From the NCBI GenBank assembly GCA_030374765.1, contig JARGXX010000075.1, forward strand, positions 930,001 through 994,000: 64,000 bases of DNA. Reading direction: 5' to 3'. The notes beneath the pieces are model-generated. The model was given only the letters and a program-made list of their open reading frames with translations. It made no database searches and had not been told where the DNA came from. The position numbers were made by a program, and so were the translations under genes. Of this stretch, positions 1 to 64,000 are shown piece after piece. Within the stretch, counting starts at the first letter, position 1. Each line of letters starts with the position of its first letter. Source of the stretch: Agarophyton chilense (lineage: Eukaryota > Rhodophyta > Florideophyceae > Gracilariales > Gracilariaceae).

Positions 1-596
1 AGCTCATGACTGGTGGAAACCCTTTCTAATACGGCACAGGTGGTATCTATACGAAACTCTACGTCTCGACTTCACAATTGCTATGAGCAAAGGCGTTTCG
101 AGTCGCAAGGCTTTTTCCAGTAACAGAGCTTGAAGCGGAACAAAGGAACAAAAGTCCAACGAGCAAGGCGTGCGGAGGAGCAGCAAAGGTCGGTCACCTG
201 AACGGGTAATTCTCTTTCTCTGCGTCATTTGGAAAATTTACCAGACCAAAAGGCCACACAAACGTCTGGCTGTCTCTCTCTTGCGTTTTTCGACACATTG
301 CTGGGAGCAAACCGTCCCAGTAACCCATCAGGAGTTAGACGTCTGATGTCCCAGTACACTACTGTACAGCGATTTTGTCCCAAGTACATCTTTTGTTCTC
401 GTTTCGAGCATATCTTTCTTATACGGCGGCCTGTTGTGGTCGACCATCCGCTAACGTGCGGGAGTCAACAGTTTTCTCCTATTTGAGTCTGCAAATGAAG
501 TATGCATGACACCAGAGTATCGATGTCCATATACGAGTTTACGAGCGGTATTGCCTTCGAGTGCTTGTAGAAAACTAGAGTTTATCAGTCACTTTT
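1..596. other. Left edge, no supported gene
   Basis: Short open frames exist on both strands, but none has a recognisable domain. This is probably the flank downstream of the reductase gene that ends at 597. I see no RNA gene or repeat here. Confidence 0.5.
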
Positions 597-1952
597 CTAA
601 AATGGAGGGAGAAGATGGGGCGTGTCTTCATGCTGGAAGCGCTTTTCACCGCTTGCATACGGAGCTACGATGTGGCCACTACCTTTCAACTTGTACTTGT
701 AAATCAACAGCCCTTCAAGACCAACTGGACCACGCGCGTGGGTTCTGTGAGTACTTACTCCGACCTCTGCCCCGAATCCGTATCGAAATCCATCCGCAAA
801 TCTCGTGGATGCATTGTGATAAACTCCGGCTGAGTCAACCATTGCCAAAAAATTTTGCGCGGAAGAACAGTCTTCTGTTACGATGCAATCTGTATGTCCA
901 CTACCATGTGCGTTTATATGATCGATGGCATCTGACAAGCTCGCAACAACTTTTACGGCCATCTTCAGTTCCAGGAATTCTGTTCTGTAGTCTTCCGGAG
1001 AGGAGCGCTCCACATTTAGACCCGGAATTCCCTCTAATACTACTTTAGACCTCTCATCCGCCCGCAAGCTCACTTCTGCGTCAGCAAGTCCTTGTCCGAT
1101 AATGGGTAGCACATCTTCCACAGCGTCCTCGTGAATAAGCAATGTTTCAGCTGCATTGCACACAGCAGGATATTGTGCCTTGGCATCGACCACGATATCC
1201 TTCGCTTTCATAGGATCAGCTTTTGCATCGACGTATATAGAACATATTCCATCGGCGTGGCCCATAACAGGGATCTTGGTGTTTTCACTAATGAATCTCA
1301 CTAAACTGTTTGAACCGCGAGGAATGATAAGGTCTATGTAATTTGATTGGTCCAACAATTCTCGAACTTCTTCTCGAGTAGCTACCAACTGCACAGCATC
1401 CTCAGGAACGTTTGACGCTTGGAGCGCGCTTCTAATGGTTTGAACAAGCACTGCGTTGCTCTTCTCAGCTTCTTTTCCACCCTTGAGAATGACTGCATTG
1501 GCGCTTTTAATAGATAGCGATGCAATTTGCACCGCTGCCTCTGGACGAGACTCGAATATAATGCAGATGACTCCGATAGGACATGCAACCCGAAATAATT
1601 GTAAGTCGTCATCGAGCTTCCGAGAAAGAGAACATGATCCAACTGGATCTGGTAAGCGCCCAACAGAAGTGATACCTTCCAGCATTGCATCGAACTTCTT
1701 ACCTCCGAGATCCAGTCTTTTTACCAAAGAAGAAGTTAGAGACCCTTTTGCGAGAAGCTCCTGGGCTGCTCGCTTGTCACTTTCATTAGCGGCGAGAATT
1801 TCATCCTTGGCGTTAAGCAAATGATCGTGAACAGCCTCTAGTGCGCTGTTTCTGTCATTTGTATTTAGCGAAAGCATTGCCCGAGATGCATTTCTGGCGC
1901 GAAGCGCAAGGACCTCGATTGAGGAACGTTTTGACGTTGATGAGCCGTTCAT
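597..1952 (-). CDS. proA: Gamma-glutamyl phosphate reductase (ProA-type), stand-alone
   Basis: This 451-residue protein should reduce gamma-glutamyl phosphate to glutamate-5-semialdehyde with NADPH, the second step of proline synthesis. It is colinear with ProA/Pro2 over its whole length. An N-terminal helical region is followed by the aldehyde-dehydrogenase-like NADPH-binding fold with IIFESRPEAAVQ near residues 131-143 and LKGGKEAEKSN near 156-166. The catalytic loop YPAVCNAAET at 261-270 puts the active-site cysteine at Cys265, and the family block GVSTHRTHARGPVGLEGL lies near 398-415. No glutamate 5-kinase domain is attached, unlike the fused P5CS of plants and animals; separate enzymes are the fungal and bacterial arrangement. 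The ATG at 1950-1952 is the only ATG before an upstream in-frame stop near 2022, and no obvious transit peptide precedes it, so a cytosolic location is inferred. The reading frame is uninterrupted and no intron is needed. Confidence 0.95.
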   Translation of the reverse strand: MNGSSTSKRSSIEVLALRARNASRAMLSLNTNDRNSALEAVHDHLLNAKDEILAANESDKRAAQELLAKGSLTSSLVKRLDLGGKKFDAMLEGITSVGRLPDPVGSCSLSRKLDDDLQLFRVACPIGVICIIFESRPEAAVQIASLSIKSANAVILKGGKEAEKSNAVLVQTIRSALQASNVPEDAVQLVATREEVRELLDQSNYIDLIIPRGSNSLVRFISENTKIPVMGHADGICSIYVDAKADPMKAKDIVVDAKAQYPAVCNAAETLLIHEDAVEDVLPIIGQGLADAEVSLRADERSKVVLEGIPGLNVERSSPEDYRTEFLELKMAVKVVASLSDAIDHINAHGSGHTDCIVTEDCSSAQNFLAMVDSAGVYHNASTRFADGFRYGFGAEVGVSTHRTHARGPVGLEGLLIYKYKLKGSGHIVAPYASGEKRFQHEDTPHLLPPF

Positions 1953-3735
1953 ACTAGCGGATTTGGCGAAATTGGCTCTTTTGCTGCGGAGATATGACCC
2001 GACAGGAACGCTTATCGACGGTCAAAGCAGCATATGCCTTTTTGGGTGCTCGGCGCGATGGAAATTGCGAGTCGAGCAAGAAGGATGGACTGATAACGGG
2101 GTGGGATTTTGCCAGGAGTGGGAACAATGTGTAGGGATTGTTAGTCTCCGAGATGAAGCTAGTGTAGATTGCTGCTTCCCGTTCACTCAGATTCATGGAA
2201 AGCTCGCTGATGCGATTGGTAAATTTTTTTTAAACCAGTTTAGAGTTTTGGTTTCTGTTCGGGTGCATGCGACAAGTTGTTTCCGACCGCACAATTCTTT
2301 AGCTACCGATGATTATCGCCTTCTTCACATGCGCCTCCTCATTACCAAAAACGGAGGGTTGCCTTCTTAATGCAGGATTATTTCGTATAGTACAGACAAG
2401 GCTAGCCGAAAAAACGCCTGCTACATGTGCACATTTTCGGGGGTCGTTCTTTGGGTAATTTGAGATCTTTTTCTAAAAGCTCTTGTGTAGCTTTGTAAAA
2501 GGAAGCTGGAGTCCGCATCAAAGAAGAAAAAGACCAGCGATGGGAAGTCAGATCAATGAAAAATTGAGGCGGGAACTTTGTAATGGTTCTTGCGTGGATG
2601 TGAGGGGTAGATTTGAGCCATTGGGACTTCTCTTTCCCCCCGGCTTCCCCTCGGGAAATATGAAATCCCTCGGGCTCATGTCCCTCACAGACATAATAAC
2701 ACGTTTGTCGCTGAGTTTCGAGGGCGAACATCATAGTCTTCCCTCCGCTTGGCGTGGCCATTCATATCTATGCACATTTTTGACGGTTGATTCTGTGACT
2801 GAAAAGAAAGATAGTGACTGTAGTCACGATAAGAGTGAAAACGCCCAAACGAGTCTGTAAAAAACGCAAAGTAACTAAAAAGATAGACGACTAGCGTCAT
2901 GCTGGTTCAACATGAACCTTGAGCAACCTTGCAAATTTGGCTCACAACGATCACCTTCATGGGTCTGCGGCACACCCCGGCCATCTCCACCTCCAAGTAA
3001 ACACCTTTTTGTGGTCCACGATCTCGACACACCTCCGAATGGAGTACTTTGCAATTTGGAGTACGGCACTGATGCCCGAAACCCTTCGGTGACTTTGCTG
3101 CCTCCGTCTTAAGCACCACATTTTGCTGCTCAAGATTCTATTGTGAGCCATATTAGCATGGTCTTCACTAATTCTTGTAAAGTGCTCCGAAATCGTTGAA
3201 TCAGAATTAGAGTGGTCCATATTCTAGTGTCTATACCTTTCAAATTTCAAACAACGCGCATCGAAACCTCCTAAAGAGAGAAGGCGATGGTGATTCTCAT
3301 TTTGCTATGAACATACTGAACATACTGAACATTATAGGATTAATTTGGTTGGACACAAGAGACCGGCAATGGCGTATGTTGTTTTTTTACGGAAACAAGG
3401 CGAAGAAGAAGACACCACTTTCATCATGTCATTGTCGAGGTCAGTGGGAATGTAAATACCTTTTTAAGCAAAGAGCATCAGCAGCAGAAGCTGTCAGAAT
3501 CATCATTGTCGCGACTGTTCGAGATAATTTTTTTATGTTTTGTGACGCAAATTGCATTCTCTTTCTCGTGCTCCCCATTACAGTACCAACGGTACCAACA
3601 GAGTTCCATGAGTTCGGCATAAGGCCTCTTTAAAACAGGTGATCTATTTCCAGCTTTCGACGCGTACCGTTTGTACAGTTTGTGACAACCACTTGCTAGC
3701 TAGAGTGTGTGTCTACACGACCGGGGAGAGTTCGC
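1953..3735. other. Intergenic, no supported gene
   Basis: Several open frames of 60-135 codons occur on both strands, including one starting 11 bases from the reductase start and running the other way. None shows a domain or recognisable composition. The promoter of the minus-strand reductase should lie just above 1952, but I see no unambiguous core element. Confidence 0.4.
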
Positions 3736-3740
3736 TAGGC

Positions 3741-3748
3741 TATAAAAG
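3741..3748 (+). promoter_or_regulatory. Possible TATA box
   Basis: TATAAAAG follows a GC-containing stretch and lies about 590 bases upstream of the membrane-protein start at 4332. If used, it implies a long leader or a 5' intron. It is a motif match only. Confidence 0.3.
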
Positions 3749-4331
3749 TGCCCGGCCAGACACCATAGGAACGTGGGCAGCTGCACCAGTAGTGAGCTCC
3801 CACACAGTTCTCTGAATCACCTCACCCACCCCTATTTTTAGGTGGACACCGTAGTCTCTCGCTCAAGCGGGAGCGAGATAAGGACCCCAACAGGCAATAA
3901 CTATGTACACATGTCTCCTTCGTATATGTGCGTGAGCCATGCATGCATGACAACGAGTCCTCGCTGCGCCAACGATGCGGTTTCATGTCTACCAGAACCA
4001 CTTCTTCGGCTTTATCTGTAAGAGTTTGCTAGCTTCTTTGCAACTTATTGCAGAACACTAATTAGAACTTGTGCTTTTTCATAGAAGGCAGTTAATGTGC
4101 GTCCGTGTCATGAAGCGAACTGTACATGGTTTTTCTTTGGAGCGCCTTTGCTCATTTCGGCTCCGCTGATCTTCGTGACGCCATCTCTCACTCTTTTTCT
4201 ACTTCCCATCCAAGCCACCAAACTAGTAGAGCGTTCTTTGTTCAGTACGACGTCATTCTACTCGCCTTCCCCTCTACTGCAGCGTAGATTGGGTCAACGG
4301 CCCGCCCAAGGCACAAGTGTTTTTTACGTGC

Positions 4332-6185
4332 ATGATGCCCTGGACTTCGACTACTACTCCGCGCTGTTTGGACTCAGTTATGTTTTTTGTACTCATCACT
4401 GGTCTACTCCAACTCTCCTTAGGATCCGCAGAGGCCGGTGACGACCCAAAAATAAATTCTGTCTTCGACCATCCCCTCTGGTGCCCTAGACGTTATCTCT
4501 CTGTATCTACATCGGCCCCGATTGCGGAGTACTATCGCAATAATGACATAGAAGCTGAAAAGATGAGACAGGTTTTCAAATTTCTCAACCGGCTATTGGG
4601 CATAATGGACCGCCGTCGCGATGATCCCACCAGTGAGTTGGGATGCAATTTGCATGGGCAATCAGATTGGGTACAGTCTTTGACAGAAGCAGCCAAGAAG
4701 CGCCAATTTCGTGCAGCAAAGAACGAGATTGATAAATCTTGTCCGTCGTCAGTAGAATTTTCTCAGGGTGAGACGCAGGATCACGGAAAGCTTATGAGTA
4801 GCCAGGACGTGAAGGAAATGCTCGAAAAAGCTGTGTTATCGATGAAGTCTGCCGTCCTAGCCAGCCCAGCATCACCACTCAAAGAAAAAATGGTTAATTG
4901 GACAGATACTGTTTATCCTCTTGCGGCTTGGGACCTTAGGCATATTTCCCAACAGTGTCAGTTGCAAACTGTATCTGCTTTCCGAAAGGAGGGAAGGCTG
5001 TTCTTGCGAGTGGCCGTAACAAATCGGCCTGTAGATGACCACGTCTTAGACTATGACCGCCAATACATCCAGGAGTGGGTCAAGGACGACTTTCGAGACT
5101 CGCTAAGGATGACCCATCCAGAGCGGATTCCTGTCAATTCCATACTGGACAGGGGGGGCCGTTTGGAGCGGACTTCGACTCTTTTAGAAAAAGGTCACGG
5201 CAGAGCTGCTCTAGACTCGCACGGGATCATGCTTTTGGACGATAATCCTGCTATAGTCAAAGCGTTGAGGCAGAATTCTGTCGCTATAGACCTTGCAGAA
5301 GATGGCATTGCGCCCAGTAACATTGCCATACTTGCCTTACCATTAGCAGGGACTCTAATCCCTGTTGCCTTTTTGGCCGAACTATGCACGTCGGCAATGG
5401 TTGTGTACATCATTCTCACGGATGTATTTTCAACGGTACCACTTCTTACCAAGGGCGTAGAGCTCATTGGAGCATTTAACCTTGAGCGTCGTGAAACGGT
5501 TGCGTACTATGTGGGAAATAAACAGTTTGGAGAGATTGAAGTTTGGAGTGCAAGTTGCAAAGGTGAACCCAAATTCCACGCAATCGGGGTATTGTTTGTG
5601 GTGATCGCTGTCATTTCTACTTTAATTGGTATGTTCTTGGAGGTTTTTGCAGGGATTGTGATGCTTCGAAAACGGAGGAGAGAAGGATGGGATGTCGGAG
5701 GACCGTTTGGAAAAGTGGCTTTTGACACCACAAAGTTGAGTTTGTTGGGTAGTGGTACTGGCGGGGACCTATTGGATAGAAGATATTCAATTGATGATGA
5801 TAGTAGTCGAGTCCAATCCAATCCAGAAATCGGACGGCCTTATACGAAGCCGACTACCAAAGAGAATAGATGGTGTATATGGGGTTCGAAGAGTGCTCCC
5901 AAGATTGTGTCGCCTATGACGCTAATGGTTGATGATAGGATGGCTAGAAATGGAGCCTGCTATTCAATCGAGGAAAAGCAAGCTACCGTATCTTGTGAGG
6001 GTGAAAACATGCTGATGGGCGGTTACAAGAAGCTATATGAGTTGATAGGTAGGGTGAAAGGTGACGAGATTAGAGACTTCCCGGCTGGGGTTGGAAATGA
6101 TGGTATATCGAGCGCTGAGCGAGTTGCGAAGAAAAGTGGGTCTGACGGATACGACGATGAGTTGGATGTTGAAAATGCCAGGTGA
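4332..6185 (+). CDS. Predicted secretory-pathway membrane protein, unknown function
   Basis: I do not recognise this family. The two adjacent ATGs at 4332 and 4335 give a protein of about 617 residues; the same frame stays open slightly further upstream but without an ATG. Residues about 15-32 (VMFFVLITGLLQLSLGSA) form a hydrophobic signal sequence. A soluble, probably lumenal region of about 300 residues with several cysteines follows. Hydrophobic segments lie near residues 330-375 (NIAILALPLAGTLIPVAFLA onward, possibly two passes) and near 417-445 (AIGVLFVVIAVISTLIGMFL). The last is followed by the basic stop-transfer stretch RKRRREG and a polar tail of about 170 residues, probably cytosolic. 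The topology is inferred from hydrophobicity alone. The gene converges on the nucleoporin gene that ends at 6472. An uncharacterised lineage-specific surface or endomembrane protein is the fairest call. Confidence 0.75.
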   Translation: MMPWTSTTTPRCLDSVMFFVLITGLLQLSLGSAEAGDDPKINSVFDHPLWCPRRYLSVSTSAPIAEYYRNNDIEAEKMRQVFKFLNRLLGIMDRRRDDPTSELGCNLHGQSDWVQSLTEAAKKRQFRAAKNEIDKSCPSSVEFSQGETQDHGKLMSSQDVKEMLEKAVLSMKSAVLASPASPLKEKMVNWTDTVYPLAAWDLRHISQQCQLQTVSAFRKEGRLFLRVAVTNRPVDDHVLDYDRQYIQEWVKDDFRDSLRMTHPERIPVNSILDRGGRLERTSTLLEKGHGRAALDSHGIMLLDDNPAIVKALRQNSVAIDLAEDGIAPSNIAILALPLAGTLIPVAFLAELCTSAMVVYIILTDVFSTVPLLTKGVELIGAFNLERRETVAYYVGNKQFGEIEVWSASCKGEPKFHAIGVLFVVIAVISTLIGMFLEVFAGIVMLRKRRREGWDVGGPFGKVAFDTTKLSLLGSGTGGDLLDRRYSIDDDSSRVQSNPEIGRPYTKPTTKENRWCIWGSKSAPKIVSPMTLMVDDRMARNGACYSIEEKQATVSCEGENMLMGGYKKLYELIGRVKGDEIRDFPAGVGNDGISSAERVAKKSGSDGYDDELDVENAR

Positions 6186-6471
6186 AAGGGGTTTGAGAGA
6201 GATTCGTCGCTCCAGCGCTGGCATACTGCGAGAATATGGCTTTAACTTTTATTTCTCAAGTTCTTTAAGAATAATGCAGATTGTACAACCTTACGAGGCC
6301 AGCGATGAAGAATATATACTCATCGGCCATTCGGGTTGCTTCGGAGACTTTTACTAAACGGTTCATAACATCGACATTAAGCTACATGTACATTATTTCA
6401 TATCGAGGCGCAGCTTTCATAGAGGGATTTCTCTCAAAAAGGCACGACGGATGACAAAGGATGAATAATAA

Positions 6472-7368
6472 TTATCCATAAAGACCGGAAAGAAAGTCAA
6501 AAATGCCCGATTGTCTCTGTGGGGTACGTATTATCGTAGGTGTTGCATTCGGAGCATGGCTATCTCTTCTGAGCATCGTCGAAGGCGTCTTGAGCGGATT
6601 GATAGGAGAAGCAGACGGCAAAGGCATAGAGTTTGAAAAAGGGCTAACATTTGCAACGCCAGGGGATGCAATAAGCATTCCTTTTTCAATCTGCTCATCA
6701 GCAAGTTTGGCAACGTTAGGTTCTGTACAAGGCACAGCTCCGACCATTGTCTCAGTACCAGCCAAGATTCTCCAGGGGCGTTGAAGAGCTACCTGAGCTT
6801 GTAGTGGCGTTCGATATAATATATGCACCCAATTTCCTTTTCCCGGAATTGTGCGTACTATCTCTCCGTGACGGCGAAATTCTCGAAGAGCCTGCGCATC
6901 CATCGCAGGCGCAAAACCAAATACAGTGATCCATCGATCTTGAGGCCCAAGCGTCGGTGTACGAGCAGAAAGTGAGCTAGGAGTAAGAGAAGCAGCGGGG
7001 GAGGCTGAGGGCGAACGTAATACGCGAACACTTGGGGGTCCGGTGTCCAACAGCGACTTGTTTGGCGGAACGTGTGGCGTTCTCGGTTTCGAAGATGGAG
7101 TGAATGCACGAGTTGTGCGCTGTTCTTCTAGAGGTCTATCTGGACGGAGGCGATCGTTAAAGGTTAAAGGGGTGCGTGGCGCGAAGATTGGAGGGGTTTC
7201 TGAGCGGGTTGAGAATCGGCGTTGCGCGACTGATTTAGACGGTGTGGAGAAAGTGGCAGGGGGTTGGTCTTCGTGGTTTGGTGTTAACGACGTGCCCGAA
7301 AGAAGGTAGTTTGGGAGGCGCTCGCGGACGGGGGGTTCCTCTCGCTTGGATTTCGGAGAGGAAAACAT
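6472..7368 (-). CDS. NUP35: Nucleoporin NUP35/NUP53 family (MPPN RRM-like domain)
   Basis: This 298-residue protein has the layout of the nuclear-pore protein Nup35/Nup53. A disordered Ser/Pro/Arg-rich N-terminus (1-142) is rich in TP and SP sites. An RRM-type Nup35 domain follows at about 145-218, seen in RWITVFGFAPAMDAQALREF and in the block around GNWVHILYRTPLQAQVALQRPW; this domain dimerises in the family rather than binding RNA. A second disordered linker leads to a C-terminal amphipathic end, IFDFLSGLYG (289-298), equivalent to the membrane-bending helix of Nup53. Bulky hydrophobic residues at the very tip agree with that role. The protein is expected in the inner ring of the pore, bridging Nup93/Nup155 partners and the membrane. 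The ATG at 7366-7368 is the first in frame, and no intron is needed. The gene is convergent with the membrane-protein gene, with about 285 bases between the stops. Confidence 0.88.
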   Translation of the reverse strand: MFSSPKSKREEPPVRERLPNYLLSGTSLTPNHEDQPPATFSTPSKSVAQRRFSTRSETPPIFAPRTPLTFNDRLRPDRPLEEQRTTRAFTPSSKPRTPHVPPNKSLLDTGPPSVRVLRSPSASPAASLTPSSLSARTPTLGPQDRWITVFGFAPAMDAQALREFRRHGEIVRTIPGKGNWVHILYRTPLQAQVALQRPWRILAGTETMVGAVPCTEPNVAKLADEQIEKGMLIASPGVANVSPFSNSMPLPSASPINPLKTPSTMLRRDSHAPNATPTIIRTPQRQSGIFDFLSGLYG

Positions 7369-8764
7369 ATTGGCGTTGTGACGGCAATAGATAAGAATGC
7401 AGTTCGAGGCATTTGTTTGCTTTGAACAGTTGGATCTTTGCCTCAGGGGCCCGGCTAAGACGGAGCGCGCGATTCAAACTTGAAAGTTTCTGGGTGCCAA
7501 ATAACTTTCAGCGCCTCTAATTCGTGGTGTAAGAACAACTCTACCAAAAACCCAAATATATTTGGATTTCAACTACAAAACGCATCTCTATCGAGTCACC
7601 AACACCGAAACCTTTTGGGTTGCGACCCAAACTCCACTCTATTTTCGACAGAATATAGCTGGAGATTTAGATTGTATCCTTAAAAGAAAGACCAACCATA
7701 TTGCGCCACGTATCACATTGTAAATGTGCATGTACATCACTGCCAATAGGGGTCTTATGGTAGGAGAATTGTGCAATTTCGCAATCGAAATTCGGTTGCC
7801 CATCCGAAACCCGGCACACCGCATCCCGCCAAGCTACCCTCACGGCCCATTTCCCCGCAGATTTGGACCCTGCCTGCGCCCATCCTGACGTCAACCGGAC
7901 CGCCGCCTGAAGCATGAAACAACAACAATCGGCCGCCACCGAAAAAACACCCAATTTTATAATGGGTACCGCTGTATATGAACTTGCTGTAAGTTTCATC
8001 CCATCCAGAAGAGCATAGGTATCAGAAGCCTTCAAGCATAGATTCACGCGGATCAAGTAGTATGCATGATATGCAAGGACCGAAGCAGCATGAATCGTCC
8101 ATTACAGATGAATTATATCACGAAGTCGACTTTCAAATGACCGGAGTCACAGAAAGAAACTATCCGTCTAGAGAAAACCCCAGCATAACAAAACCCATGG
8201 ACAAACTAGCGCTTGGATCCTATGAGGTTAAGTAGAGCACGCAAACATTTCTGAACGAGAACGATTCAACCAATTCTGCGCAATTCATTGCTCCTGGAAA
8301 ACAACAGAGCGGTGGCATTGCATCGCTGAAGGATTCAGCAGCTGCTCACGCTCCATATTAAGCAACAGGCCATGCAACCAAGGAACCCTTACGACCGGTG
8401 TCGGCCGCCATCACCGCCGCAGATAATGAGTCTCAAAAGCCCAGGGCTGTTCCTAGATACACTGTAAACGCCAGTTCCGCCTTTTAAGCCAACGTTTGTA
8501 CCACCATCAGAAAAACATCATTTTCCAGAGCATTCCCGTCCAGAACTAATTATCACATTGTCACATTCTCTCCACCACCCTCTCCAGTGCGACACACCTT
8601 TCTCGATTTCCTAACAAATCGCCTTTGAACCATAACTCCGCCTTCACAATCAATGTTTGTACTACCACAACCAAAACAACATCTGCTGCCGCTATCCCGT
8701 CCGCAACTAACCTCCGCACTAAATCTCTTTCAACTATCTTACAATCACCTCTGGGGTATGATTC
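7369..8764. other. Intergenic, no supported gene; ends at the transposon cluster
   Basis: There is no coding frame I can support. The stretch 8100-8760 is rich in CA/CC runs on the plus strand and includes one diverged internal duplication, annotated separately. The Ty3/gypsy 3' LTR is placed to start about 8765. Confidence 0.4.
8473..8710 (+). repeat. Diverged direct repeat, two ~77-bp units
   Basis: Units at about 8473-8549 and 8634-8710 share an ordered set of words: TTCCGCCTT, then GTTTGTAC with ACCA, a run of CA/AAC triplets, CCCGTCC, and a closing AACTAA. By eye they match at well over half of positions with small gaps. The function is unknown; a local duplication is the simplest reading. 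Confidence 0.45.
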
Positions 8765-9367
8765 TGTCTTGCCTTAGGAGCGTTTTGACGCTCAACCGTA
8801 GGGAGCGTGGTGACGCTTAACCTTAGAAGGTAGACGTAATAAACTTCGATGATAACAGGGCACCGTGAAAACCCGCAGGGACAAATTGCGGGGCAACTAG
8901 CCTATACCATGTAGATGAACGATAGTAGGCGTCGACCGCGGAAAAGCCAGTGTGGTAGTTGAGAAACGATGAACCAAAAGGTATAGTCGAGACCCAAGTG
9001 GTTCCTGTCTTTATCAGATAAGGATGGGGGAGGTGCAGTACCCTATATGCAGTGAACTGCACTCTCCAGATCACCCGGGAGGTACCAGCAAGGCACGGTC
9101 TCTGACCTATTGTCAGAGACCTGGCCAGCACTGGCTACAGTGCCAGGTGGCCACTCCACTACTGTACTAAAATAAACAAAATTACAATTACAAGTACTAA
9201 CAATTACTCAACCAGAATGTACATGTCAACAGTACACGTGGCTGACAAGACCTAGATGGTAGCTCGCACGGAGCTGCATGGCCAATAATCCCTCGCATCC
9301 ATCACCTACAAGGTCAGTGTAGTATATTGACAACCTCAAAGGTCAGCCCTTCCGCCACTATACGACA
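8765..9367 (-). repeat. Probable 3' LTR of G1
   Basis: The right end ATACGACA is followed directly by a pyrimidine run GACCCCCTTG, which on the minus strand is a polypurine tract. The inner element has the same arrangement, ATACTACA followed by CACCCCCCTC. Inside are a perfect 10-bp stem (GGTCTCTGAC, loop CTATT, GTCAGAGACC; 9097-9121), a second stem around GCACTGGCTACAGTGC, and then an AT-rich stretch (9165-9210). This is the same order as the hairpin and AT block in the inner element's LTR. The left end is inferred from a TG at 8765 and has no supporting target duplication. Confidence 0.5.
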
Positions 9368-9378
9368 GACCCCCTTGC
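9368..9378 (-). promoter_or_regulatory. Polypurine tract of G1
   Basis: On the minus strand this reads as a G-rich purine run ending just before the LTR tip TGTCGTAT. In LTR retrotransposons this primes plus-strand DNA synthesis. Its equivalent in G2 is at 18206-18216. Confidence 0.45.
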
Positions 9379-9526
9379 TACCCGTGAGGCATGCCCCGTT
9401 TTTCCTTCCGTCAAACCATAGAGTTGTAGCGAGCGACAGCGGCGCGGGCATCGGAGTGCCACCTGTGCGCGGCGCGCGATCCCTTGAGGTTCAGAACTCT
9501 GTGGTGCACGCCCTCTGGGAGGGGTT

Positions 9527-9980
9527 CTGAAGGACTTAGTAATTTTCCCGAAACATCCGGATGCGCATGGCGTAGCTGCAGCGCGCCGTGGCCCCGACTT
9601 GGATGCAACTGACACACGTGTAACGTGGTTGGCCAAGGAGAGGCTGGCACAGCATTGCTGGATATGTTCTCTATTTATTTAGATTTATTACACTAGGTTA
9701 GGGAGTTTTCTACAGTACTCTACACTATATAGTGCCAGGGCGATCTCGCCCTGACACTCAGTAAACTTCCCCAACCAGGGTTCTTGGCTCTAAGTCTTTT
9801 TCCGCTTTCGCGAGTCTTCCACACTCTACGGAGGTGAAGCCGCGTTACTAACGGTAGACTTATCCACCCTGCGTCAACAGGAGACTCACCGCTGTTAGCG
9901 TGTATATCTTTCATACCACTGCCGTGTTCTCGCCCCAGTATTGGGTTTGCTACGTATTTCTTTTGGCTCTCGTGGCCCAT
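9527..9980 (+). repeat. LTR-like sequence in opposite orientation inside G1
   Basis: This aligns patchily, in the same orientation, with the LTR-like insertion in the THO2 pseudogene. Shared words in order include AGCTGCAG, a TGACAC(AC)GTGTA block, an AT-rich stretch, and AGTGCCAGGG with a GATCTC. Here the AT-rich block precedes the hairpin, the reverse of the G1 and G2 LTRs, so it points along the plus strand. It may be a diverged solo LTR inserted in the G1 3' region; the right end is not resolved. Confidence 0.35.
9731..9758 (+). repeat. Strong 13-bp stem-loop
   Basis: AGTGCCAGGGCGA (9731-9743) and TCGCCCTGACACT (9746-9758) pair with one mismatch around a two-base loop. It sits just downstream of a TATATA and an AT-rich tract, as do the hairpins of the other gypsy-type LTRs here. 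Confidence 0.7.
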
Positions 9981-10740
9981 GCCCCCGATCGCCCCCACTG
10001 GGTGGTCCCCCCCTTTATCACTTGCCCACTCCCGTGGAATACAGCTCATATCTGGTCTGCTCTCTTCTAGCATCCCGCACTCTCCCCGCTTGGCGTGCCG
10101 GTGAACCTCGGCCTTACACCCCGACTTAGTCGTGTTAACTCCGGAGAGGCTCCGTCGCCGTGCTACCCTCCTTGGAGGAAGACTCGGACATCTTCGTGTG
10201 TTTCCGCCGCCCTTGGCGTTGCACTACAAACTCGGCGCCAGTATCGGTTTGGGGAGGGCGCGCGACGACGTCGGCGCACGAATTGAGCGACAAACATTCA
10301 GGTAGGGACTGTCATGAGGGCGATGCAGTGTAACTATCGCGCTCGTGGACACCTTTTTGGTAGTGGCCCTGCTTGCTTGCGATTCTGTTTCCGCATAGCC
10401 CCCTGTCTAACCAAGTTGGTATCTCACCCTTCCCAGTTACTCAAACTTCAATTCCCTCCTAAGTCCCTGCGCGCGCCGTCCCGCCTGGTCGTTCCCACGG
10501 CTCGACAACCCTTTAGGTATTGCTGCCCTTAATTGGCGGCTTCGCGACCGTAACCGTGCTGTCCGGCTTTCCTTGAAGGTTTTTTGGCTTCTCGACCTTT
10601 CAGGTTTCGTCTACCTTGTAAGGATTGACTCGTGGCGCCGGTGGGGCCTGAGCCTGCGTCGATACAACCATTGAGGTGTTGGCCTGGGTTCGTGGTGGAA
10701 GCTTCCGGTTGTGAGACCTTATTGGTGTTGAGCGGCCCCG

Positions 10741-13329
10741 TCGGTAATTACGCGACCTTTTTCCGGTTTTGCATTCCGGTTTACCGTCAAGGTGATGACA
10801 GGATCGCGCCGCCTCCACGCACGCGTTCGAACCAATTCGGTGCCACGTCGGTGCACCTCGCGCCGCCTCGTGGATTCGTCACCGATACCTCGAAGGGATG
10901 GGTCGTCCCCACAAGCAGCACCAGCGCCCGAGAGATGTGAGGTGCCGCTTACCATTGAGTTTGAAGAAGTCGGCGATTCCGAGGGGATTGATACCCCTGC
11001 AGTTTTGCCTTAAAGGTCGGATTGGTCTCGTTCCACGATACCTCAAAGGTTTGGAACCGCTCGCGACCGTACGCCGGCCACTGTTGCACCTGGAAGGTCG
11101 GTGTCGGTAGTACCAGAAAGGTTGGAAACGTTGGCCGTCTCTCCAGAACGGACCGAGGAGGCTCCACTTCAGAAGGATGAATACCCGCTGGTGTTCACCG
11201 CGGCGGTGGAGGTCGAGTCATCACCTCATTCGTCGGGTCGAGCTACAGCCTTCCCAACCATGTAAGGTAGCGGCCCATCGTGTGGCCGTGGACGCGGGGG
11301 TAGTACCAAGAGGGTGACTGGCTCGACTTCTCAAACGCCTACCAATACTGGTTTTGGCAGCGTGCCTGTCCCTGCGACACAGTTCTCCCCTGGAACTCCG
11401 GCTGACCCGTACCAACGCAGTGGTGGACTTCCTCCCACAACACAAACCAATTGGGCTCACAATCTCGCGTTCGGTGCGGCGAACCGGACGACGAGTCAGT
11501 ATGGACCTTTTGGTATTACCTTCGACCAGGTGACGAACAATGACCTGTTGAAGCACGATTGGCCTGTGGCGGTGCGTAATTCGTCATTGCCGGCAGCTCT
11601 TACCAGACCACAATAGGATATTTACTTGGGTTTGTCCCGTTAGAACTGCGAGCGCCTTCGCTTCGTTCCATTGCTTTTGAAGAAACGGGACCAAGAGTCT
11701 CAACCTTGTCAGGGTTGACTGGAAAGTTACCAAAGTCAGCAGCGTCATACACCTTTGAGGTATTTCATCCCGCCGATATATCCGAGCGACTTGCCGTATG
11801 TGCGCATCGACCCGGACCTGGATTATTACCGTCGATTGGTGGTGCAAGTGTGCCAGGACCCGTCTATTCCGTAGACTTACATTCCGGTTTCACCTGACGT
11901 CGTTTCCCTGAATCGGCCTTTCACCACCATCAATTGGGCTGACCGTATTAGTTGGGGCGAGGATGCAGCGACGGAGAGTCGCGTTTGCACTCGCAACTCT
12001 TACACTCGCGTTATGCATATGTTTCATAACGTCAAGTACTTCTCACAACCTACGAAGGGCAGACGCGATTGGTACGTGCTTTGACCAGAGTGGTGGGGGT
12101 CCTATGAGGTTCCGTTATCTCTGAGCGTGCCCACTCCGCCGGTTTTGGCGTACTTCGGGAGTCAGATTTCCCGGATCCTAGAGCAGTACTACCTCATTTG
12201 GTCGATTGCCCTCTCGGAGAGGACCGTGTTGGTTGCCATCCTGGCTCTGGAGGCCGCCCATTACGGTATCGATTGCGATTGCGACAATCCCGACTCTGAC
12301 ATATACCGAGATGGTGTTCAACCTGTAGGTCGCATCTTCTTCATACCTCCGAGGGTTGCCAAGGATACTTTCCGATTTGGTTACGAGAACATCGTGGAGG
12401 GGACCGATTATACCGTGAAGGACTTGGACTCGTATCTCGAGCAGAGCAAGAACTACCATTGGTATTCCCATCAAAGTTGGGAGGCTTTCGATCCCGCAAC
12501 TTGGGAGGTTGTGCCTCGCCACGCCGAATATTATCCCAGGGAGCCTCCTGTTTATGGAGCTCCCGCGAGCCCCGAACCTTATCACGGGACTGTGGAGACA
12601 CCGGTTGGTCGTTATGCTGGTCCCTTCCCGTCCGAGCCGTTACCTCAAGGTCGTAAGTCGCCTGTCCTTACGGGTGTGACTCCTACTCAACCGAGCTCCT
12701 CGCGGGTTGCTGGTCCGGTTCGACCTCTGTTGGCGGAAATTGCTCGTATTCCGCCTCAACCTATGATGGATTCTCCGGCCGTGGTCGGTTTGCTGGCTCG
12801 AATTCGCCAGTCTTGCGTTACCAACTTTCAGAGAGCTGGTCTTACCTCAGTGGTTGCTGCATTATCGCTCCTTGAAGGTTTGCTGCCGCGCCATGCGCAA
12901 TACATGAAGGCGCTGAACCAACTTGGTGAGTTCCGGATTCAGTTCCAGTTGGACATTGACCAACTGGCCACCCGTCAGGTTGCCAATCTGGCAAGCGTCT
13001 CTGCTGCTGCGCCATCTGATCCTTTGACGGATCCCCTTCCAGGTGCTAACTTGAACCCTGCGGTTTTTCAACCCGCTCCGGCGGTTCCTCTCGTTCATTC
13101 TCTTTTGGTTTTTACTCCTCTCCCCAGTGGCGGGGGTACCGCTCCTCCCTACCTCCTAGGTCGATGGCTCCTAGCATTTCTGCAAATTTTTCTCCGTGGG
13201 TGGTCAATAACACGGGTCCTCCTGATTCCATTGCTCCTAAACCTACAGGTCCTTCTTAAAGTAAATTGTTGTCTCTTCTTGTCTCTTATACTGTTATATT
13301 TGGTTTTTCTTTCGTGTCCTCCCTTGTAG
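10741..13329 (+). pseudogene. Antisense ORF of G1 (homologue of 18230-20059), unknown function
   Basis: One plus-strand frame runs about 863 codons with no frameshift and only seven internal stops (11011, 11263, 11614, 11641, 11716, 11872, 12082) before the terminator at 13327. About 40 would be expected by chance. The longest uninterrupted piece is 12085-13329. The N-terminal third is Ser/Thr/Pro/Arg-rich with an NTGFGSVPVP motif. A mid region contains INWADRISW and, near 12350-12440, VAKDTFRFGYE followed by DYTVKDLDSYLEQS. A Pro-rich linker (about 12490-12770) precedes a helical C-terminal part (RPLLAEIARIPPQ onward). The motif order matches the G2 copy. It lies antisense to pol, between the G1 3' LTR and the chromodomain, with stops about 90 bases apart. 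I recognise no known domain; it is a decayed copy of an element-encoded protein. Confidence 0.65.
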
Positions 13330-13419
13330 GTAATCTGACAAGCATATGCGTCCACCTTCTGCGGAAAACGACTTTTTTTCTCCCCCTTCCTTTGGCCTGA
13401 GTACCACGGAGGTTTAAGG

Positions 13420-13887
13420 TTAGCCGTCTGCAGGCATCGGCTCCTTGCGACGGCGCCAGTACCTGATACGGAAGTGTGGGGGCGTTGCGGCTGGGGGTTC
13501 GAGGGTGTCCCCTCCTGAGCCCGAGCCATACCATCTGACGGTGTACTTCAGACCATTAGAGGTTCGCGTGTGGTTCACAAGACAGTCAATGGGAAATTCC
13601 TCTGAGGTTTGGTCCTGATCTTTAGGGGGAACGCCACCTCGAGGGTTCATATGTTCCGAGTTGGGAGCTTCGTTTGTGGGAGCCGGCTCGGGAGCTCCCT
13701 CTGTTACCGTGTGAAGTTCCAATTCCGTCCCTGTTAGAGGGTTGTAATCCGGATCATCCCGTTGTATTTCATCATTCACCTCAATTGGGGTGGGGTCCTC
13801 CGAGGGTCGAGTGCGCAGAGCTACCCCTCTGGGCTCTCGGGCTGTGGTGCCTGCCTTAATGCGATGTTGAACGCTTTCAGGTGCCAC
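13420..13887 (-). pseudogene. G1 integrase tail with chromodomain
   Basis: An acidic Pro-rich linker leads to a chromodomain-like end, FPIDCLVNHTRTSNGLKYTV then RWYG, a DTLEP in place of the usual DTWEP, and FRIRYWRRR. In chromoviruses this module directs integration to marked chromatin. The frame is shared with the upstream GPY segment (13903-14277); one in-frame stop between them separates the two. Confidence 0.7.
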
Positions 13888-13902
13888 CTTAATACGATCA
13901 AT

Positions 13903-14277
13903 TTATATCGTATTCGGTATTTCATCTTGTTCAACCGTAACGGTGTGGTCTGATGCGTTCAATACCCTATAAGGTCCCACTGATTTGGGTAGAAGCTTCG
14001 AATTGATATCTCTATCAATAGCTTCATCGTCCGCTTCATCATCCGGCCGTGGTCTTTTACCTGAAGGTGGGTTGTCTATGTAGACATATTGTCCCGATGA
14101 TACAGAGACCACTTTGGTTACCCTACGGTCGTAGTCGGCCTTGTACCGCTTATGGGCTGCAGTGAGGCGGCTCCCTGCATGTTTGAGAGCCCTTCTCAAC
14201 CTCACAAGGGTATTTCGCTTGACCTGGGCAGGGTTCAGTGCGCCAGCTGCAGTTCTGGTGTTATGGTATCCCTGCAC
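13903..14277 (-). pseudogene. G1 integrase C-terminal (GPY/F) segment
   Basis: This continues the integrase after a frameshift near 14277. It has the helical linker (RLRRALKHAGSRLTAAHKRY), a basic stretch, SSGQYVYIDNPPSGK and the GPYRVLNASDHTVTVEQ motif, the GPY/F signature of gypsy integrases. Confidence 0.75.
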
Positions 14278-14906
14278 TACAATACCTGGGGGTGTCGCGA
14301 AAGAACCAAATGAAAGGGAGTTGTATGCGTTGACCGATGTTTCTGAAGGTTATAAGAGTAGGTGAGCGGTTGCACCAGCTCATCCCACCCAGTTTGGTGC
14401 TCTTCCGTATAGTGTCGTAGCCTTGACACCAATGTGTTGTTAAAGCGCTCGACCTGTCCGTTCGTCTGCGGGTGGTAGGCAGTAGTGAAATATGGCTTGA
14501 TACCCAAGAGGTTACACACTGCTTCGAAGAATTCCGATGCAAGGTTTGAACCATTATCGGTGAGTAAATACAGTGATGCACCATACGGGTAGACCCAATT
14601 GTTGAGGAACGCGATCGCCAGCTTTGTTGACTTCGTCTCCTGTAAAGGTATCGCTCTCGTGAGCTTCGAGAACCTGTCGGTGATTACTAGAATGTGCTGA
14701 TACCCATTCCTGTTCTTGGGAAGTGGTCCTAGAAGGTCCATCGCAACAAACTTCAGCAGACCCGCTGCTGGAAACAGCTTGAGGTACTTTCGATGCTCTC
14801 GAATACCACCGCGGGTACGAACACAGGATTCGCATTGACCTACAAAGGTATAGACATCATGTGCCATTTGAGGCCAATAGAACTGTTGCCTCAAGGTGTA
14901 ATACAT
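14277..14906 (-). pseudogene. G1 integrase catalytic core (DD35E complete)
   Basis: This 209-codon open segment holds the second half of the zinc finger (CESC, residues 25-28) and the whole integrase core. The catalytic triad is visible as Asp57 (AMDLLGP), Asp117 (LLTDNGSN) and Glu153 (GQVERFNN), with exactly 35 residues between the last two. The core itself looks intact, while frameshifts on both sides (about 14895 and 14277) separate it from RNase H and from the C-terminal domains. Confidence 0.88.
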
Positions 14907-15793
14907 CCTGGTCGCACCGGGCGCCCCAATAGTCGCGGGTAGTGCGCTAGATACAAGACTCTCGGACGCAGTGCCTTTGGAACCACCTTTTGATGGCTAC
15001 CATCCAAGGTTGACCTTCTCATGATGTACCCATTGTGGTCCACATCGAATGGAAATCCTTTGAAACGGATTTGATGAGCCAGGATTCTGCAGTACGCATC
15101 CTGTGCCTGTTCTCGTATAAATTCCTCTCGGGTTACGGGCATGACGTTAGTTTTCTCTAGGGTCAGTATCTGCGTTGCCATGTCGGTTTTCCGCAAGGCA
15201 CCTTCTTCAGGTAAGTCCCAACATCCTTCTAGGTGTTCGCCGGTACCATTTTGGTTTGATGACACCAAAAAGCAAGGGATATCATCACCAATAGGTTCTG
15301 TCTCTAACCCTGAGGTGTTTAAGCGTGACATAGCGTCAGCTATGTTGTGCTTGATACCTGGACGGTACTGTACGTCGTATTCAAACTCCGACAGTCTCAA
15401 CCTCCAACGGGAAAGTCTACCAGATGCATCTGCGAGTCCGAGGATCCTCCTTGAGGCGTCGTGGTCTGTGCGCAACGTAGAGCGCTCACCATAAAGGTAT
15501 GGACGGAGCATCAACATGCTCCACACTACTGCTAGACATTTCTTCTCGGTTACCGTGTAGTTCTGCTCCGCCTCACTCATAGCGCGGCTCCAGTACCCGA
15601 TAGGTAATTTGTCTCCGTTGTGCTGCTCCTGCATGAGACAACAACCAATTTGGGCATGGGATGCATCCGTATCCAGCGTGTACGGTAGACCTGTCTTCGG
15701 TAACGCTAAGATTGGCGGCGACAACAGCGCTCGTTTCAATTCCTCAAAAGTATCCATTTCGTCGTTCGATAGTCTCAAACCGTTCAGGTTCAC
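14891..15793 (-). pseudogene. G1 RNase H and integrase zinc-binding start
   Basis: This 300-codon segment carries a Ty3-type RNase H: the TLDTDAS aspartate, EKKCLAVVW glutamate, RTDHDA aspartate and HNIADAMSR aspartate mark the four-acid site. The following connection and the first half of the integrase zinc finger (LYLAHYPRLLGRP) end at a frameshift near 14895. It is out of frame with the RT segment upstream, the shift lying in the 15744-15793 overlap. Confidence 0.85.
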
Positions 15794-17491
15794 CTTTCTG
15801 GAGATTCTTGTTGAGGGGAGTCGCTATTTTCGCGAATCCCTTCACGAAGCGACGATAGACGGTACATAAACCTATAAAGGATCGTACGTCTGTCTGGGAT
15901 CGTGGCAACTGGACCTCCTGTACGGCTCTAATGTTGCTTGGCAAAACCTCTAGGGTACCAGGGCCTATGATGTGTCCCAGGTATTCAACCGTTCTGGTAA
16001 AGAAGACGCATTTGCGTGGCTTCAGCGTCACCCCCGCCTCAGGTAGGAGGGTTAGTACTGTGCGTACTTGTGCAAAGTGCTCTTCTACCGATCTGGAAGA
16101 GATGATTACATCATCGATGTATACCAAGGCGGTTGTCCATTTAACCTTCGAAAGGATGATGTCCAGCGCCCTTTGAAAGGTGGCTGGAGCATTGAACAAC
16201 CCAAATGGCTTCCGCGTGAAGCGAAACAAACGTGTATGTCACGTGAAGGTCGTTTTATCTCGATCTTCCTCACCTACAGGTACCTTCCAATAACCACAAT
16301 TGGCATCCAACGTGGTAAATATCTGCGCATCTCCGAAGGAGTCGATGCACTCATCCATTTTAGGTATCGGGTACGAATCCCTGACCGTCACGCTATTGAG
16401 CCTCCTGTATTACACACAGAACCTCATACGGTTATCCCCTTTCTTCTGAAACAGAACCACGGGACTAGCCCAATCTGAGTTGGCTGGTTCAATTACACCT
16501 TCTTGGATCATTCGCTCCACTTCTTTGAGTTCTACTTCTCTCGCCTTCGGACCTGCACTGTATGGTTGCTGATAAATCGGCTTCGAGTCAGGGAGGAGCT
16601 CGATGCGATGCTGTGTGGCCTTAATTTGGCCCAGATGGCCTGACCACATAGTTTCAAACTCCTCCAGAAGGTCGAGAATACGGCCCTGCAGTTCCCCGTT
16701 ATCTTCACCGATCTGAACTGTATCTCGCCATTTCCTCTCAGGGTCAGGTTCCTTTTCTTTGTCTACCGATGCCTTATCAGTTAGCTTTGCTTCCAAGTTG
16801 GTACTTATCGATACCTTTGTGGTTTTGGACACATTTGCGCACCCCCCTTCCATATCGAAGGCGACCTCGCCGAGATCAGTGTGAGCTACGGTGAAGACCC
16901 CTTGTGGTGACGGCAGTGCGATGCCAACATTGGTATTCATAGGCAACTTCACGTCGTGACTGCTGAAGTTGCTGAGACACACCTTAAAGGGTTGATTTGG
17001 GATGTTGTCGACAGTCTCGTTGGCCATCAAGGTGAGGTGTCGATGTGCTCACGTCGGATGGTTTTGTAGTTTGACCAGCTCGTGGGTCGCAGACGACACC
17101 GGTACCAATATTTGGTGCATTGGCGGGATAACAACCTGTTTGGTAATGCGCACTTTGTTGGAGACCGTTTTGGTGGATATCCTCTTGTTTGGTTTGACGA
17201 ACCATCCCCGTTTGGATTCCTTATTACCTAAAATGGCAATTCGTCCCCTGTGACGTAGGGCAACTGTATGGGAACCAGGAAGGATAGCTTTGACATGTCT
17301 GTAATTGAAGTTCGTACCTAGTAGGCAGTCTGTTGGTAAACGGTCGACAACAAAGAATTGCAGACTTACCTTGAGGTGTCCGAGCTGCACCACAGTGGTG
17401 AGCATATCTCAAAGGTTTAATGGGCGCTCATTTGCATCCACCAGCGGGTTGTTGCCGGGAGGTCGGCTCAAGTTCCGAAGTACCGCCTCAG
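15744..17491 (-). pseudogene. G1 protease C-terminal half plus reverse transcriptase
   Basis: One frame resumes directly at the CTCAG target site with the rest of the protease (TDCLLGTNF, then a KQVV..PP.H linker) and runs through a full reverse transcriptase. It includes SDWASPVVLFQKK, TTLDANCGYW (motif A) and ALVYIDDVIIS (YxDD box). In-frame stops occur at about 17408, 17049, 16410 and 16238; the one at 16410 replaces a residue in the RFCV(D)YRRLN motif. The C-terminal connection RSFIGLCTVYRRFVKGFAKI reaches the frameshift near 15780. Confidence 0.85.
17487..17491. repeat. Target-site duplication of G2, left copy (CTCAG)
   Basis: CTCAG abuts the left LTR tip TGTAGTAT and recurs at 27140-27144 after the right LTR tip ATACTACA. 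Five bases is usual for Ty3/gypsy integrases. Confidence 0.9.
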
Positions 17492-18205
17492 TGTAGTATC
17501 CGCTCTATCGGAGAGAGCAGACACCTGCGACAGCGTTCGGACTGTCGATGGGTCGCTTGCAGCGAATGAAAAGGGGTGGTAGTGCTACAAAACCAGCGAG
17601 CTAGAAGTGGGGTGTAAGGCCACTACTCTCCCGCGAGGATGAACAGTGCAACTGTAAAACGTTAATGGAACGTAGGTACGAGACGGCTCGTGAAGTGGTT
17701 GGGGGCTGACTATCTATTATAGCTCGTCTAGATCTCCGGTTAAGGAATCCTAAGCGAGGAACAGAATAGTCATGATGCCCATGTTGTCTCCTTTACTTGG
17801 AGTTGGCGCTCACCTCTGGTACCCTATATACTGTGTACCAGGGTGAGTGCCCAAATAAAAATATAAATAATACCCAGTGGTCAGCCACTTAGACAAACCA
17901 CTGTATGGGTGTGGTCCTTAAAGGACGTCTAGCTACAAAGGGTAGTAAAGCCCTCCACGTGGATCGCTACTACATGCGCCGTTTCCAATATGGCATTCCC
18001 CTAGGAAGGGTCGCAACTATGCGCGCGCCGTGGTAAGCCACTCGACCCATGACGCCACGTGTTCCACTAAGACATTCTGCCTCTAGGCATCTTATGCGGG
18101 ATGCCGCTTCATATCACAGTGCTGATGATAACACTCACTTATGAGTTCCAACCGCAACTTCGCGAAACCACCCTACCGGATTCCCCGACATAGTAGAATA
18201 CTACA
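17492..18205 (-). repeat. G2 3' LTR (714 bp)
   Basis: It runs from TGTAGTAT to ATACTACA. A 17-18 bp stem (17805-17822 with 17835-17851) holds CCTATATACTGT in its loop, followed by an AT-rich block. By eye it differs from the right LTR at a few percent of positions. It also retains about 40 bases (TATCCGCTC... to near 17530) missing from the right copy. Confidence 0.93.
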
Positions 18206-18216
18206 CACCCCCCTCG
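18206..18216 (-). promoter_or_regulatory. Polypurine tract of G2
   Basis: On the minus strand a GAGGGGGGTG run lies directly before the 3' LTR, the standard plus-strand priming site. The antisense ORF starts only 14 bases further on. Confidence 0.7.
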
Positions 18217-18229
18217 TTAAGCGCGAACC

Positions 18230-20059
18230 ATGGGGGACGCAAGAAGCGTTTATACGCAGTCGGACTGGTGTTCCGGGTACTCATCGTCATCACGAATTCT
18301 TCGCCGCCCGACCAACTCTTACAGTTCTCAACAGCATTCTGTTCCTCACCGCTCTTCAGCTCGATCTCTCGTGATGGATCCGGACGCCGGGTCCAACCCG
18401 TTCCAGCCCTCCTCTGAGGATGCGCCTTCTGGGGCTCCGTCTAACACTGCTGGTTATTATGTGTCGCAGCCTACTGCTCAACTCGGTCCATACCGTTCGT
18501 TCCCCACACCGTACACCGGATTCCGGTCGGTACCGTTACCTCAGCCAACCATGGCTCCGATGCCGAACGCGGCTTACGTCGCCTCTGCGGGTGTGATTCG
18601 AGCTCCTTCTCGTCGTGCTCAGCGGAGCTACCCGCACCCTGCGGATTTCTATGGACGAGATCCTCTCGACAACATTGAACTTTTCGCGCAAGCGCCCTGG
18701 TTTGATCTAGTTGCTATCCGCGATGACGCGTTGATACAACAGTATGTACACGGTGGGTACTTTCCTGACGGTATTCCGGAACACGCGATTTAAAGCGACG
18801 ACTGGGCGAGCCATATTGCTTTACCAGACAACGCGATTGCGCGACATTCAACGGAAACCTTGTCCGAAGCCCGTATGCGGTTCACCAAGCTGATTTACCA
18901 GCTTCTCCACCCATTCATCAGTACGGTTCTCCTCCTGCAAGACTGAGAACTAGATTCCTGGAAAGCCCGTACCAACGGTGAAGGTTACTTGTATATCGAG
19001 ACACTCGTTGAAGTCGATGTTAGCGGTTGGCGCGGTGTGCGCGGTGTGTGTGATGCAGCTCTCTGCTTTCAGCAACCTCTTCTTCGTGCGGAGTTCCGCT
19101 TCCTTCGAAAGCGTGACTTTGCCTATTGGGATTATCCCCGTTGGGAACGTCGTACTCGATCACGTCTGGGCTGTTTGGTGCCTTATCAAATGATCGAGAT
19201 TGACCGCATCCGGCGAAGAGCGCGCTTCGGGCGCTACATCGGTATTTCGGAGCATTGGGCGGCGATCGAGAGTCCTCGTGGTTGCCCTGTGGAGCTTCCA
19301 CTGGCGATCTCCTACATCGGGTCCGCGTTGGTTAACGACCGGTTCTCGGGATATTAAACCGTTTTTTATACCGGTTTTATCGCCAAGATGGCCGTCTTCC
19401 TCCTGTGGGATGCTTATGATACCTTTAGAGTTTGGTACATGTCGCCCACAGCGCGAAAGTATGCGAGAGAACTCGATCTTTCCCTTGTCCTGGGATCCCG
19501 TGCGAACCATGCCAACTTCCTCCATCTTGTGGATTCGATCGGCATTGTCGATTGGTCTGGAGTGCCAGCTGATCAATTCGCTCGCGGAACCTGTGCAAGA
19601 CACCACGACCATTCTCCTGGACGAACAGCAAGTGCTGGAGATTTCGTTTGGTACGACCCCTGGACGCGCCAGTTGATCACCTCCGAGCAGGCTCGCTTTC
19701 TTCGGGAGAACCCGCGTGACATGCCACCGAACCAGCTTATTGGATACGTGTACGATGCTACTCCATCCGAGAACGGAGAGGAACCGTATGAGGAAGCGCC
19801 GGGAGCTGAGGCTGAACTCGGTTACGAGGACGAGCCAGAGCTGGCAGGCGTGGCGACTTCCGTCGACTAATCCGCAGCGGCGGGAGTTGCTCAAGAGAAC
19901 TTTCATGGGTTTACCCAACAACCGAGTGCAGTGCCGGTCGAAGATCCAGGCTCGGATCCGCTTAGGCAGTTCCTCTTAGATGCGGGCTTTCCCGTGGACC
20001 AAGTTGAGGGTGATCGCGCACAGCTTCTTGCGAACCTGCGTTCTCGCACGTCTCTTTGA
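18230..20059 (+). pseudogene. Antisense ORF of G2 (homologue of 10741-13329), unknown function
   Basis: It starts at an ATG in good context (GAACCATGG), 24 bases inside the element from the 3' LTR, and keeps a single frame for 609 codons. Four internal stops interrupt it (TAA 18791, TGA 18944, TAA 19355, TAA 19868), where about 28 would be expected by chance, and there is no frameshift. The N-terminal 150 residues are Ser/Pro/Arg-rich and include PYTGFRSVPLPQ. A middle part has SDDWASHIALP and a basic DRIRRRARFGRYIG. Next come WDAYDTFRVWY and ARELDLSLVLGS, then an acidic Glu/Ala/Pro stretch and a short helical end (FLLDAGFPVDQVEGDRAQLL). Motifs TGFxSVPxP, xxWA(D/S)xI, DTFRxxY and DL(D)S align in order with the G1 frame. 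No known domain is recognised. The stop codons are each one C-to-T change from CAA or CGA. Confidence 0.7.
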
Positions 20060-20339
20060 TGACCCTAGAAAAGACTCCTAGTCAACTATTCAACACCCTT
20101 GCGGTGGTATCTTGATACCAAGAAAACTCCGGTGACTTCGTGTCTTCACGTTCCCATCTTATCTTCTAGTCTTCATCTCTTCTCGCTTCTCGAGTTCTTC
20201 AATCCTTCTTCTCGCTTCTCTAGTTTGTCATAGGTGATAATCAGTAAATGTCCTTTGCTTGCGTGTCTTCACGTTTCCTCTTCATGATTTCTTGTTTTAT
20301 TCTCGCCTTTCGAGTTTTTACTACCTTTGTAGCCCATAC

Positions 20340-21311
20340 TTATAAATGGGATGTGCCCATGAGCCCGACTATCGAGGAGTCGATCTCCCTGGGGAGTGGT
20401 AATCGCATGCGTCGATTATATCGCACGAGCTGCGAACGGGGGATATGAGCTATAAGTTCCCACGTATCCGTTTCCGGAGGAAAACCGTACCCACGCACTC
20501 GATACAGTATTTCTCTAGTATCTTCATGCTCGCCATGTTCATATATGCGATTTATAACATATTCATGGGCGTTTCCCAATGCTTTCGCTGTTGGCGCGAG
20601 ACTCCTGTTAACTGGTTTGAAATGCCTTAGGGCTGACCCAAGCGTCTCTGTGTTAGCAGTCTCAGCGTCGCTGACCGTTCGCTCGTCGACTAACTGTCGT
20701 TCTGCTCGCAGGGGCACTGTACTCATTCCTTGAGAACCTTTCTCAGATAAAGAGCTATCCTGTTTTCCAGGTTCCATAGAAGCGTACTTCTTCCTACTTC
20801 TCAATTCCATTCGTGGATGAACTTCCTTCGGTTTATCCGATTCTGACTGCTGTTCGGTGGACGATGGTGCTTGCACCACGGCATGAGGCGATACCTCTTC
20901 TCCTTCCTGCCCACGGGGGATGGGAGCCGATATCGGCGGAACAGCGAGTGGCGCTTCACATGACGGTTCAGCCTGAAGCGGAAACGGCGCGTTTTCGCGT
21001 GCACTCGTTTCCAAGTCCTTCGGGCCAAAGTCCAAAACATCTTTCCTGCTTTCAGGTTCCATTTCTGTACTTACGGGTGTGCGCGTGCCACGGGGCATAT
21101 CTCGATACTTCGAGAAGCGGTCGTTGATTACCAATAGGTAGCGATGACCTCGCCTTGAGCGAATCAATTCCCCTAGGATGTCGATACTGACGTATTGTAA
21201 AGGCGCTTTCGCCTGGAATAACGTCATCGGTTTCCGCTTCCTGTAACGCTTCATGCGATTCTTTGCATATGTTGTACACAACCTCACTGTAGAATGGCAG
21301 TCCATTCCCAA
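20340..21311 (-). pseudogene. G2 integrase, internally deleted, with chromodomain
   Basis: After the second half of the zinc finger (CHSTVRLCTTYAKNRMKRY) the core begins normally with VSIDILGELI (first catalytic Asp) and YLLVINDRFSKY. At about 21100 the frame jumps to an acidic, Pro-rich linker. The part carrying the second Asp and the catalytic Glu, about 85-100 codons, and the usual GPY motif are missing, yet the frame is kept. The segment ends in a chromodomain: EYVINRIYEHGEHEDTREI, LYRVRGYG, DTWELIAHIP and VRYNRR. The product could bind chromatin but not integrate. Confidence 0.8.
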
Positions 21312-21317
21312 AGTAGG

Positions 21318-21557
21318 TCAGTTAAAATCTTTTCTTAGGGTCATGAACAACTTCGTTCTTCCTGGATGACCAGACAGCCTGCTGTAGTGTGCTAGATGGA
21401 GTACTTGACTCTTCAAGACGTGTGGAATAAAGATTTGATCATGCTTTTGGACATGTCTTAACAGTATTCCTCGTGAATCGAGTGAAAAGGGGAGCTTCTC
21501 ACCCCCCGTTAAGACGAGAGCGTATCGACGCACAAAACGTATCAGCGTGTTTCTCAT
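21318..21557 (-). pseudogene. G2 RNase H-integrase connection and zinc-finger start
   Basis: It contains HLAHYSRLSGHPGRTKLFMTL, the HH half of the integrase zinc finger, and ends in one in-frame stop at 21318 before the segment at 21311. It is out of frame with RNase H, the shift falling in the overlap at 21499-21557. Confidence 0.75.
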
Positions 21558-23070
21558 TGAGGAGCTCAGTGCACGAGATTCGCTCGAGTTGAACTGAAGG
21601 GTTAGTGTCTGCTAATGAAAGGAACGGGTCTGCATCCGAATAATCATCATGGGTCTCTTGTTCATCTTCTTCAAAAGATGGTGAATGGGTCTCCATGTAG
21701 AAGAAAGGTATCTCTTCATTGATTTCGCCTTGGGTTTCTCCCAGTGTTTTGAGTCGCGATAGCGCGTCAGCTTGGACATTAGCCAATCCCTTCTTATAAT
21801 TTACTTCGAAAAAGAATTCAGAAAGGCGTAAGCGCCATCGTGTGAGACGACCAGACGGGTCTGTAATGGACAGTAACCATCGTAGAGACGCATGATCCGT
21901 GTTGACGGTAAAACGTTCTCCTTGGAGATACGGTCGCAATGTGGTTAGAGCCCAAACGACTGCAAGGCATTCCTTTTCTGAAACTGAATACTTCTTCTCA
22001 GCTGCGTTCAGCGATCTTGACCAGTAACCAATGGGTTTGCGTTCACCATCAGGGTGTGTTTGAAAAAGGGCACACCCTACTTGGTACTCGCTAGAGTCGG
22101 TATCCACTGAATATGGCAGGTTGGGGATGGGCAGCGCCAAGACTGGGGCTGTAATAATCTTTGTCTTCAGCGTGTCGAATGCTTCTGCTTCAGCTTGTCT
22201 TACTTTTTCCAGCTGTACTGGTTGTCCTTTACGCAGCTTTGCATAGAGCGGTGCCGCTATATGCGAGTATCGCGGCACGAATCGTCGTTAGACGTTGCAC
22301 AAGCCGAGGAAAGAACGCAATTGCTTCTGTGTCGACGGAGGTTGTACTTCGCGGAGAGCCGCTGTTTGTGCCTCTTGAATGGCAAGCTGTACCGGCTTGA
22401 TTACATGTCCTAAGTACCGGACGGTGCCAGCGAACCGTTCGCATTTCTTGAACTTCAAGGTGATACCTGCTCTCTGGAGTGCTTTGAGGATCTCCTCGAC
22501 ATGCCGTAAATGGCTTTCCATATCCTGGGAAAAGATGATCACATCGTCCAAATAGACTAAACAAGTCTTCCACTTGTATCTTGAGAGCACCAGAGTACGC
22601 TGGAAAGTAGCCGGTGCATTTGTTAAGCCAAAGGGCATCATTTTGAAACGGTAGAGACCGCCGTGACACGCCAATTCGGTTTTATCTTGGTCTTCTTCCA
22701 CTACAGGCACCTGCCAATAGCCGGAGTTTACGTCCAACGTGGTGAACACGTTCGCTTCTTTTAAGCTGTCAATATATTCGTCCATTCGAGGCAACGGGTA
22801 TGTATCTCGAACTGTAACTGCGTTCAGTTTTCGATAATCGATACAGAATCGTAAAGAACCATCAGGTTTTGGAACCAGCACCACTGGTGAGGCCCAAGTA
22901 GATTGAGTTGCTTCGATTGCTCCTTCTTCCAGCATTTTGCTGACATTCTCCTCCTCGATTTGGCGAGTTCGCAGGTCCGCTCTGTAGGGTGCTTGGGAGA
23001 TGGGTCGTGACCCTGCGACCAAATCAATGCGGTGTTCCGTAGCGGAGATCTCTCTTATTTTCCACATCAC
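21499..23070 (-). pseudogene. G2 reverse transcriptase and RNase H
   Basis: One frame holds a complete RT (TWASPVVLVPKPDG, RFCIDYRKLN, TTLDVNSGYW, FGLTNAPATFQR, CLVYLDDVIIFS with the YLDD box). RNase H follows (YSVDTDSSEYQ, EKECLAVVWA, NTDHASLRW, NVQADALSR). The only break is a TAA at 22288, where a Tyr is expected in CNV(Y)RRFVPRY, so a single substitution separates the two parts. Catalytic residues are all present. Towards the protease the frame is disrupted between 23071 and 23546. Confidence 0.88.
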
Positions 23071-23546
23071 ATGGATGTATACTTCTTCTGCATAGACCTG
23101 ATCTTCGTTCTGTAGCGTTCCGACACATGGGCTAAGTCTAGCTCATCGACCAGGCTCTCTGGATCCTTTGCCGTTTGCAATTGATCTCCAGACGGCGTTT
23201 ACAGTTCTTCGTCTGTGTCACCGACATGGGTTAATCCCAATATTTCTGCAGTAGAAATAAGAGTAGGGACCACCACTGTGGGATGAGGCAAAGCTGTTGC
23301 AACAACCTGATTCTTCGGTATCTGATAATCGTTATCGGTGAAGTTACTCACTAGTATCTAAAGGGGGCTACCAGGATCAACCTGAAAAATGCCGTTAGCG
23401 ACTAGCAATCCACGGGATTCGTACATCCGAGTATTCAGTTGAATTACCACGAGTCCTTGTCGTTCTGTTCTTACTTGAACCCAAGTTTGGGTTTGAGCCT
23501 TCAGCACGGCACTCTTCGCTACTCGAATCCTCAACGAGACACGTCC

Positions 23547-24185
23547 TCAGGGTTTCCCGTATTCCGTAGATGGTGGAAGTGGAGGTGCTTCAGAGAAACG
23601 ACGCATTGGCTTGTGAACAATTGGTACCATTGATCCATCATCTAGTTCCACTAGTTTTCTTCGCAGGAGAATGGCTTCGACAAACTTGTCGCAATAATCA
23701 CATCCCAGTACCACTGGTGCAGCTAACGTTTTACAGACGATGAAGCCGACTAGGAATACAAAGCGTCCCAAACGCACCACGATTCGAACTGTTCTCAGTG
23801 TCTTCACAGCATTTTTGTTGGCATCCCGGATGTCCGGTAAAGAACCGTATCGAATATGTTCTAAATCTACACGAGCGAGCTTTGATTGCCGTATAAAGTT
23901 CGGACCAGCACCTGTGTCCAGGATAGTCAATCGACGAGAAAACAGATTCCTGTCATAGCCGATGTCGGCATAGACCTTATAGTTTCTTTTAGACAATACC
24001 ACGAGGTAACTTTCCCGTTTTGACGGACAAGTATAACGTCTCCAAGGACGATGTAACTCACAGTCAAACTGTACTCGCTTTCCGTCCGGTGGATTGAATC
24101 CGTACGGCGGAAATTTGGGAGGCCTCAAGAGAATCTTGTGCTTCCAAGCGCGGGAGCAGGGAGGCGAACTCTCCCTGGTCAGCAC
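23547..24185 (-). pseudogene. G2 aspartic protease region
   Basis: A retropepsin active site LTILDTGAGPNFI is followed about 65 residues later by the second family motif, AAPVVLGCDYCDKFV (hydrophobic-hydrophobic-Gly). The domain releases mature Gag and Pol proteins. It matches the split G1 protease (MLDTGAGPNVL and TDCLLGTNF). Confidence 0.85.
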
Positions 24186-24257
24186 TACGGGATCGACTAG
24201 TGCCGAGCCCCTAGGGGCTCCCTCACTTAGTTTTCCGGTTGCACCGGCATATTAGCC

Positions 24258-24821
24258 TTAAAGGCGCCCCTTCCTACCGGGGTTCCGGGTTGTAACACTT
24301 CGGCATTCTGAGCAACCGGCTTGTTTGTCCGGCGCATTGGTGTCTGATAAAACCAACTTTTGGCTTTCCTCTTCTGAAAGTGCTTCATAATTCGTCATGA
24401 TACGACTCAGATTTTTTGCAGGAAGCGTGCATTCTGCACTCAAATGGTGTTTTCCATAACATGAGTAACATGTCAAACCTTCACGACGGTTGGTCAACAT
24501 AGGTTTTGAACGGTATGCCGTGCGAGTATCCACCCATCCGGGTTTCCCGTTCCTAAAACCTCCTTGTGGAGGCACCGTGTAGGGATAGTACATAGGGCGA
24601 CGGCCCTCCATAGCCATTAAGGCTTCCTCGTCCTGAGACTCCAAGTGTGGGAGATCCACTGTAGGTACAGAATAGTCCGTATATTTCATTAAATGGACCG
24701 CCTCCTCATGCGAGTCACTCCCTTTGGGTGCCAAAGACGAATCTCGTGAGTGCACTGGAGATTCCAGATGTAGCAGTTTGCTGCGCTGATTAACTCTGGC
24801 GGAGATCTTCTCCTTCCCCAT
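24258..24821 (-). pseudogene. G2 nucleocapsid part of gag with zinc knuckle
   Basis: A CCHC knuckle, CYSCYGKHHLSAEC (C-X2-C-X4-H-X4-C), lies in a Lys/Arg/Ser context, followed by a short segment leading to the protease. Upstream, at 24900-25184, fragments of the gag capsid occur in other frames, so gag carries at least one frameshift. Confidence 0.75.
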
Positions 24822-25184
24822 TCAGGTTCCAAAAGCCACTGAACGACGGGGGCTACCACGCGCTCTGGCCGCGTCTCCTTCAGCTTTCGCAAACTGAACT
24901 AACTCCAAAAAGGAGACTCTTCCATTCTTCTCTCAATATCGAGCTACCAACGACTTGATGCTCGGGTCCAGCCCGTCGATGTACAAGGTAATCTTGTCCT
25001 CCGTCGAGTGGAAGTTTCCACAGCGGACTGAAGCTTTGGTAAGCCTTGAGCTGTACTCAGCTTCGCCCTCCTCAGGCTTTTGGGTCACATCACTTAGGTC
25101 CAGGATCGCCTAACGTATCGCGTTTGAAGTCGCGTAACTGCGCAGCAAATACTGCACTGCCTCTGGCCATGAGGTAACGCCGCC

Positions 25185-26234
25185 TTAATCGGCTGTCAAT
25201 GATCCGCATACGGAACGATATTGCTCTAAAGCAAAACCCTTCAGGAAGTGTGGTAAATACACAAATGCCTGTGGTTCACTCATCTCTAGAGTGTCTGCTT
25301 CGGCAACGAATCGGGTGAGAAACTCGATAACGAGAATGGGTGTTTTCCGATCAAATGTTAAATCATTAAGGCCGATCTTCAATAGTTTGATGTGATCCTT
25401 CACCTTGGCGGTTTCGCGTACTAAGCGCTTCTTGCTCTTCACCTTCAGACGGTAGTACCTGTAATTCAGGACATTCCAATAAAGCAGATTCGTGCACGGG
25501 AGCACCTTCAATCCTCTGTAAGGTGAGCCTTTTTTTCTCATTAACCACAAAGACGTGTTCTTCTTCCGAGATCGGGACCTTCGATGACCATCATCACTGT
25601 CGTCGTCATCTGACATATCTGAATCATCAGAATCATCAGTACTGGAACTGAAGTCCTCCGTACTTGACGATTCATCACTCGAATAACGTGCAGACTTCCG
25701 CTTCTTACGTCGTGACTTCGACTTCTTCGAACGAGCTTCCTTCAAAGGAGCTCCTTCCTCTTTTAGCATTACTGAATCAGCAGCAGTCTGCGCATGAACT
25801 GCCGCCTCCAGGCGTTCTAAAAGAGGGTTAACTCGAGTGAGGACTTCTTCTACATCCACGGTTAAGCCGGGTAGCGCATCGAACGTATTCCCGTACCTCT
25901 CCAGTGGATGGTTCAAATCCTCACGTAGTGTTTTCACTGATGCAGAGACCTGCTTCCCATCGTCTTGACGAACGAGTGCTTGATGCGCACCGTGTAATTT
26001 TTCGACATCAGCGATAAGAGCAGCGATCTGCGATTCCAACGCAACCATGCACACACGCGAAGCGCTTGAATCAGAATTGAGACGACGCACTTCCCTGCGA
26101 AAATCATCCTCTTCTTGAGGTCCGACGACCTCAGGGTCAACTACGGCTTCTGTGGTGGGCGCGACTGCCGCTGCCACAGGGGCCGGTACATCCGAGAGAT
26201 CTCGTTCATTATTCACCGAGGGTGGGCGCGACAT
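25185..26234 (-). pseudogene. G2 gag, N-terminal and capsid part
   Basis: From the ATG at 26232-26234, 349 codons are open. An Ala/Glu-rich, coiled-coil-prone N-terminus (about 1-165) leads to a basic KSKSRRKKRK patch and a Ser/Asp run (about 185-225). The conserved retrotransposon gag domain follows (YRYYRLKVKS, TPILVIEFLTRFV, FLKGFALEQYRS). The last block aligns with the G1 gag. The stop at 25185 and shifts further on disable it. Confidence 0.75.
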
Positions 26235-26461
26235 CGCTTGACGATACAGCCGCTCTCCGGCTTCAACAGATGAGGCGAGCCTCGGTTTTGGGGGTGGTCC
26301 CGCAGGACCGGGGTGACCAGTACTCGACTGGGTTCAGGTCTTCGGCATCTTAGACAAAACCTGAGTCCAGATGCGAACCAAATGGTGTCTTCGACTTCTC
26401 GACCACGTGTTCAAACACGATGAATTCCGCAATTGCCAAACGTGGTTCGATAAACAATAAC
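26235..26461 (-). other. G2 leader between 5' LTR and gag
   Basis: These 227 bases follow the 5' LTR on the minus strand and should hold the primer-binding site. I could not match the first 20 bases to the 3' end of a tRNA with confidence. Confidence 0.5.
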
Positions 26462-27139
26462 TGTAGGTTCGGACTGTCGATGGGTCGCTTGCGGCGAAGG
26501 AAAAGGGGTGGTAGAGCTAAAACACCAGCGAGCTGGAAGTGGGGTGTAAGGCCACTACTCTCCCGCGAGGATGAACAGTGCAACTGTAAAACGTTGATGG
26601 AACGTAGGTACGAGACGGCTCGTGAAGTGGTTGGGGGCTGACTATCTATTATAGCTCGTCCGGATCTCCGGTTAAGGAATCCTAAGCGAGGAACAGAATA
26701 GTCATGATGCCCATGTTGTCTCCTTTACTTGGAGTCGGCGCTCACCTCTGGTACCCTATATACTGTGTACCAGGGTGAGTGCCCATATAAAAATATAAAT
26801 AATACCCAGTGGTCAGCCACTTAGCCAAACCACTGTATGGATATGGTCCCTAATGGACGTCTAGCTACAAAGGGTAGTAAAGCCCTTCACGTGGATCGCT
26901 ACTACATGCGCCGTTCCCAATATGGCATTCCCCTAGGAAGGGTCGCAACTATGCGCGCGCCGTGGTAAGCCACTCGACCCATGACGCCACGTGTTCCACT
27001 AAGACATTCTGCTTCTAGGCATCCTATGCGGGATGCCGCTTCATATCACAATGCTGATGATATCACTCACTTATGACTTCCAACCGCGACTTCGCGAAAA
27101 ACCAACCTATCGGATTCCCCGACATAGTAGAATACTACA
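26462..27139 (-). repeat. G2 5' LTR (678 bp)
   Basis: It ends in ATACTACA at 27139, followed by CTCAG. It carries the same hairpin and AT-rich block as the left copy (around 26745-26800). Its left end keeps only TGTAG of the tip before a deletion of about 40 bases relative to the left LTR. Confidence 0.92.
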
Positions 27140-27144
27140 CTCAG
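27140..27144. repeat. Target-site duplication of G2, right copy (CTCAG)
   Basis: It matches 17487-17491. Removing G2 and one copy rejoins the G1 protease in frame (LNSRVIP then E-A-V-L-R-N-L). Confidence 0.9.
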
Positions 27145-27370
27145 GTATGACGCGGGAGTTCAGGACGTTTGGGCCGGCCCCCGTATCCAACATGCAGGTG
27201 ACCGCAACCGCAAGGCGATCGGAGAAACTTATTGAAGCACGTACTTTATTGTTGTTGTACTTTATATGACAAACCGGAACTGATTGTGACGTGTGCTCTT
27301 CCACCTTCAAAGTTCTGGGTAGCGGATGGCCTTCCACTTGCAGGTTGGGTTCGGCCATTACGCCAACCAT
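27145..27370 (-). pseudogene. G1 protease N-terminal half
   Basis: It contains the active-site motif TCMLDTGAGPNVL and stops at the G2 insertion point. The remainder of the domain resumes at 17486 and runs leftwards. Confidence 0.85.
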
Positions 27371-27384
27371 TCGGTGTTTTCCTC

Positions 27385-28797
27385 CTATACGGGAGGGGTT
27401 GAGTCCAAGTTTGGTGTTTCCTCGATGGTATTGACCGGTACCGGTGTACGGGGTTGGAACCTATTTGGTGCTTGCGTTGAAGACCTATAGAGGCGTTGGT
27501 GATTCTGCATGCGAGCCTGAATCAACTGGTATCTCATCCCTGGAATTAAGTTAGCGCAATTGTTTGCCAAAAGGTCTGTCGCGAGACAAAACCAGCAAAC
27601 GAGGCCTCCAATTTGGGGGTCTCGCGTTACCATTGAGGGGAGCTTTGAAACCTGTTTGGTGGGAGCAGTGGCGTAGGATGTGGGTGGGGAGGTATGGGAG
27701 CTCGCTCCCTGCATTCTATGCGAGCTCACCGAACTTGGCGGCGATTGTACCGAGTTTGGTGTACGCGTTGACGACCAATTTCCTACCGTCGAAGGTTTCG
27801 AGAACCGCCCCAGGGTCGCTACCAAGTGGATAGCGGTCCCTATAGGTACTTCGAGATGCGAGCTACCCTCTGAGGTTGTGGTATCTTCAATTTCCAAGAC
27901 CGACCTTTTCGGTTTATCCTTCAAGGTTAGAGGCACGGCTGGTCTCTTTCCCATCCGAAGGGTATCTCCAAGGCCGTGGGAGTATCGAGCCAGCCCACTG
28001 TAGTCTACCTTTCGGTTAGTGGCCAGGTAGTTGCGCACCTGGGAACGGATCGCTTTATCGACATTGTCGGCAAATAGCGACTTTAACCTAGAGGTAGTGA
28101 ACACATTACCACAACGAGTTGCCAGATTCCAAAGCGCGAGCGAAAACTCCGATTCGGTTTGCCCAGACCTTTGATGGTAAGCCTCTCGGATAACCTCATC
28201 GATGGCGTATGTTTTCAAAAAGAAAATGACCACCTCTGGGTATGACTCCAACATCTCTGTGCCATCCTCATCCATCGCTAAGGTAATGCTGCGGAGCCTA
28301 CCCTGCAGCAAGTAGTATGCCTGTCCTTTAAGGTAAAACTGAAATAGCCACATAACAGCGCCCTCCGAAAATCCATTTTGGTCACATGCAATCTTGAACT
28401 TCTGTAGAAACTCAATCACCGCAATAGGATCCGTAACTGTGAAGGTTGTGTCACCCATTTGGAAGCTAAGATTCTTGTGTTCATTATTATTCTTCTGAGC
28501 GACCTCTTGGGTGTATTCAGAAGACTTTTTGATCAACCGATAAGTCCTGTAATCAACCGCTTTGGTGAACATATCGTTCAACGGTTGGTGCACCTCCAGG
28601 TCCATTTCGGTGTCCGAACCAGAGTCGGGCGACTCACTGTATCGCTTTTTACCGTTTCGGGTGTGTTTCGACGACTTCGTCGTCGACCTGTTCGGTTTCT
28701 TCTTCTTCTTATCTTTACGGTCATCATCCGACGACAACCCCGTCAGCAACTTACTCCCGACCCAAATTTCCCTCAACAACCGCCCCCACCCGAACTC
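27385..28797 (-). pseudogene. G1 gag, 5'-truncated
   Basis: About 470 codons are open but no ATG begins them; the frame simply starts after an upstream stop at 28798. The basic RKDKKKKKPNRS patch and the gag domain (DYRTYRLIKKSSEYTQ, PIAVIEFLQKFKIA, FYLKGQAYYLLQGRL) match G2 gag in order. The zinc knuckle reads CWFCLATDLLANNC: the spacing is right but the histidine is a leucine. Compared with G2 about 190 N-terminal residues are missing, consistent with loss of the G1 5' end. Confidence 0.8.
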
Positions 28798-29116
28798 TCA
28801 CTACGAACTACCTTACAATACCCAACTCCATCTATCCTGCCTTCAACAAATCCCATTCTATCACCACTGCCACGACAATCTTCGAGGCACACCCCATGAC
28901 CGACCGCACCAAGCCGATGGTTGGCGCCCCAATTTAGTGCGCCCCTGCCAGCCGTGCTTTCTTCCATTCCAAGTACCGCGCTCCCCCAACCCAACCTCGC
29001 CCTTCTCTGTGCAAATTCTAATCTTGCGGTTACATGGATCAACGCCTGCTCTCCGCAAAATCTGCATTGTACCTTCTACATGTCACATCTCTCTCACATA
29101 ACATTTCTGTAACATT

Positions 29117-30590
29117 ATGACTCTCCCCGACGACTGTGTGGCCCCCAGCCAATCCGTCATCTTTCTTTTTGAACCTGTCATTAACTTCACCTTTCGGACT
29201 AATGATTCGAAGATTGTTACCGGAAACCGCAACCATCAGCTCAATTCAGCCTCTCTCGCCAGCACAATTTCTCTCTTTCTAAACATACTGAAGCCTCCGA
29301 GTGCCTCCGACTCCAACACTTCTCGCCTTGACATCTTCCACTCAGTCGTCGACGCACTTCTCTCATCTGGGTTCCTCACAAACGAAGGGCTTCTGCACGC
29401 TTTGGATCAAAAGGCGTTGCCCAATCTTCGCCCCAAAGCCACACACGCCTTTGGGGAAGAGCGAGTGCGAACAAGGATGTGGTTCACTGTGAAGAAGCGA
29501 TAATAACGGTTGAGCCCGGTAAGCTGCAGGGTCCCGAAGGATCTTGCAGGTGACACGTGTACGGGTCGACCTCAGGTGGACTCATGTAGATTATTAATTT
29601 AATTAAATTAGTGTAGTAGATTAACACTACAGTGCCAGGGAGATCTCAGAGCCTCGCCAGTACTATTTACTTGGCTCGAGTGACGCTTCTCTCTTAGAGT
29701 ACGGTAGGCATCGTTAGGATACTAAATAACCCCCCTTGGTATATTAGTTTTACCCTTTGGTCTTCAAGCCATCGTTTCCGTAACTCCAACCTGTAGGACT
29801 ACGCATTAAACGCCAGCCCATTGTACCAAATACTCTGGAAGTGCCGCCGTCAACGATTCAAATCTTAGGACCCGCTCTACCACGCTACCACCGGTCGAGA
29901 CCCGTGCACTGACTTAACCCTTCATTGCCTTACTTTCACACAAAGGGTCTATCACTTCTTCCGCAAGGAGTCCGAAGGCTACGCCAAGATGATAAGCCTT
30001 TGTTTCGACTTCATACAGCACCAAGAGTAGATGACGGTCGAGGCCGTCGTCCCCAACTTTATGCAGCTCATTTCGCGTTTCCACCTTACGTTTACCAAGG
30101 TCACTGAGCTTATTCTCGGGACGACGGCCAAGTTCATGTACCCTCTGTTGTCGAAGAGTGCGTCTATGCAAATCGATCTCCGCCTCCTCCCTCATGTCGA
30201 GGCCCTACTGACCTTCTTCTTGGAAAATCACGTCTCCACCAACGTGGGCGCGATGCTGCAGTTGTTCCACTTCCCAGACGATTCTGCACAGATCTTACCC
30301 CGCGCGACCGAGCCTTAAATTAAACAACCGACTCTCGGCGCCGTACTCGTCACTGTTGTCGTATTAAAAGGCCAAAAACACATGACCGACGCCGATGTTT
30401 GGGTTAAATGTTGCCCATGAACAAAGAGGTCTTCAACCAATGATCCTTGGATTTCAAAAAGAACCTCATAGAACTCTCTCGCGACTTGTCATCGGCGAAG
30501 CTCCGAAAGCGCGATATCGGAAACTAGCGATTGAAACTGGTGCCAAACGGACGAAAAGCTAGCTATCGCGACGTGTGCACGAGGTGAAAG
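29117..30590 (+). pseudogene. THOC2: THO complex subunit 2 (THO2/THOC2), N-terminal fragment, broken
   Basis: THO2 is the scaffold of the THO/TREX complex that couples transcription to mRNA export. The first piece (29117-29487) encodes ISLFLNILKPP, LDIFHSVVDALLSSGFL and ERVRTRMWFT. After a 447-bp insertion the frame resumes with QRVYHFFRKESEGYAKMI, which corresponds to the family's highly conserved KLYYKQQKFN...EENEGYAKLI block. VVPNFMQLISRFHLTFTKVTELIL then follows, matching the next family segment. In-frame stops occur at about 30028 (TAG) and 30316 (TAA), and similarity fades through a frameshift by about 30590. The 5' end is uncertain; the ATG at 29117 follows an in-frame stop at about 29098. 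An intact copy presumably exists elsewhere. Confidence 0.7.
29488..29934 (+). mobile_element. Solo-LTR-like insertion in the THO2 pseudogene (447 bp)
   Basis: TTCAC occurs immediately before (29483-29487) and after (29935-29939), and the THO2 frame rejoins exactly across it, so this is an insertion with a 5-bp target duplication. It starts TGTGAAG; the right end is not a clean CA. Inside are an AT-rich block then a CAGTGCCAGGGAGATCTC motif, as in the LTR-like region at 9527-9980. No coding sequence is present. Confidence 0.6.
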
Positions 30591-30599
30591 AGAAAGAGC

Positions 30600-33500
30600 G
30601 CCAGTTGGGGGGTTGTGTTTTGCAGCAGGGGAGGGTTTTGGAGGGACTGCAGAGGTACAAGGGGGGTGAATGGAGGAGAAAAAAAGAAGAGGAGAATGGG
30701 ATGGGGTCTTGTTTACAACCGGTCTCCGTGCCGAAAAAGATGAGGACAATGAAGAGATGGTGGGGAAAATAGGGTGATAACGGCGGTAGATTTGGGAAAG
30801 AGGTTGAGAAGGAAGATTGTTAGTGAATGGAAGGGAAAGAGGGTATCAAAGAGTGTTTTGGAGGAGGAGGGGGAGATTGGGGCGATGAGTCGTTTGGGAG
30901 ATGGGAAGAATGAGTGCGGAGGCAGAGAGGACTCAGTGAGCCGAAAAAAGCGGAGGGAGCGGATAGAGAGTGTACCCCAGGAGTTTTATGCGATTTTGTT
31001 TCCGGTGAAGCAATAGCCGGATGCCAGATGAGTTCTGGGTTCCCATGTGGCGCGAGGCAGTTGATTTAGTAAGAATATTTTGACGAAAAATTGGTTTCTG
31101 ACCGCCGATTCTGGTGACGACCGTAAATGTGAAACTAGAGAGAAAGCGAATCAAATATTAAACTATCATCGAACTACGACTAGCACTGTTGTGTTGAGGG
31201 GGTGTGTACCCGACATTTCCAAAAACTTAAAATTTCTGGAGTGCAACTGGTGTGAACTGGTGCGAACTGCAATTCCATTAAAATTTTCAGGATTTTGCGC
31301 TCCAACATAGCTTTCTAACACACTAAACTAGAATTCCGAGAACACAGACGCTTGCGATGCGGGTGCTTCACGCTTAACGAGGGGGATATGCAGCATTCGG
31401 GATGTATATTGATTTGCATGATCAGACATCATCGAAGATGATAAACGGAACTCATAAGTTAGTCTTCGCACTGTCCTCGATAACTAGATGTTATGAGAAG
31501 AATACTTCAGGAAAGAATTGGGAATTCTGAATAATTTAATAGCACTGTACTACTGTACACTGGCACGGTGTGACCACCAAATAATTTATTTATTTATTTT
31601 AGAATACTTTTTTGTGGCAAGCCACAGTGTAGAAATTACTTTACAGTAGCTTCTTTACCTTCTGGCAAAATAAAGGGCGTTTGGCCCCGGATGGGGAAGG
31701 CAGAGGCCAACGAACAACCAACATACCACTAGCTTGGTGTTTGCTAAGAATCCTAAATTTGTTATCGACGAACGAGCACATATTGCATTAGTGCTAAACG
31801 CATCTGAACAATAGCTCTTATTCCGACGATCTTCTCCATTATCGCGCTTCTTTCTCGTGTTTGGCACTATGTTTTGTTTTTTTGTTTGCTGGTTTTGTTG
31901 TTGTTCTTTTGTGTCTTCCATAGGGTTGTCGAGCTAATTCCGTCTTTCATACGTACTTACATCCCTGGATTACCGTCTCTTGTCTACGCGTATCGTTCCC
32001 CTCATCGGGATTTTCTAACCTTTTACCTCACACACTCTTTCTTCCAAGTACAGTTGCTTGCAATGCGAAACTCGCTCCCCGCAGTGCTTCTCGTGGACAT
32101 CTACTCGTCTACCGAGCACTATAGGCATCAGTAAAATACCACAAATAAAACTTACGCATTGTCCATCGTGGGGTTTTGCGACTTATTCGAACGCCTCATT
32201 TGTTTGAAGATACTTAATAAAGGGGCGGTGAGTGATCAGACCTTGTACAAGACTTTCGAGGTATACCAAACCCGTTTGCGTTCTTAAGAGATGACCAGCA
32301 TGGTGTGGCGCACATAGGGATTGCTTGACATGGAGTTTTAGTCGTTCCGTACATTTGCAGCGAAATTGCTGACTGGCTTTATGCTTTTCAAAACCCCTCT
32401 GTTTTATCAGAAAATAGTCAACGAACTGAGCACGGGGTTTTTGGGCAACAGCTACACGTTGTTTCTAGGAAGATGACTTTTTTAGAAAGACCTTTGTCCT
32501 ATCGCGTCCACTACTTCTGCAATGATTTGTAGTCGGAAGATTAGACAAAGCAGGTTCGCAATGAAACCTATATAGAGGTATCTGAAGAATCTATTGGGAT
32601 TTTTTCGACATTTAAACTATAATTCGGACCCATAGTCGGGATGTACCGGAGACCGAAATACCGAACTTATGTTTTCTTTAATCGCCTCCAAAAGATGTTA
32701 AAGAGACGAAGATCTTCAGAGTAAGGACAAAGCCCAACCGCTGTAGTCGCCTGCGGTCGGCTCCAAATCAGAACCATTGGCACAAGGAACCTTCCAGAGA
32801 GTGAATTACACGGATATGGAGGATTGAAGGGACGTTTCTGCAGCCATAGTAGAAATTAAAAAGGTAAGATCCATCAGAAAGAGAACAACAGCTAACGATG
32901 GTGACAAGAGACAGCCAGAGTCTTGCGTGCAGAAAGTGTGAATGCACAAAAATATGGCAGTTAGGATGCCTAAATCTTCACTTTGGCGGCCCCTAAGAGC
33001 AGCCAGCACCCGCATTTGCGGCGCTATCACTTCGTGTTTATGAGCGTCAAAATTTCGGATGGGCTGCAGAACGGCGACGTTCGTGCTGATATCTCACTCA
33101 AGCGTGAAATTTGTTGCTACCCTCGAACAGTGCTCCGGGCTCTTGATTCCGCTTCTATTTCTACGCGGAGACGCTAATGATCGGGAGATCATTTTACCAG
33201 CGTCATCTTCAGACGTCAATGTGCGTTTGGACGCGGCATGTTTGTATTCCATTACAGTTTGATCGAGCGAATGCTGCGCATCGCCGTATTTATCTGATAC
33301 TTCGCCACTATTCCATGTTTTTAATCACCGCCTGTCATTCACTCGATTCCAACATTCTCCGCTGTATCTTTGATGCTGGTGGAAACATTCAGAATTTTCA
33401 CAGTGGTAATGTGTAACATTTAGTTCCTTCTCCATTTCATTCCAAGATTTATCTGTTACTGGAGCATGCATGACAGCATCAGGGATATGGCGCACATGAG

Positions 33501-34079
33501 CAATTGCGGTCACAGAAGGGCACGGGTAGTCGAGAGTCCTCTTTTTATGTACCGGCACGTTTAGAAATACATTCTGACGAATCACCCAAGCCTTGTGGAC
33601 CTCATTCATGACAAAGAGTCGATGTCCAAACCGCAACGGCGGCAATGTAAGCCACAATTCGAGCGACTACATCGATCTCGAATACACAAAGTGGCTCTGC
33701 AGTTCTGTCAGCGCGTAGTGCAATGCTCTGGACACCACTGCTGGACGTTTTCGTGCGCTGCCGAGCAGAGAGAGGGAAGGTAGAAGTTGTGCCGGTCACG
33801 TTGAACAGAAGTAAAGATCTAGTGGAAAACGGCATAGCGCGCTCCTAGGCCTTTTAACCCTTAAAATTTTTATGTCTACAATGCTACACGTAAGACAGTC
33901 AATCAAGCAAAATCATTTTAGCCCCACGGATACATGTACATGGTCAGACTCTGAACTTCAGAGGTGCAGCATAGTGCTACGTAGATATTCCCAAGTGCAG
34001 AGAATACAATTCTGCTTCCACGAATGCCGTACCAGCACAGAAAAACCACCGCAAAAGCATTTGGCAAAATAAAATGATT
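30600..34079. other. No supported gene; possible LTR relic near 31560-31640
   Basis: 30600-30960 is purine-rich and of low complexity. Around 31555-31640 a CACTGGCACGGTGTGACC stretch, an ATTTATTTATTT tract and a perfect TGTGGC/GCCACA stem resemble the hairpin and AT core of the gypsy-type LTRs, and may be a degraded solo LTR. Nothing else is identifiable. Confidence 0.35.
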
Positions 34080-34860
34080 TATTCCAGTTCACCCTCTTCG
34101 CTTTCTGTTTGCCTGTTTCACCGGGCTACATTATCAATATTGCGTATCTCTTCCTCTTTATTTCACGCTTGCTTTCTCTTTTTCGTCCTTCTCTTCGTTC
34201 TATTCCTAACTCTGCTCTTGATCTCTATCTCTATATCTGGTCTTGGTTACTCGGTTTCTCTTTCACGGCTTCCTCTTGCCATCCAGCTTTTGGCTCTCTC
34301 TCTTTTCTCTATCAATTTCCTGGCTCAATCTCTCTGATTCTTGCCTTCTCTCTTTCTCTGGCCGGTTTGCACGTGGTACCTTTTTGTGCTTTCTACCTAC
34401 ATCCCCCTGTCAATGTCCAAGATAAAAGAGCTTTAACTCTCGCAATTTATCCCAATTCCACTCTCTTTTTCACTTCTTTGTGCTCTCTGTTCTACACTCG
34501 CTCTCTCAATCTCTCTATCGGTCTCGCTCTAGTGTTATTACTTCTGGTCTCACTCTTGCACTCTCACCTTCGGTCTCGCTTCTGTGCTCGCTCTTTCAGG
34601 CTTGCTTTTGCGCTCTTTTCTTCGCTGTGTTTCTAGCTATTTCTTTGGCTCTAATTCCTGCTCTGGAACTGGCTTTGACTTTCTCAAGCTCTTTCTCTTA
34701 CTTTTTTTCTCACTTTTCTGGTAACAGGTGCCAACCATCTTCGACTCTGGCTCTCTCTATTTGCTCTCGCTTGCTCTCGTTCTCACTACCGTTCGCACTT
34801 TCTATCACTTTCTGGGTCTGGGTCTGGTTCTTTCGCTATCTTTCTTGGGGTATTTTTCAT
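34080..34860 (+). repeat. Pyrimidine-rich low-complexity tract
   Basis: About 780 bases are dominated by CTCT, TTTCTC and TCGCTC words on the plus strand. Long open frames here encode only Leu/Ser/Phe runs and are by-products of the composition. It could form polypurine-polypyrimidine structures. Confidence 0.6.
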
Positions 34861-37800
34861 CCAGGTTTAGGTAGGTCTCACTTTATCAAAATTAGAATCA
34901 CAGTGTTATAGTGCTTAGCATTCATTTTGTGAGTTCCATTTCCTCACTAACCACATTCTGCATTATTGGTTCCAACGCTTTGTTTCTGCTTTTTAAAAGC
35001 TCTCACAGCGTTTGTAGAGAAAAAGTTCTACTATACTACATTCAAGCCTTTTCCAGACTTCTCTTTATAACTTTGGGTGAACGATTGACTACAATTTCTT
35101 ATCTCGTTATGTTTACGTTCGTCTCTTTGTCAGAGGTGTTTTATAGCTCGTGTTCGCCTAGGGTTTAGCTTTCAAAGAGAATTAAATCACCTTCCAGCAA
35201 TTCAACGAGAGGATACCATTGCAAAATGTAGGGCACGGAAGCTTAATATAGGATATAGTGACGCCTTAAACCATAGAAGAAATGTCGATAGCGTCAATCA
35301 GTCTCCCTTTGCTGTAATTTTAGACAAAGTTACACCTGGGATTTGTTCACTTGTGATGGAAAGATTGGGCTGTTCTTTGACAATTTGAAAGATTTGGAAG
35401 TTCCAATCGAGATGGTAATGAGAACGTGATTTTTTTCGATCTTCCACCTATAAGTATTCATAATGAAGATTTCGTTTGCATCAAAGGTGAAGGTACGCTC
35501 TTCTTTTGGATGCAGTTCGGCCCTTCTGTTCTAGAGAAGGTGACTATCGAGTACACATCACTGGAGGGGAGTTTCAGAAAGAACAAACAAGCATGTAAAA
35601 ATTCCTGCAAAACCTATATATATGAGTGCTACCGATTTCTTGGAAACGGTAACAGGATACAGGTGCCACATTGCGTGATAGAGAGTATCCGTGATATCTA
35701 ACCAGACAGAGCTGGAGCATACATGAGATTCAAAGCTGAATCGTGTTTAATGATTGTAGAATGATCTTGTGGTTGCGATAATTGCTATCAACTGTTTTGC
35801 GGCTTGCGGCGAGTGTTCGAACCTAACATCTTTTTCGCAGAAGATACGGATAGTACACGTCAGGGCCTGTTTTTGCGGGAGATTCCTTTGTGGTACTAAC
35901 CCGAAAAGCAGTTCAGCTGAATCCCAAGCTGGAACGCGACACAAGAATGCCTTTCAAACCCTCCCTGCCCATCTGATGAGAGAAGCTTGCATATAAAGGA
36001 GTGACGCTTTTGGTTGTTGGCGGTAGCGAGAAATATGTGTACAGCATTTCCCAGTGACCTTCCAGCACTTTAGAGATGGAAATGATGCTCGTAGCGGGAA
36101 GCAGAGGCAGAGACTGTTTTATCTGCTTTTATTCGACGTGTTCATGTACTAACTGTAAAAATGATAAGCTGTTACATAGTCATGACATCAGTTCGGCCCT
36201 CCTTAGACATACTGATGACCTTCAAGAGCGCGTGAGCAATCAGTACGCAGGCGTTCAAAGCAAAAGAGAAAATAATCATCGTGGCTCGTCTTTCCTTCCT
36301 CATTATCACGGAGGTCGATCCAAACTGATAAAACCGATCTACGCCATTCATGAACAGATTACAAACGAAAATCAGAGACCAAAATTGTAGTGTTTATCGA
36401 TAAGAAAACTATTCTCCTGTCCATCTTTGTAGTGGAGCGAGACCATGAAAGCACTTTGTCGAGTGTATTTCAAGAATCTGAGTCCATATTGTCTTAGTAT
36501 CGGCGAGATCATTAGAGTACAACGTGATAACGATAGAGTCTTTGAAAAGAACAAACCCTTTTGTATTTGCAACCTTTACAATATAATTTTCTTCAGCAGT
36601 CCTCTCAAAAACCTGTACTAAACGCCATTCTCCCGGTCACCATGCCCGAGGCTTTCAATTGCTTCTTATAAAGTCGAAAGACTTATGCCGTTCACAATTA
36701 CAAACCGTATAATTCCCAGCCGCTTGCATTCGCCATCACTTAGAACGAACAATGGATCGCACACGGCGGGTATAAAAATTATCCATCACCATCAGAATTC
36801 ATGGGCTGGGTGTTGGATGTAAATGAGTCTGATGCGCCGGTTTAGTGCAACTAAGAGTGGAAGGTTTAATTTAGTGAATCAAGTTATTTTCAATCTTTCG
36901 TTTCACGGCGCCGCAAAGCCCTCAAAACAAATTGGTGTATCTTTTCCACAGAGTGTGGCGTGATTCGTTTCCGGAACCGTTGTCTTAAAGAATGTAAAGG
37001 AACGCTCGATACCATCCCAGAACAGCATAAAAAAGGATACCGAAATTATGGGTTTGGACTTCATTTTTCTTCTAGCAGTCGTACGATATTAACACATCAA
37101 GGTGTTTTCGTCGAGAGAGCTCACCCTAAGTATAAGCTCTAATGCAGCTGAATTTGGAGCAAAATGTTCAAGAATCGGGCGACTGTGCGAGAAAAGATCG
37201 ATACGTACCACATCAGGATTGCAGGTGACATAGAACCGAAGAGAAGCGAAAATGTTTAAGAATTAATCTATGTTCATAGTCTTCTTGAACAAGGGAATCT
37301 CTAAAAGTTCAGACTTACACCAGTGGTCTGGGAGACGATTCAGTTAAATCCCAAGATATCCCATAAATAAATCCAATCGTAGTGATCTATTTTTCCTTTT
37401 AATGCGCAATAGTCCCATGCTTGTCTAGGCTCTCAAACACTCCTGATTTGAGCGATTCAACAACAAACTTAACAATCTAAGCTCTTTTTGATGAGCATAA
37501 GAACACTTTATGAGCTGTTACTCTCCATAAAAAGCCCAACGTTTTTGTGCCACTTTGCACAATATGTAACGATTTCAAGTAAACTACGCTCCTCCACAGC
37601 TCCGATTACTAGAACATCGAATGCTTTAGTATCAAGGTGGGGCAATTACGTTTCGACGGCATCTTCATATTGGCAATCTCGTTCATTTCCCACAAGAATC
37701 GAGTTATCGTCTTCTGCCTCGATGTGATCATTCATGACCATAGACAATTTTACAAAGCTTGGATACGCTGACTGCCGGTTGTGGTGTTTATTAAGCACTT

Positions 37801-38303
37801 TGTGAAACTCACATGACGCATGAAGGCGAGGAAAGAGTTCTTGGTAGTATTAGGGCTCTCTATGCTGTATGGCTTCGTTGAATGACGGCTGAAACGTGCA
37901 AGGCCGCCAGACTGGGTTGCAGAATACGTGGAGCTTCGCCAATGAGGCTAGATTTCCGGTGAATGTTGGGCCACAATGGAAGTTTTCTTTGGACTAGAGT
38001 ACTTAAAATATTTGCAGGAGTCAATTTTCAGGGGCTATTTCTTACTCCTAGAGTACTAGAGTTAAGGAAACAGACGTACTTCATACTTTCTCCCCCATTG
38101 GTTCTTAACCGTGATAATCTTGTACCAAAAACTGAGAAGCTTATGTCTACTGTCGTAGACATTAGATTCGAGAACAAAGGCTTAAAATCTTGCTTATTCT
38201 CAGTCAACCTGGAAAAGAAATGGTTCGGCTCTCACAACTTAAATGTGTGTGTTGAATCAAATAGAATACTCAAAATGGGACATATTAGCTAATCCCACTT
38301 ACT
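34861..38303. other. No supported gene
   Basis: Short frames only. The one at 35426-35740 ends CYRFLGNGNRIQVPHCVIES then IRDI(stop)PDRAGAYMRF. Its spacing faintly recalls the P2X7-ballast-type domain found in some mobile elements, but this is too weak to name a gene. Nothing else is recognisable. Confidence 0.3.
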
Positions 38304-38305
38304 TA

Positions 38306-39720
38306 CAGTGCGTTTCAAAAACATATCCCCTTACAAAAACTGCTCCAAAAAAGCATTTCACGTACTGTAGAGCACATTTCACAACAAATAAAAACCAGTA
38401 AGTCAATCACACTGTTTCGAAAGTAAAGTCCGTTCCAAAAAGGTATCCCTTGCACAAATATTTCGTAAATTGCCTTTTCGACTACAGTACACTCAATGAA
38501 AACAACACATGAAAAATATCAAGTCAAAATACTGTTTCAAAAACATATCCTTTCGTCAGTCATATTCTCTACAGCGCGCTTTTAGTAGTTTGTTTTCGCC
38601 TCTTTAACCCTATTGAAAATTACAGAGTGTGTTATCATTTATTCAATATAAAAATGAATTAAATTAAACGTTATTTTGTCATATTAATTTGTGATACAAA
38701 CTTTAGAATAAAAAACTGTACTGAACTGTCTAATTTGCCAATAAATCATCTAATCTAGGACTCCATTGGTGTTTTCAGTAAATTGTACATCTGAAATTCG
38801 TCATGAAAGATCGGTATCAGTCATATTTAAACAATTCATGTACTGGTTCTAAACATTTGACTGTTTTACAATCGCAATATCCTGCTAAAAATCATAATTT
38901 AATTCATACATAAAGTAGGAATAAAGGAGCACATAACTTTCCAACACTTTATCATAACGTTTTTAAGCCATTTAAGCTTTTAAAATCGCTATTTTAATTG
39001 GTGTTACTTTAAATATGCCATTTAAAACCATCTCAGATGTATAACCAAAGAAATTTCTTACAAAACTCAAATTTGTTTTGCAATTATCATGCTAATAGAA
39101 TTTGTAGAAACATGGTTCGTCCATATTCACAGTTTTTGTCCAAAACAATTTCTTTTTTTCATACTTGTTGATAATGAGGCTTTTCAGAGGAACACAACGC
39201 ACGTTTTCGTTTAGGGTTCGTTTTCAAAAGAAGATTCTTTTGTTGTTGTATAGTTTATTCAATTTTGACTTTTTATTTTGCGTCATATTTAAGAACATTT
39301 TACATTCAAACACTGTTTTGTTTCAATTGGTTTTGCACGATCACGTATCAAAGAACAAATAAAGCTTACTTCCACGCGTTTTTTTGTTAGAAAGAATGCG
39401 GCATGGCTCAAGCATCGCCTGAATTCATACCGAACAGAGGTTTCTATAATAATTGTTTGTTCTTTGGATTTTTATTTGATTTTGCGCTATAAAAGTTGGG
39501 ATCATGCCTTTGTGGTCCTATCTAATAATTTTCATATAGTTTTGGCAAGATAAAGGCGGTACAGAAGTCATAATGGAGCTCTATATTGTGTAAAGGATAT
39601 GTTTAAGAAACAAGTTTCTTGACTTGAAAAGGTTTTATTCGGTGAGAAACTGGCTCTACAGTACAGAAAACGCCGTTTTTGGCCCGATTTTAGGAAGGGA
39701 TATGTTTTTGAAACGCACTG
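38306..39720. mobile_element. TA-flanked element with perfect 24-bp terminal inverted repeats
   Basis: The ends at 38306-38329 and 39697-39720 are exact reverse complements, starting CAGTGCGTTTCAAAAACA, each flanked by TA (38304-38305; 39721-39722). This is the Tc1/mariner signature. Similar subterminal repeats lie at about 38436 and 38524 on the left and about 39593-39615 on the right, an IR/DR-like pattern. The 1.4-kb interior is AT-rich and non-coding, so it would be non-autonomous. Confidence 0.75.
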
Positions 39721-39750
39721 TATATCCTTCATACAATCATTAGCTCAATT

Positions 39751-40683
39751 ATGGCTCGTGGTGCATCTCTGACACGTTCTGAACAGCTGGAAGTCATGGA
39801 ATTAGTCGGTCAGGGTATGATTCCAGCAGATATAGCCCCAAAACTAAAGCCCAACCCAAAAAAATCAGCAACTTCATCAAAAACCCCGATACATAATGAA
39901 CAAAGCGTTCAACCGGCCGTCCTACGTCACTATTTCCGACCGATAAGCGTGGAATTAAGCCAGAACTATGCCACTACATTTCATCTTGCGGAAAAATTGT
40001 CAAAAATCTAAATTTTCCTCTATCAAGATCTACAATATAGCGTGAAATCGGCCGTCAAAATTTGTTCAAGTACCTAAAATTGAGAAAACCTTTTTCTTCA
40101 AAAGATAATCACACGAAGAATCGAGTTGAATGGTGTGCTCAAACGGCTTATTCGAAAACGGAATGGAATCAGGTTGTCTTCTCCGACGAAAAAAAGATTA
40201 ACCTTGATGGTCCAGATCGCTATAAATTTTATTGGCATCATCTACGAAAAGAAAAAAAAGAACTCGTGACCAGGCAATCAGGAGGCGCGTCAGTCATGGT
40301 TTGGGCGGGAATCTCTACGAAAGGAGCAACTGATATGGCTTTTGTTGAAACTACAATGAACTCTGAGAAGTATGCCGAGGTTCTAGGTAAAATATCTTTT
40401 ACCTTTTCCATACTGTATGCACGGAGAAGAATTCGTTTTTCAGCAAGATAATGCACCTGTGCATAAGTCTAATTCTATGAAACAGTGGGTCAATAGTCTA
40501 AATATGTCGATTAAGGAATGGCTTGCGCGCTCTCCTGACCCCAAGCCTATCGAAAACATTTGGGGAATGTTAACCCGAATGGTTTATGGGCAAGGAAGGC
40601 AATTTGATACAGTTTTTGATCTAAAAATTGTTCCAAAGATTGCTGGGAAAAGATTGACTCTATTGCTATCAATCCTTTTATAG
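39751..40683 (+). pseudogene. Tc1/mariner transposase (DD34E), frameshifted
   Basis: Three frame fragments follow the order of a Tc1 transposase. The helix-turn-helix start is MARGASLTRSEQLEVMELVG then QGMIPADIAPKL (39751 onward). The catalytic part is in a second frame (VVFSDEKKINLDGPD, first Asp; ASVMVWAGIS). A third frame has FVFQQDNAPVHKS (second Asp) and SPDPKPIENIWG (Glu). Exactly 34 residues separate the second Asp and the Glu. At least two frameshifts and missing sequence near 40012-40061 make it inactive. It starts 30 bases after the TA-flanked repeat end at 39720. Confidence 0.88.
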
Positions 40684-40773
40684 AATCAATACCAAAGCGT
40701 TGTATAAGTGTTTTACAGGCTAAAGGAGCAAAAATAAACTACTGAACTCGCGTTAGAATAAAAAGGATGCAAT

Positions 40774-40905
40774 AAAGGCTATGTTTTTGAAACAGTTTTT
40801 TTACTTGAATATTTTTTCACACTGATTTTGTTAGTTTTATTGTAGCCAAAACGTCGATTTTTGGAAAGTTTGCGCGAGGGATATGATTGTGAAACAGACT
40901 TTACC
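40774..40905. repeat. Right-hand Tc1 terminal repeats (two, ~108 bp apart)
   Basis: GGCTATGTTTTTGAAACAGT (about 40777-40796) and GGGATATGATTGTGAAACAG then ACTT-TA (about 40882-40905) are reverse complements, with mismatches, of the left repeats at about 38524 and 38436. The outer pair has TA at both ends (38434-38435; after the ACTT at about 40904). This fits the IR/DR organisation of some Tc1 elements. Confidence 0.65.
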
Positions 40906-42629
40906 TTGGTGTACAGCGCAGACTATCATCTTTATGATGGACTAAAAATGTTTTTATAGTATCAATGTGTGCCTGGGTTATGGTCGAATCACTGCCTCCG
41001 CAGCTCATAGAATGCAGTGTTCAAATGAACAAAAAAAGCCTTTAGAACTTCAAAACTTATTCTCGCTCGTTCCTTGTTATTCCTGTTACGTTTTTTTCGC
41101 AAATTCTCATTCATGCAGTTGCTTGATCTTTTTGAACTGGAAGCAATACAAGCAGAGGAGATGAAAAACAATGTTCAACAATAGGCCTACCGTTTTGCAG
41201 CCGTACCAACCAACATAACTAGTAATGTATAGTTGTAATAAATGTGTGAGACTAGTGATGTATTTACTTTCTTCCATGTGGATGGTTCTGCTTCAGCTGT
41301 ACAGGAGCAAAGTTCTCGTGCGCTTTACAAAAGGACATGGGACAGTTTTCATTGCAATCTCGCGTGTGTGTTCGCAGTAGCCTAGGAATTAAAATTTTCT
41401 TGTTCCTTCCTGACATAATTGCAGCGTCCGAACGCTGAACAAATCGTTTTATTTGCACTACCTGCCCCAAAAAATGAGCTAAACCTATTAATAACCGAAA
41501 AATTGCAACGCTCAACGCAACGCAATAAACACCAGAAGTTCAGTTCTGGAAGTATGAAAGCAACAAATTAATGCGCAATGCCAAGATATATGGTTTCCCA
41601 CTACAGGATCTCTGCTACTCTACAGCTGCACTAACATGCCTTTGACAATTTTGCTCTGGATATATGTTAAGCTCAGCACTTTCAATGGTACGAAACAGGA
41701 TGAAAGCTTTCGCCAAAGAAAACAGCCGCAATCGTTTTCTTACAGTGGTACGGCGACTTTCATGCCGTGAGATGTCCAACCAGATGAAGATCACAGGATA
41801 TGACCTTCTCGTTGGCGCAATTTGAAACATCTATCCGTATAAAAGAAATCTTTATTTAAGTGGCCATAGTCAACAATATCTAATAGCTATAAGCGCAATA
41901 GCACCTATCCACAAACACAACAAAGATTAATTTGAAAGGGGTTTCTCAACTCGAGTTGCGCGCGTTACCAATCACAGAAAGCGCAACGAACGTCTCGGCG
42001 GCGTTTTGATTGCCGTCGAGTGTACACAAAACATTATTAGTCGTCGAGTGTCGCTTGTAGAAGTGTGGCCATCTTGCAATCGGCACATCATCAAAAACAG
42101 TGCCACATCCGTCATTGTTCAACTGCAAAAAGTCTCCAGCCTCCCCAATCGCACGGTTTTCATTGTCCACTGCTTTCGAACACGACTTAGACTTTGTGCT
42201 CTTCTTCGAAATTTTTTGGATACTGCAAGCGCTACATAGAAGCCAATTTTTCTTTCATTTTTTGTACTATGAGAAGCTCTGCTTCACTTCCCGCACCGCT
42301 TACTCGGTTTCGTGTCCTTGGTTTGGACGTTTTTCTCACAGGGCCGATGCCCTTCATCAGCTGATGGTTCACAAAGTGTGCGTTGCACATCAAAAGGGCT
42401 AGTTTAGACAATATGAAAGACGGACGTCAACTAGGAGATATAAATAAATGAATTCGACTTACAATATTCCTACTGGCGCCCTCGTTGCGGCCCGATTACA
42501 CGGTGTCAAGATTAAAATGTCAGGTTCAATAACACATCCACTCTGCAACATACGGTGCGCAGTAACGCGATTATTTGCAGTTGTAAAGGGCTCTACAAAT
42601 CGAAAATCCATAGATCAGAGCCGAGCTTC
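40906..42629. other. No supported gene
   Basis: Short frames only. The part next to 42630 may include the far end of the pogo-like transposase or its element, but I cannot align it. Confidence 0.35.
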
Positions 42630-43718
42630 TTAAAAAGACTTTCTTAAAACGGCAGATGTGACTGCATGAATCCCCGCTACACCAATTATGATCTTCAAGG
42701 CGACATTAGCGTGCAAGATATGGCACTGTCGCACAAAAGAGTTTCCATATTTTCTGATACGCACCTGGAAGTCGTTGTTCAGAGCCTTGTCACATCGTTG
42801 TAGAAAATGAGTAGTGTTCGCAGGGAGCTTCAGGAAATCAACTCTAAAGGCCTCACAAACTTCCAACCACTCACGGATCTATCTAGAACTATTTCAGTCC
42901 AAAAGCAAGACTACAGACTCTTCTTTGTTGAAGGCTTAATGAATAGAACGATTGATATGCTCAACAGCCAAGTGCATATTTTTCTTGTCGACAGAACCAT
43001 TCTCGCTCATCAGTAAACTTGTGTCACCCGGTCACCAACCTTCCGTAATTAGCCAATTCTCCCTACAATCGTCTGCTAAAAAGTTCTTTCGATGTAAGAG
43101 TCCCAGCCATTGAGCCATTTTGCGCTTTCCAGCGACTGTCATTAACAAGGAGCTACATTTCCTGCGGCTGACACATCGATTTTTGCTGTGAAGTGCCTTC
43201 CACTCGCTTTCATTGCCAATCGCGTTCCACCGTGGGGGCCGTCCGAAGAACAGAAGTATTTAACCTGTCGCCCCAACTCCGGTCGTAGTCTAGTTTCATC
43301 ATAGTTCCGAATACGCTGAGGATCTGATAAAACGCCTGGGTGCTTCTTTCCAGCCCTAGAAGAAAGTCATTCAGCATCTTCACATGATTGAATGACTATG
43401 CCGAAAGTCTAGCTGCTGTTATATTCTCGGCAATACAGAACGTCAGCACCCTGGTTTTTGCACGAAATATTCTTAATGTTTCTTCAGATGGTAAGTGATT
43501 CTTGTAGCCGTCACATCCATCTTCTTTAATACCTGCAAGTATCAGTTTCACCTTACTACAGTATACTACAAATCTCTTTTTGACTGTTTCATATGCTCTG
43601 TTGACTAATAGCAGTTGTTCTGGTATTTGCACGAAAAATTGTCGGCCAGGGTGGTGGTTGACAGGTTCGCGGGACTTTTCAAGTGCTGCTTTGCCGTCGG
43701 CTATTTCACGCAGAATAT
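42630..43718 (-). pseudogene. Pogo-like (DDE_1) transposase, C-terminal and middle part, decayed
   Basis: On the minus strand, in several frames, family landmarks appear in order. LREIADGKAALEKSREPVN and LPSEETLRIFRAKTRVLTF (end of the CENP-B/psq DNA-binding region) are followed by NYDETRL (first Asp block), FTAKIDVSAAGNVAP, and finally FLKLPANTTHFLQRCDKALN, matching the LPPNTTHLLQPLD motif of pogo/Tigger enzymes. Many stops intervene. The N-terminus lies at 48834-49043 beyond the copia insertion. Confidence 0.65.
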
Positions 43719-44072
43719 GCAAACTGTGAGCGTCAAAGCTGACTTCTCAGTCGATGACCAGAGATTTCATTGTGCCTGTCTTAATATAGTTCTAAAATGC
43801 AGTGTAATCATTTCCTAGTCGTCATCAAATTCTACGTCCTAAGTGTCAAATACGAATAGACCATTATAGGGGGAAGACACACAAAATGTCCTTCCAGATC
43901 ATCCTTGGGAATCCTTGAAGATGTACTGACTTGATCATAGATGTCACCTGAATGGGGCATCGTCTTTGCAGTACGTGAGCGTTTCCAAATCTGCACACGC
44001 AGATGCACAGCTTTTCAAATAAAATATTCCACCATTCCATTTACTTCTTGCTATTTTCCCACATTCTTCAAC
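43719..44072 (-). repeat. Copia A 3' LTR
   Basis: It runs from TGCAAACTGTGAGCG to TTCTTCAACA and aligns along its whole length with 48475-48833, with scattered substitutions. A CGCAGATGC-type palindrome and an AATAAA (about 44018) lie near the right end. Confidence 0.88.
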
Positions 44073-44617
44073 ACGACCCCTCGAGAAGGTAATGGAACCA
44101 CTCCGAGGTTGCTGCGGTAATGTTCAAATGTTGCGATTGGCAGAATCTTTGTCAAAGAATCAGCTAGAGTAATCTCTGAGGTTGTATATTCTACACATAT
44201 GACTCCTTTCTGAAACGTATTCTTCACATAACAATACCGAATTGATATGTGCTTCACATTTCGAATACCTTGCACATCCGTCGTCCATTTTACGCTACCG
44301 AGATTATCTTGCAGTACAGTAGTTGGTTTTGAAATAGGTACTTCAACTTCTTCAAGAAATTGCTGAACCCATACAGTGTTTCTTATGCATTCGGATAATG
44401 CTTAGAACTCTGCCTCACATGGCGACAGTGACACCGACGGCTGCATTTTCGAGACCCATACTACTGTAAAACCACCTAGGTGAATAACCAATCCACTGCG
44501 CGATCTACGGGGGTCTTTGTCTCTGCCCAAATCTGCATCAGACAATGACAGAATAGTCGTGGTATCAATCTTAGAAATGGAAAGAACCATATTCAGTGAG
44601 CCCTTCAGATAGCGCAA
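44051..44617 (-). pseudogene. Copia A RNase H, fragmented
   Basis: Two fragments in different frames: MRYLKGSLNMVLSISK with LSLSDADLG, WVSKMQPSVSLSPCEAEF ending in a stop at 44402, then NVKHISIRYCYVKNTF and TTSEITLADSLTKILP. These correspond to the copia landmarks SDADWA, S..EAEY and ..DILTK. Confidence 0.8.
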
Positions 44618-44635
44618 AACGTGTTTAAGCGCTTT

Positions 44636-45586
44636 CTAGTGAGGTAGTCTTGGACAAGAAGCATACTTTTCTAGTAGGGAAACAGCGGTGCTGATGTCCG
44701 GTCTCGTTCGACTGGAAAGAAACAACAGTTTTCCTATCGTTTCGCGGTACGGAACACCCTCCATTTGAAGTTTCTCAACATCAGATGGAATCCGCAACGG
44801 TTCATACAGGTCATGCGTTAGCGGAAGTGAGCTGTATAAAGGCTTGCAGTTCTCCATGTTGGCATCCTTCAATATCTTTAGCATTAAAGCCTTTTGTCCC
44901 AAAATGATCTCATTTTTTATCTCGTAGATTTGCACTCCAAGGAACATGCTACTGCGTCCTATGTCTTTGAATTGATACTCCTTCATTATCTGAGTTTTTA
45001 CCTCCAATACTGATACAGTGACCTCAAATATGATGTCTTCGTCGACGTAGGCAAGCAAAATAACAGTTCTCCCTCGAAAGTGCTTAGTGTACACACAATC
45101 GCTGCTTCCGATCGGTTTCAGACCAATTCTCTTCAAGAATGACGACAAAGTGTGGTACCACAGTTTGGGAGTCTCACGAAGTCCATAGAGAGATTTGTAT
45201 AGCTTTTCAATGTCACCATTAGCCTCAGCGATGTCTTCAACACGTGGGAGCCGGACATGTTTATCAAAATGCTTTGGTGATGGAGCATTAAAAAAGGCCC
45301 CCTTAACATCAACATGCTGCCAATCCTACACTTTGGACATGCAGACAAACAATAGGATTGGAAATACTTCAAATCCTGCTACTGGTGCATAGCAATTTCT
45401 GGTTTTCACAGTGCCCAATTTCTGTAGATTGCCACGGGCGATCAGCATGGCTTTAAAGCGTTGTGGATTACCATGTTTGTCTCTCTTCAGACGTAGAATT
45501 ATTCCAATGGGTGTTGCAAAATTCGAAGGAGCCTCTGTAGTGGCACTGTACGTCTTGGACTCTTCGATGGTTTGGAACTTCTCCAT
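44636..45586 (-). pseudogene. Copia A reverse transcriptase, fragmented, altered YVDD
   Basis: The fragments in order are ILRLKRDKHGNPQRFKAMLIARG (45326-45586), the QHVDVKGAFFNAP block in another frame (about 45250-45320), and LYGLRETPKLWYHTLSSFLK then DCVYTKHF (about 45090-45200). The catalytic box reads LLAYVDEDIIF where the family has YVDD, so the second Asp is Glu. The remaining thumb and connection end RETIGKLLFLSSRTRPDIST. Confidence 0.8.
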
Positions 45587-45607
45587 GATCGCCGCTTTCC
45601 AGAAGGA

Positions 45608-47074
45608 CTACTCTGGAGAGGCATGTGCCTCCTTGAGGGAAGGCTCATCAGAGGTGCTAATAGTCCTTGGCACTGCAGGGGTAGCTCTTGATTGCAGATT
45701 GCAGCGATGTATAGACGTCTTCTCAGGTTCGAGAGGTACTGCAAAATTCTCGCTTTCACCATCGTACTTGGTTCCATCATAAGTTGACGGATGCTTTGGA
45801 TAGTGTGTTAGGGTGCTCAGTGCATCTTCAATTTCATCATCGTCACTTCTTTCTTCCTCGTCGATTGAATGATTTTCAGATTCTTTATCATCATCCTCGA
45901 GTGAGCTGCTCTCTTCTGAATGTTCTGTAGACGAGTCCTCGCTCTCACAAACTGTAGGAAGAACCACTTTTGGTTCCGAGGGATTTGAGCCTTTTGATGG
46001 TTGCATAGCACTCAGTCCAGGAAATTCAGTCTCAAAGAAGCGTACATGTTTCGAGAGAAGTGTCCCTGAGTCTGTGAGAATCTTATAGATACCACCCGCG
46101 CTATGTCCCAGATTGATACCGGGAACCATCCTGGTTTCCATCTTCTTCCATTTCTTCTTTGATGGTTGAACCAAGGCACGACATCCGAATGGTCTAAGAA
46201 GTTTTGTGCACGGCGCAGGGTTGTTAAATATGAGTTCATATGGACATCTACCAGTAGTACTGTGTGGCACTGCGTTTCTCGATTTAACAACGTGCTTTAA
46301 GACATACGACCAGAACTGAAGTGGTAGCTTTACTTCAGAGAGAAAAGTGCGGGCCAGCGCTAAAATGACTCCCTGCGTTCTTTCCACCAGTCTGTTTGAG
46401 GCTGGGGTGTACGGAGTTGATGCCTGAACTGAAACACCTAGTTTAAGCAACTTTTCTTTTGCTTTGATGAACTTCTTTCCGCCGTCGGTGTGTAATGTTT
46501 TGAATTTGTGTTCCGATTGGCGTGCTTCCTCTCTAGTTCTGATCGGTTGCGCAGATGCCAATCGAGAGAACTCGTCTACCACAGTGCAGAAATAATTGAA
46601 GTGATCCCGAGACATGGGTTTCACGTTTTCTACGACATTCGAGTGCAGTTTCCGGGGTTTTGAAGCTTTGGTGAGACTTCCACTGTAGGAGCGTTTGTAT
46701 TTTCCTGTGACACAAGGCCCACAGTTCATCTTCACAGTCTTTGTCTCTGGGAGAACTCTGTTTCGAATCGTCTTCATGATTGTTTCTTCTGGTCCAGCAT
46801 GTGCCAAACGTCGATGCCAAAGCCTTTCCAGTTCATTCCAAAGTCCTTCGTTCGAATATTCCAGAGTTTCCCTTCTTTCCAGATCGACTTCTTTATCATC
46901 TTCCGATCCATCTCCATTTCCATGCACGTCAAGTACTGGTCCTTGGTGACTAAATTCAGAATCTTCTAAAACAGAGTTCCCATCATGTGAGGTCTCATCA
47001 TTACTATACGGGGCCTCACCAGCGCTCTTGGATGTTGATTCTGTTTCAGCATGTTCCAGAACTGCTGACATCAT
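45608..47074 (-). pseudogene. Copia A GAG-pre-integrase and integrase
   Basis: An open stretch of 488 codons. The zinc-finger region LWHRRLAHAGPEET with NCGPCVTGKYKR comes first. In the core the usual HSD(I/V)xGP block reads LHSNVVENVKPMS, so the first catalytic Asp is Asn. The second (LHTDGGKKF) and the Glu (SNRLVERTQG) are present. The C-terminal half continues with RPFGCRALVQPSKKKWKKME and then an acidic linker toward RT. Confidence 0.85.
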
Positions 47075-47164
47075 TGCTTTTTCAAGGGCGCTGTTATATG
47101 TTCTAGAAGATGGCTTGCCTACGTAAATTAGACCGTCTTCATCACTTTTCGCAGTGCCGATTGG

Positions 47165-47716
47165 TCAAAAATTTTCCCTTCTATCCAGTATAATAGTCTG
47201 CTCTTTCGTGAACAGCACAACAAAGACCTTATCGGTTAGCGCTGGAACAGAAAGCAGTTCCATTGCCAACTCTGGGGAGCACAGAGTCTCACTAATGTGC
47301 ACCTTTGTCGTCGTGCTGTCAGCTGTCCACTTCACTCGTTTTGTCTTCTTGATATCAGCATGCATTAAGGAGTTTTCTCCTAGTGCAATTGGTATCGAAC
47401 AGTTCTGGATATCAAACATGGAGCCTTTGTTTGGAGTCATTAGTCATGAAGTTCCTGAGTCTAGCATCATGACAGGGTTTTCAATTCTTCTTGGCATAGT
47501 TCGTGCCGGTGCATCTCGAGTTAGGGATCTTTTGGGAGGCTTGTCTTTCGAACTCTTCTTGGAAGCATGCCTACCAATTGGATTCTTTCTTGGTTCCTCT
47601 GACGGCTCATCTTTATCTAAACCGCCATGCAACTCGTTTTGTGTATTTTTCGGATTTAACCAACATTTCTCCGTGGTATGTCCCGTCTTGTTGCAGATAT
47701 GGCAGTAAGGCTTCAT
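47165..47716 (-). pseudogene. Copia A zinc knuckle and protease
   Basis: CHICNKTGHTTEKC is a perfect CCHC knuckle (C-X2-C-X4-H-X4-C). About 70 residues later VMMLDSGTS is the copia protease active site. A stop separates this from the rest of the protease (IPIALGENSLMHAD onward). Confidence 0.83.
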
Positions 47717-47755
47717 GAAGTGAGCCCGTTCAACGCGTTTATGTTTGGACCGGAT

Positions 47756-48330
47756 CTATTGCTGTTCTTCTAGTAGTCTCGCAGTCACTATCTCCCACGT
47801 AGCCGTCCTATCGGAGAGTGTTTTCAGCGCACCTGTGATTGGTATCAGCTCTGCCGCATCAATGGACGTAATTAGAATTGCAATGTAGAGCTCCATAGGT
47901 AGAATGGTGATCATAGATTCAAGATTTTTCAGAATGCCTTTCATTCGATCTATATGTTTGCCAAAGACATGCTTCACTGTGGAGTACCTCATCGATATTA
48001 GCTCCGTCATGTTTTCTATCCGAAATGCTGCTGTCTTCGAATCATATCTCTCACCGAGCTTCTGTAGCATTCGGTACGGATTGTTAACATCATTCCAAAC
48101 AACTCGTATTGCTTCCTTTGAAGGCGCGGACACGATTATTCCGCTTGCTTTCTTCTGATCTGATGTGAACTTTGACTTTCTTTCTACTCTATCAGAAGAA
48201 TATACTTCATATTCAAGGTTTTTGCTTAGGACTTCCGAATTACATGTCGCTTGTATGCGGATCTTCTAGATAGCAAAATCATGACCGTCCTTTAGTAGCT
48301 CTATGCGCGGCTTTTCTGATTCTGACATGG
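47756..48330 (-). pseudogene. Copia A gag (UBN2-type)
   Basis: The likely start is the ATG at about 48328-48330 (MSESEKPRIELLKDGHDFAI), followed by an in-frame TAG. The domain body NPYRMLQKLGERYDSKTAAF, then MRYSTVKHVFGKHIDRMKGI and WEIVTARLLEEQQ are typical of copia gag proteins that assemble the virus-like particle. Confidence 0.75.
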
Positions 48331-48474
48331 TGTCAGATCGGAGCAGAAAAGCGCTTTACAGGCCTAAACACCGTCTGAAGTCTACCTCCAGTAAAACAAA
48401 GATGGACCACGACTTTAAAAATTGACAGCGTGCGCTATCGTGAATCAGAAACCCATAAGTTTTCAAGCAGAATA

Positions 48475-48833
48475 TGCAAACTGTGAGCGTCAAAGCTGAC
48501 TTCTCAGTCGATGACCTGAGACTGCATTGTGCCTGTCTTTATATAGTTCTAAAATGCAGTGTAATCATTTCCTAGTCGTCATCAAATTCTACGTCCTAAG
48601 TGCCCAATACGAATATACCATTATAGGGGAAAGACACGCAAAACGGCCTTTCAGGTCATCCTTAGGAATCATTGAAGATGTACTGACTTGATCATAGATG
48701 TCGCCTGAATGCGGCATCATCCTTGCAGCACGTGAGCGTTTCCAAATCTGCACACGCAGATGCACCGTTTTTCAAATAGAGTATTCCACCATTACATTTG
48801 CCTCTTGCTATTTTTCCACATTCTTCAACAGGC
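48475..48833 (-). repeat. Copia A 5' LTR
   Basis: This is the partner of 43719-44072, ending TTCTTCAACA. Immediately inside the element (48440-48470) the minus strand has a CTTATGGGTTTC word that loosely resembles the initiator-tRNA-type binding site of the other copia elements here. Confidence 0.88.
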
Positions 48834-49043
48834 TTTCAAATCTTGGCAAAGCCATTGTACTGTGAAAGAGAATACACTGGTCTGGATGGGTGCCTGACGG
48901 ATGGATAGTTTGTTTTTGAACAGTTGTAGCGCTGCTTGACGCCTCAGCTTTTCGTGTTCTCGTTCTTCATTTATCCGTTTGAAGGTGGCGGACATTTTCC
49001 GCATTGATGATGTTATTTTGATCTGTAACATCTCAAACAACAA
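48834..49043 (-). pseudogene. Pogo-like transposase, N-terminal helix-turn-helix part
   Basis: MRKMSATFKRINEEREHEKL then RRQAALQLFKNKLSIRQAPI resembles the psq-type DNA-binding start of pogo transposases. The sequence ends at the copia LTR, and the continuation at 43718 leftwards supplies the next family segment. Confidence 0.5.
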
Positions 49044-51295
49044 AAATTCTGGATGAAACGAGTTGGGTCTTGACCTACGTACTCAGTGCTTACGTTCAAC
49101 GAGGCATGGATCTTTAATCCAAGATCTTGGTTCGCGGCGCCGAAGAAAATCGCTGTGTCAGATTGAGCCGTGCACCAATATCAGCTTTTCATGACGGCTA
49201 ACACGGAGGTTCTGTTTACCTAATGACAAAAGATGGCCAAATCTCTACAATTCCTATGAAGAATCGTAGGCTCACATGATCGATGCTTTCATAACATCAA
49301 GCACAGGGTTTCGAAATCCACCAGCAGGGTTATCAAATGTAATTTTTTGCCCAGTATGGCCTACACACTATCCAACCTTGTTAATTCTAAATAAATAAAC
49401 AAATTTATGTGGCACTCAGATCAGGAACAATTATAGTTCAAGGGAGTCTTTTCTCGTTGAAAATGTAATGTAGAAATAGCAGTCGACCAGTAGGTCCTAG
49501 GGGCCCCTCCTACTAGATAGGCTAGGTGTAAGGACCTATCCAGCATCGGCGTAACCGGCCCTGCATGCTTTGTCGGCTGTCTATTTATTGTGTTCAAGAA
49601 ATGGCCATCGCCGCCTGAGGTGCACTTAAACACCTGTTTGTCGTCCAGCGTCACCGTCGTAGATCTTAGGCACCCCGAAGAGTCTTAGTTTTTCTTCTGG
49701 TTCTAATATCTTCCGTAAACGGTTAGCCTTCGCCATTACCGGTGCTCTACAGCTGTCTCGTGCCCGGTCTTTACCAACTCATTTTACTTTTTCGTCCTTG
49801 CTTGAGTGGGACAGGTATTACATTTTCACCTGACATCTCCTGTTGCACCGCTATACGGTGCACTACAATTATGCCAAGACTTTGCAGGATTTGGTTTCGA
49901 AAAAAGACATCCAAAAAAGAGGCACCCCAAGTCGTGGTGCAATGCCGTGAGGCAAAGCAGTCACGAAGATTTTCGAAGATTCTCTTTAAGAGTGGGAACA
50001 GCGCGCGGAGCCTGTAAAGCTGAAGATGAATAGGTCGGTGTGTAAGTCTGAGGATTATCCTCACGAAAGGCAGAGAAAGTAGAGACGAAGCAGCAGAGTC
50101 CACGATACGTGTACAGGATATTCTCCGATGAAGACACAAGGCCACAGTAGTAGTAACGGAATCGAAAGAGCGTCTTAAGTCCGGCGCCATGAGGGCAAGA
50201 GAATGAAACCCAGAAGAAAAGATTGAGAAACGAAAAAGGTGGGAATTTAATACCGGGGAAAATATGAAATAAGAAAAAGGAGAAAGAAACCCAATACTAG
50301 GGTGAGAATCAACAGAAAATGTGTTTATCGAGCCGACGAAAGTGTCGGTAAAACTTCTGATGATGCAAAGAGGAGAAGTAGGTCCTAGGCTACGCGGACT
50401 ACCCTCCAGGAGTTGTGAGTAGTCGTGCAAGCGAACCATTCTAGAGCCAAGAACCATTTATTGAAGATTTTACTGTGTTTCTCCACAGAGTCGATGAGAA
50501 ACTACTTAGCACAGAATCAAATCGCGCTACGTTTGTGTAGAATTCCAGGATACATATGTAACTTATCGGGCAATGCTGGCAATCACCTCTCAACTATCCG
50601 GGCTACACGTGTTCTAATCATCTCCATCCGGAGAAACCACTGCGCGTACGTGTACAGTGTATACGCAGGACGTATAAATAGGCAAGGGTATTCCGATTAC
50701 GGCGGCGATTTTCATAACTCGCACATCCGCGAAAAATACGTAAGTGTTAAGGATCCATCTCCCAAGGACGAGCACTTCATAAATGCACAGAACATCTGCA
50801 GAAATTGAGTGAGGACAATACATGTCGCTACGAAAACACTTTATGTATCATTTCCTCTCATTGATGGACTCCGAAAAACATAAGAACTCAAAATATGCAT
50901 ACATATTGTGTGTAAATTCTACACAAGTTGTACCGTTTGTGTATGCATAAAGGCACAATTTTCTCGACCCTCGCCGCCGTTGTAGGTTGATATGTGCAAG
51001 GACACAAATGTCCGTATCCTTGCACCATGGGCACCTCCACACAAACTGGAGCAGCGCATCCCCATCCACTGTCTCCAAAACCTCCGTCCAGAATCCCTGC
51101 TCTTCCACAATCGCCGGCCCAGCGCCCCTCCTTTTCTCTTCGGACAACTCGGATCTCGGAGCCGTCGGCTGCGCCATCCGACTCCGCGCATGCTCACTTG
51201 CAGTCACCCTCAGAAGAGATTTCAGGCGCTGTTCTCCCACCTGAGCAGGCAATCAGACGAGTGTCCAATGCTTCTCAAACACCTACACCCCAATA
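49044..51295. other. Mostly unassigned; LTR-like debris near 49385-49660
   Basis: Around 49385-49420 an AAATAAATAAACAAATTTATG stretch with GTGGCACTC, and at 49490-49520 an AGTAGG...AGGGG/CCCCTCCTACT stem, resemble gypsy-LTR cores. An ATG-started 228-codon frame (49771-50457, minus) has no recognisable domain and lies opposite a purine-rich stretch; I do not call it a gene. Confidence 0.35.
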
Positions 51296-51345
51296 AAGAT
51301 TTAGGCTCCCGCCGTCCGGGCGCGCAATCCGACGGAATCGCCGAA

Positions 51346-52119
51346 ATGAGCGACGCGAATGGCGACAGAGCAAAAAGAAAAAGAACCCTGCTGCTGGCGG
51401 GCGTGGTGCGACATTTACTCAGATGGAGCTCGAGTGTTTCTCGGAAGCTCTCCAAGAGCAGTTGCCGGTAGGAGGGGAAGAGTGGGATGATGTCCAACGA
51501 GTGCATAAGAGGCGCTACTCCGAAGAAAACCGTTCTACAGTCTCTCTCTGCCGCACGTTTGATCTACTGTATCGAAAGAAAGTTCCAACAGGCGACTCGC
51601 GTATACCTCCAACTGTGTTGTTGGCAAAAATCGCCAAGACATGACTGCTCGCGTCGATATGGGAGAAGGTGTAGCGGATCAGGTAATGGATCTTATTTCG
51701 GATCAGGATGCAGATGTGGAGGCTGAGGTTAGTGGCGAAGAGATTGCGGAGGAAGAGACTGTTTCACGAGCAAGAAGCACGACGCTATCTGTCAGCCCAT
51801 CGTCCCCGTTGGTGCAAAAACGTGCACGTCGTACAACAACTGAAGAGGAAGAATCTGTGTTCGAGCTTTTTAAAGCATCCATGTTTCAGGACAGAGAGGG
51901 TCGGGCTGAGGAAAGGTAGCGCCTGGCTCAGGAGAGAGAGGATGACAGAGTGAGACGTAGGGAGACCTCTGAGAGGGAGAAAAAATTCGTGAGGAACAGA
52001 GACGGGAACGGGAAGAAAAGCGGAGAGAAGCTCGCGAACAGCGCGAAGAAGATCGTAAAGCGAGAGAAGCTTTCATGCAAATGTTTAGGATGACATTTGT
52101 CAAATGTTCAGGAAAGTGA
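51346..52119 (+). pseudogene. Myb-like / DUF6818-like protein with charged coiled coil, frameshifted
   Basis: Pieces in successive frames form one plausible protein. MSDANGDRAKRKR (ATG at 51346) leads into GGRGATFTQMELECFSEAL, then LPVGGEEWDDVQRVHKRRYS and KVPTGDSRIPPTVLLAKIAK. This resembles the PIGG.EW..V...H...F ... PTGDP..P..V..AK pattern of the small DNA-binding-like DUF6818 domain. An acidic stretch follows (51641-51919), then a Glu/Arg coiled coil ending MQMFRMTFVKCSGK. At least three frameshifts or stops break it. Its position tail-to-tail with a Harbinger transposase suggests it was the element's second, Myb-like protein; that is inference. Confidence 0.5.
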
Positions 52120-52177
52120 TATGAAGCAAATTAACTTTTGGCAGAAACATCAAATGCTATTTGTCCTTCGTGAAACG

Positions 52178-52528
52178 TCAGTTGTAAAATGGTAGGAAGA
52201 TGTCTGCCTTCACACTAAAATGTGGCACAAACGATGTAAGAATATGATTCATGCCGACTAGGCGGGTCTGCACATTGAACAGAAGAACAACAAGGTGTAA
52301 AATCAGACGCCGCTCTCTTCTCTCTTCGTAAACCAATCGATCTTTGAGAAGCGGAAACGAACCTTTAGACGCACGCATGCCCCATTCCGATCCATGCCGA
52401 GCCGATGTAGCCTGCAGAGCTCTGTGTAACGTTGCAGGTTCTGACGTATCCGGGAAGATCTTGTGCAGACTCAACTTAAAACGGATATTGTCCTCTACAA
52501 AAAGCTGAGTCAACCACCCATGTCCCAC
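52178..52528 (-). pseudogene. PIF/Harbinger transposase, C-terminal fragment
   Basis: The conserved C-terminal block of DDE_Tnp_4 is visible: VEDNIRFKLSLHKIFPDTS, then SARHGSEWGMRASKGSFPLL (with the catalytic Glu), KDRLVYEERRERRLIL and LLFNVQTRLVGMNHILTSFV. The parts with the first two Asp residues are missing; the sequence just right of 52528 is not recognisable and copia D starts at 52864. Confidence 0.75.
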
Positions 52529-52863
52529 CAGTCTGATTAAACAATGTTTCTATTTTTAGGTATATAGACCCTCATTCGCGTATTGATGAGTCGTGCATCG
52601 ATCCTGGGGCATTGAAGGCACATGCAATCACGACTCCAGAGGGTGCAAATACCAACACGTTAGATATGTAATGGTCATGTTGCCAACCATTTTCAAAGAT
52701 GTTTTGGATCATGGCATTGCTACTCTGTTGTAAGTATAGCTTCGAACCGTCGTCAACGGCATAGACATCAAGAAGTAAATAGTATTCTGCTGATATGCAA
52801 CTCTAGAACGCCCGTACTTCCTCAAAACATGGCATTGGAGTCGCTCTCATAGATCGCGGCCGT

Positions 52864-53548
52864 TGTTGGTGCAAGTGCCTATGCTGTCACTGAAAACCAA
52901 ATGTGCAGGAGAGCATGGGCTGTTTTGGAGGGTGCCTCTGGAAAAGCGCATATGCGTATCAGCCGGACCTCAACGTGAACTCGTGCTGTGATTGGCTACT
53001 GCAAATATGCACCTGCAATGTGGTGTGTACAAGTGATGGCACTATTGGGATTTTCTGGCGTACACGTGTGTACGTTGTCTACTTGTACTATTTTACACGC
53101 TGTTCAGGATTTCCAGCTGGTGTACTATGTGCACGTCTCACAAGGTGTAACGAATGTACTTGGAGAAGAGCGTGTCATGTGTATTACAGAAGACTTGGTG
53201 TACTGTGCTGGAAGATGAACGTGTATGGAGGCGGATTGCAAGAAGCGTGTGCTGGCATATTGAATTTTTGCACACGTCAGTGTAATGATGTGCTGTGCAC
53301 TGTTGTATTGCCTTGTTGCGTGCTGCAATGAACTTTGGCTAGGGTTAATGTGGTGCTTGAATATGACTGGTAGTATTGGGTGTCCCTGCTTTGTAGTCTA
53401 GGGTTTACTCTTGGTTGCCGTCTAGTTGGCTGACGTTTTTGAGTTGTATATAATTGAGAGATTGAGCACCTCCAAGTAAATCCGAGCCAGAGCTGGCGAA
53501 CTTTCCTTTCACCCCTCAACCTTTCCTTCAGCCTTTCCCTTTCCATCA
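52864..53548 (+). repeat. Copia D 5' LTR (685 bp)
   Basis: It runs from TGTTGG to CCATCA and aligns throughout with the reverse complement of the copia C LTR. A promoter block at 52942-53010 holds CGCATATGCG (52947-52956), CTCAACGTGAA, TGATTGG (inverted CCAAT, 52989-52995) and CTACTGCAAAT. A TATATAA (about 53446) suits a core promoter. Confidence 0.85.
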
Positions 53549-53559
53549 GGTTATGGGCC
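53549..53559 (+). promoter_or_regulatory. Primer-binding site, initiator tRNA-Met type
   Basis: GGTTATGGGCC starts directly after the LTR and is complementary to GGCCCAUAACC, the anticodon arm of initiator tRNA-Met (anticodon CAU). Drosophila copia is primed by a 5' half of that tRNA cut in the anticodon loop, and this site fits that mode. Confidence 0.65.
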
Positions 53560-54751
53560 ATCCCCGCTGCCTTCTGCCGTCTAGTTCGTCTCTCGCCGCT
53601 CTCCCGCACCGCCGTTCACCCGTTTCGCTGTTCTTTTTTCTTCGTTTCCACCGTCGTAGCCGCTGCGTCGGGTGTGTGACTGTATCGTGGGTTGGTGTTG
53701 GTATTTATTTTTCGGTCTTTCGTTCCTCCCTGAGGGCGTTGTGGTGGTAGTGGTTCGACGTTATTATCTTGATTGTGTTTGGGTGCTCGTTGTTGCCCGT
53801 GTTTGTCGATCGCTATCCGTTGTGTTTGGTCTCCCTCTCTTTCGTTGTTTTTTGGATCCCTGCGTCGTGTTTGCGGGTTCTGATCTGAGAGGTTGAGGAC
53901 CGTGTTTGTTGAACTCTGGGTCTGGAGTTCTTGGCTCAGCGTTTGTGTGTGTTTGTGTGTTTGGTCTGCATCTTTGCCTGTGCGACGAGCGGCTGATCCG
54001 AGGTACTTTGGGTGATTCTTTGTACTCGGGGACGTTAGCCTGGTGGATTGAACCAAAGCAGGTGTACTGTCAAGCGGGTTCACCACTGGTCCTTTTAGGG
54101 CGGATAACAGTGACGGTCGAAAGATCTGGTTGAACTTTGCGGGTGCATTTGTGGACGGCGTGCCGTGGCGCCCTGCATTTGACTGGTTATTTGACTTTGT
54201 GTGTGAGCCCGATCTTTGTGGTTGGGCACTTGGACTGTTGTGAACAGCATCCATAAGGAGCTTTGGATCCGCAGTACGCGGGGAGGCGACGTTTGGAAGG
54301 CTGACCTCCATTTCAGGATCAGGCCGCGTGTGATCTTCATTGATTGCTCGTTAGAAGCGTATCTTGGTGTTGAAGTAGCTTCTGTTTCGAGGTCGCGCTA
54401 GTTCCTGAAAGAGGCCAGAGAGGGCCAACTTGGTGAAGGCATATCTTTGGTCGTTAACCATCCTCTGGAAGCCTCGTAAGGAGCAACGCGCCTTCTCCTT
54501 TTGACGTGGGAAGAGGTAGACTGCAAAAAAACGTTATCTACCCAGAAGAGCTCTGGGGGCCAGGGGTACGACCTTTAGGGACGCGGGTATAGGAAGCCCT
54601 GCCAGTGCGCCCGCAGACTATTGTCTGTTCAATCTTGAAGAATTATTTGTTGTTTGTTGTTTTTTCTTTGTTGTTGTTGTCTGTTTTTGTTGTTCACTTG
54701 TCTGTTGCTGCCAAGCCATCTCTCTCGGCCTCTTGTGACACTTTGCACAAC
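53560..54751 (+). other. Copia D leader
   Basis: 1.2 kb with a G/T-rich plus strand. The opposite strand has an open frame of 231 codons (53616-54311) rich in Gln, Asn, Thr, Pro and Arg. I regard it as probably a composition effect but report it under findings. Confidence 0.5.
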
Positions 54752-55120
54752 ATGGATTCGTTCAGTGGGGTGAAAATCGAAAAGCTGGTTGAAGATGACT
54801 TCCACGTATGGAAGCAGAAGATTGAGCTACTGCTTGCACTCAAGGACCTCGACGGTCACCTCGACTCTGTTAGAACCACTGACGAAGATGAGCTGTCGAC
54901 TTGGAGGAAGAGAGATGCCAAAGCCAGAGCTATTATTGGTCTCACACTCAGTGAAGAGCATTTAGATCATGTGCGAGACGCCGAAAACGCTGCCGATATG
55001 TGGAAAGCCATTTGCGATGTGTTCCAACGTAAGACCCTGCTCAACAAAATCAACGCCCGACGGTCCTTCTACTCTGCCAAGATGCGTGAGGATGAGAAAA
55101 TGCTCCAGTTCATCACCTAA
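54752..55120 (+). pseudogene. Copia D gag, N-terminal fragment
   Basis: MDSFSGVKIEKLVEDDFHVW, KQKIELLLALKDLDGHL, then DHVRDAENAADMWKAICDVF and MREDEKMLQFIT form the usual start of a copia gag (DUF4219/UBN2 type). The ATG at 54752 is preceded by the leader. The frame ends in a stop created at the junction with copia B sequence. Confidence 0.8.
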
Positions 55121-55829
55121 GGCGCATATTATGATCCCACATGCCTTCTCGCGCTTGGCGACAACTCGAGCGCTATCAATAGCGGTATCCGATGTTGCTT
55201 CAGTAGTTGCTGAATATCCAGAATCGGATTCCACAACGTTCCACACACCTTTAACACGGCATGCAGCACGAAGGCGATGGCGCCATAGGGCATAATCATC
55301 ACCACGCCTTCCATGAAAACGAGGGATTTTCATCCCGGTAGTACTTTCGGATTCCATTTCCGTGTCCGGCATATTTCAGTCCGTTATCCACGAAGCAGAT
55401 AGAACGGAACCAAACGAAATTAATTAGTAGAGGGAAGCAGAGTGAGAGACTCAATGCTTTGGGAAGTTTAAGAAAAGGGCCACGAGCAGTGATGAATTCG
55501 TGACCGAGCTTGCCCGAACGGAGTATCCCAACTCAAACGTTCGACAGCGAGGACGACAGCGGAGACTTTTGACGTAGCCTGCAACGCTCACCGATACGCG
55601 TCTCGTACGCGATTACAAGCGGAGGTCGGGTGCTCCCACGCTTGGAGTATACTCACGGGCAGTGGCAGAAGGCGTACCCGGAACAGACAAACTTCTCGAC
55701 TTTGGGTTGAAACTTCTTGATTGAACCTACCGAGACTTGCTCGAGGTAGGCGGGCGCACTGGCGGGAGAAACTACCTCCGCTACCCTAAAGGATGATCCC
55801 ATGGACCCTAGTTACTCTCTCCAGGTGAG
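55115..55829 (-). repeat. Duplicated copia B gag start and leader (left copy)
   Basis: Almost identical, in the same orientation, to 60980-61692. It holds the first 80-odd gag codons (ATG at 55372, MPDTEMESESTTGMKIPRFH) and about 450 bases of leader. It joins copia D at a shared ATCACC. To the right it continues into leader sequence that the other copy lacks. Confidence 0.9.
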
Positions 55830-56270
55830 TTACGCTTTGATTACCTACCGAACTCTGCGCACATCAGAGTCCGGCGCTTTTAGTCCCTACGAGGCGTCCC
55901 AAGGAAAGGTGTCGTCGAGATACACCTCCCCCAGTTGACCCAAGCTAGCCTCTTGCAGGAAAGTAGCGCGGTCGTGCGGTGTAATACGGTTGCCCCTACA
56001 CTTCCAAGCCCAATTCATCGACCTCCGTACTCTACGGACGGAGAGCAGGATTTGGCAGACTTCCCGGTCTCGTACCAAGGGTGTACTAACAAACGCGATA
56101 TGTTTTCGCCACCAAGGAGGAAGTCCGCAGGGTACACGCCTGTCGCAAAACAAAATAACTTCTTGAATACAGATGAGTGTTAGTCGTAGATCGCGCACCT
56201 ATCGCAGTAGGGAATATTCTTGAATCCAAGTAAATGTTAGTAAAGCGTGACGTCTGCGAAGAGTCGACGC
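55830..56270 (-). other. Remaining leader of the left copia B unit
   Basis: About 440 bases between the duplicated part and the primer-binding site at 56271-56285. With 55373-55829 it completes a leader of roughly 0.9 kb. No coding sequence is recognised. Confidence 0.5.
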
Positions 56271-56285
56271 TCTGGGCCCATAACC
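56271..56285 (-). promoter_or_regulatory. Copia B primer-binding site, initiator tRNA-Met type
   Basis: The plus strand reads TCTGGGCCCATAACC, so the minus-strand site GGTTATGGGCCCAGA pairs with CUGGGCCCAUAACC of the initiator tRNA-Met anticodon arm over about 14 bases. It lies directly after the LTR when read on the minus strand. Confidence 0.68.
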
Positions 56286-56942
56286 TCACAAAGTGAGCGC
56301 AGATTAGGTAAAGGAAAAGAAAGAAGAGGGGGAAAAGACGAGAAGAAGAGAAACAAAGGAAGGTAGTCAGCCTTGACAATTTACTTCGATCGTTGGCGAC
56401 CGTCATTGAAAACTATATCTACCTCGCACGCAGTTCCGCCGCCGGTGCTGACCGTCGGCGGGTCACCCACGTCTCACAACTTGCCACTGTGCGACGAGGA
56501 GTTGCGCGCCAAAACAATTTCAAACATGAAGCATATCAAATAAAAACTGAAAAAATCATCCAAAGTGGTGCGATAGTGCCAACCACCCCGCGCAGCCCAG
56601 ATTCGGCTGTTACGGCCAGACCCCGTATCCAGCCCACATTCGCACATTCTCTCCAACTGCATAGCCCGTGCTCATTCAGCGCTCTCGTCCAATCAGATCA
56701 CTCCACTTGGGCCGAAGCCCCAACACGCCCCATTAGAACCAGACCACTTGTCTATACCACGTTGCATGAGGGCATTTGCAGTAGCCAATCAGATGGCCGT
56801 TTCACGTTGAGATTGAGATGAGGCGCATATGCGTTTTTCCGCGGAGGGTGCCCAAAAGTGCCCATGCTTAAATCCACTTTTTGTTTTCCACTATTTCCAA
56901 CACTCCAAAGGGCTTGGGGGCACAGTCGACCAAACCTCAACA
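56286..56942 (-). repeat. Copia B LTR shared by two units (~657 bp)
   Basis: On its right it follows pol and a GAGGAGGAG purine tract (it is a 3' LTR for 56943-61697). On its left it is followed by a primer-binding site and leader (it is a 5' LTR for 55115-56285). The promoter block (56765-56840) contains CGCATATGCG (56824-56833) and CCAATCA (56785-56791) in the same order as in LTRs C and D. The right tip is TGTTGA on the minus strand; the left tip is not a clean CA. Confidence 0.75.
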
Positions 56943-59022
56943 CTCCTCCTCGACTGCTCGGCCAAGTCCAACACGGTCCACGTTATTGTTGTGAAGACCT
57001 GGGCCAAGTGGTTTAGTTAAGAAGTCCGCATCATTGTCTTCACTTGGAACGTACGTCACATTGATGTGACTATCCTTGACTAGTTCCCGAACGAAGTGCA
57101 ACTTAACGTCAATGTGCTTAGCGCGACCCGACGGAAAGCGTTCACCAGTTGCCCAGTCAATGGCACACTGGTTGTCCGAACGAATGGGCACAGCACCTTG
57201 CACTTTCCATCCAATCTCCTTAAGCACATGCTTCAACCAAATAACCTCCTGACACGCAAGCGTCAAAGCATAATACTCGGCCTCGCCGGTAGACAACGCC
57301 ACCGACGCCTGTTTTCTTGCGCCCCACATACATGTCGCTTTGCCAAGCTTCACTAAGAAACCAGACATTGACTTGCGATCACGCGTGTCCGCAGCGTAGT
57401 CAGAGTCAACGTACGCCTCCAGTTTCACCATGCCAGAGTGATAGTGCACACCATGTCCAGTTGTACCGCGAAGGTAACGAAGAACCCGCTTTGCCGCCTT
57501 GTGACAGTAGGCCGTGGGCGATTTCTGAAAACGAGCCAAGATTAGGACGGGTGCTAATATATCCAACCGAGTTCTCAGTGCCAAGTACAAAAGCGATCCA
57601 ATGATCTGCTGGTACAGCTGAGTATCCTGGATGGATTTGTCTTTCTCAGATGTCCACCCGGTAAAAAAAGATTCTACCATAGGGGTGCATGCCGGCTTGG
57701 ATCGCTGAAACCCGAAACGGCGCAACACGCTTTCCATGTACAGTGACTGACCAAGATACAGCGACACAGGTCGACCATCTGAATCTAAAGTCCATTTGAA
57801 TTCAACGCCGAGGTACAAGTTCACTTCGTCCGCCACACGCAGCTCGTAAAACGACTTAAGCTCCTCCAAAATCGCATCACGTTCCATCGCAGAAGTTGTG
57901 AATATTAGCAAGTCATCCACATAAACTAGCACGAACGCATCCTCATTGCTCTCGTTTTGGCGGCGAAACACGCAAGGTGCACTCGGTAACTCTTCAAAAC
58001 ATATGCTTTTCATATCCTCGCATAGTTTGCTGTGCCATGCCAAGTGCGCTTGCTTCAGTCCATAGATAGCCTTGAGCAATTTGAAGCATCGTGAAGTCAC
58101 GCCAGGTATACCTCGAGGTGACATGATCCACACATCTTCCTCAAGTTCGCCATTGAGAAACGCAGTCTTCACATCCACCTGTACCACATACATGCGCAAG
58201 CATAACGTCAGATACAAGAATATGCGAACCAAAGAGAACGAAACAACTGGTGCATAAGTCTCCATGTAGTCCTGACCATATGTTTGGTGGTTTCCACAGG
58301 CTACAACACGAGCCTTAAAACGTTCAACTGACCCATCAGCATTGCGCTTTACCTTCAGTATGACGTGAGTGGGTAGTGGTTGTGAAGCAGGAGAGTCATC
58401 AGGTTTCCAAGTTTGCTTCGACTCCAATGATGAAAACTCTTCATCGACGGCTGCTTGCCACATGGTACGCTCCTCCGCACTGGCGGACATTGCCTCCTTG
58501 AGTGAGGGCTCATCACTAGTAGTGACTTTGACTTGCGAGGTACAGTGAGCAGACCCTGCCATGAACCACCTCAGAGGTTGACGGCGCGTGCGCCGCGGGT
58601 AGCGTGGTTCCGTATCAGCGTTGGAAGATGTATCAAGGTCATCAGCAGCACTTTCGTCATCACTTTCGGAATCCTGTGCATCGTCTTCATTGCTGCCGGA
58701 GTCTGACTCCGACTGCCTGAGTGCTGGAATCAGGTGCGAGGATCCGTCATGAACCACCTCCTCCTCAACATTATCGACGAAGAAGGTATCCGATTCGTCA
58801 TCAATGCTATCACATAATCCCATATCGGAGCTATACTCAGCATCTGACGCACTTTCATCATCCATGTAGTCGGCAAGAGATGATGCGCCAGGGAACTTGG
58901 ATTCATCAAAAGTAACATGTCGTGACTCAATAATACGCGGAGTACCGTCATTATCAACGACGAGTACCTTGGATACACCATGCTCAAGAGTCTCCAAGTA
59001 CACTCCCTCAAGTGCACGAGAG
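56937..59022 (-). CDS. Copia B pol, 3' part: integrase end, RT and RNase H
   Basis: This is one uninterrupted frame. The integrase tail (RALEGVYLETLEHG, SRHVTFDESKF) leads through an acidic linker to RT (VERFKARVVACGN, VDVKTAFLNGELEEDVW, IYGLKQAHLAWH, VLVYVDDLLIF with YVDD intact). RNase H follows (AYVDSDYAADTRDRKSMSGF, STGEAEYYAL, RSDNQCAID, DADFLTKPL). The stop TGA lies in the first bases of the LTR (TGTTGA). It is separated from the gag-integrase frame only by a 2-base insertion near 59018-59022. The residues needed for activity are present. Confidence 0.88.
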
Positions 59023-61240
59023 ACTCGAACTTGGGTCCACGCGGAGTCCTTAGCACGAATGCAGTGCATCCAAACACACGCACGTGCTTCAGCAAAGGTT
59101 TATTTCCAGTTACCAGAAAGTAGAGACTGTTGTTAACAGTAGAATGTTGCACTCGGTTACGCACAAAGATAACATGTTTCAGCGCATATGGCCACAAACA
59201 TTCTGGTAGATCGGCTTGGATCAGCAACGATCGAGCAGCTTCCACCATGGTACGATTGATGCGCTCAGCTATAGCGTTGTGTTCGGGGGTGTATGTAGCA
59301 GAGAAAGAAGTGAGGCCATGTTCTGCGGCCAAGTTCTCTTGCAGGGCAATATATTCTTCTGCACCGTCCGAGTGCAAACTTTTGATATGCACTCCTCCAA
59401 GCTGCTTAAACTTTGCCGCAATACCCACAAACACATCACTAAGAGCACTGCGATGGATCACCAGACCTAGAAACACATACCGTGAGTGATCATCGAGGAA
59501 TGTACATGCATATTGAAACTTGTCCGGAAAAGACTTTTCCAGAGGACCTACAATATCCGAGTGCACAATGTCACCAACCGCAAATGCATGTTCAAAGTGA
59601 CCTGGGAACGGAAGCTTATGAGCCTTGCCAAGTCGACATGCTCGGCATACCTCCTCCATGTCACACAAGTGCGGCACTCCATCTGCGTACTTGTGTACAT
59701 GTTGCAGATCACGTTGGTTGATGTGAGCCAGTCGTCGGTGCCACAGTTGAGTCTCCGTAGAGTTAGTCGAAAGCGCAAGTTCCACACCAGCATGCCCTAA
59801 AGGTTGAGGCAGTGTGTACATGCGAAATACCTTGTCACGATCACCAATGCCCACCTCAAAACCATTTGACTCTAGCGTCAAACGTACACTGTGACGACCA
59901 AAGAGCGACTCAATACCTTTGTCGGCCAAACACCCGGTTGAAACCAAGTTGTATCCCAGAGCGGGGGTCAGTAGGGCATCTCTCAGACGTATGTTCGCAT
60001 TGTCCAAAGAAATGATCACCTCTCCGCGTTGTTTAGATACAACAGATGTGTTATCGGCAAGCATCACTGTTCTTTCGTCGCAAGGTTCAAGTGAACCGGG
60101 CACGAACGCACAAACAGAATGGAAGCAATGTACTGTCGCACAGCTATCTGCGTAGGTACTCAGGTCATTCGGCGGAACTATAGTGGTCCTTTCCACAGTT
60201 GCACCAGCAATTTCGATTTTGCCAGGCTTTCCAGAAGACTTGCTCGAGGCGCTTCTACCACTACTGCCACCCATTCGCTTGGGTTGTGGCGACAGTTTGT
60301 CGAGGATACTCTGCGGCAAGTGGTTGTCCGGGTTGTCCGGATTCATAAAGCAACGATCTTGTGTGTGTCCATCGCGATCACAGAAGTGGCAATGATGTCC
60401 ATTGCTCGATCCAGAACGATCGGATGATGACGATCTCAAGGCGGCAGCAAGTGCACGAGCATTAGACTCAATGTTGGAGTGACCATCAGACTCCTCATTT
60501 TCGTTGTTTGCACTACTGCTGGTACGATTAGTCGATTGAGAATGTCGACCAGATTTTTTCCTGCCCTTCTTCTTGCGACGTGAACTACGTCCAGACGGCC
60601 TTGCAGACACCTGTTTCGCGTTGTATTCATCTATGAGGGTCGTGGCCACGTAGTCCCATGTAAGCTCAGCGATATCCTTGGTTCGAAGAGCTGCAGCAGT
60701 AGACTCCAGTGTGCAATTGGGATCAATAGAAGCAAGTAACATGGGAGCTTTGTGCGACTCCGGTACTGCCGCATCCTTCCCCATGCGCTCTAACTGAGCA
60801 AATAACGCCGTGTACTGGTCCACATAGCCTGACATATTCTGACCATTGTATCCCATACGGAATAGTTGAGTCTGCACAGAAATTCTGGATACAATACGAT
60901 TGGACGCATACCGTGCATCAAGTAGTGCGAGCATGCGCGCCAGGTCGTCGTCGACATCCATGACCACACGAAGTGGCGCATCACCCAAGGCGCATATTAT
61001 GATTCCACATGCCTTCTCGCGCTTGGCGACAACTCGAGCGCTATCAATAGCGGTATCCGATGTTGCTTCAGTAGTTGCTGAATATCCAGAATCGGATTCC
61101 ACAACGTTCCACACACCTTTAACACGGCATGCAGCACGAAGGCGATGGCGCCATAGGGCATAATCATCACCACGCCTTCCATGAAAACGAGGGATTTTCA
61201 TCCCGGTAGTACTTTCGGATTCCATTTCCGTGTCCGACAT
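59023..61240 (-). CDS. Copia B gag-protease-integrase polyprotein, 5' part
   Basis: The ATG at 61238-61240 starts about 740 codons that are open without a stop. Gag occupies roughly residues 14-215 (FHGRRGDDYALWRHRLRAAC; LTWDYVATTLIDEYNAKQ), followed by a basic Ser-rich linker. The zinc knuckle CHFCDRDGHTQDRC is at 284-297. The protease site reads YADSCATVHC (Asp365), with Cys367 where a Gly is usual. The pre-integrase zinc region (LWHRRLAHIN; CRACRLGKAHK) spans about 499-540. The integrase triad is Asp562 (VHSDIVGP), Asp625 (LHSDGAEEY) and Glu659 (AIAERINR). After KFES the frame shifts in a CTCT run; dropping two bases continues into the 56937-59022 frame. A -1 or +1 recoding event is a less likely alternative. 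Confidence 0.88.
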
Positions 61241-61692
61241 ATTTCAGTCCGTTATCCACGAAGCAGATAGAACGGAACCAAACGAAATTAATTAGTAGAG
61301 GGAAGCAGAGTGAGAGACTCAATGCTTTGGGAAGTTTAAGAAAAGGGCCACGAGCAGTGATGAATTCGTGACCGAGCTTGCCCGAACGGAGTATCCCAAC
61401 TCAAACGTTCGACAGCGAGGACGACAGCGGAGACTTTTGACGTAGCCTGCAACGCTCACCGATACGCGTCTCGTACGCGATTACAAGCGGAGGTCGGGTG
61501 CTCCCACGCTTGGAGTATACTCACGGGCAGTGGCAGAAGGCGTACCCGGAACAGACAAACTTCTCGACTTTGGGTTGAAACTTCTTGATTGAACCTACCG
61601 AGACTTGCTCGAGGTAGGCGGGCGCACTGGCGGGAGAAACTACCTCCGCTACCCTAAAGGATGATCCCCTGGACCCTGGTTACTCTCTCCAG
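60980..61692 (-). repeat. Gag start and leader of copia B (right copy of the duplication)
   Basis: This is the partner of 55115-55829. Here gag continues beyond ATCACC into the full protein. The leader is cut after CTCTCCAGG by the copia C LTR. Confidence 0.9.
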
Positions 61693-61697
61693 GGGAG

Positions 61698-62385
61698 TGT
61701 TGGATAGGGAAATGCTGAAGGAAAGGTTGAGGGATGAAAGGAAAGTTTGCCAGCTCTGGCTTGGATTTACTTGGAGGCGCTCAAACTTTCACTTATATAC
61801 TACTTCAAAACGTCAGCTGTCTAGACTCTTACCCAAAGTAAACCCTAGACTACAAAGCAGGGACACTCAATACTACCAATCATATTCAAGCATGACATTA
61901 ACCCTAGTCAATGTTCATTGCAACGCACAACAAGGCAATACAACAGTGCACAGCCCATAATTACACTGACGTGTGCACAAATTCAATATGCCAGCACACA
62001 CTACTTGCAATCCGCCTCCATACACATTCACGTTCCAGCACAGTACACTAAGTCTCCTGTAATACACATGTCACGTCTCTTCTCCAAGTACATTCGTTAC
62101 ACCTTGTGAGATGTGTTCATAGTACACCAGCTGGACATGTTGAACAGCGTGCACATTAGTACAAGTAGACCACGCACACACGTGTCACACAGACAAACCC
62201 AATAGTGCCATACCACTTGTACACACCACATTGCATGTGCACATTTGCAGTTGCCAATCACAGCCCGAGTTCACGTTGAGATCCGACTGACACGCATATG
62301 CGCTTTTCCAGAGGCACCCTTTAAAACAGCCCATGCTCCCCTGCACTTTTGGTTTTCAGTGACAGCACAGGGTCAACAGCCAACA
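61698..62385 (-). repeat. Copia C 3' LTR (688 bp)
   Basis: Tips TGTTGG and CCAACA are perfect inverted repeats. The promoter block 62230-62308 contains CGCATATGCG (62293-62302), TCACGTTGAGAT and CCAATCA (62254-62260). A GAGGGGGAG purine tract (62386-62395 on the minus strand) precedes it. GGGAG (61693-61697) lies at its outer edge as the likely target sequence; the other end is outside the window. Confidence 0.9.
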
Positions 62386-62405
62386 CTCCCCCTCTGTCAC
62401 TGACT

Positions 62406-64000
62406 TCAAAGGTCTAGGTGTCGGACGCCACTGTCTTCACGGAACCTCTCGTGCTTCACACGGCAAAGTGGTTTGTTGAGCATATCGGCAGTCATGCAAT
62501 CGGTAGGGCAGTAGAACAACACAATCGACTTGTCACGTAGAGCTTCTCGAGTAAAGTGAAAACGAATGTCGATATGCTTGGTACGCTTGTTGACAACGCC
62601 ATTCCGGGCAAGGTCAATGCACCCTTGGTTGTCAACATATACAGGCGTTGGTTCAACAAGCAACTTTACCGAATCGTCCACTTCTACTCCAATGACTATG
62701 CCGATGCCATTCCACAAACGCCTAAGCCAGATGGCCTCTTTAGTACCACTGCACAGACTCACATACTCAGCTTCAGCACTAGACAGTGCAACCACTTCTT
62801 GCTGACGTGAACACCATGACACAGGACCTCCAGCCATCATGAACAGGTATCCACTGGTAGACTTGCGGTTTGCAACATCGCCTGCCCAGTCAGAGTCCAC
62901 GTAGCCGTGAAGTGCCAAATCGGTGTTTAAGCCGTAGGTGAGCCCAAATGTACAAGTACCGTTGAGATAGCGAAGCACACGTTTTACTGCCTTCCAGTGA
63001 ATCTCTCCAGGTTTCTCAACATACTTGGCAAGTTTGGACACCGCGTATGACATATCTGGACGAGTTCCTACAGACAAGTACATTAGAAACCCAATTGCCT
63101 GACGGTAATGCACCTCCCTGAGTACATCCTGAATCGCAGACAGATCCATGCCAACTTCCATTGGAGTGTCAACTGGTTTGGACTGGTGCATGCCAAAACG
63201 TTCCAAGACCTTTTGTGTGTACGCAGACTGAGTCAGATACAACTCTCGCTTAACTCTGTCACTGTGGATCACGAATCCGAGTACCATGCGAGCTTGATAG
63301 AGGTCTTTCATGTGGAACCGAGACGACAGCTCTGCCTTTACACGATCCATTGTCTTCATGCTCGGATTTGCAATAAGCAAGTCATCAACGTATAGAGCAA
63401 TCAGAACAATAAATCCCAGTATCTTTCCGCTGTACACACACTCATCTGCGTCATTTGGCATCAACTGCATCTCCTCAACAAGGAACGAGTACATCTTTGC
63501 ATGCCACTGTCTGGGTGCCTGTCGTAGCCCATAGATGGCTTTCTTCAAACGACACACCAGATCCTCGTTACCTTGCTGCACAAAACCTGTTGGCTGCTCC
63601 ATGTACACTGTCTCCTCAAGGTCAACGTTCAGAAAAGCTGTTTTCACATCCACCTGGTGCAAATGAAAGTCTCGTACAGCAGTCACTGACAGAATCATTC
63701 TGATCGAGGTAAACTTAACAACAGGTGCATATGTTTCAGAAAAGTCAACACCCTCGATCTGCAGGAATCCTCTAGCAACCATACGAGCCTTGTACCTGAT
63801 AGTTGGTTCACCAGATGGTGCTGCTTCATACTTCTGCACATACACCCACTTCGACGAAATCAAGTTGCTGTCTGCTGGCCTTGGCACTAAGTCCCATGTG
63901 TCATGCTCAATTAGTGGCTGGTACTCACTCTTCATTGCCTTCTTCCATGCTTCGGAATCAGGACGTGACACAGCATCATCATATGACGACGGGGTGTCAT
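62406..64000 (-). CDS. Copia C pol, RT and RNase H, continues beyond the window
   Basis: An uninterrupted frame from the window edge to the stop at 62406. RT: AWKKAMKSEYQPLIEHDTWD, YKARMVARGFLQIEGVDFSE, QVDVKTAFLNVDLEETVYME, KAIYGLRQAPRQWHAKMY, LIALYVDDLLIA (YVDD intact). RNase H: HGYVDSDWAGDVANRKSTSG, SSAEAEYVSLCSGTKEAIWL, VYVDNQGCIDLARN, MTADMLNKPL. The stop lies 20 bases before the 3' LTR. No lesion is seen in the visible part, so this may be a recently active element. The gag, protease and integrase parts must lie to the right of the window. Confidence 0.92.
   Translation of the reverse strand, partial: DTPSSYDDAVSRPDSEAWKKAMKSEYQPLIEHDTWDLVPRPADSNLISSKWVYVQKYEAAPSGEPTIRYKARMVARGFLQIEGVDFSETYAPVVKFTSIRMILSVTAVRDFHLHQVDVKTAFLNVDLEETVYMEQPTGFVQQGNEDLVCRLKKAIYGLRQAPRQWHAKMYSFLVEEMQLMPNDADECVYSGKILGFIVLIALYVDDLLIANPSMKTMDRVKAELSSRFHMKDLYQARMVLGFVIHSDRVKRELYLTQSAYTQKVLERFGMHQSKPVDTPMEVGMDLSAIQDVLREVHYRQAIGFLMYLSVGTRPDMSYAVSKLAKYVEKPGEIHWKAVKRVLRYLNGTCTFGLTYGLNTDLALHGYVDSDWAGDVANRKSTSGYLFMMAGGPVSWCSRQQEVVALSSAEAEYVSLCSGTKEAIWLRRLWNGIGIVIGVEVDDSVKLLVEPTPVYVDNQGCIDLARNGVVNKRTKHIDIRFHFTREALRDKSIVLFYCPTDCMTADMLNKPLCRVKHERFREDSGVRHLDL

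Follow-up and report, generated by a model that had tools for sequence, protein, structure and literature searches.

Two Ty3/gypsy elements of the red alga Agarophyton chilense, here called G1 and G2, were found to contain a long open frame on the strand opposite to gag-pol. The frame is real, occupies the same place in the same orientation in many copies, and is homologous between G1 and G2. It is conserved as a protein and has been under purifying selection since the families split. We consider it probable, from sequence, that the frame is an accessory protein gene encoded antisense to gag-pol in chromodomain-type Ty3/gypsy elements, whose product may regulate the elements' own cycle. The window, that is the whole stretch of DNA analysed, was 64,000 nucleotides long.

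The two elements and their antisense frames

G2 (17492-27139) is a Ty3/gypsy element flanked by a 5-bp target duplication, and it was inserted within G1. The features of both elements were as follows.

10229..10794, no strand: G1 block upstream of the antisense ATG, common to other copies
10795..13329, plus strand: G1 antisense frame from the conserved ATG; 7 internal stops counted from 10741; register with relatives lost in the last part
14277..14906, minus strand: G1 integrase core (PF00665, 3.9e-12)
14891..15793, minus strand: G1 RNase H (PF17917, 1.1e-30)
17487..17491, no strand: target-site duplication CTCAG, left of G2
17492..18205, minus strand: G2 3' LTR (TGTAG...CTACA)
18206..18229: G2 spacer from 3' LTR to antisense ATG; holds the polypurine tract in minus-strand reading, by position and composition
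18230..20059, plus strand: G2 antisense frame, 610 codons with the stop; 4 internal stops in the window copy
20340..21311, minus strand: G2 ORF of the pol C-terminus, a remnant of integrase plus tail; Pfam without a match at 1e-3
21499..22278, minus strand: G2 RNase H (PF17917, 3.9e-36)
22288..23070, minus strand: G2 reverse transcriptase (PF00078, 2.6e-33)
25185..26234, minus strand: G2 ORF in gag position; gag by position, no Pfam match
26462..27139, minus strand: G2 5' LTR
27140..27144, no strand: target-site duplication CTCAG, right of G2
27385..28779, minus strand: ORF at the gag position of G1, on the far side of the nested G2; gag by position, no Pfam match

A recount agreed with the earlier note on the plus-strand frames at 10741-13329 (G1) and 18230-20059 (G2), with 7 and 4 internal stops. 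Including the final stop, the frames contained 8 and 5 stops, respectively, whereas 300 dinucleotide shuffles gave means of 28.2 (minimum 17) and 20.1 (minimum 9); the stops are far below chance as had been claimed, but the chance figures of 40 and 28 given with that claim were too high. Stops were also fewer in the antisense frame than in every other frame (30+30 copies). Both frames had been described as free of frameshifts, which was wrong for G1, where the C-terminal tail of the window frame is out of register with intact relatives. Among the ordered motifs reported as shared, TGFxSVPxP was found literally in both frames, whereas profile comparisons did not align the G1 copy of the DTFR motif with the G2 copy.

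The antisense ATG was conserved in 24 of 30 G2-type and 27 of 30 G1-type loci. In G2, the 3' LTR extends to 18205 and the ATG begins at 18230, and these coordinates bear out the distance of 24 bases reported before. Because only 24 bases separate the two, the mRNA of the antisense gene probably starts at a putative antisense promoter located within the 3' LTR or immediately interior to it.

The shared G1 block starts exactly at window position 10229 in 36 of the 39 other scored copies and 1-10 bases off in the remaining 3; this left edge is probably the outer end of G1. No G1 LTR pair was found within the window, and two DNA searches (best 40 matches scored in each) made the block start visible with no convincing LTR pairs. 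The chromodomain PF00385 was above the cut-off in the sibling copies L045, L077 and L076, beside the antisense frame and on the opposite strand, and below it in L025; it was not recognised in the window's own G1 and G2 copies (Pfam, E 1e-3). Judged through the sibling copies, the host elements belong to the chromovirus type of Ty3/gypsy, with a chromodomain at the C-terminal end of pol. The placement of the frame between chromodomain and 3' LTR, claimed for both elements, holds for the LTR of G2, whereas the 3' LTR of G1 was not identified and the chromodomain is recognised in siblings only.

Copies, homology and selection

Searches of the own genome with three stop-free pieces, in which the best 104, 150 and 150 matches of 894-1315 candidates were scored, returned many copies with long open frames. 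Exactly 611 open codons were present in at least 13 of the best 150 scored relatives, and the open frames of G1-type copies reached 818-836 aa. Among 147 G2-type reverse transcriptases scored, 110 had the antisense frame within 9 kb, and in every one of these 110 pairs it lay on the opposite strand and the 3' side. For the G1-type integrases, it was nearby in 50 of 150 scored, with opposite strand and 3' side in 49 of the 50. The remaining 37 reverse transcriptases and 100 integrases were without an antisense match nearby among the matches listed. At least four diverged families carry the frame. It lies between pol and the 3' LTR in G2 and is antisense to gag-pol in the located pairs of both types, which is the arrangement of an antisense extra ORF (aORF-3R). 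Conservation in other copies, a check proposed with the original observation, was thus found both in the own-genome matches and beside the G2-type reverse transcriptases.

The profile score between the G1 and G2 proteins was 63.8, and 50 shuffles reached at most 24.3, so that the two proteins align far better than shuffled sequences, a comparison that the earlier note had named as a test. A 400-aa piece of the window's G1 alone gave an hhalign probability of 2.8 and an E of 0.016 against the family profile; much the greater part of the homologous region is missing from this piece, and the homology became apparent only with intact relatives. Protein searches, with the best 8000 candidates scored in each, found the same family in Agarophyton chilense and Gracilariopsis chorda; no named host-gene relative was present among the 19 proteins found, and no plant proteins among the matches listed. 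In viral contigs, 30 pattern matches were found and none was confirmed.

Between families (G2, P7 and P9 types), dN/dS was 0.16-0.22 in the antisense frame vs. 1.2-1.8 in the remaining plus-strand frames; silent positions were close to saturation. The mirror frame on the opposite strand gave 0.30-0.37, which is expected because third positions are shared. The G1-type comparisons between families (0.26-0.53, or no value with dS infinite) were saturated and were excluded from the evidence. Within families, the median dN/dS was 0.75 in G2 against 0.78-1.04 in other frames, and 0.63 in G1 against 0.70-1.02, and a shared-versus-singleton test showed no significant difference. Recent copies, for which the earlier note had proposed this measure, therefore gave a weak signal, and the case for selection is carried by the between-family comparisons. 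The original interpretation, a protein-coding antisense gene common to two diverged red-algal gypsy families, stands in its main part, with the G1 LTR not located and selection weak among recent copies.

The protein and its possible role

Members of the antisense protein family are about 550-840 aa long, with a conserved core rich in tryptophan, tyrosine and arginine and with low-complexity ends. As had been claimed, the protein matches no recognised domain: there was no match in Pfam for 5 sequences at E 10 and 18 relatives at E 1, in NCBIfam or PHROG (4 proteins each), or in PDB sequences. PF04195 (TRP28 / Transposase_28) was likewise absent from these Pfam scans. Weak matches to E3_binding in 6 of 18 members (best E 0.029) were below the cut-off and were discarded. 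A gag-derived origin was rejected, with no similarity to the G2 gag-position ORF (profile comparison, probability 0.1). A sigma-70 promoter scan of the LTR was set aside as not meaningful for a eukaryote. Of 5 proteins that were scanned, only 1 showed an NLS-like pattern, and the proteins had no basic overall character, so nuclear action is without direct support.

In the reading that we favour, the frame would be a third gene of the elements, lying antisense to gag-pol in the interval from the pol end to the 3' LTR, and would encode one protein family. The protein would act as an accessory regulator of the element's cycle, in transcription, RNA fate or relief from silencing. By analogy, there is about an even chance that it works like Grande GENE23, the Retand TRP28 proteins and HTLV-1 HBZ, and is not a coat, Env or standard enzyme; a regulatory role is supported because position and orientation match the Grande, Retand and HTLV genes as described in PMC7264820 and PMC11963269.

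It is unlikely that the protein has a structural function, whether Env-like, capsid-like or in cell-to-cell movement, and lies on the other strand by happenstance. Its large size would suit such a protein, and the site between pol and the 3' LTR is that of env-like ORFs; those ORFs are, however, in sense orientation (PMC7264820) and the antisense frame is opposite. Hydropathy gave one hydrophobic stretch in P0001 (G1), with a 19-residue mean of 2.09, whereas the other 4 of 5 proteins reached only 1.00-1.39. The sense strand already has an ORF in gag position, and the family profile does not resemble the G2 gag-position ORF.

We give a similarly small chance to a specific anti-silencing factor that keeps the element expressed, for which the VANC proteins of VANDAL transposons are the comparison. 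Such a role would fit with a gene that has a separate promoter, distant from the 5' LTR, and with a lineage-specific protein without a domain, but such a factor is a special case of the accessory regulator.

That the frame is a host gene taken up by the element, or a foreign mobile element nested in it, instead of a gene of the element proper, is very improbable. The opposite orientation and the dissimilarity to the G2 gag-position ORF would agree with it, as would the nested insertion of G2 in G1 in the same window; an ancient capture may have preceded the split of the families. Against this, side and strand were the same in every located G2-type pair, at least four diverged families have the frame, the G2 frame starts at the PPT/LTR edge, and the 19 proteins found, with the best 8000 candidates scored per search, included no named host-gene relative.

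Slightly less probable still is that the antisense RNA and not the protein matters, through dsRNA or interference with the sense transcript, a role that has been proposed for antisense transcripts (PMC7264820). The mirror frame is also constrained, though as expected from shared third positions. Amino-acid constraint despite near-saturated silent positions between families, and the preservation of 600-800 open codons across diverged families, call for a protein and argue against an RNA-only role.

A chance open frame or composition artefact, to which the decayed, stop-containing window copies and the within-family dN/dS not far below 1 might point, was rejected as next to impossible in view of the between-family dN/dS, stops far below those of shuffles and of other frames, and the G1-G2 homology.

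Known antisense genes and significance

Most descriptions of antisense extra genes in retrotransposons come from plants, and what these genes do is unsettled in the accounts of PMC7264820 and PMC11963269. Antisense extra ORFs between pol and the 3' LTR are known in plants and in Boty, an LTR element of the fungus Botrytis cinerea, which is alike in layout (PMC7264820). Grande GENE23, RIRE2 and related plant Ty3/gypsy ORFs resemble the red-algal frame in being antisense, between pol and the 3' LTR and without a recognised domain; they occur in most copies of a family, and GENE23, which has a promoter of its own for transcription, encodes a nuclear protein (PMC7264820). The present frame differs in belonging to chromodomain-bearing elements of a red alga, and the likeness is one of layout. 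Retand is a non-chromovirus with TRP28 antisense ORFs (PMC11963269), whereas TRP28 was not found in the red-algal family, where the region is short and filled by the frame. The env-like ORFs of Athila and Bagy2 are likewise extra genes between pol and the 3' LTR but differ in their sense orientation and transmembrane segments (PMC7264820). HTLV-1 HBZ is an opposite-strand gene whose expression is driven by an antisense promoter of the 3' LTR (PMC11963269, PMC7264820); HTLV-1 is a mammalian retrovirus, and the likeness is that of a functional model, with no homology claimed.

The antisense arrangement is therefore already known; what is added is a further protein family, this time from a red alga, that occupies the same position and is present in hundreds of copies. 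No description of this family in red-algal chromodomain elements was found in the literature searched. More tentatively, these may be obligate ambisense retroelements, forming a red-algal chromodomain lineage whose members permanently encode a protein required for propagation opposite to gag-pol and switch it on from the 3' LTR; the family, possibly with its own fold, would predate the Agarophyton/Gracilariopsis split and be without a plant, fungal or animal counterpart.

Annotators gain a recognisable family, the copies of which are currently listed as 'unnamed' or 'hypothetical' proteins. That a conserved gene lies on the opposite strand in hundreds of copies suggests that coding on both strands is functional in these elements. 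Should the gene prove to be required, ambisense coding would have arisen or been maintained beyond plants as well, and comparisons could then test why such elements retain a gene on the wrong strand.

Structure of the two elements and their antisense frames

Both Ty3/gypsy elements of the window, G1 and G2, contained a plus-strand frame opposite to gag-pol, at 10741-13329 in G1 and 18230-20059 in G2. G2 was found to be a complete insertion flanked by a target duplication, and it was enclosed by G1, with the G1 integrase/RNase H on one side and the G1 gag-position ORF on the other.

Features of the two elements
14277-15793, minus strand, G1 integrase and RNase H (Pfam)
17487-17491 and 27140-27144, CTCAG target-site duplication
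17492-18205, G2 3' LTR, starting with TGTAG and finishing with CTACA
20340-21311, minus strand, ORF of the G2 C-terminal pol tail, no Pfam match at 1e-3
25185-26234, minus strand, ORF in the G2 gag position, gag by position, no Pfam match at 1e-3
26462-27139, G2 5' LTR, starting with TGTAG and finishing with CTACA
27385-28779, minus strand, ORF in the G1 gag position, beyond the nested G2, gag by position

The G2 LTR pair contained 26 differences in 676 aligned positions (K2P 0.040), and the recognised sense genes of G2 (RT and RNase H, Pfam) were all on the minus strand. The antisense frame of G2 ended at 20059 and the pol tail ORF was present from 20340 on the plus scale, without overlap of any long sense pol ORF. 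The integrase core (rve) was not recognised in the G2 copy of the window (Pfam, 1e-3). The tail ORF appeared to pass directly from an integrase-like start into the tail, and a part of the integrase may be deleted in this copy because 20340-21311 gave no rve match. An LTR-pair search found no G1 LTRs within the window. The shared G1 block started exactly at 10229 in 36 of the 39 other copies scored and at most 10 bases from it in the remaining 3; 10229 is probably the outer end of G1, since the shared block of the other copies starts there.

Elsewhere in the window, a minus-strand copia element (55111-61698) contained 720-bp LTRs of 99.2% identity and a pair of long ORFs that overlap each other and match RVT_2, gag_pre-integrs, and rve (Pfam); it is apparently young. 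A 674-bp inverted repeat, 89% identical, was present on either side of it (52878-53548 and 61698-62371), followed by a copia-type RVT_2 ORF at 62406-63971 (minus). Two direct repeats of 370 bp with 92% identity (43704-48830) surrounded an ORF with copia-type integrase features (45608-47074). The minus-strand ORF 6472-7368 contained a Nup53/35/40-type RRM (PF05172, 1.3e-17) and is likely a host nucleoporin gene; the 622-aa plus-strand ORF 4317-6185 had no match in Pfam.

The 7 and 4 internal stops counted in the G1 and G2 frames by the earlier note were reproduced. With the final stop the numbers were 8 and 5, fewer than in any of 300 dinucleotide shuffles each (minimum 17 and 9); the shuffle means were only 28.2 and 20.1, so the chance counts of that note were too high. 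Its claim of no frameshift failed for G1, where the window copy, toward its end, no longer kept the register of its relatives. The 24 bases that it gave between the G2 LTR and the ATG were correct, and this gap contained the polypurine tract.

Among 30 G2-type loci, picked by a C-terminal piece and hence independently of the start, the ATG was kept in 24 and the TGA stop in 27, and 30 G1-type loci had the ATG conserved in 27 and a TAA in 27. The P9-type, a further family of the frame, had a short leader before the antisense ATG; its loci L074, L076, L077, and L078 contained, ahead of the ATG, a G2-like edge that may be an LTR edge (CTACA, a C-rich run, then G(T/C)TAAG), at about 175 bases in L077. 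A TATAAAA-like box was observed in L074 (locus 3266-3272, minus), past the PPT-like edge and ahead of the antisense ATG; it was not exactly conserved in the other three loci, which had a GTAAAA-bearing variant instead.

Occurrence in other copies and homology of the proteins

Own-genome searches gave many matches for the G1 piece (best 104 of 894 candidates scored) and the two G2 pieces (best 150 of 1315 and best 150 of 1008), and the frame thus recurs in other copies. An open frame of exactly 611 codons, with a stop-free match, was found in at least 13 rows among the best 150 of 1315. Some of these rows may stem from contig duplication (equal scores for C34, C114, and two on C115). Complete frames from the ATG were of 608 and 604 aa in the G2-type (L045, L066) and of 821, 818, 835, and 836 aa in the G1-type (L025, L012, L022, L032); L057 had 611 codons open with the ATG lost. 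The P7-type family showed ~65% identity to the G2-type (best 99 of 1600 candidates scored) and the P9-type ~61% to the protein P0009 (best 79 of 1733). Residues 1-406 of 423 of P0007 (A. chilense, NCBI) matched the genome at 100%; judged by this one protein, the host is probably this red alga (Gracilariales) or a very near relative.

An antisense match was present at most 9 kb from 110 of the 147 G2-type RTs scored (best 147 of 3536 candidates), and in all 110 pairs, the window copy included, it lay 3' of the RT in opposite orientation; the other 37 had none nearby among the matches listed. For G1-type integrases (best 150 of 3662) a match was found at most 6 kb from 50 of 150, of which 49 were opposite and 3' and one on the same strand; 100 had none nearby among the matches listed. 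Adjacent to the frame, and opposite to it in strand, a chromodomain (PF00385) was found above the cut-off in L045, L077, and L076 and below it in L025; this domain was not matched in the window's own two copies (Pfam, 1e-3).

The G1 and G2 proteins (P0001 and P0002) were identical at 26 of 93 positions by BLASTP (E 4e-6). A profile of 18 relatives matched P0001 with a probability of 95.3 (E 2e-8, 202 columns) and four intact G1 proteins with a score of 63.8 (238 columns), where 50 column shuffles gave a mean of 17.1 and a maximum of 24.3 and the reversed alignment 22.4; the translations therefore align above shuffles. When only the 400-aa G1 piece from the window was compared, the match was not significant. 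Of the proposed shared motifs, TGFxSVPxP occurred in the G1 and G2 frames alike, where it lay outside the aligned core; the DTFR motif was unaligned between G1 and G2.

Three protein searches (each on the best 8000 candidates by common words) gave at least 19 relatives, including an A. chilense 'unnamed protein product', Gracilariopsis chorda BWQ96_08668 (P0014), and proteins from contigs that carry the label 'ena' or 'lgn'. At least 17 proteins passed in the P0009 search, with 36-54% identity to P0009, self excepted. A viral-contig search with one pattern confirmed no viral contig. Pfam, NCBIfam, PHROG, and PDB sequences contained no relative, in agreement with the earlier note, which recognised no domain. 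A strong hydrophobic stretch and an NLS-like pattern were each absent in four of five proteins scanned, with one in P0001 and one in P0012, respectively.

Selection on the antisense frame

Within families (30 copies each, 435/435 pairs kept), the median dN/dS of the antisense frame was 0.75 in G2 and 0.63 in G1, where the other five frames gave 0.78-1.04 and 0.70-1.02; the lowest of these was the mirror frame, which has third positions in common. The median number of stops per copy was 2 (G2) and 3 (G1) in the antisense frame, against 10-30 and 19-35 in the others. A shared-versus-singleton test on two-state codons showed no significant difference. The within-family figures are those that decaying copies after a recent burst would give, and present-day selection is not proven.

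Between families, dN/dS was calculated on naturally stop-free frames and is approximate because dS is near saturation. It was 0.16-0.22 for G2-P7, G2-P9, and P7-P9 (5 of the 21 pairs run), where the two other plus frames gave 1.2-1.8 and the mirror frame 0.30-0.37. For pairs including a G1-type frame (12/21), dN/dS was 0.26-0.53 or, where dS was infinite, had no value; pairs within one type (4/21) gave 0.62-0.70.

Novelty, probable expression and possible role

PMC7264820 describes the antisense arrangement in Grande, RIRE2, Retand, and PvRetro13, and in Boty of a fungus. The arrangement is thus known; among the open-licence papers listed, no report was found of this protein family or of an antisense gene of the kind in a red alga. 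A figure legend on chromodomain elements in PMC2864245 mentions an extra ORF of unknown function, the strand not being given there, and a male G. chilensis genome of 76.07 Mb is listed in PMC12502185.

We consider the frame to be, very probably, a real antisense protein gene belonging to the element, and it is likely expressed from a promoter in the LTR or close to it. In G2 the antisense start adjoins the inner edge of the 3' LTR, which leaves space for a promoter in the LTR alone; the antisense mRNA would probably start in this LTR or just inside it. Grande, Retand, and HTLV (PMC7264820, PMC11963269) can serve as models for a regulatory role of the red-algal protein; by this analogy it may be an accessory regulator, a reading for which we see about an even chance.
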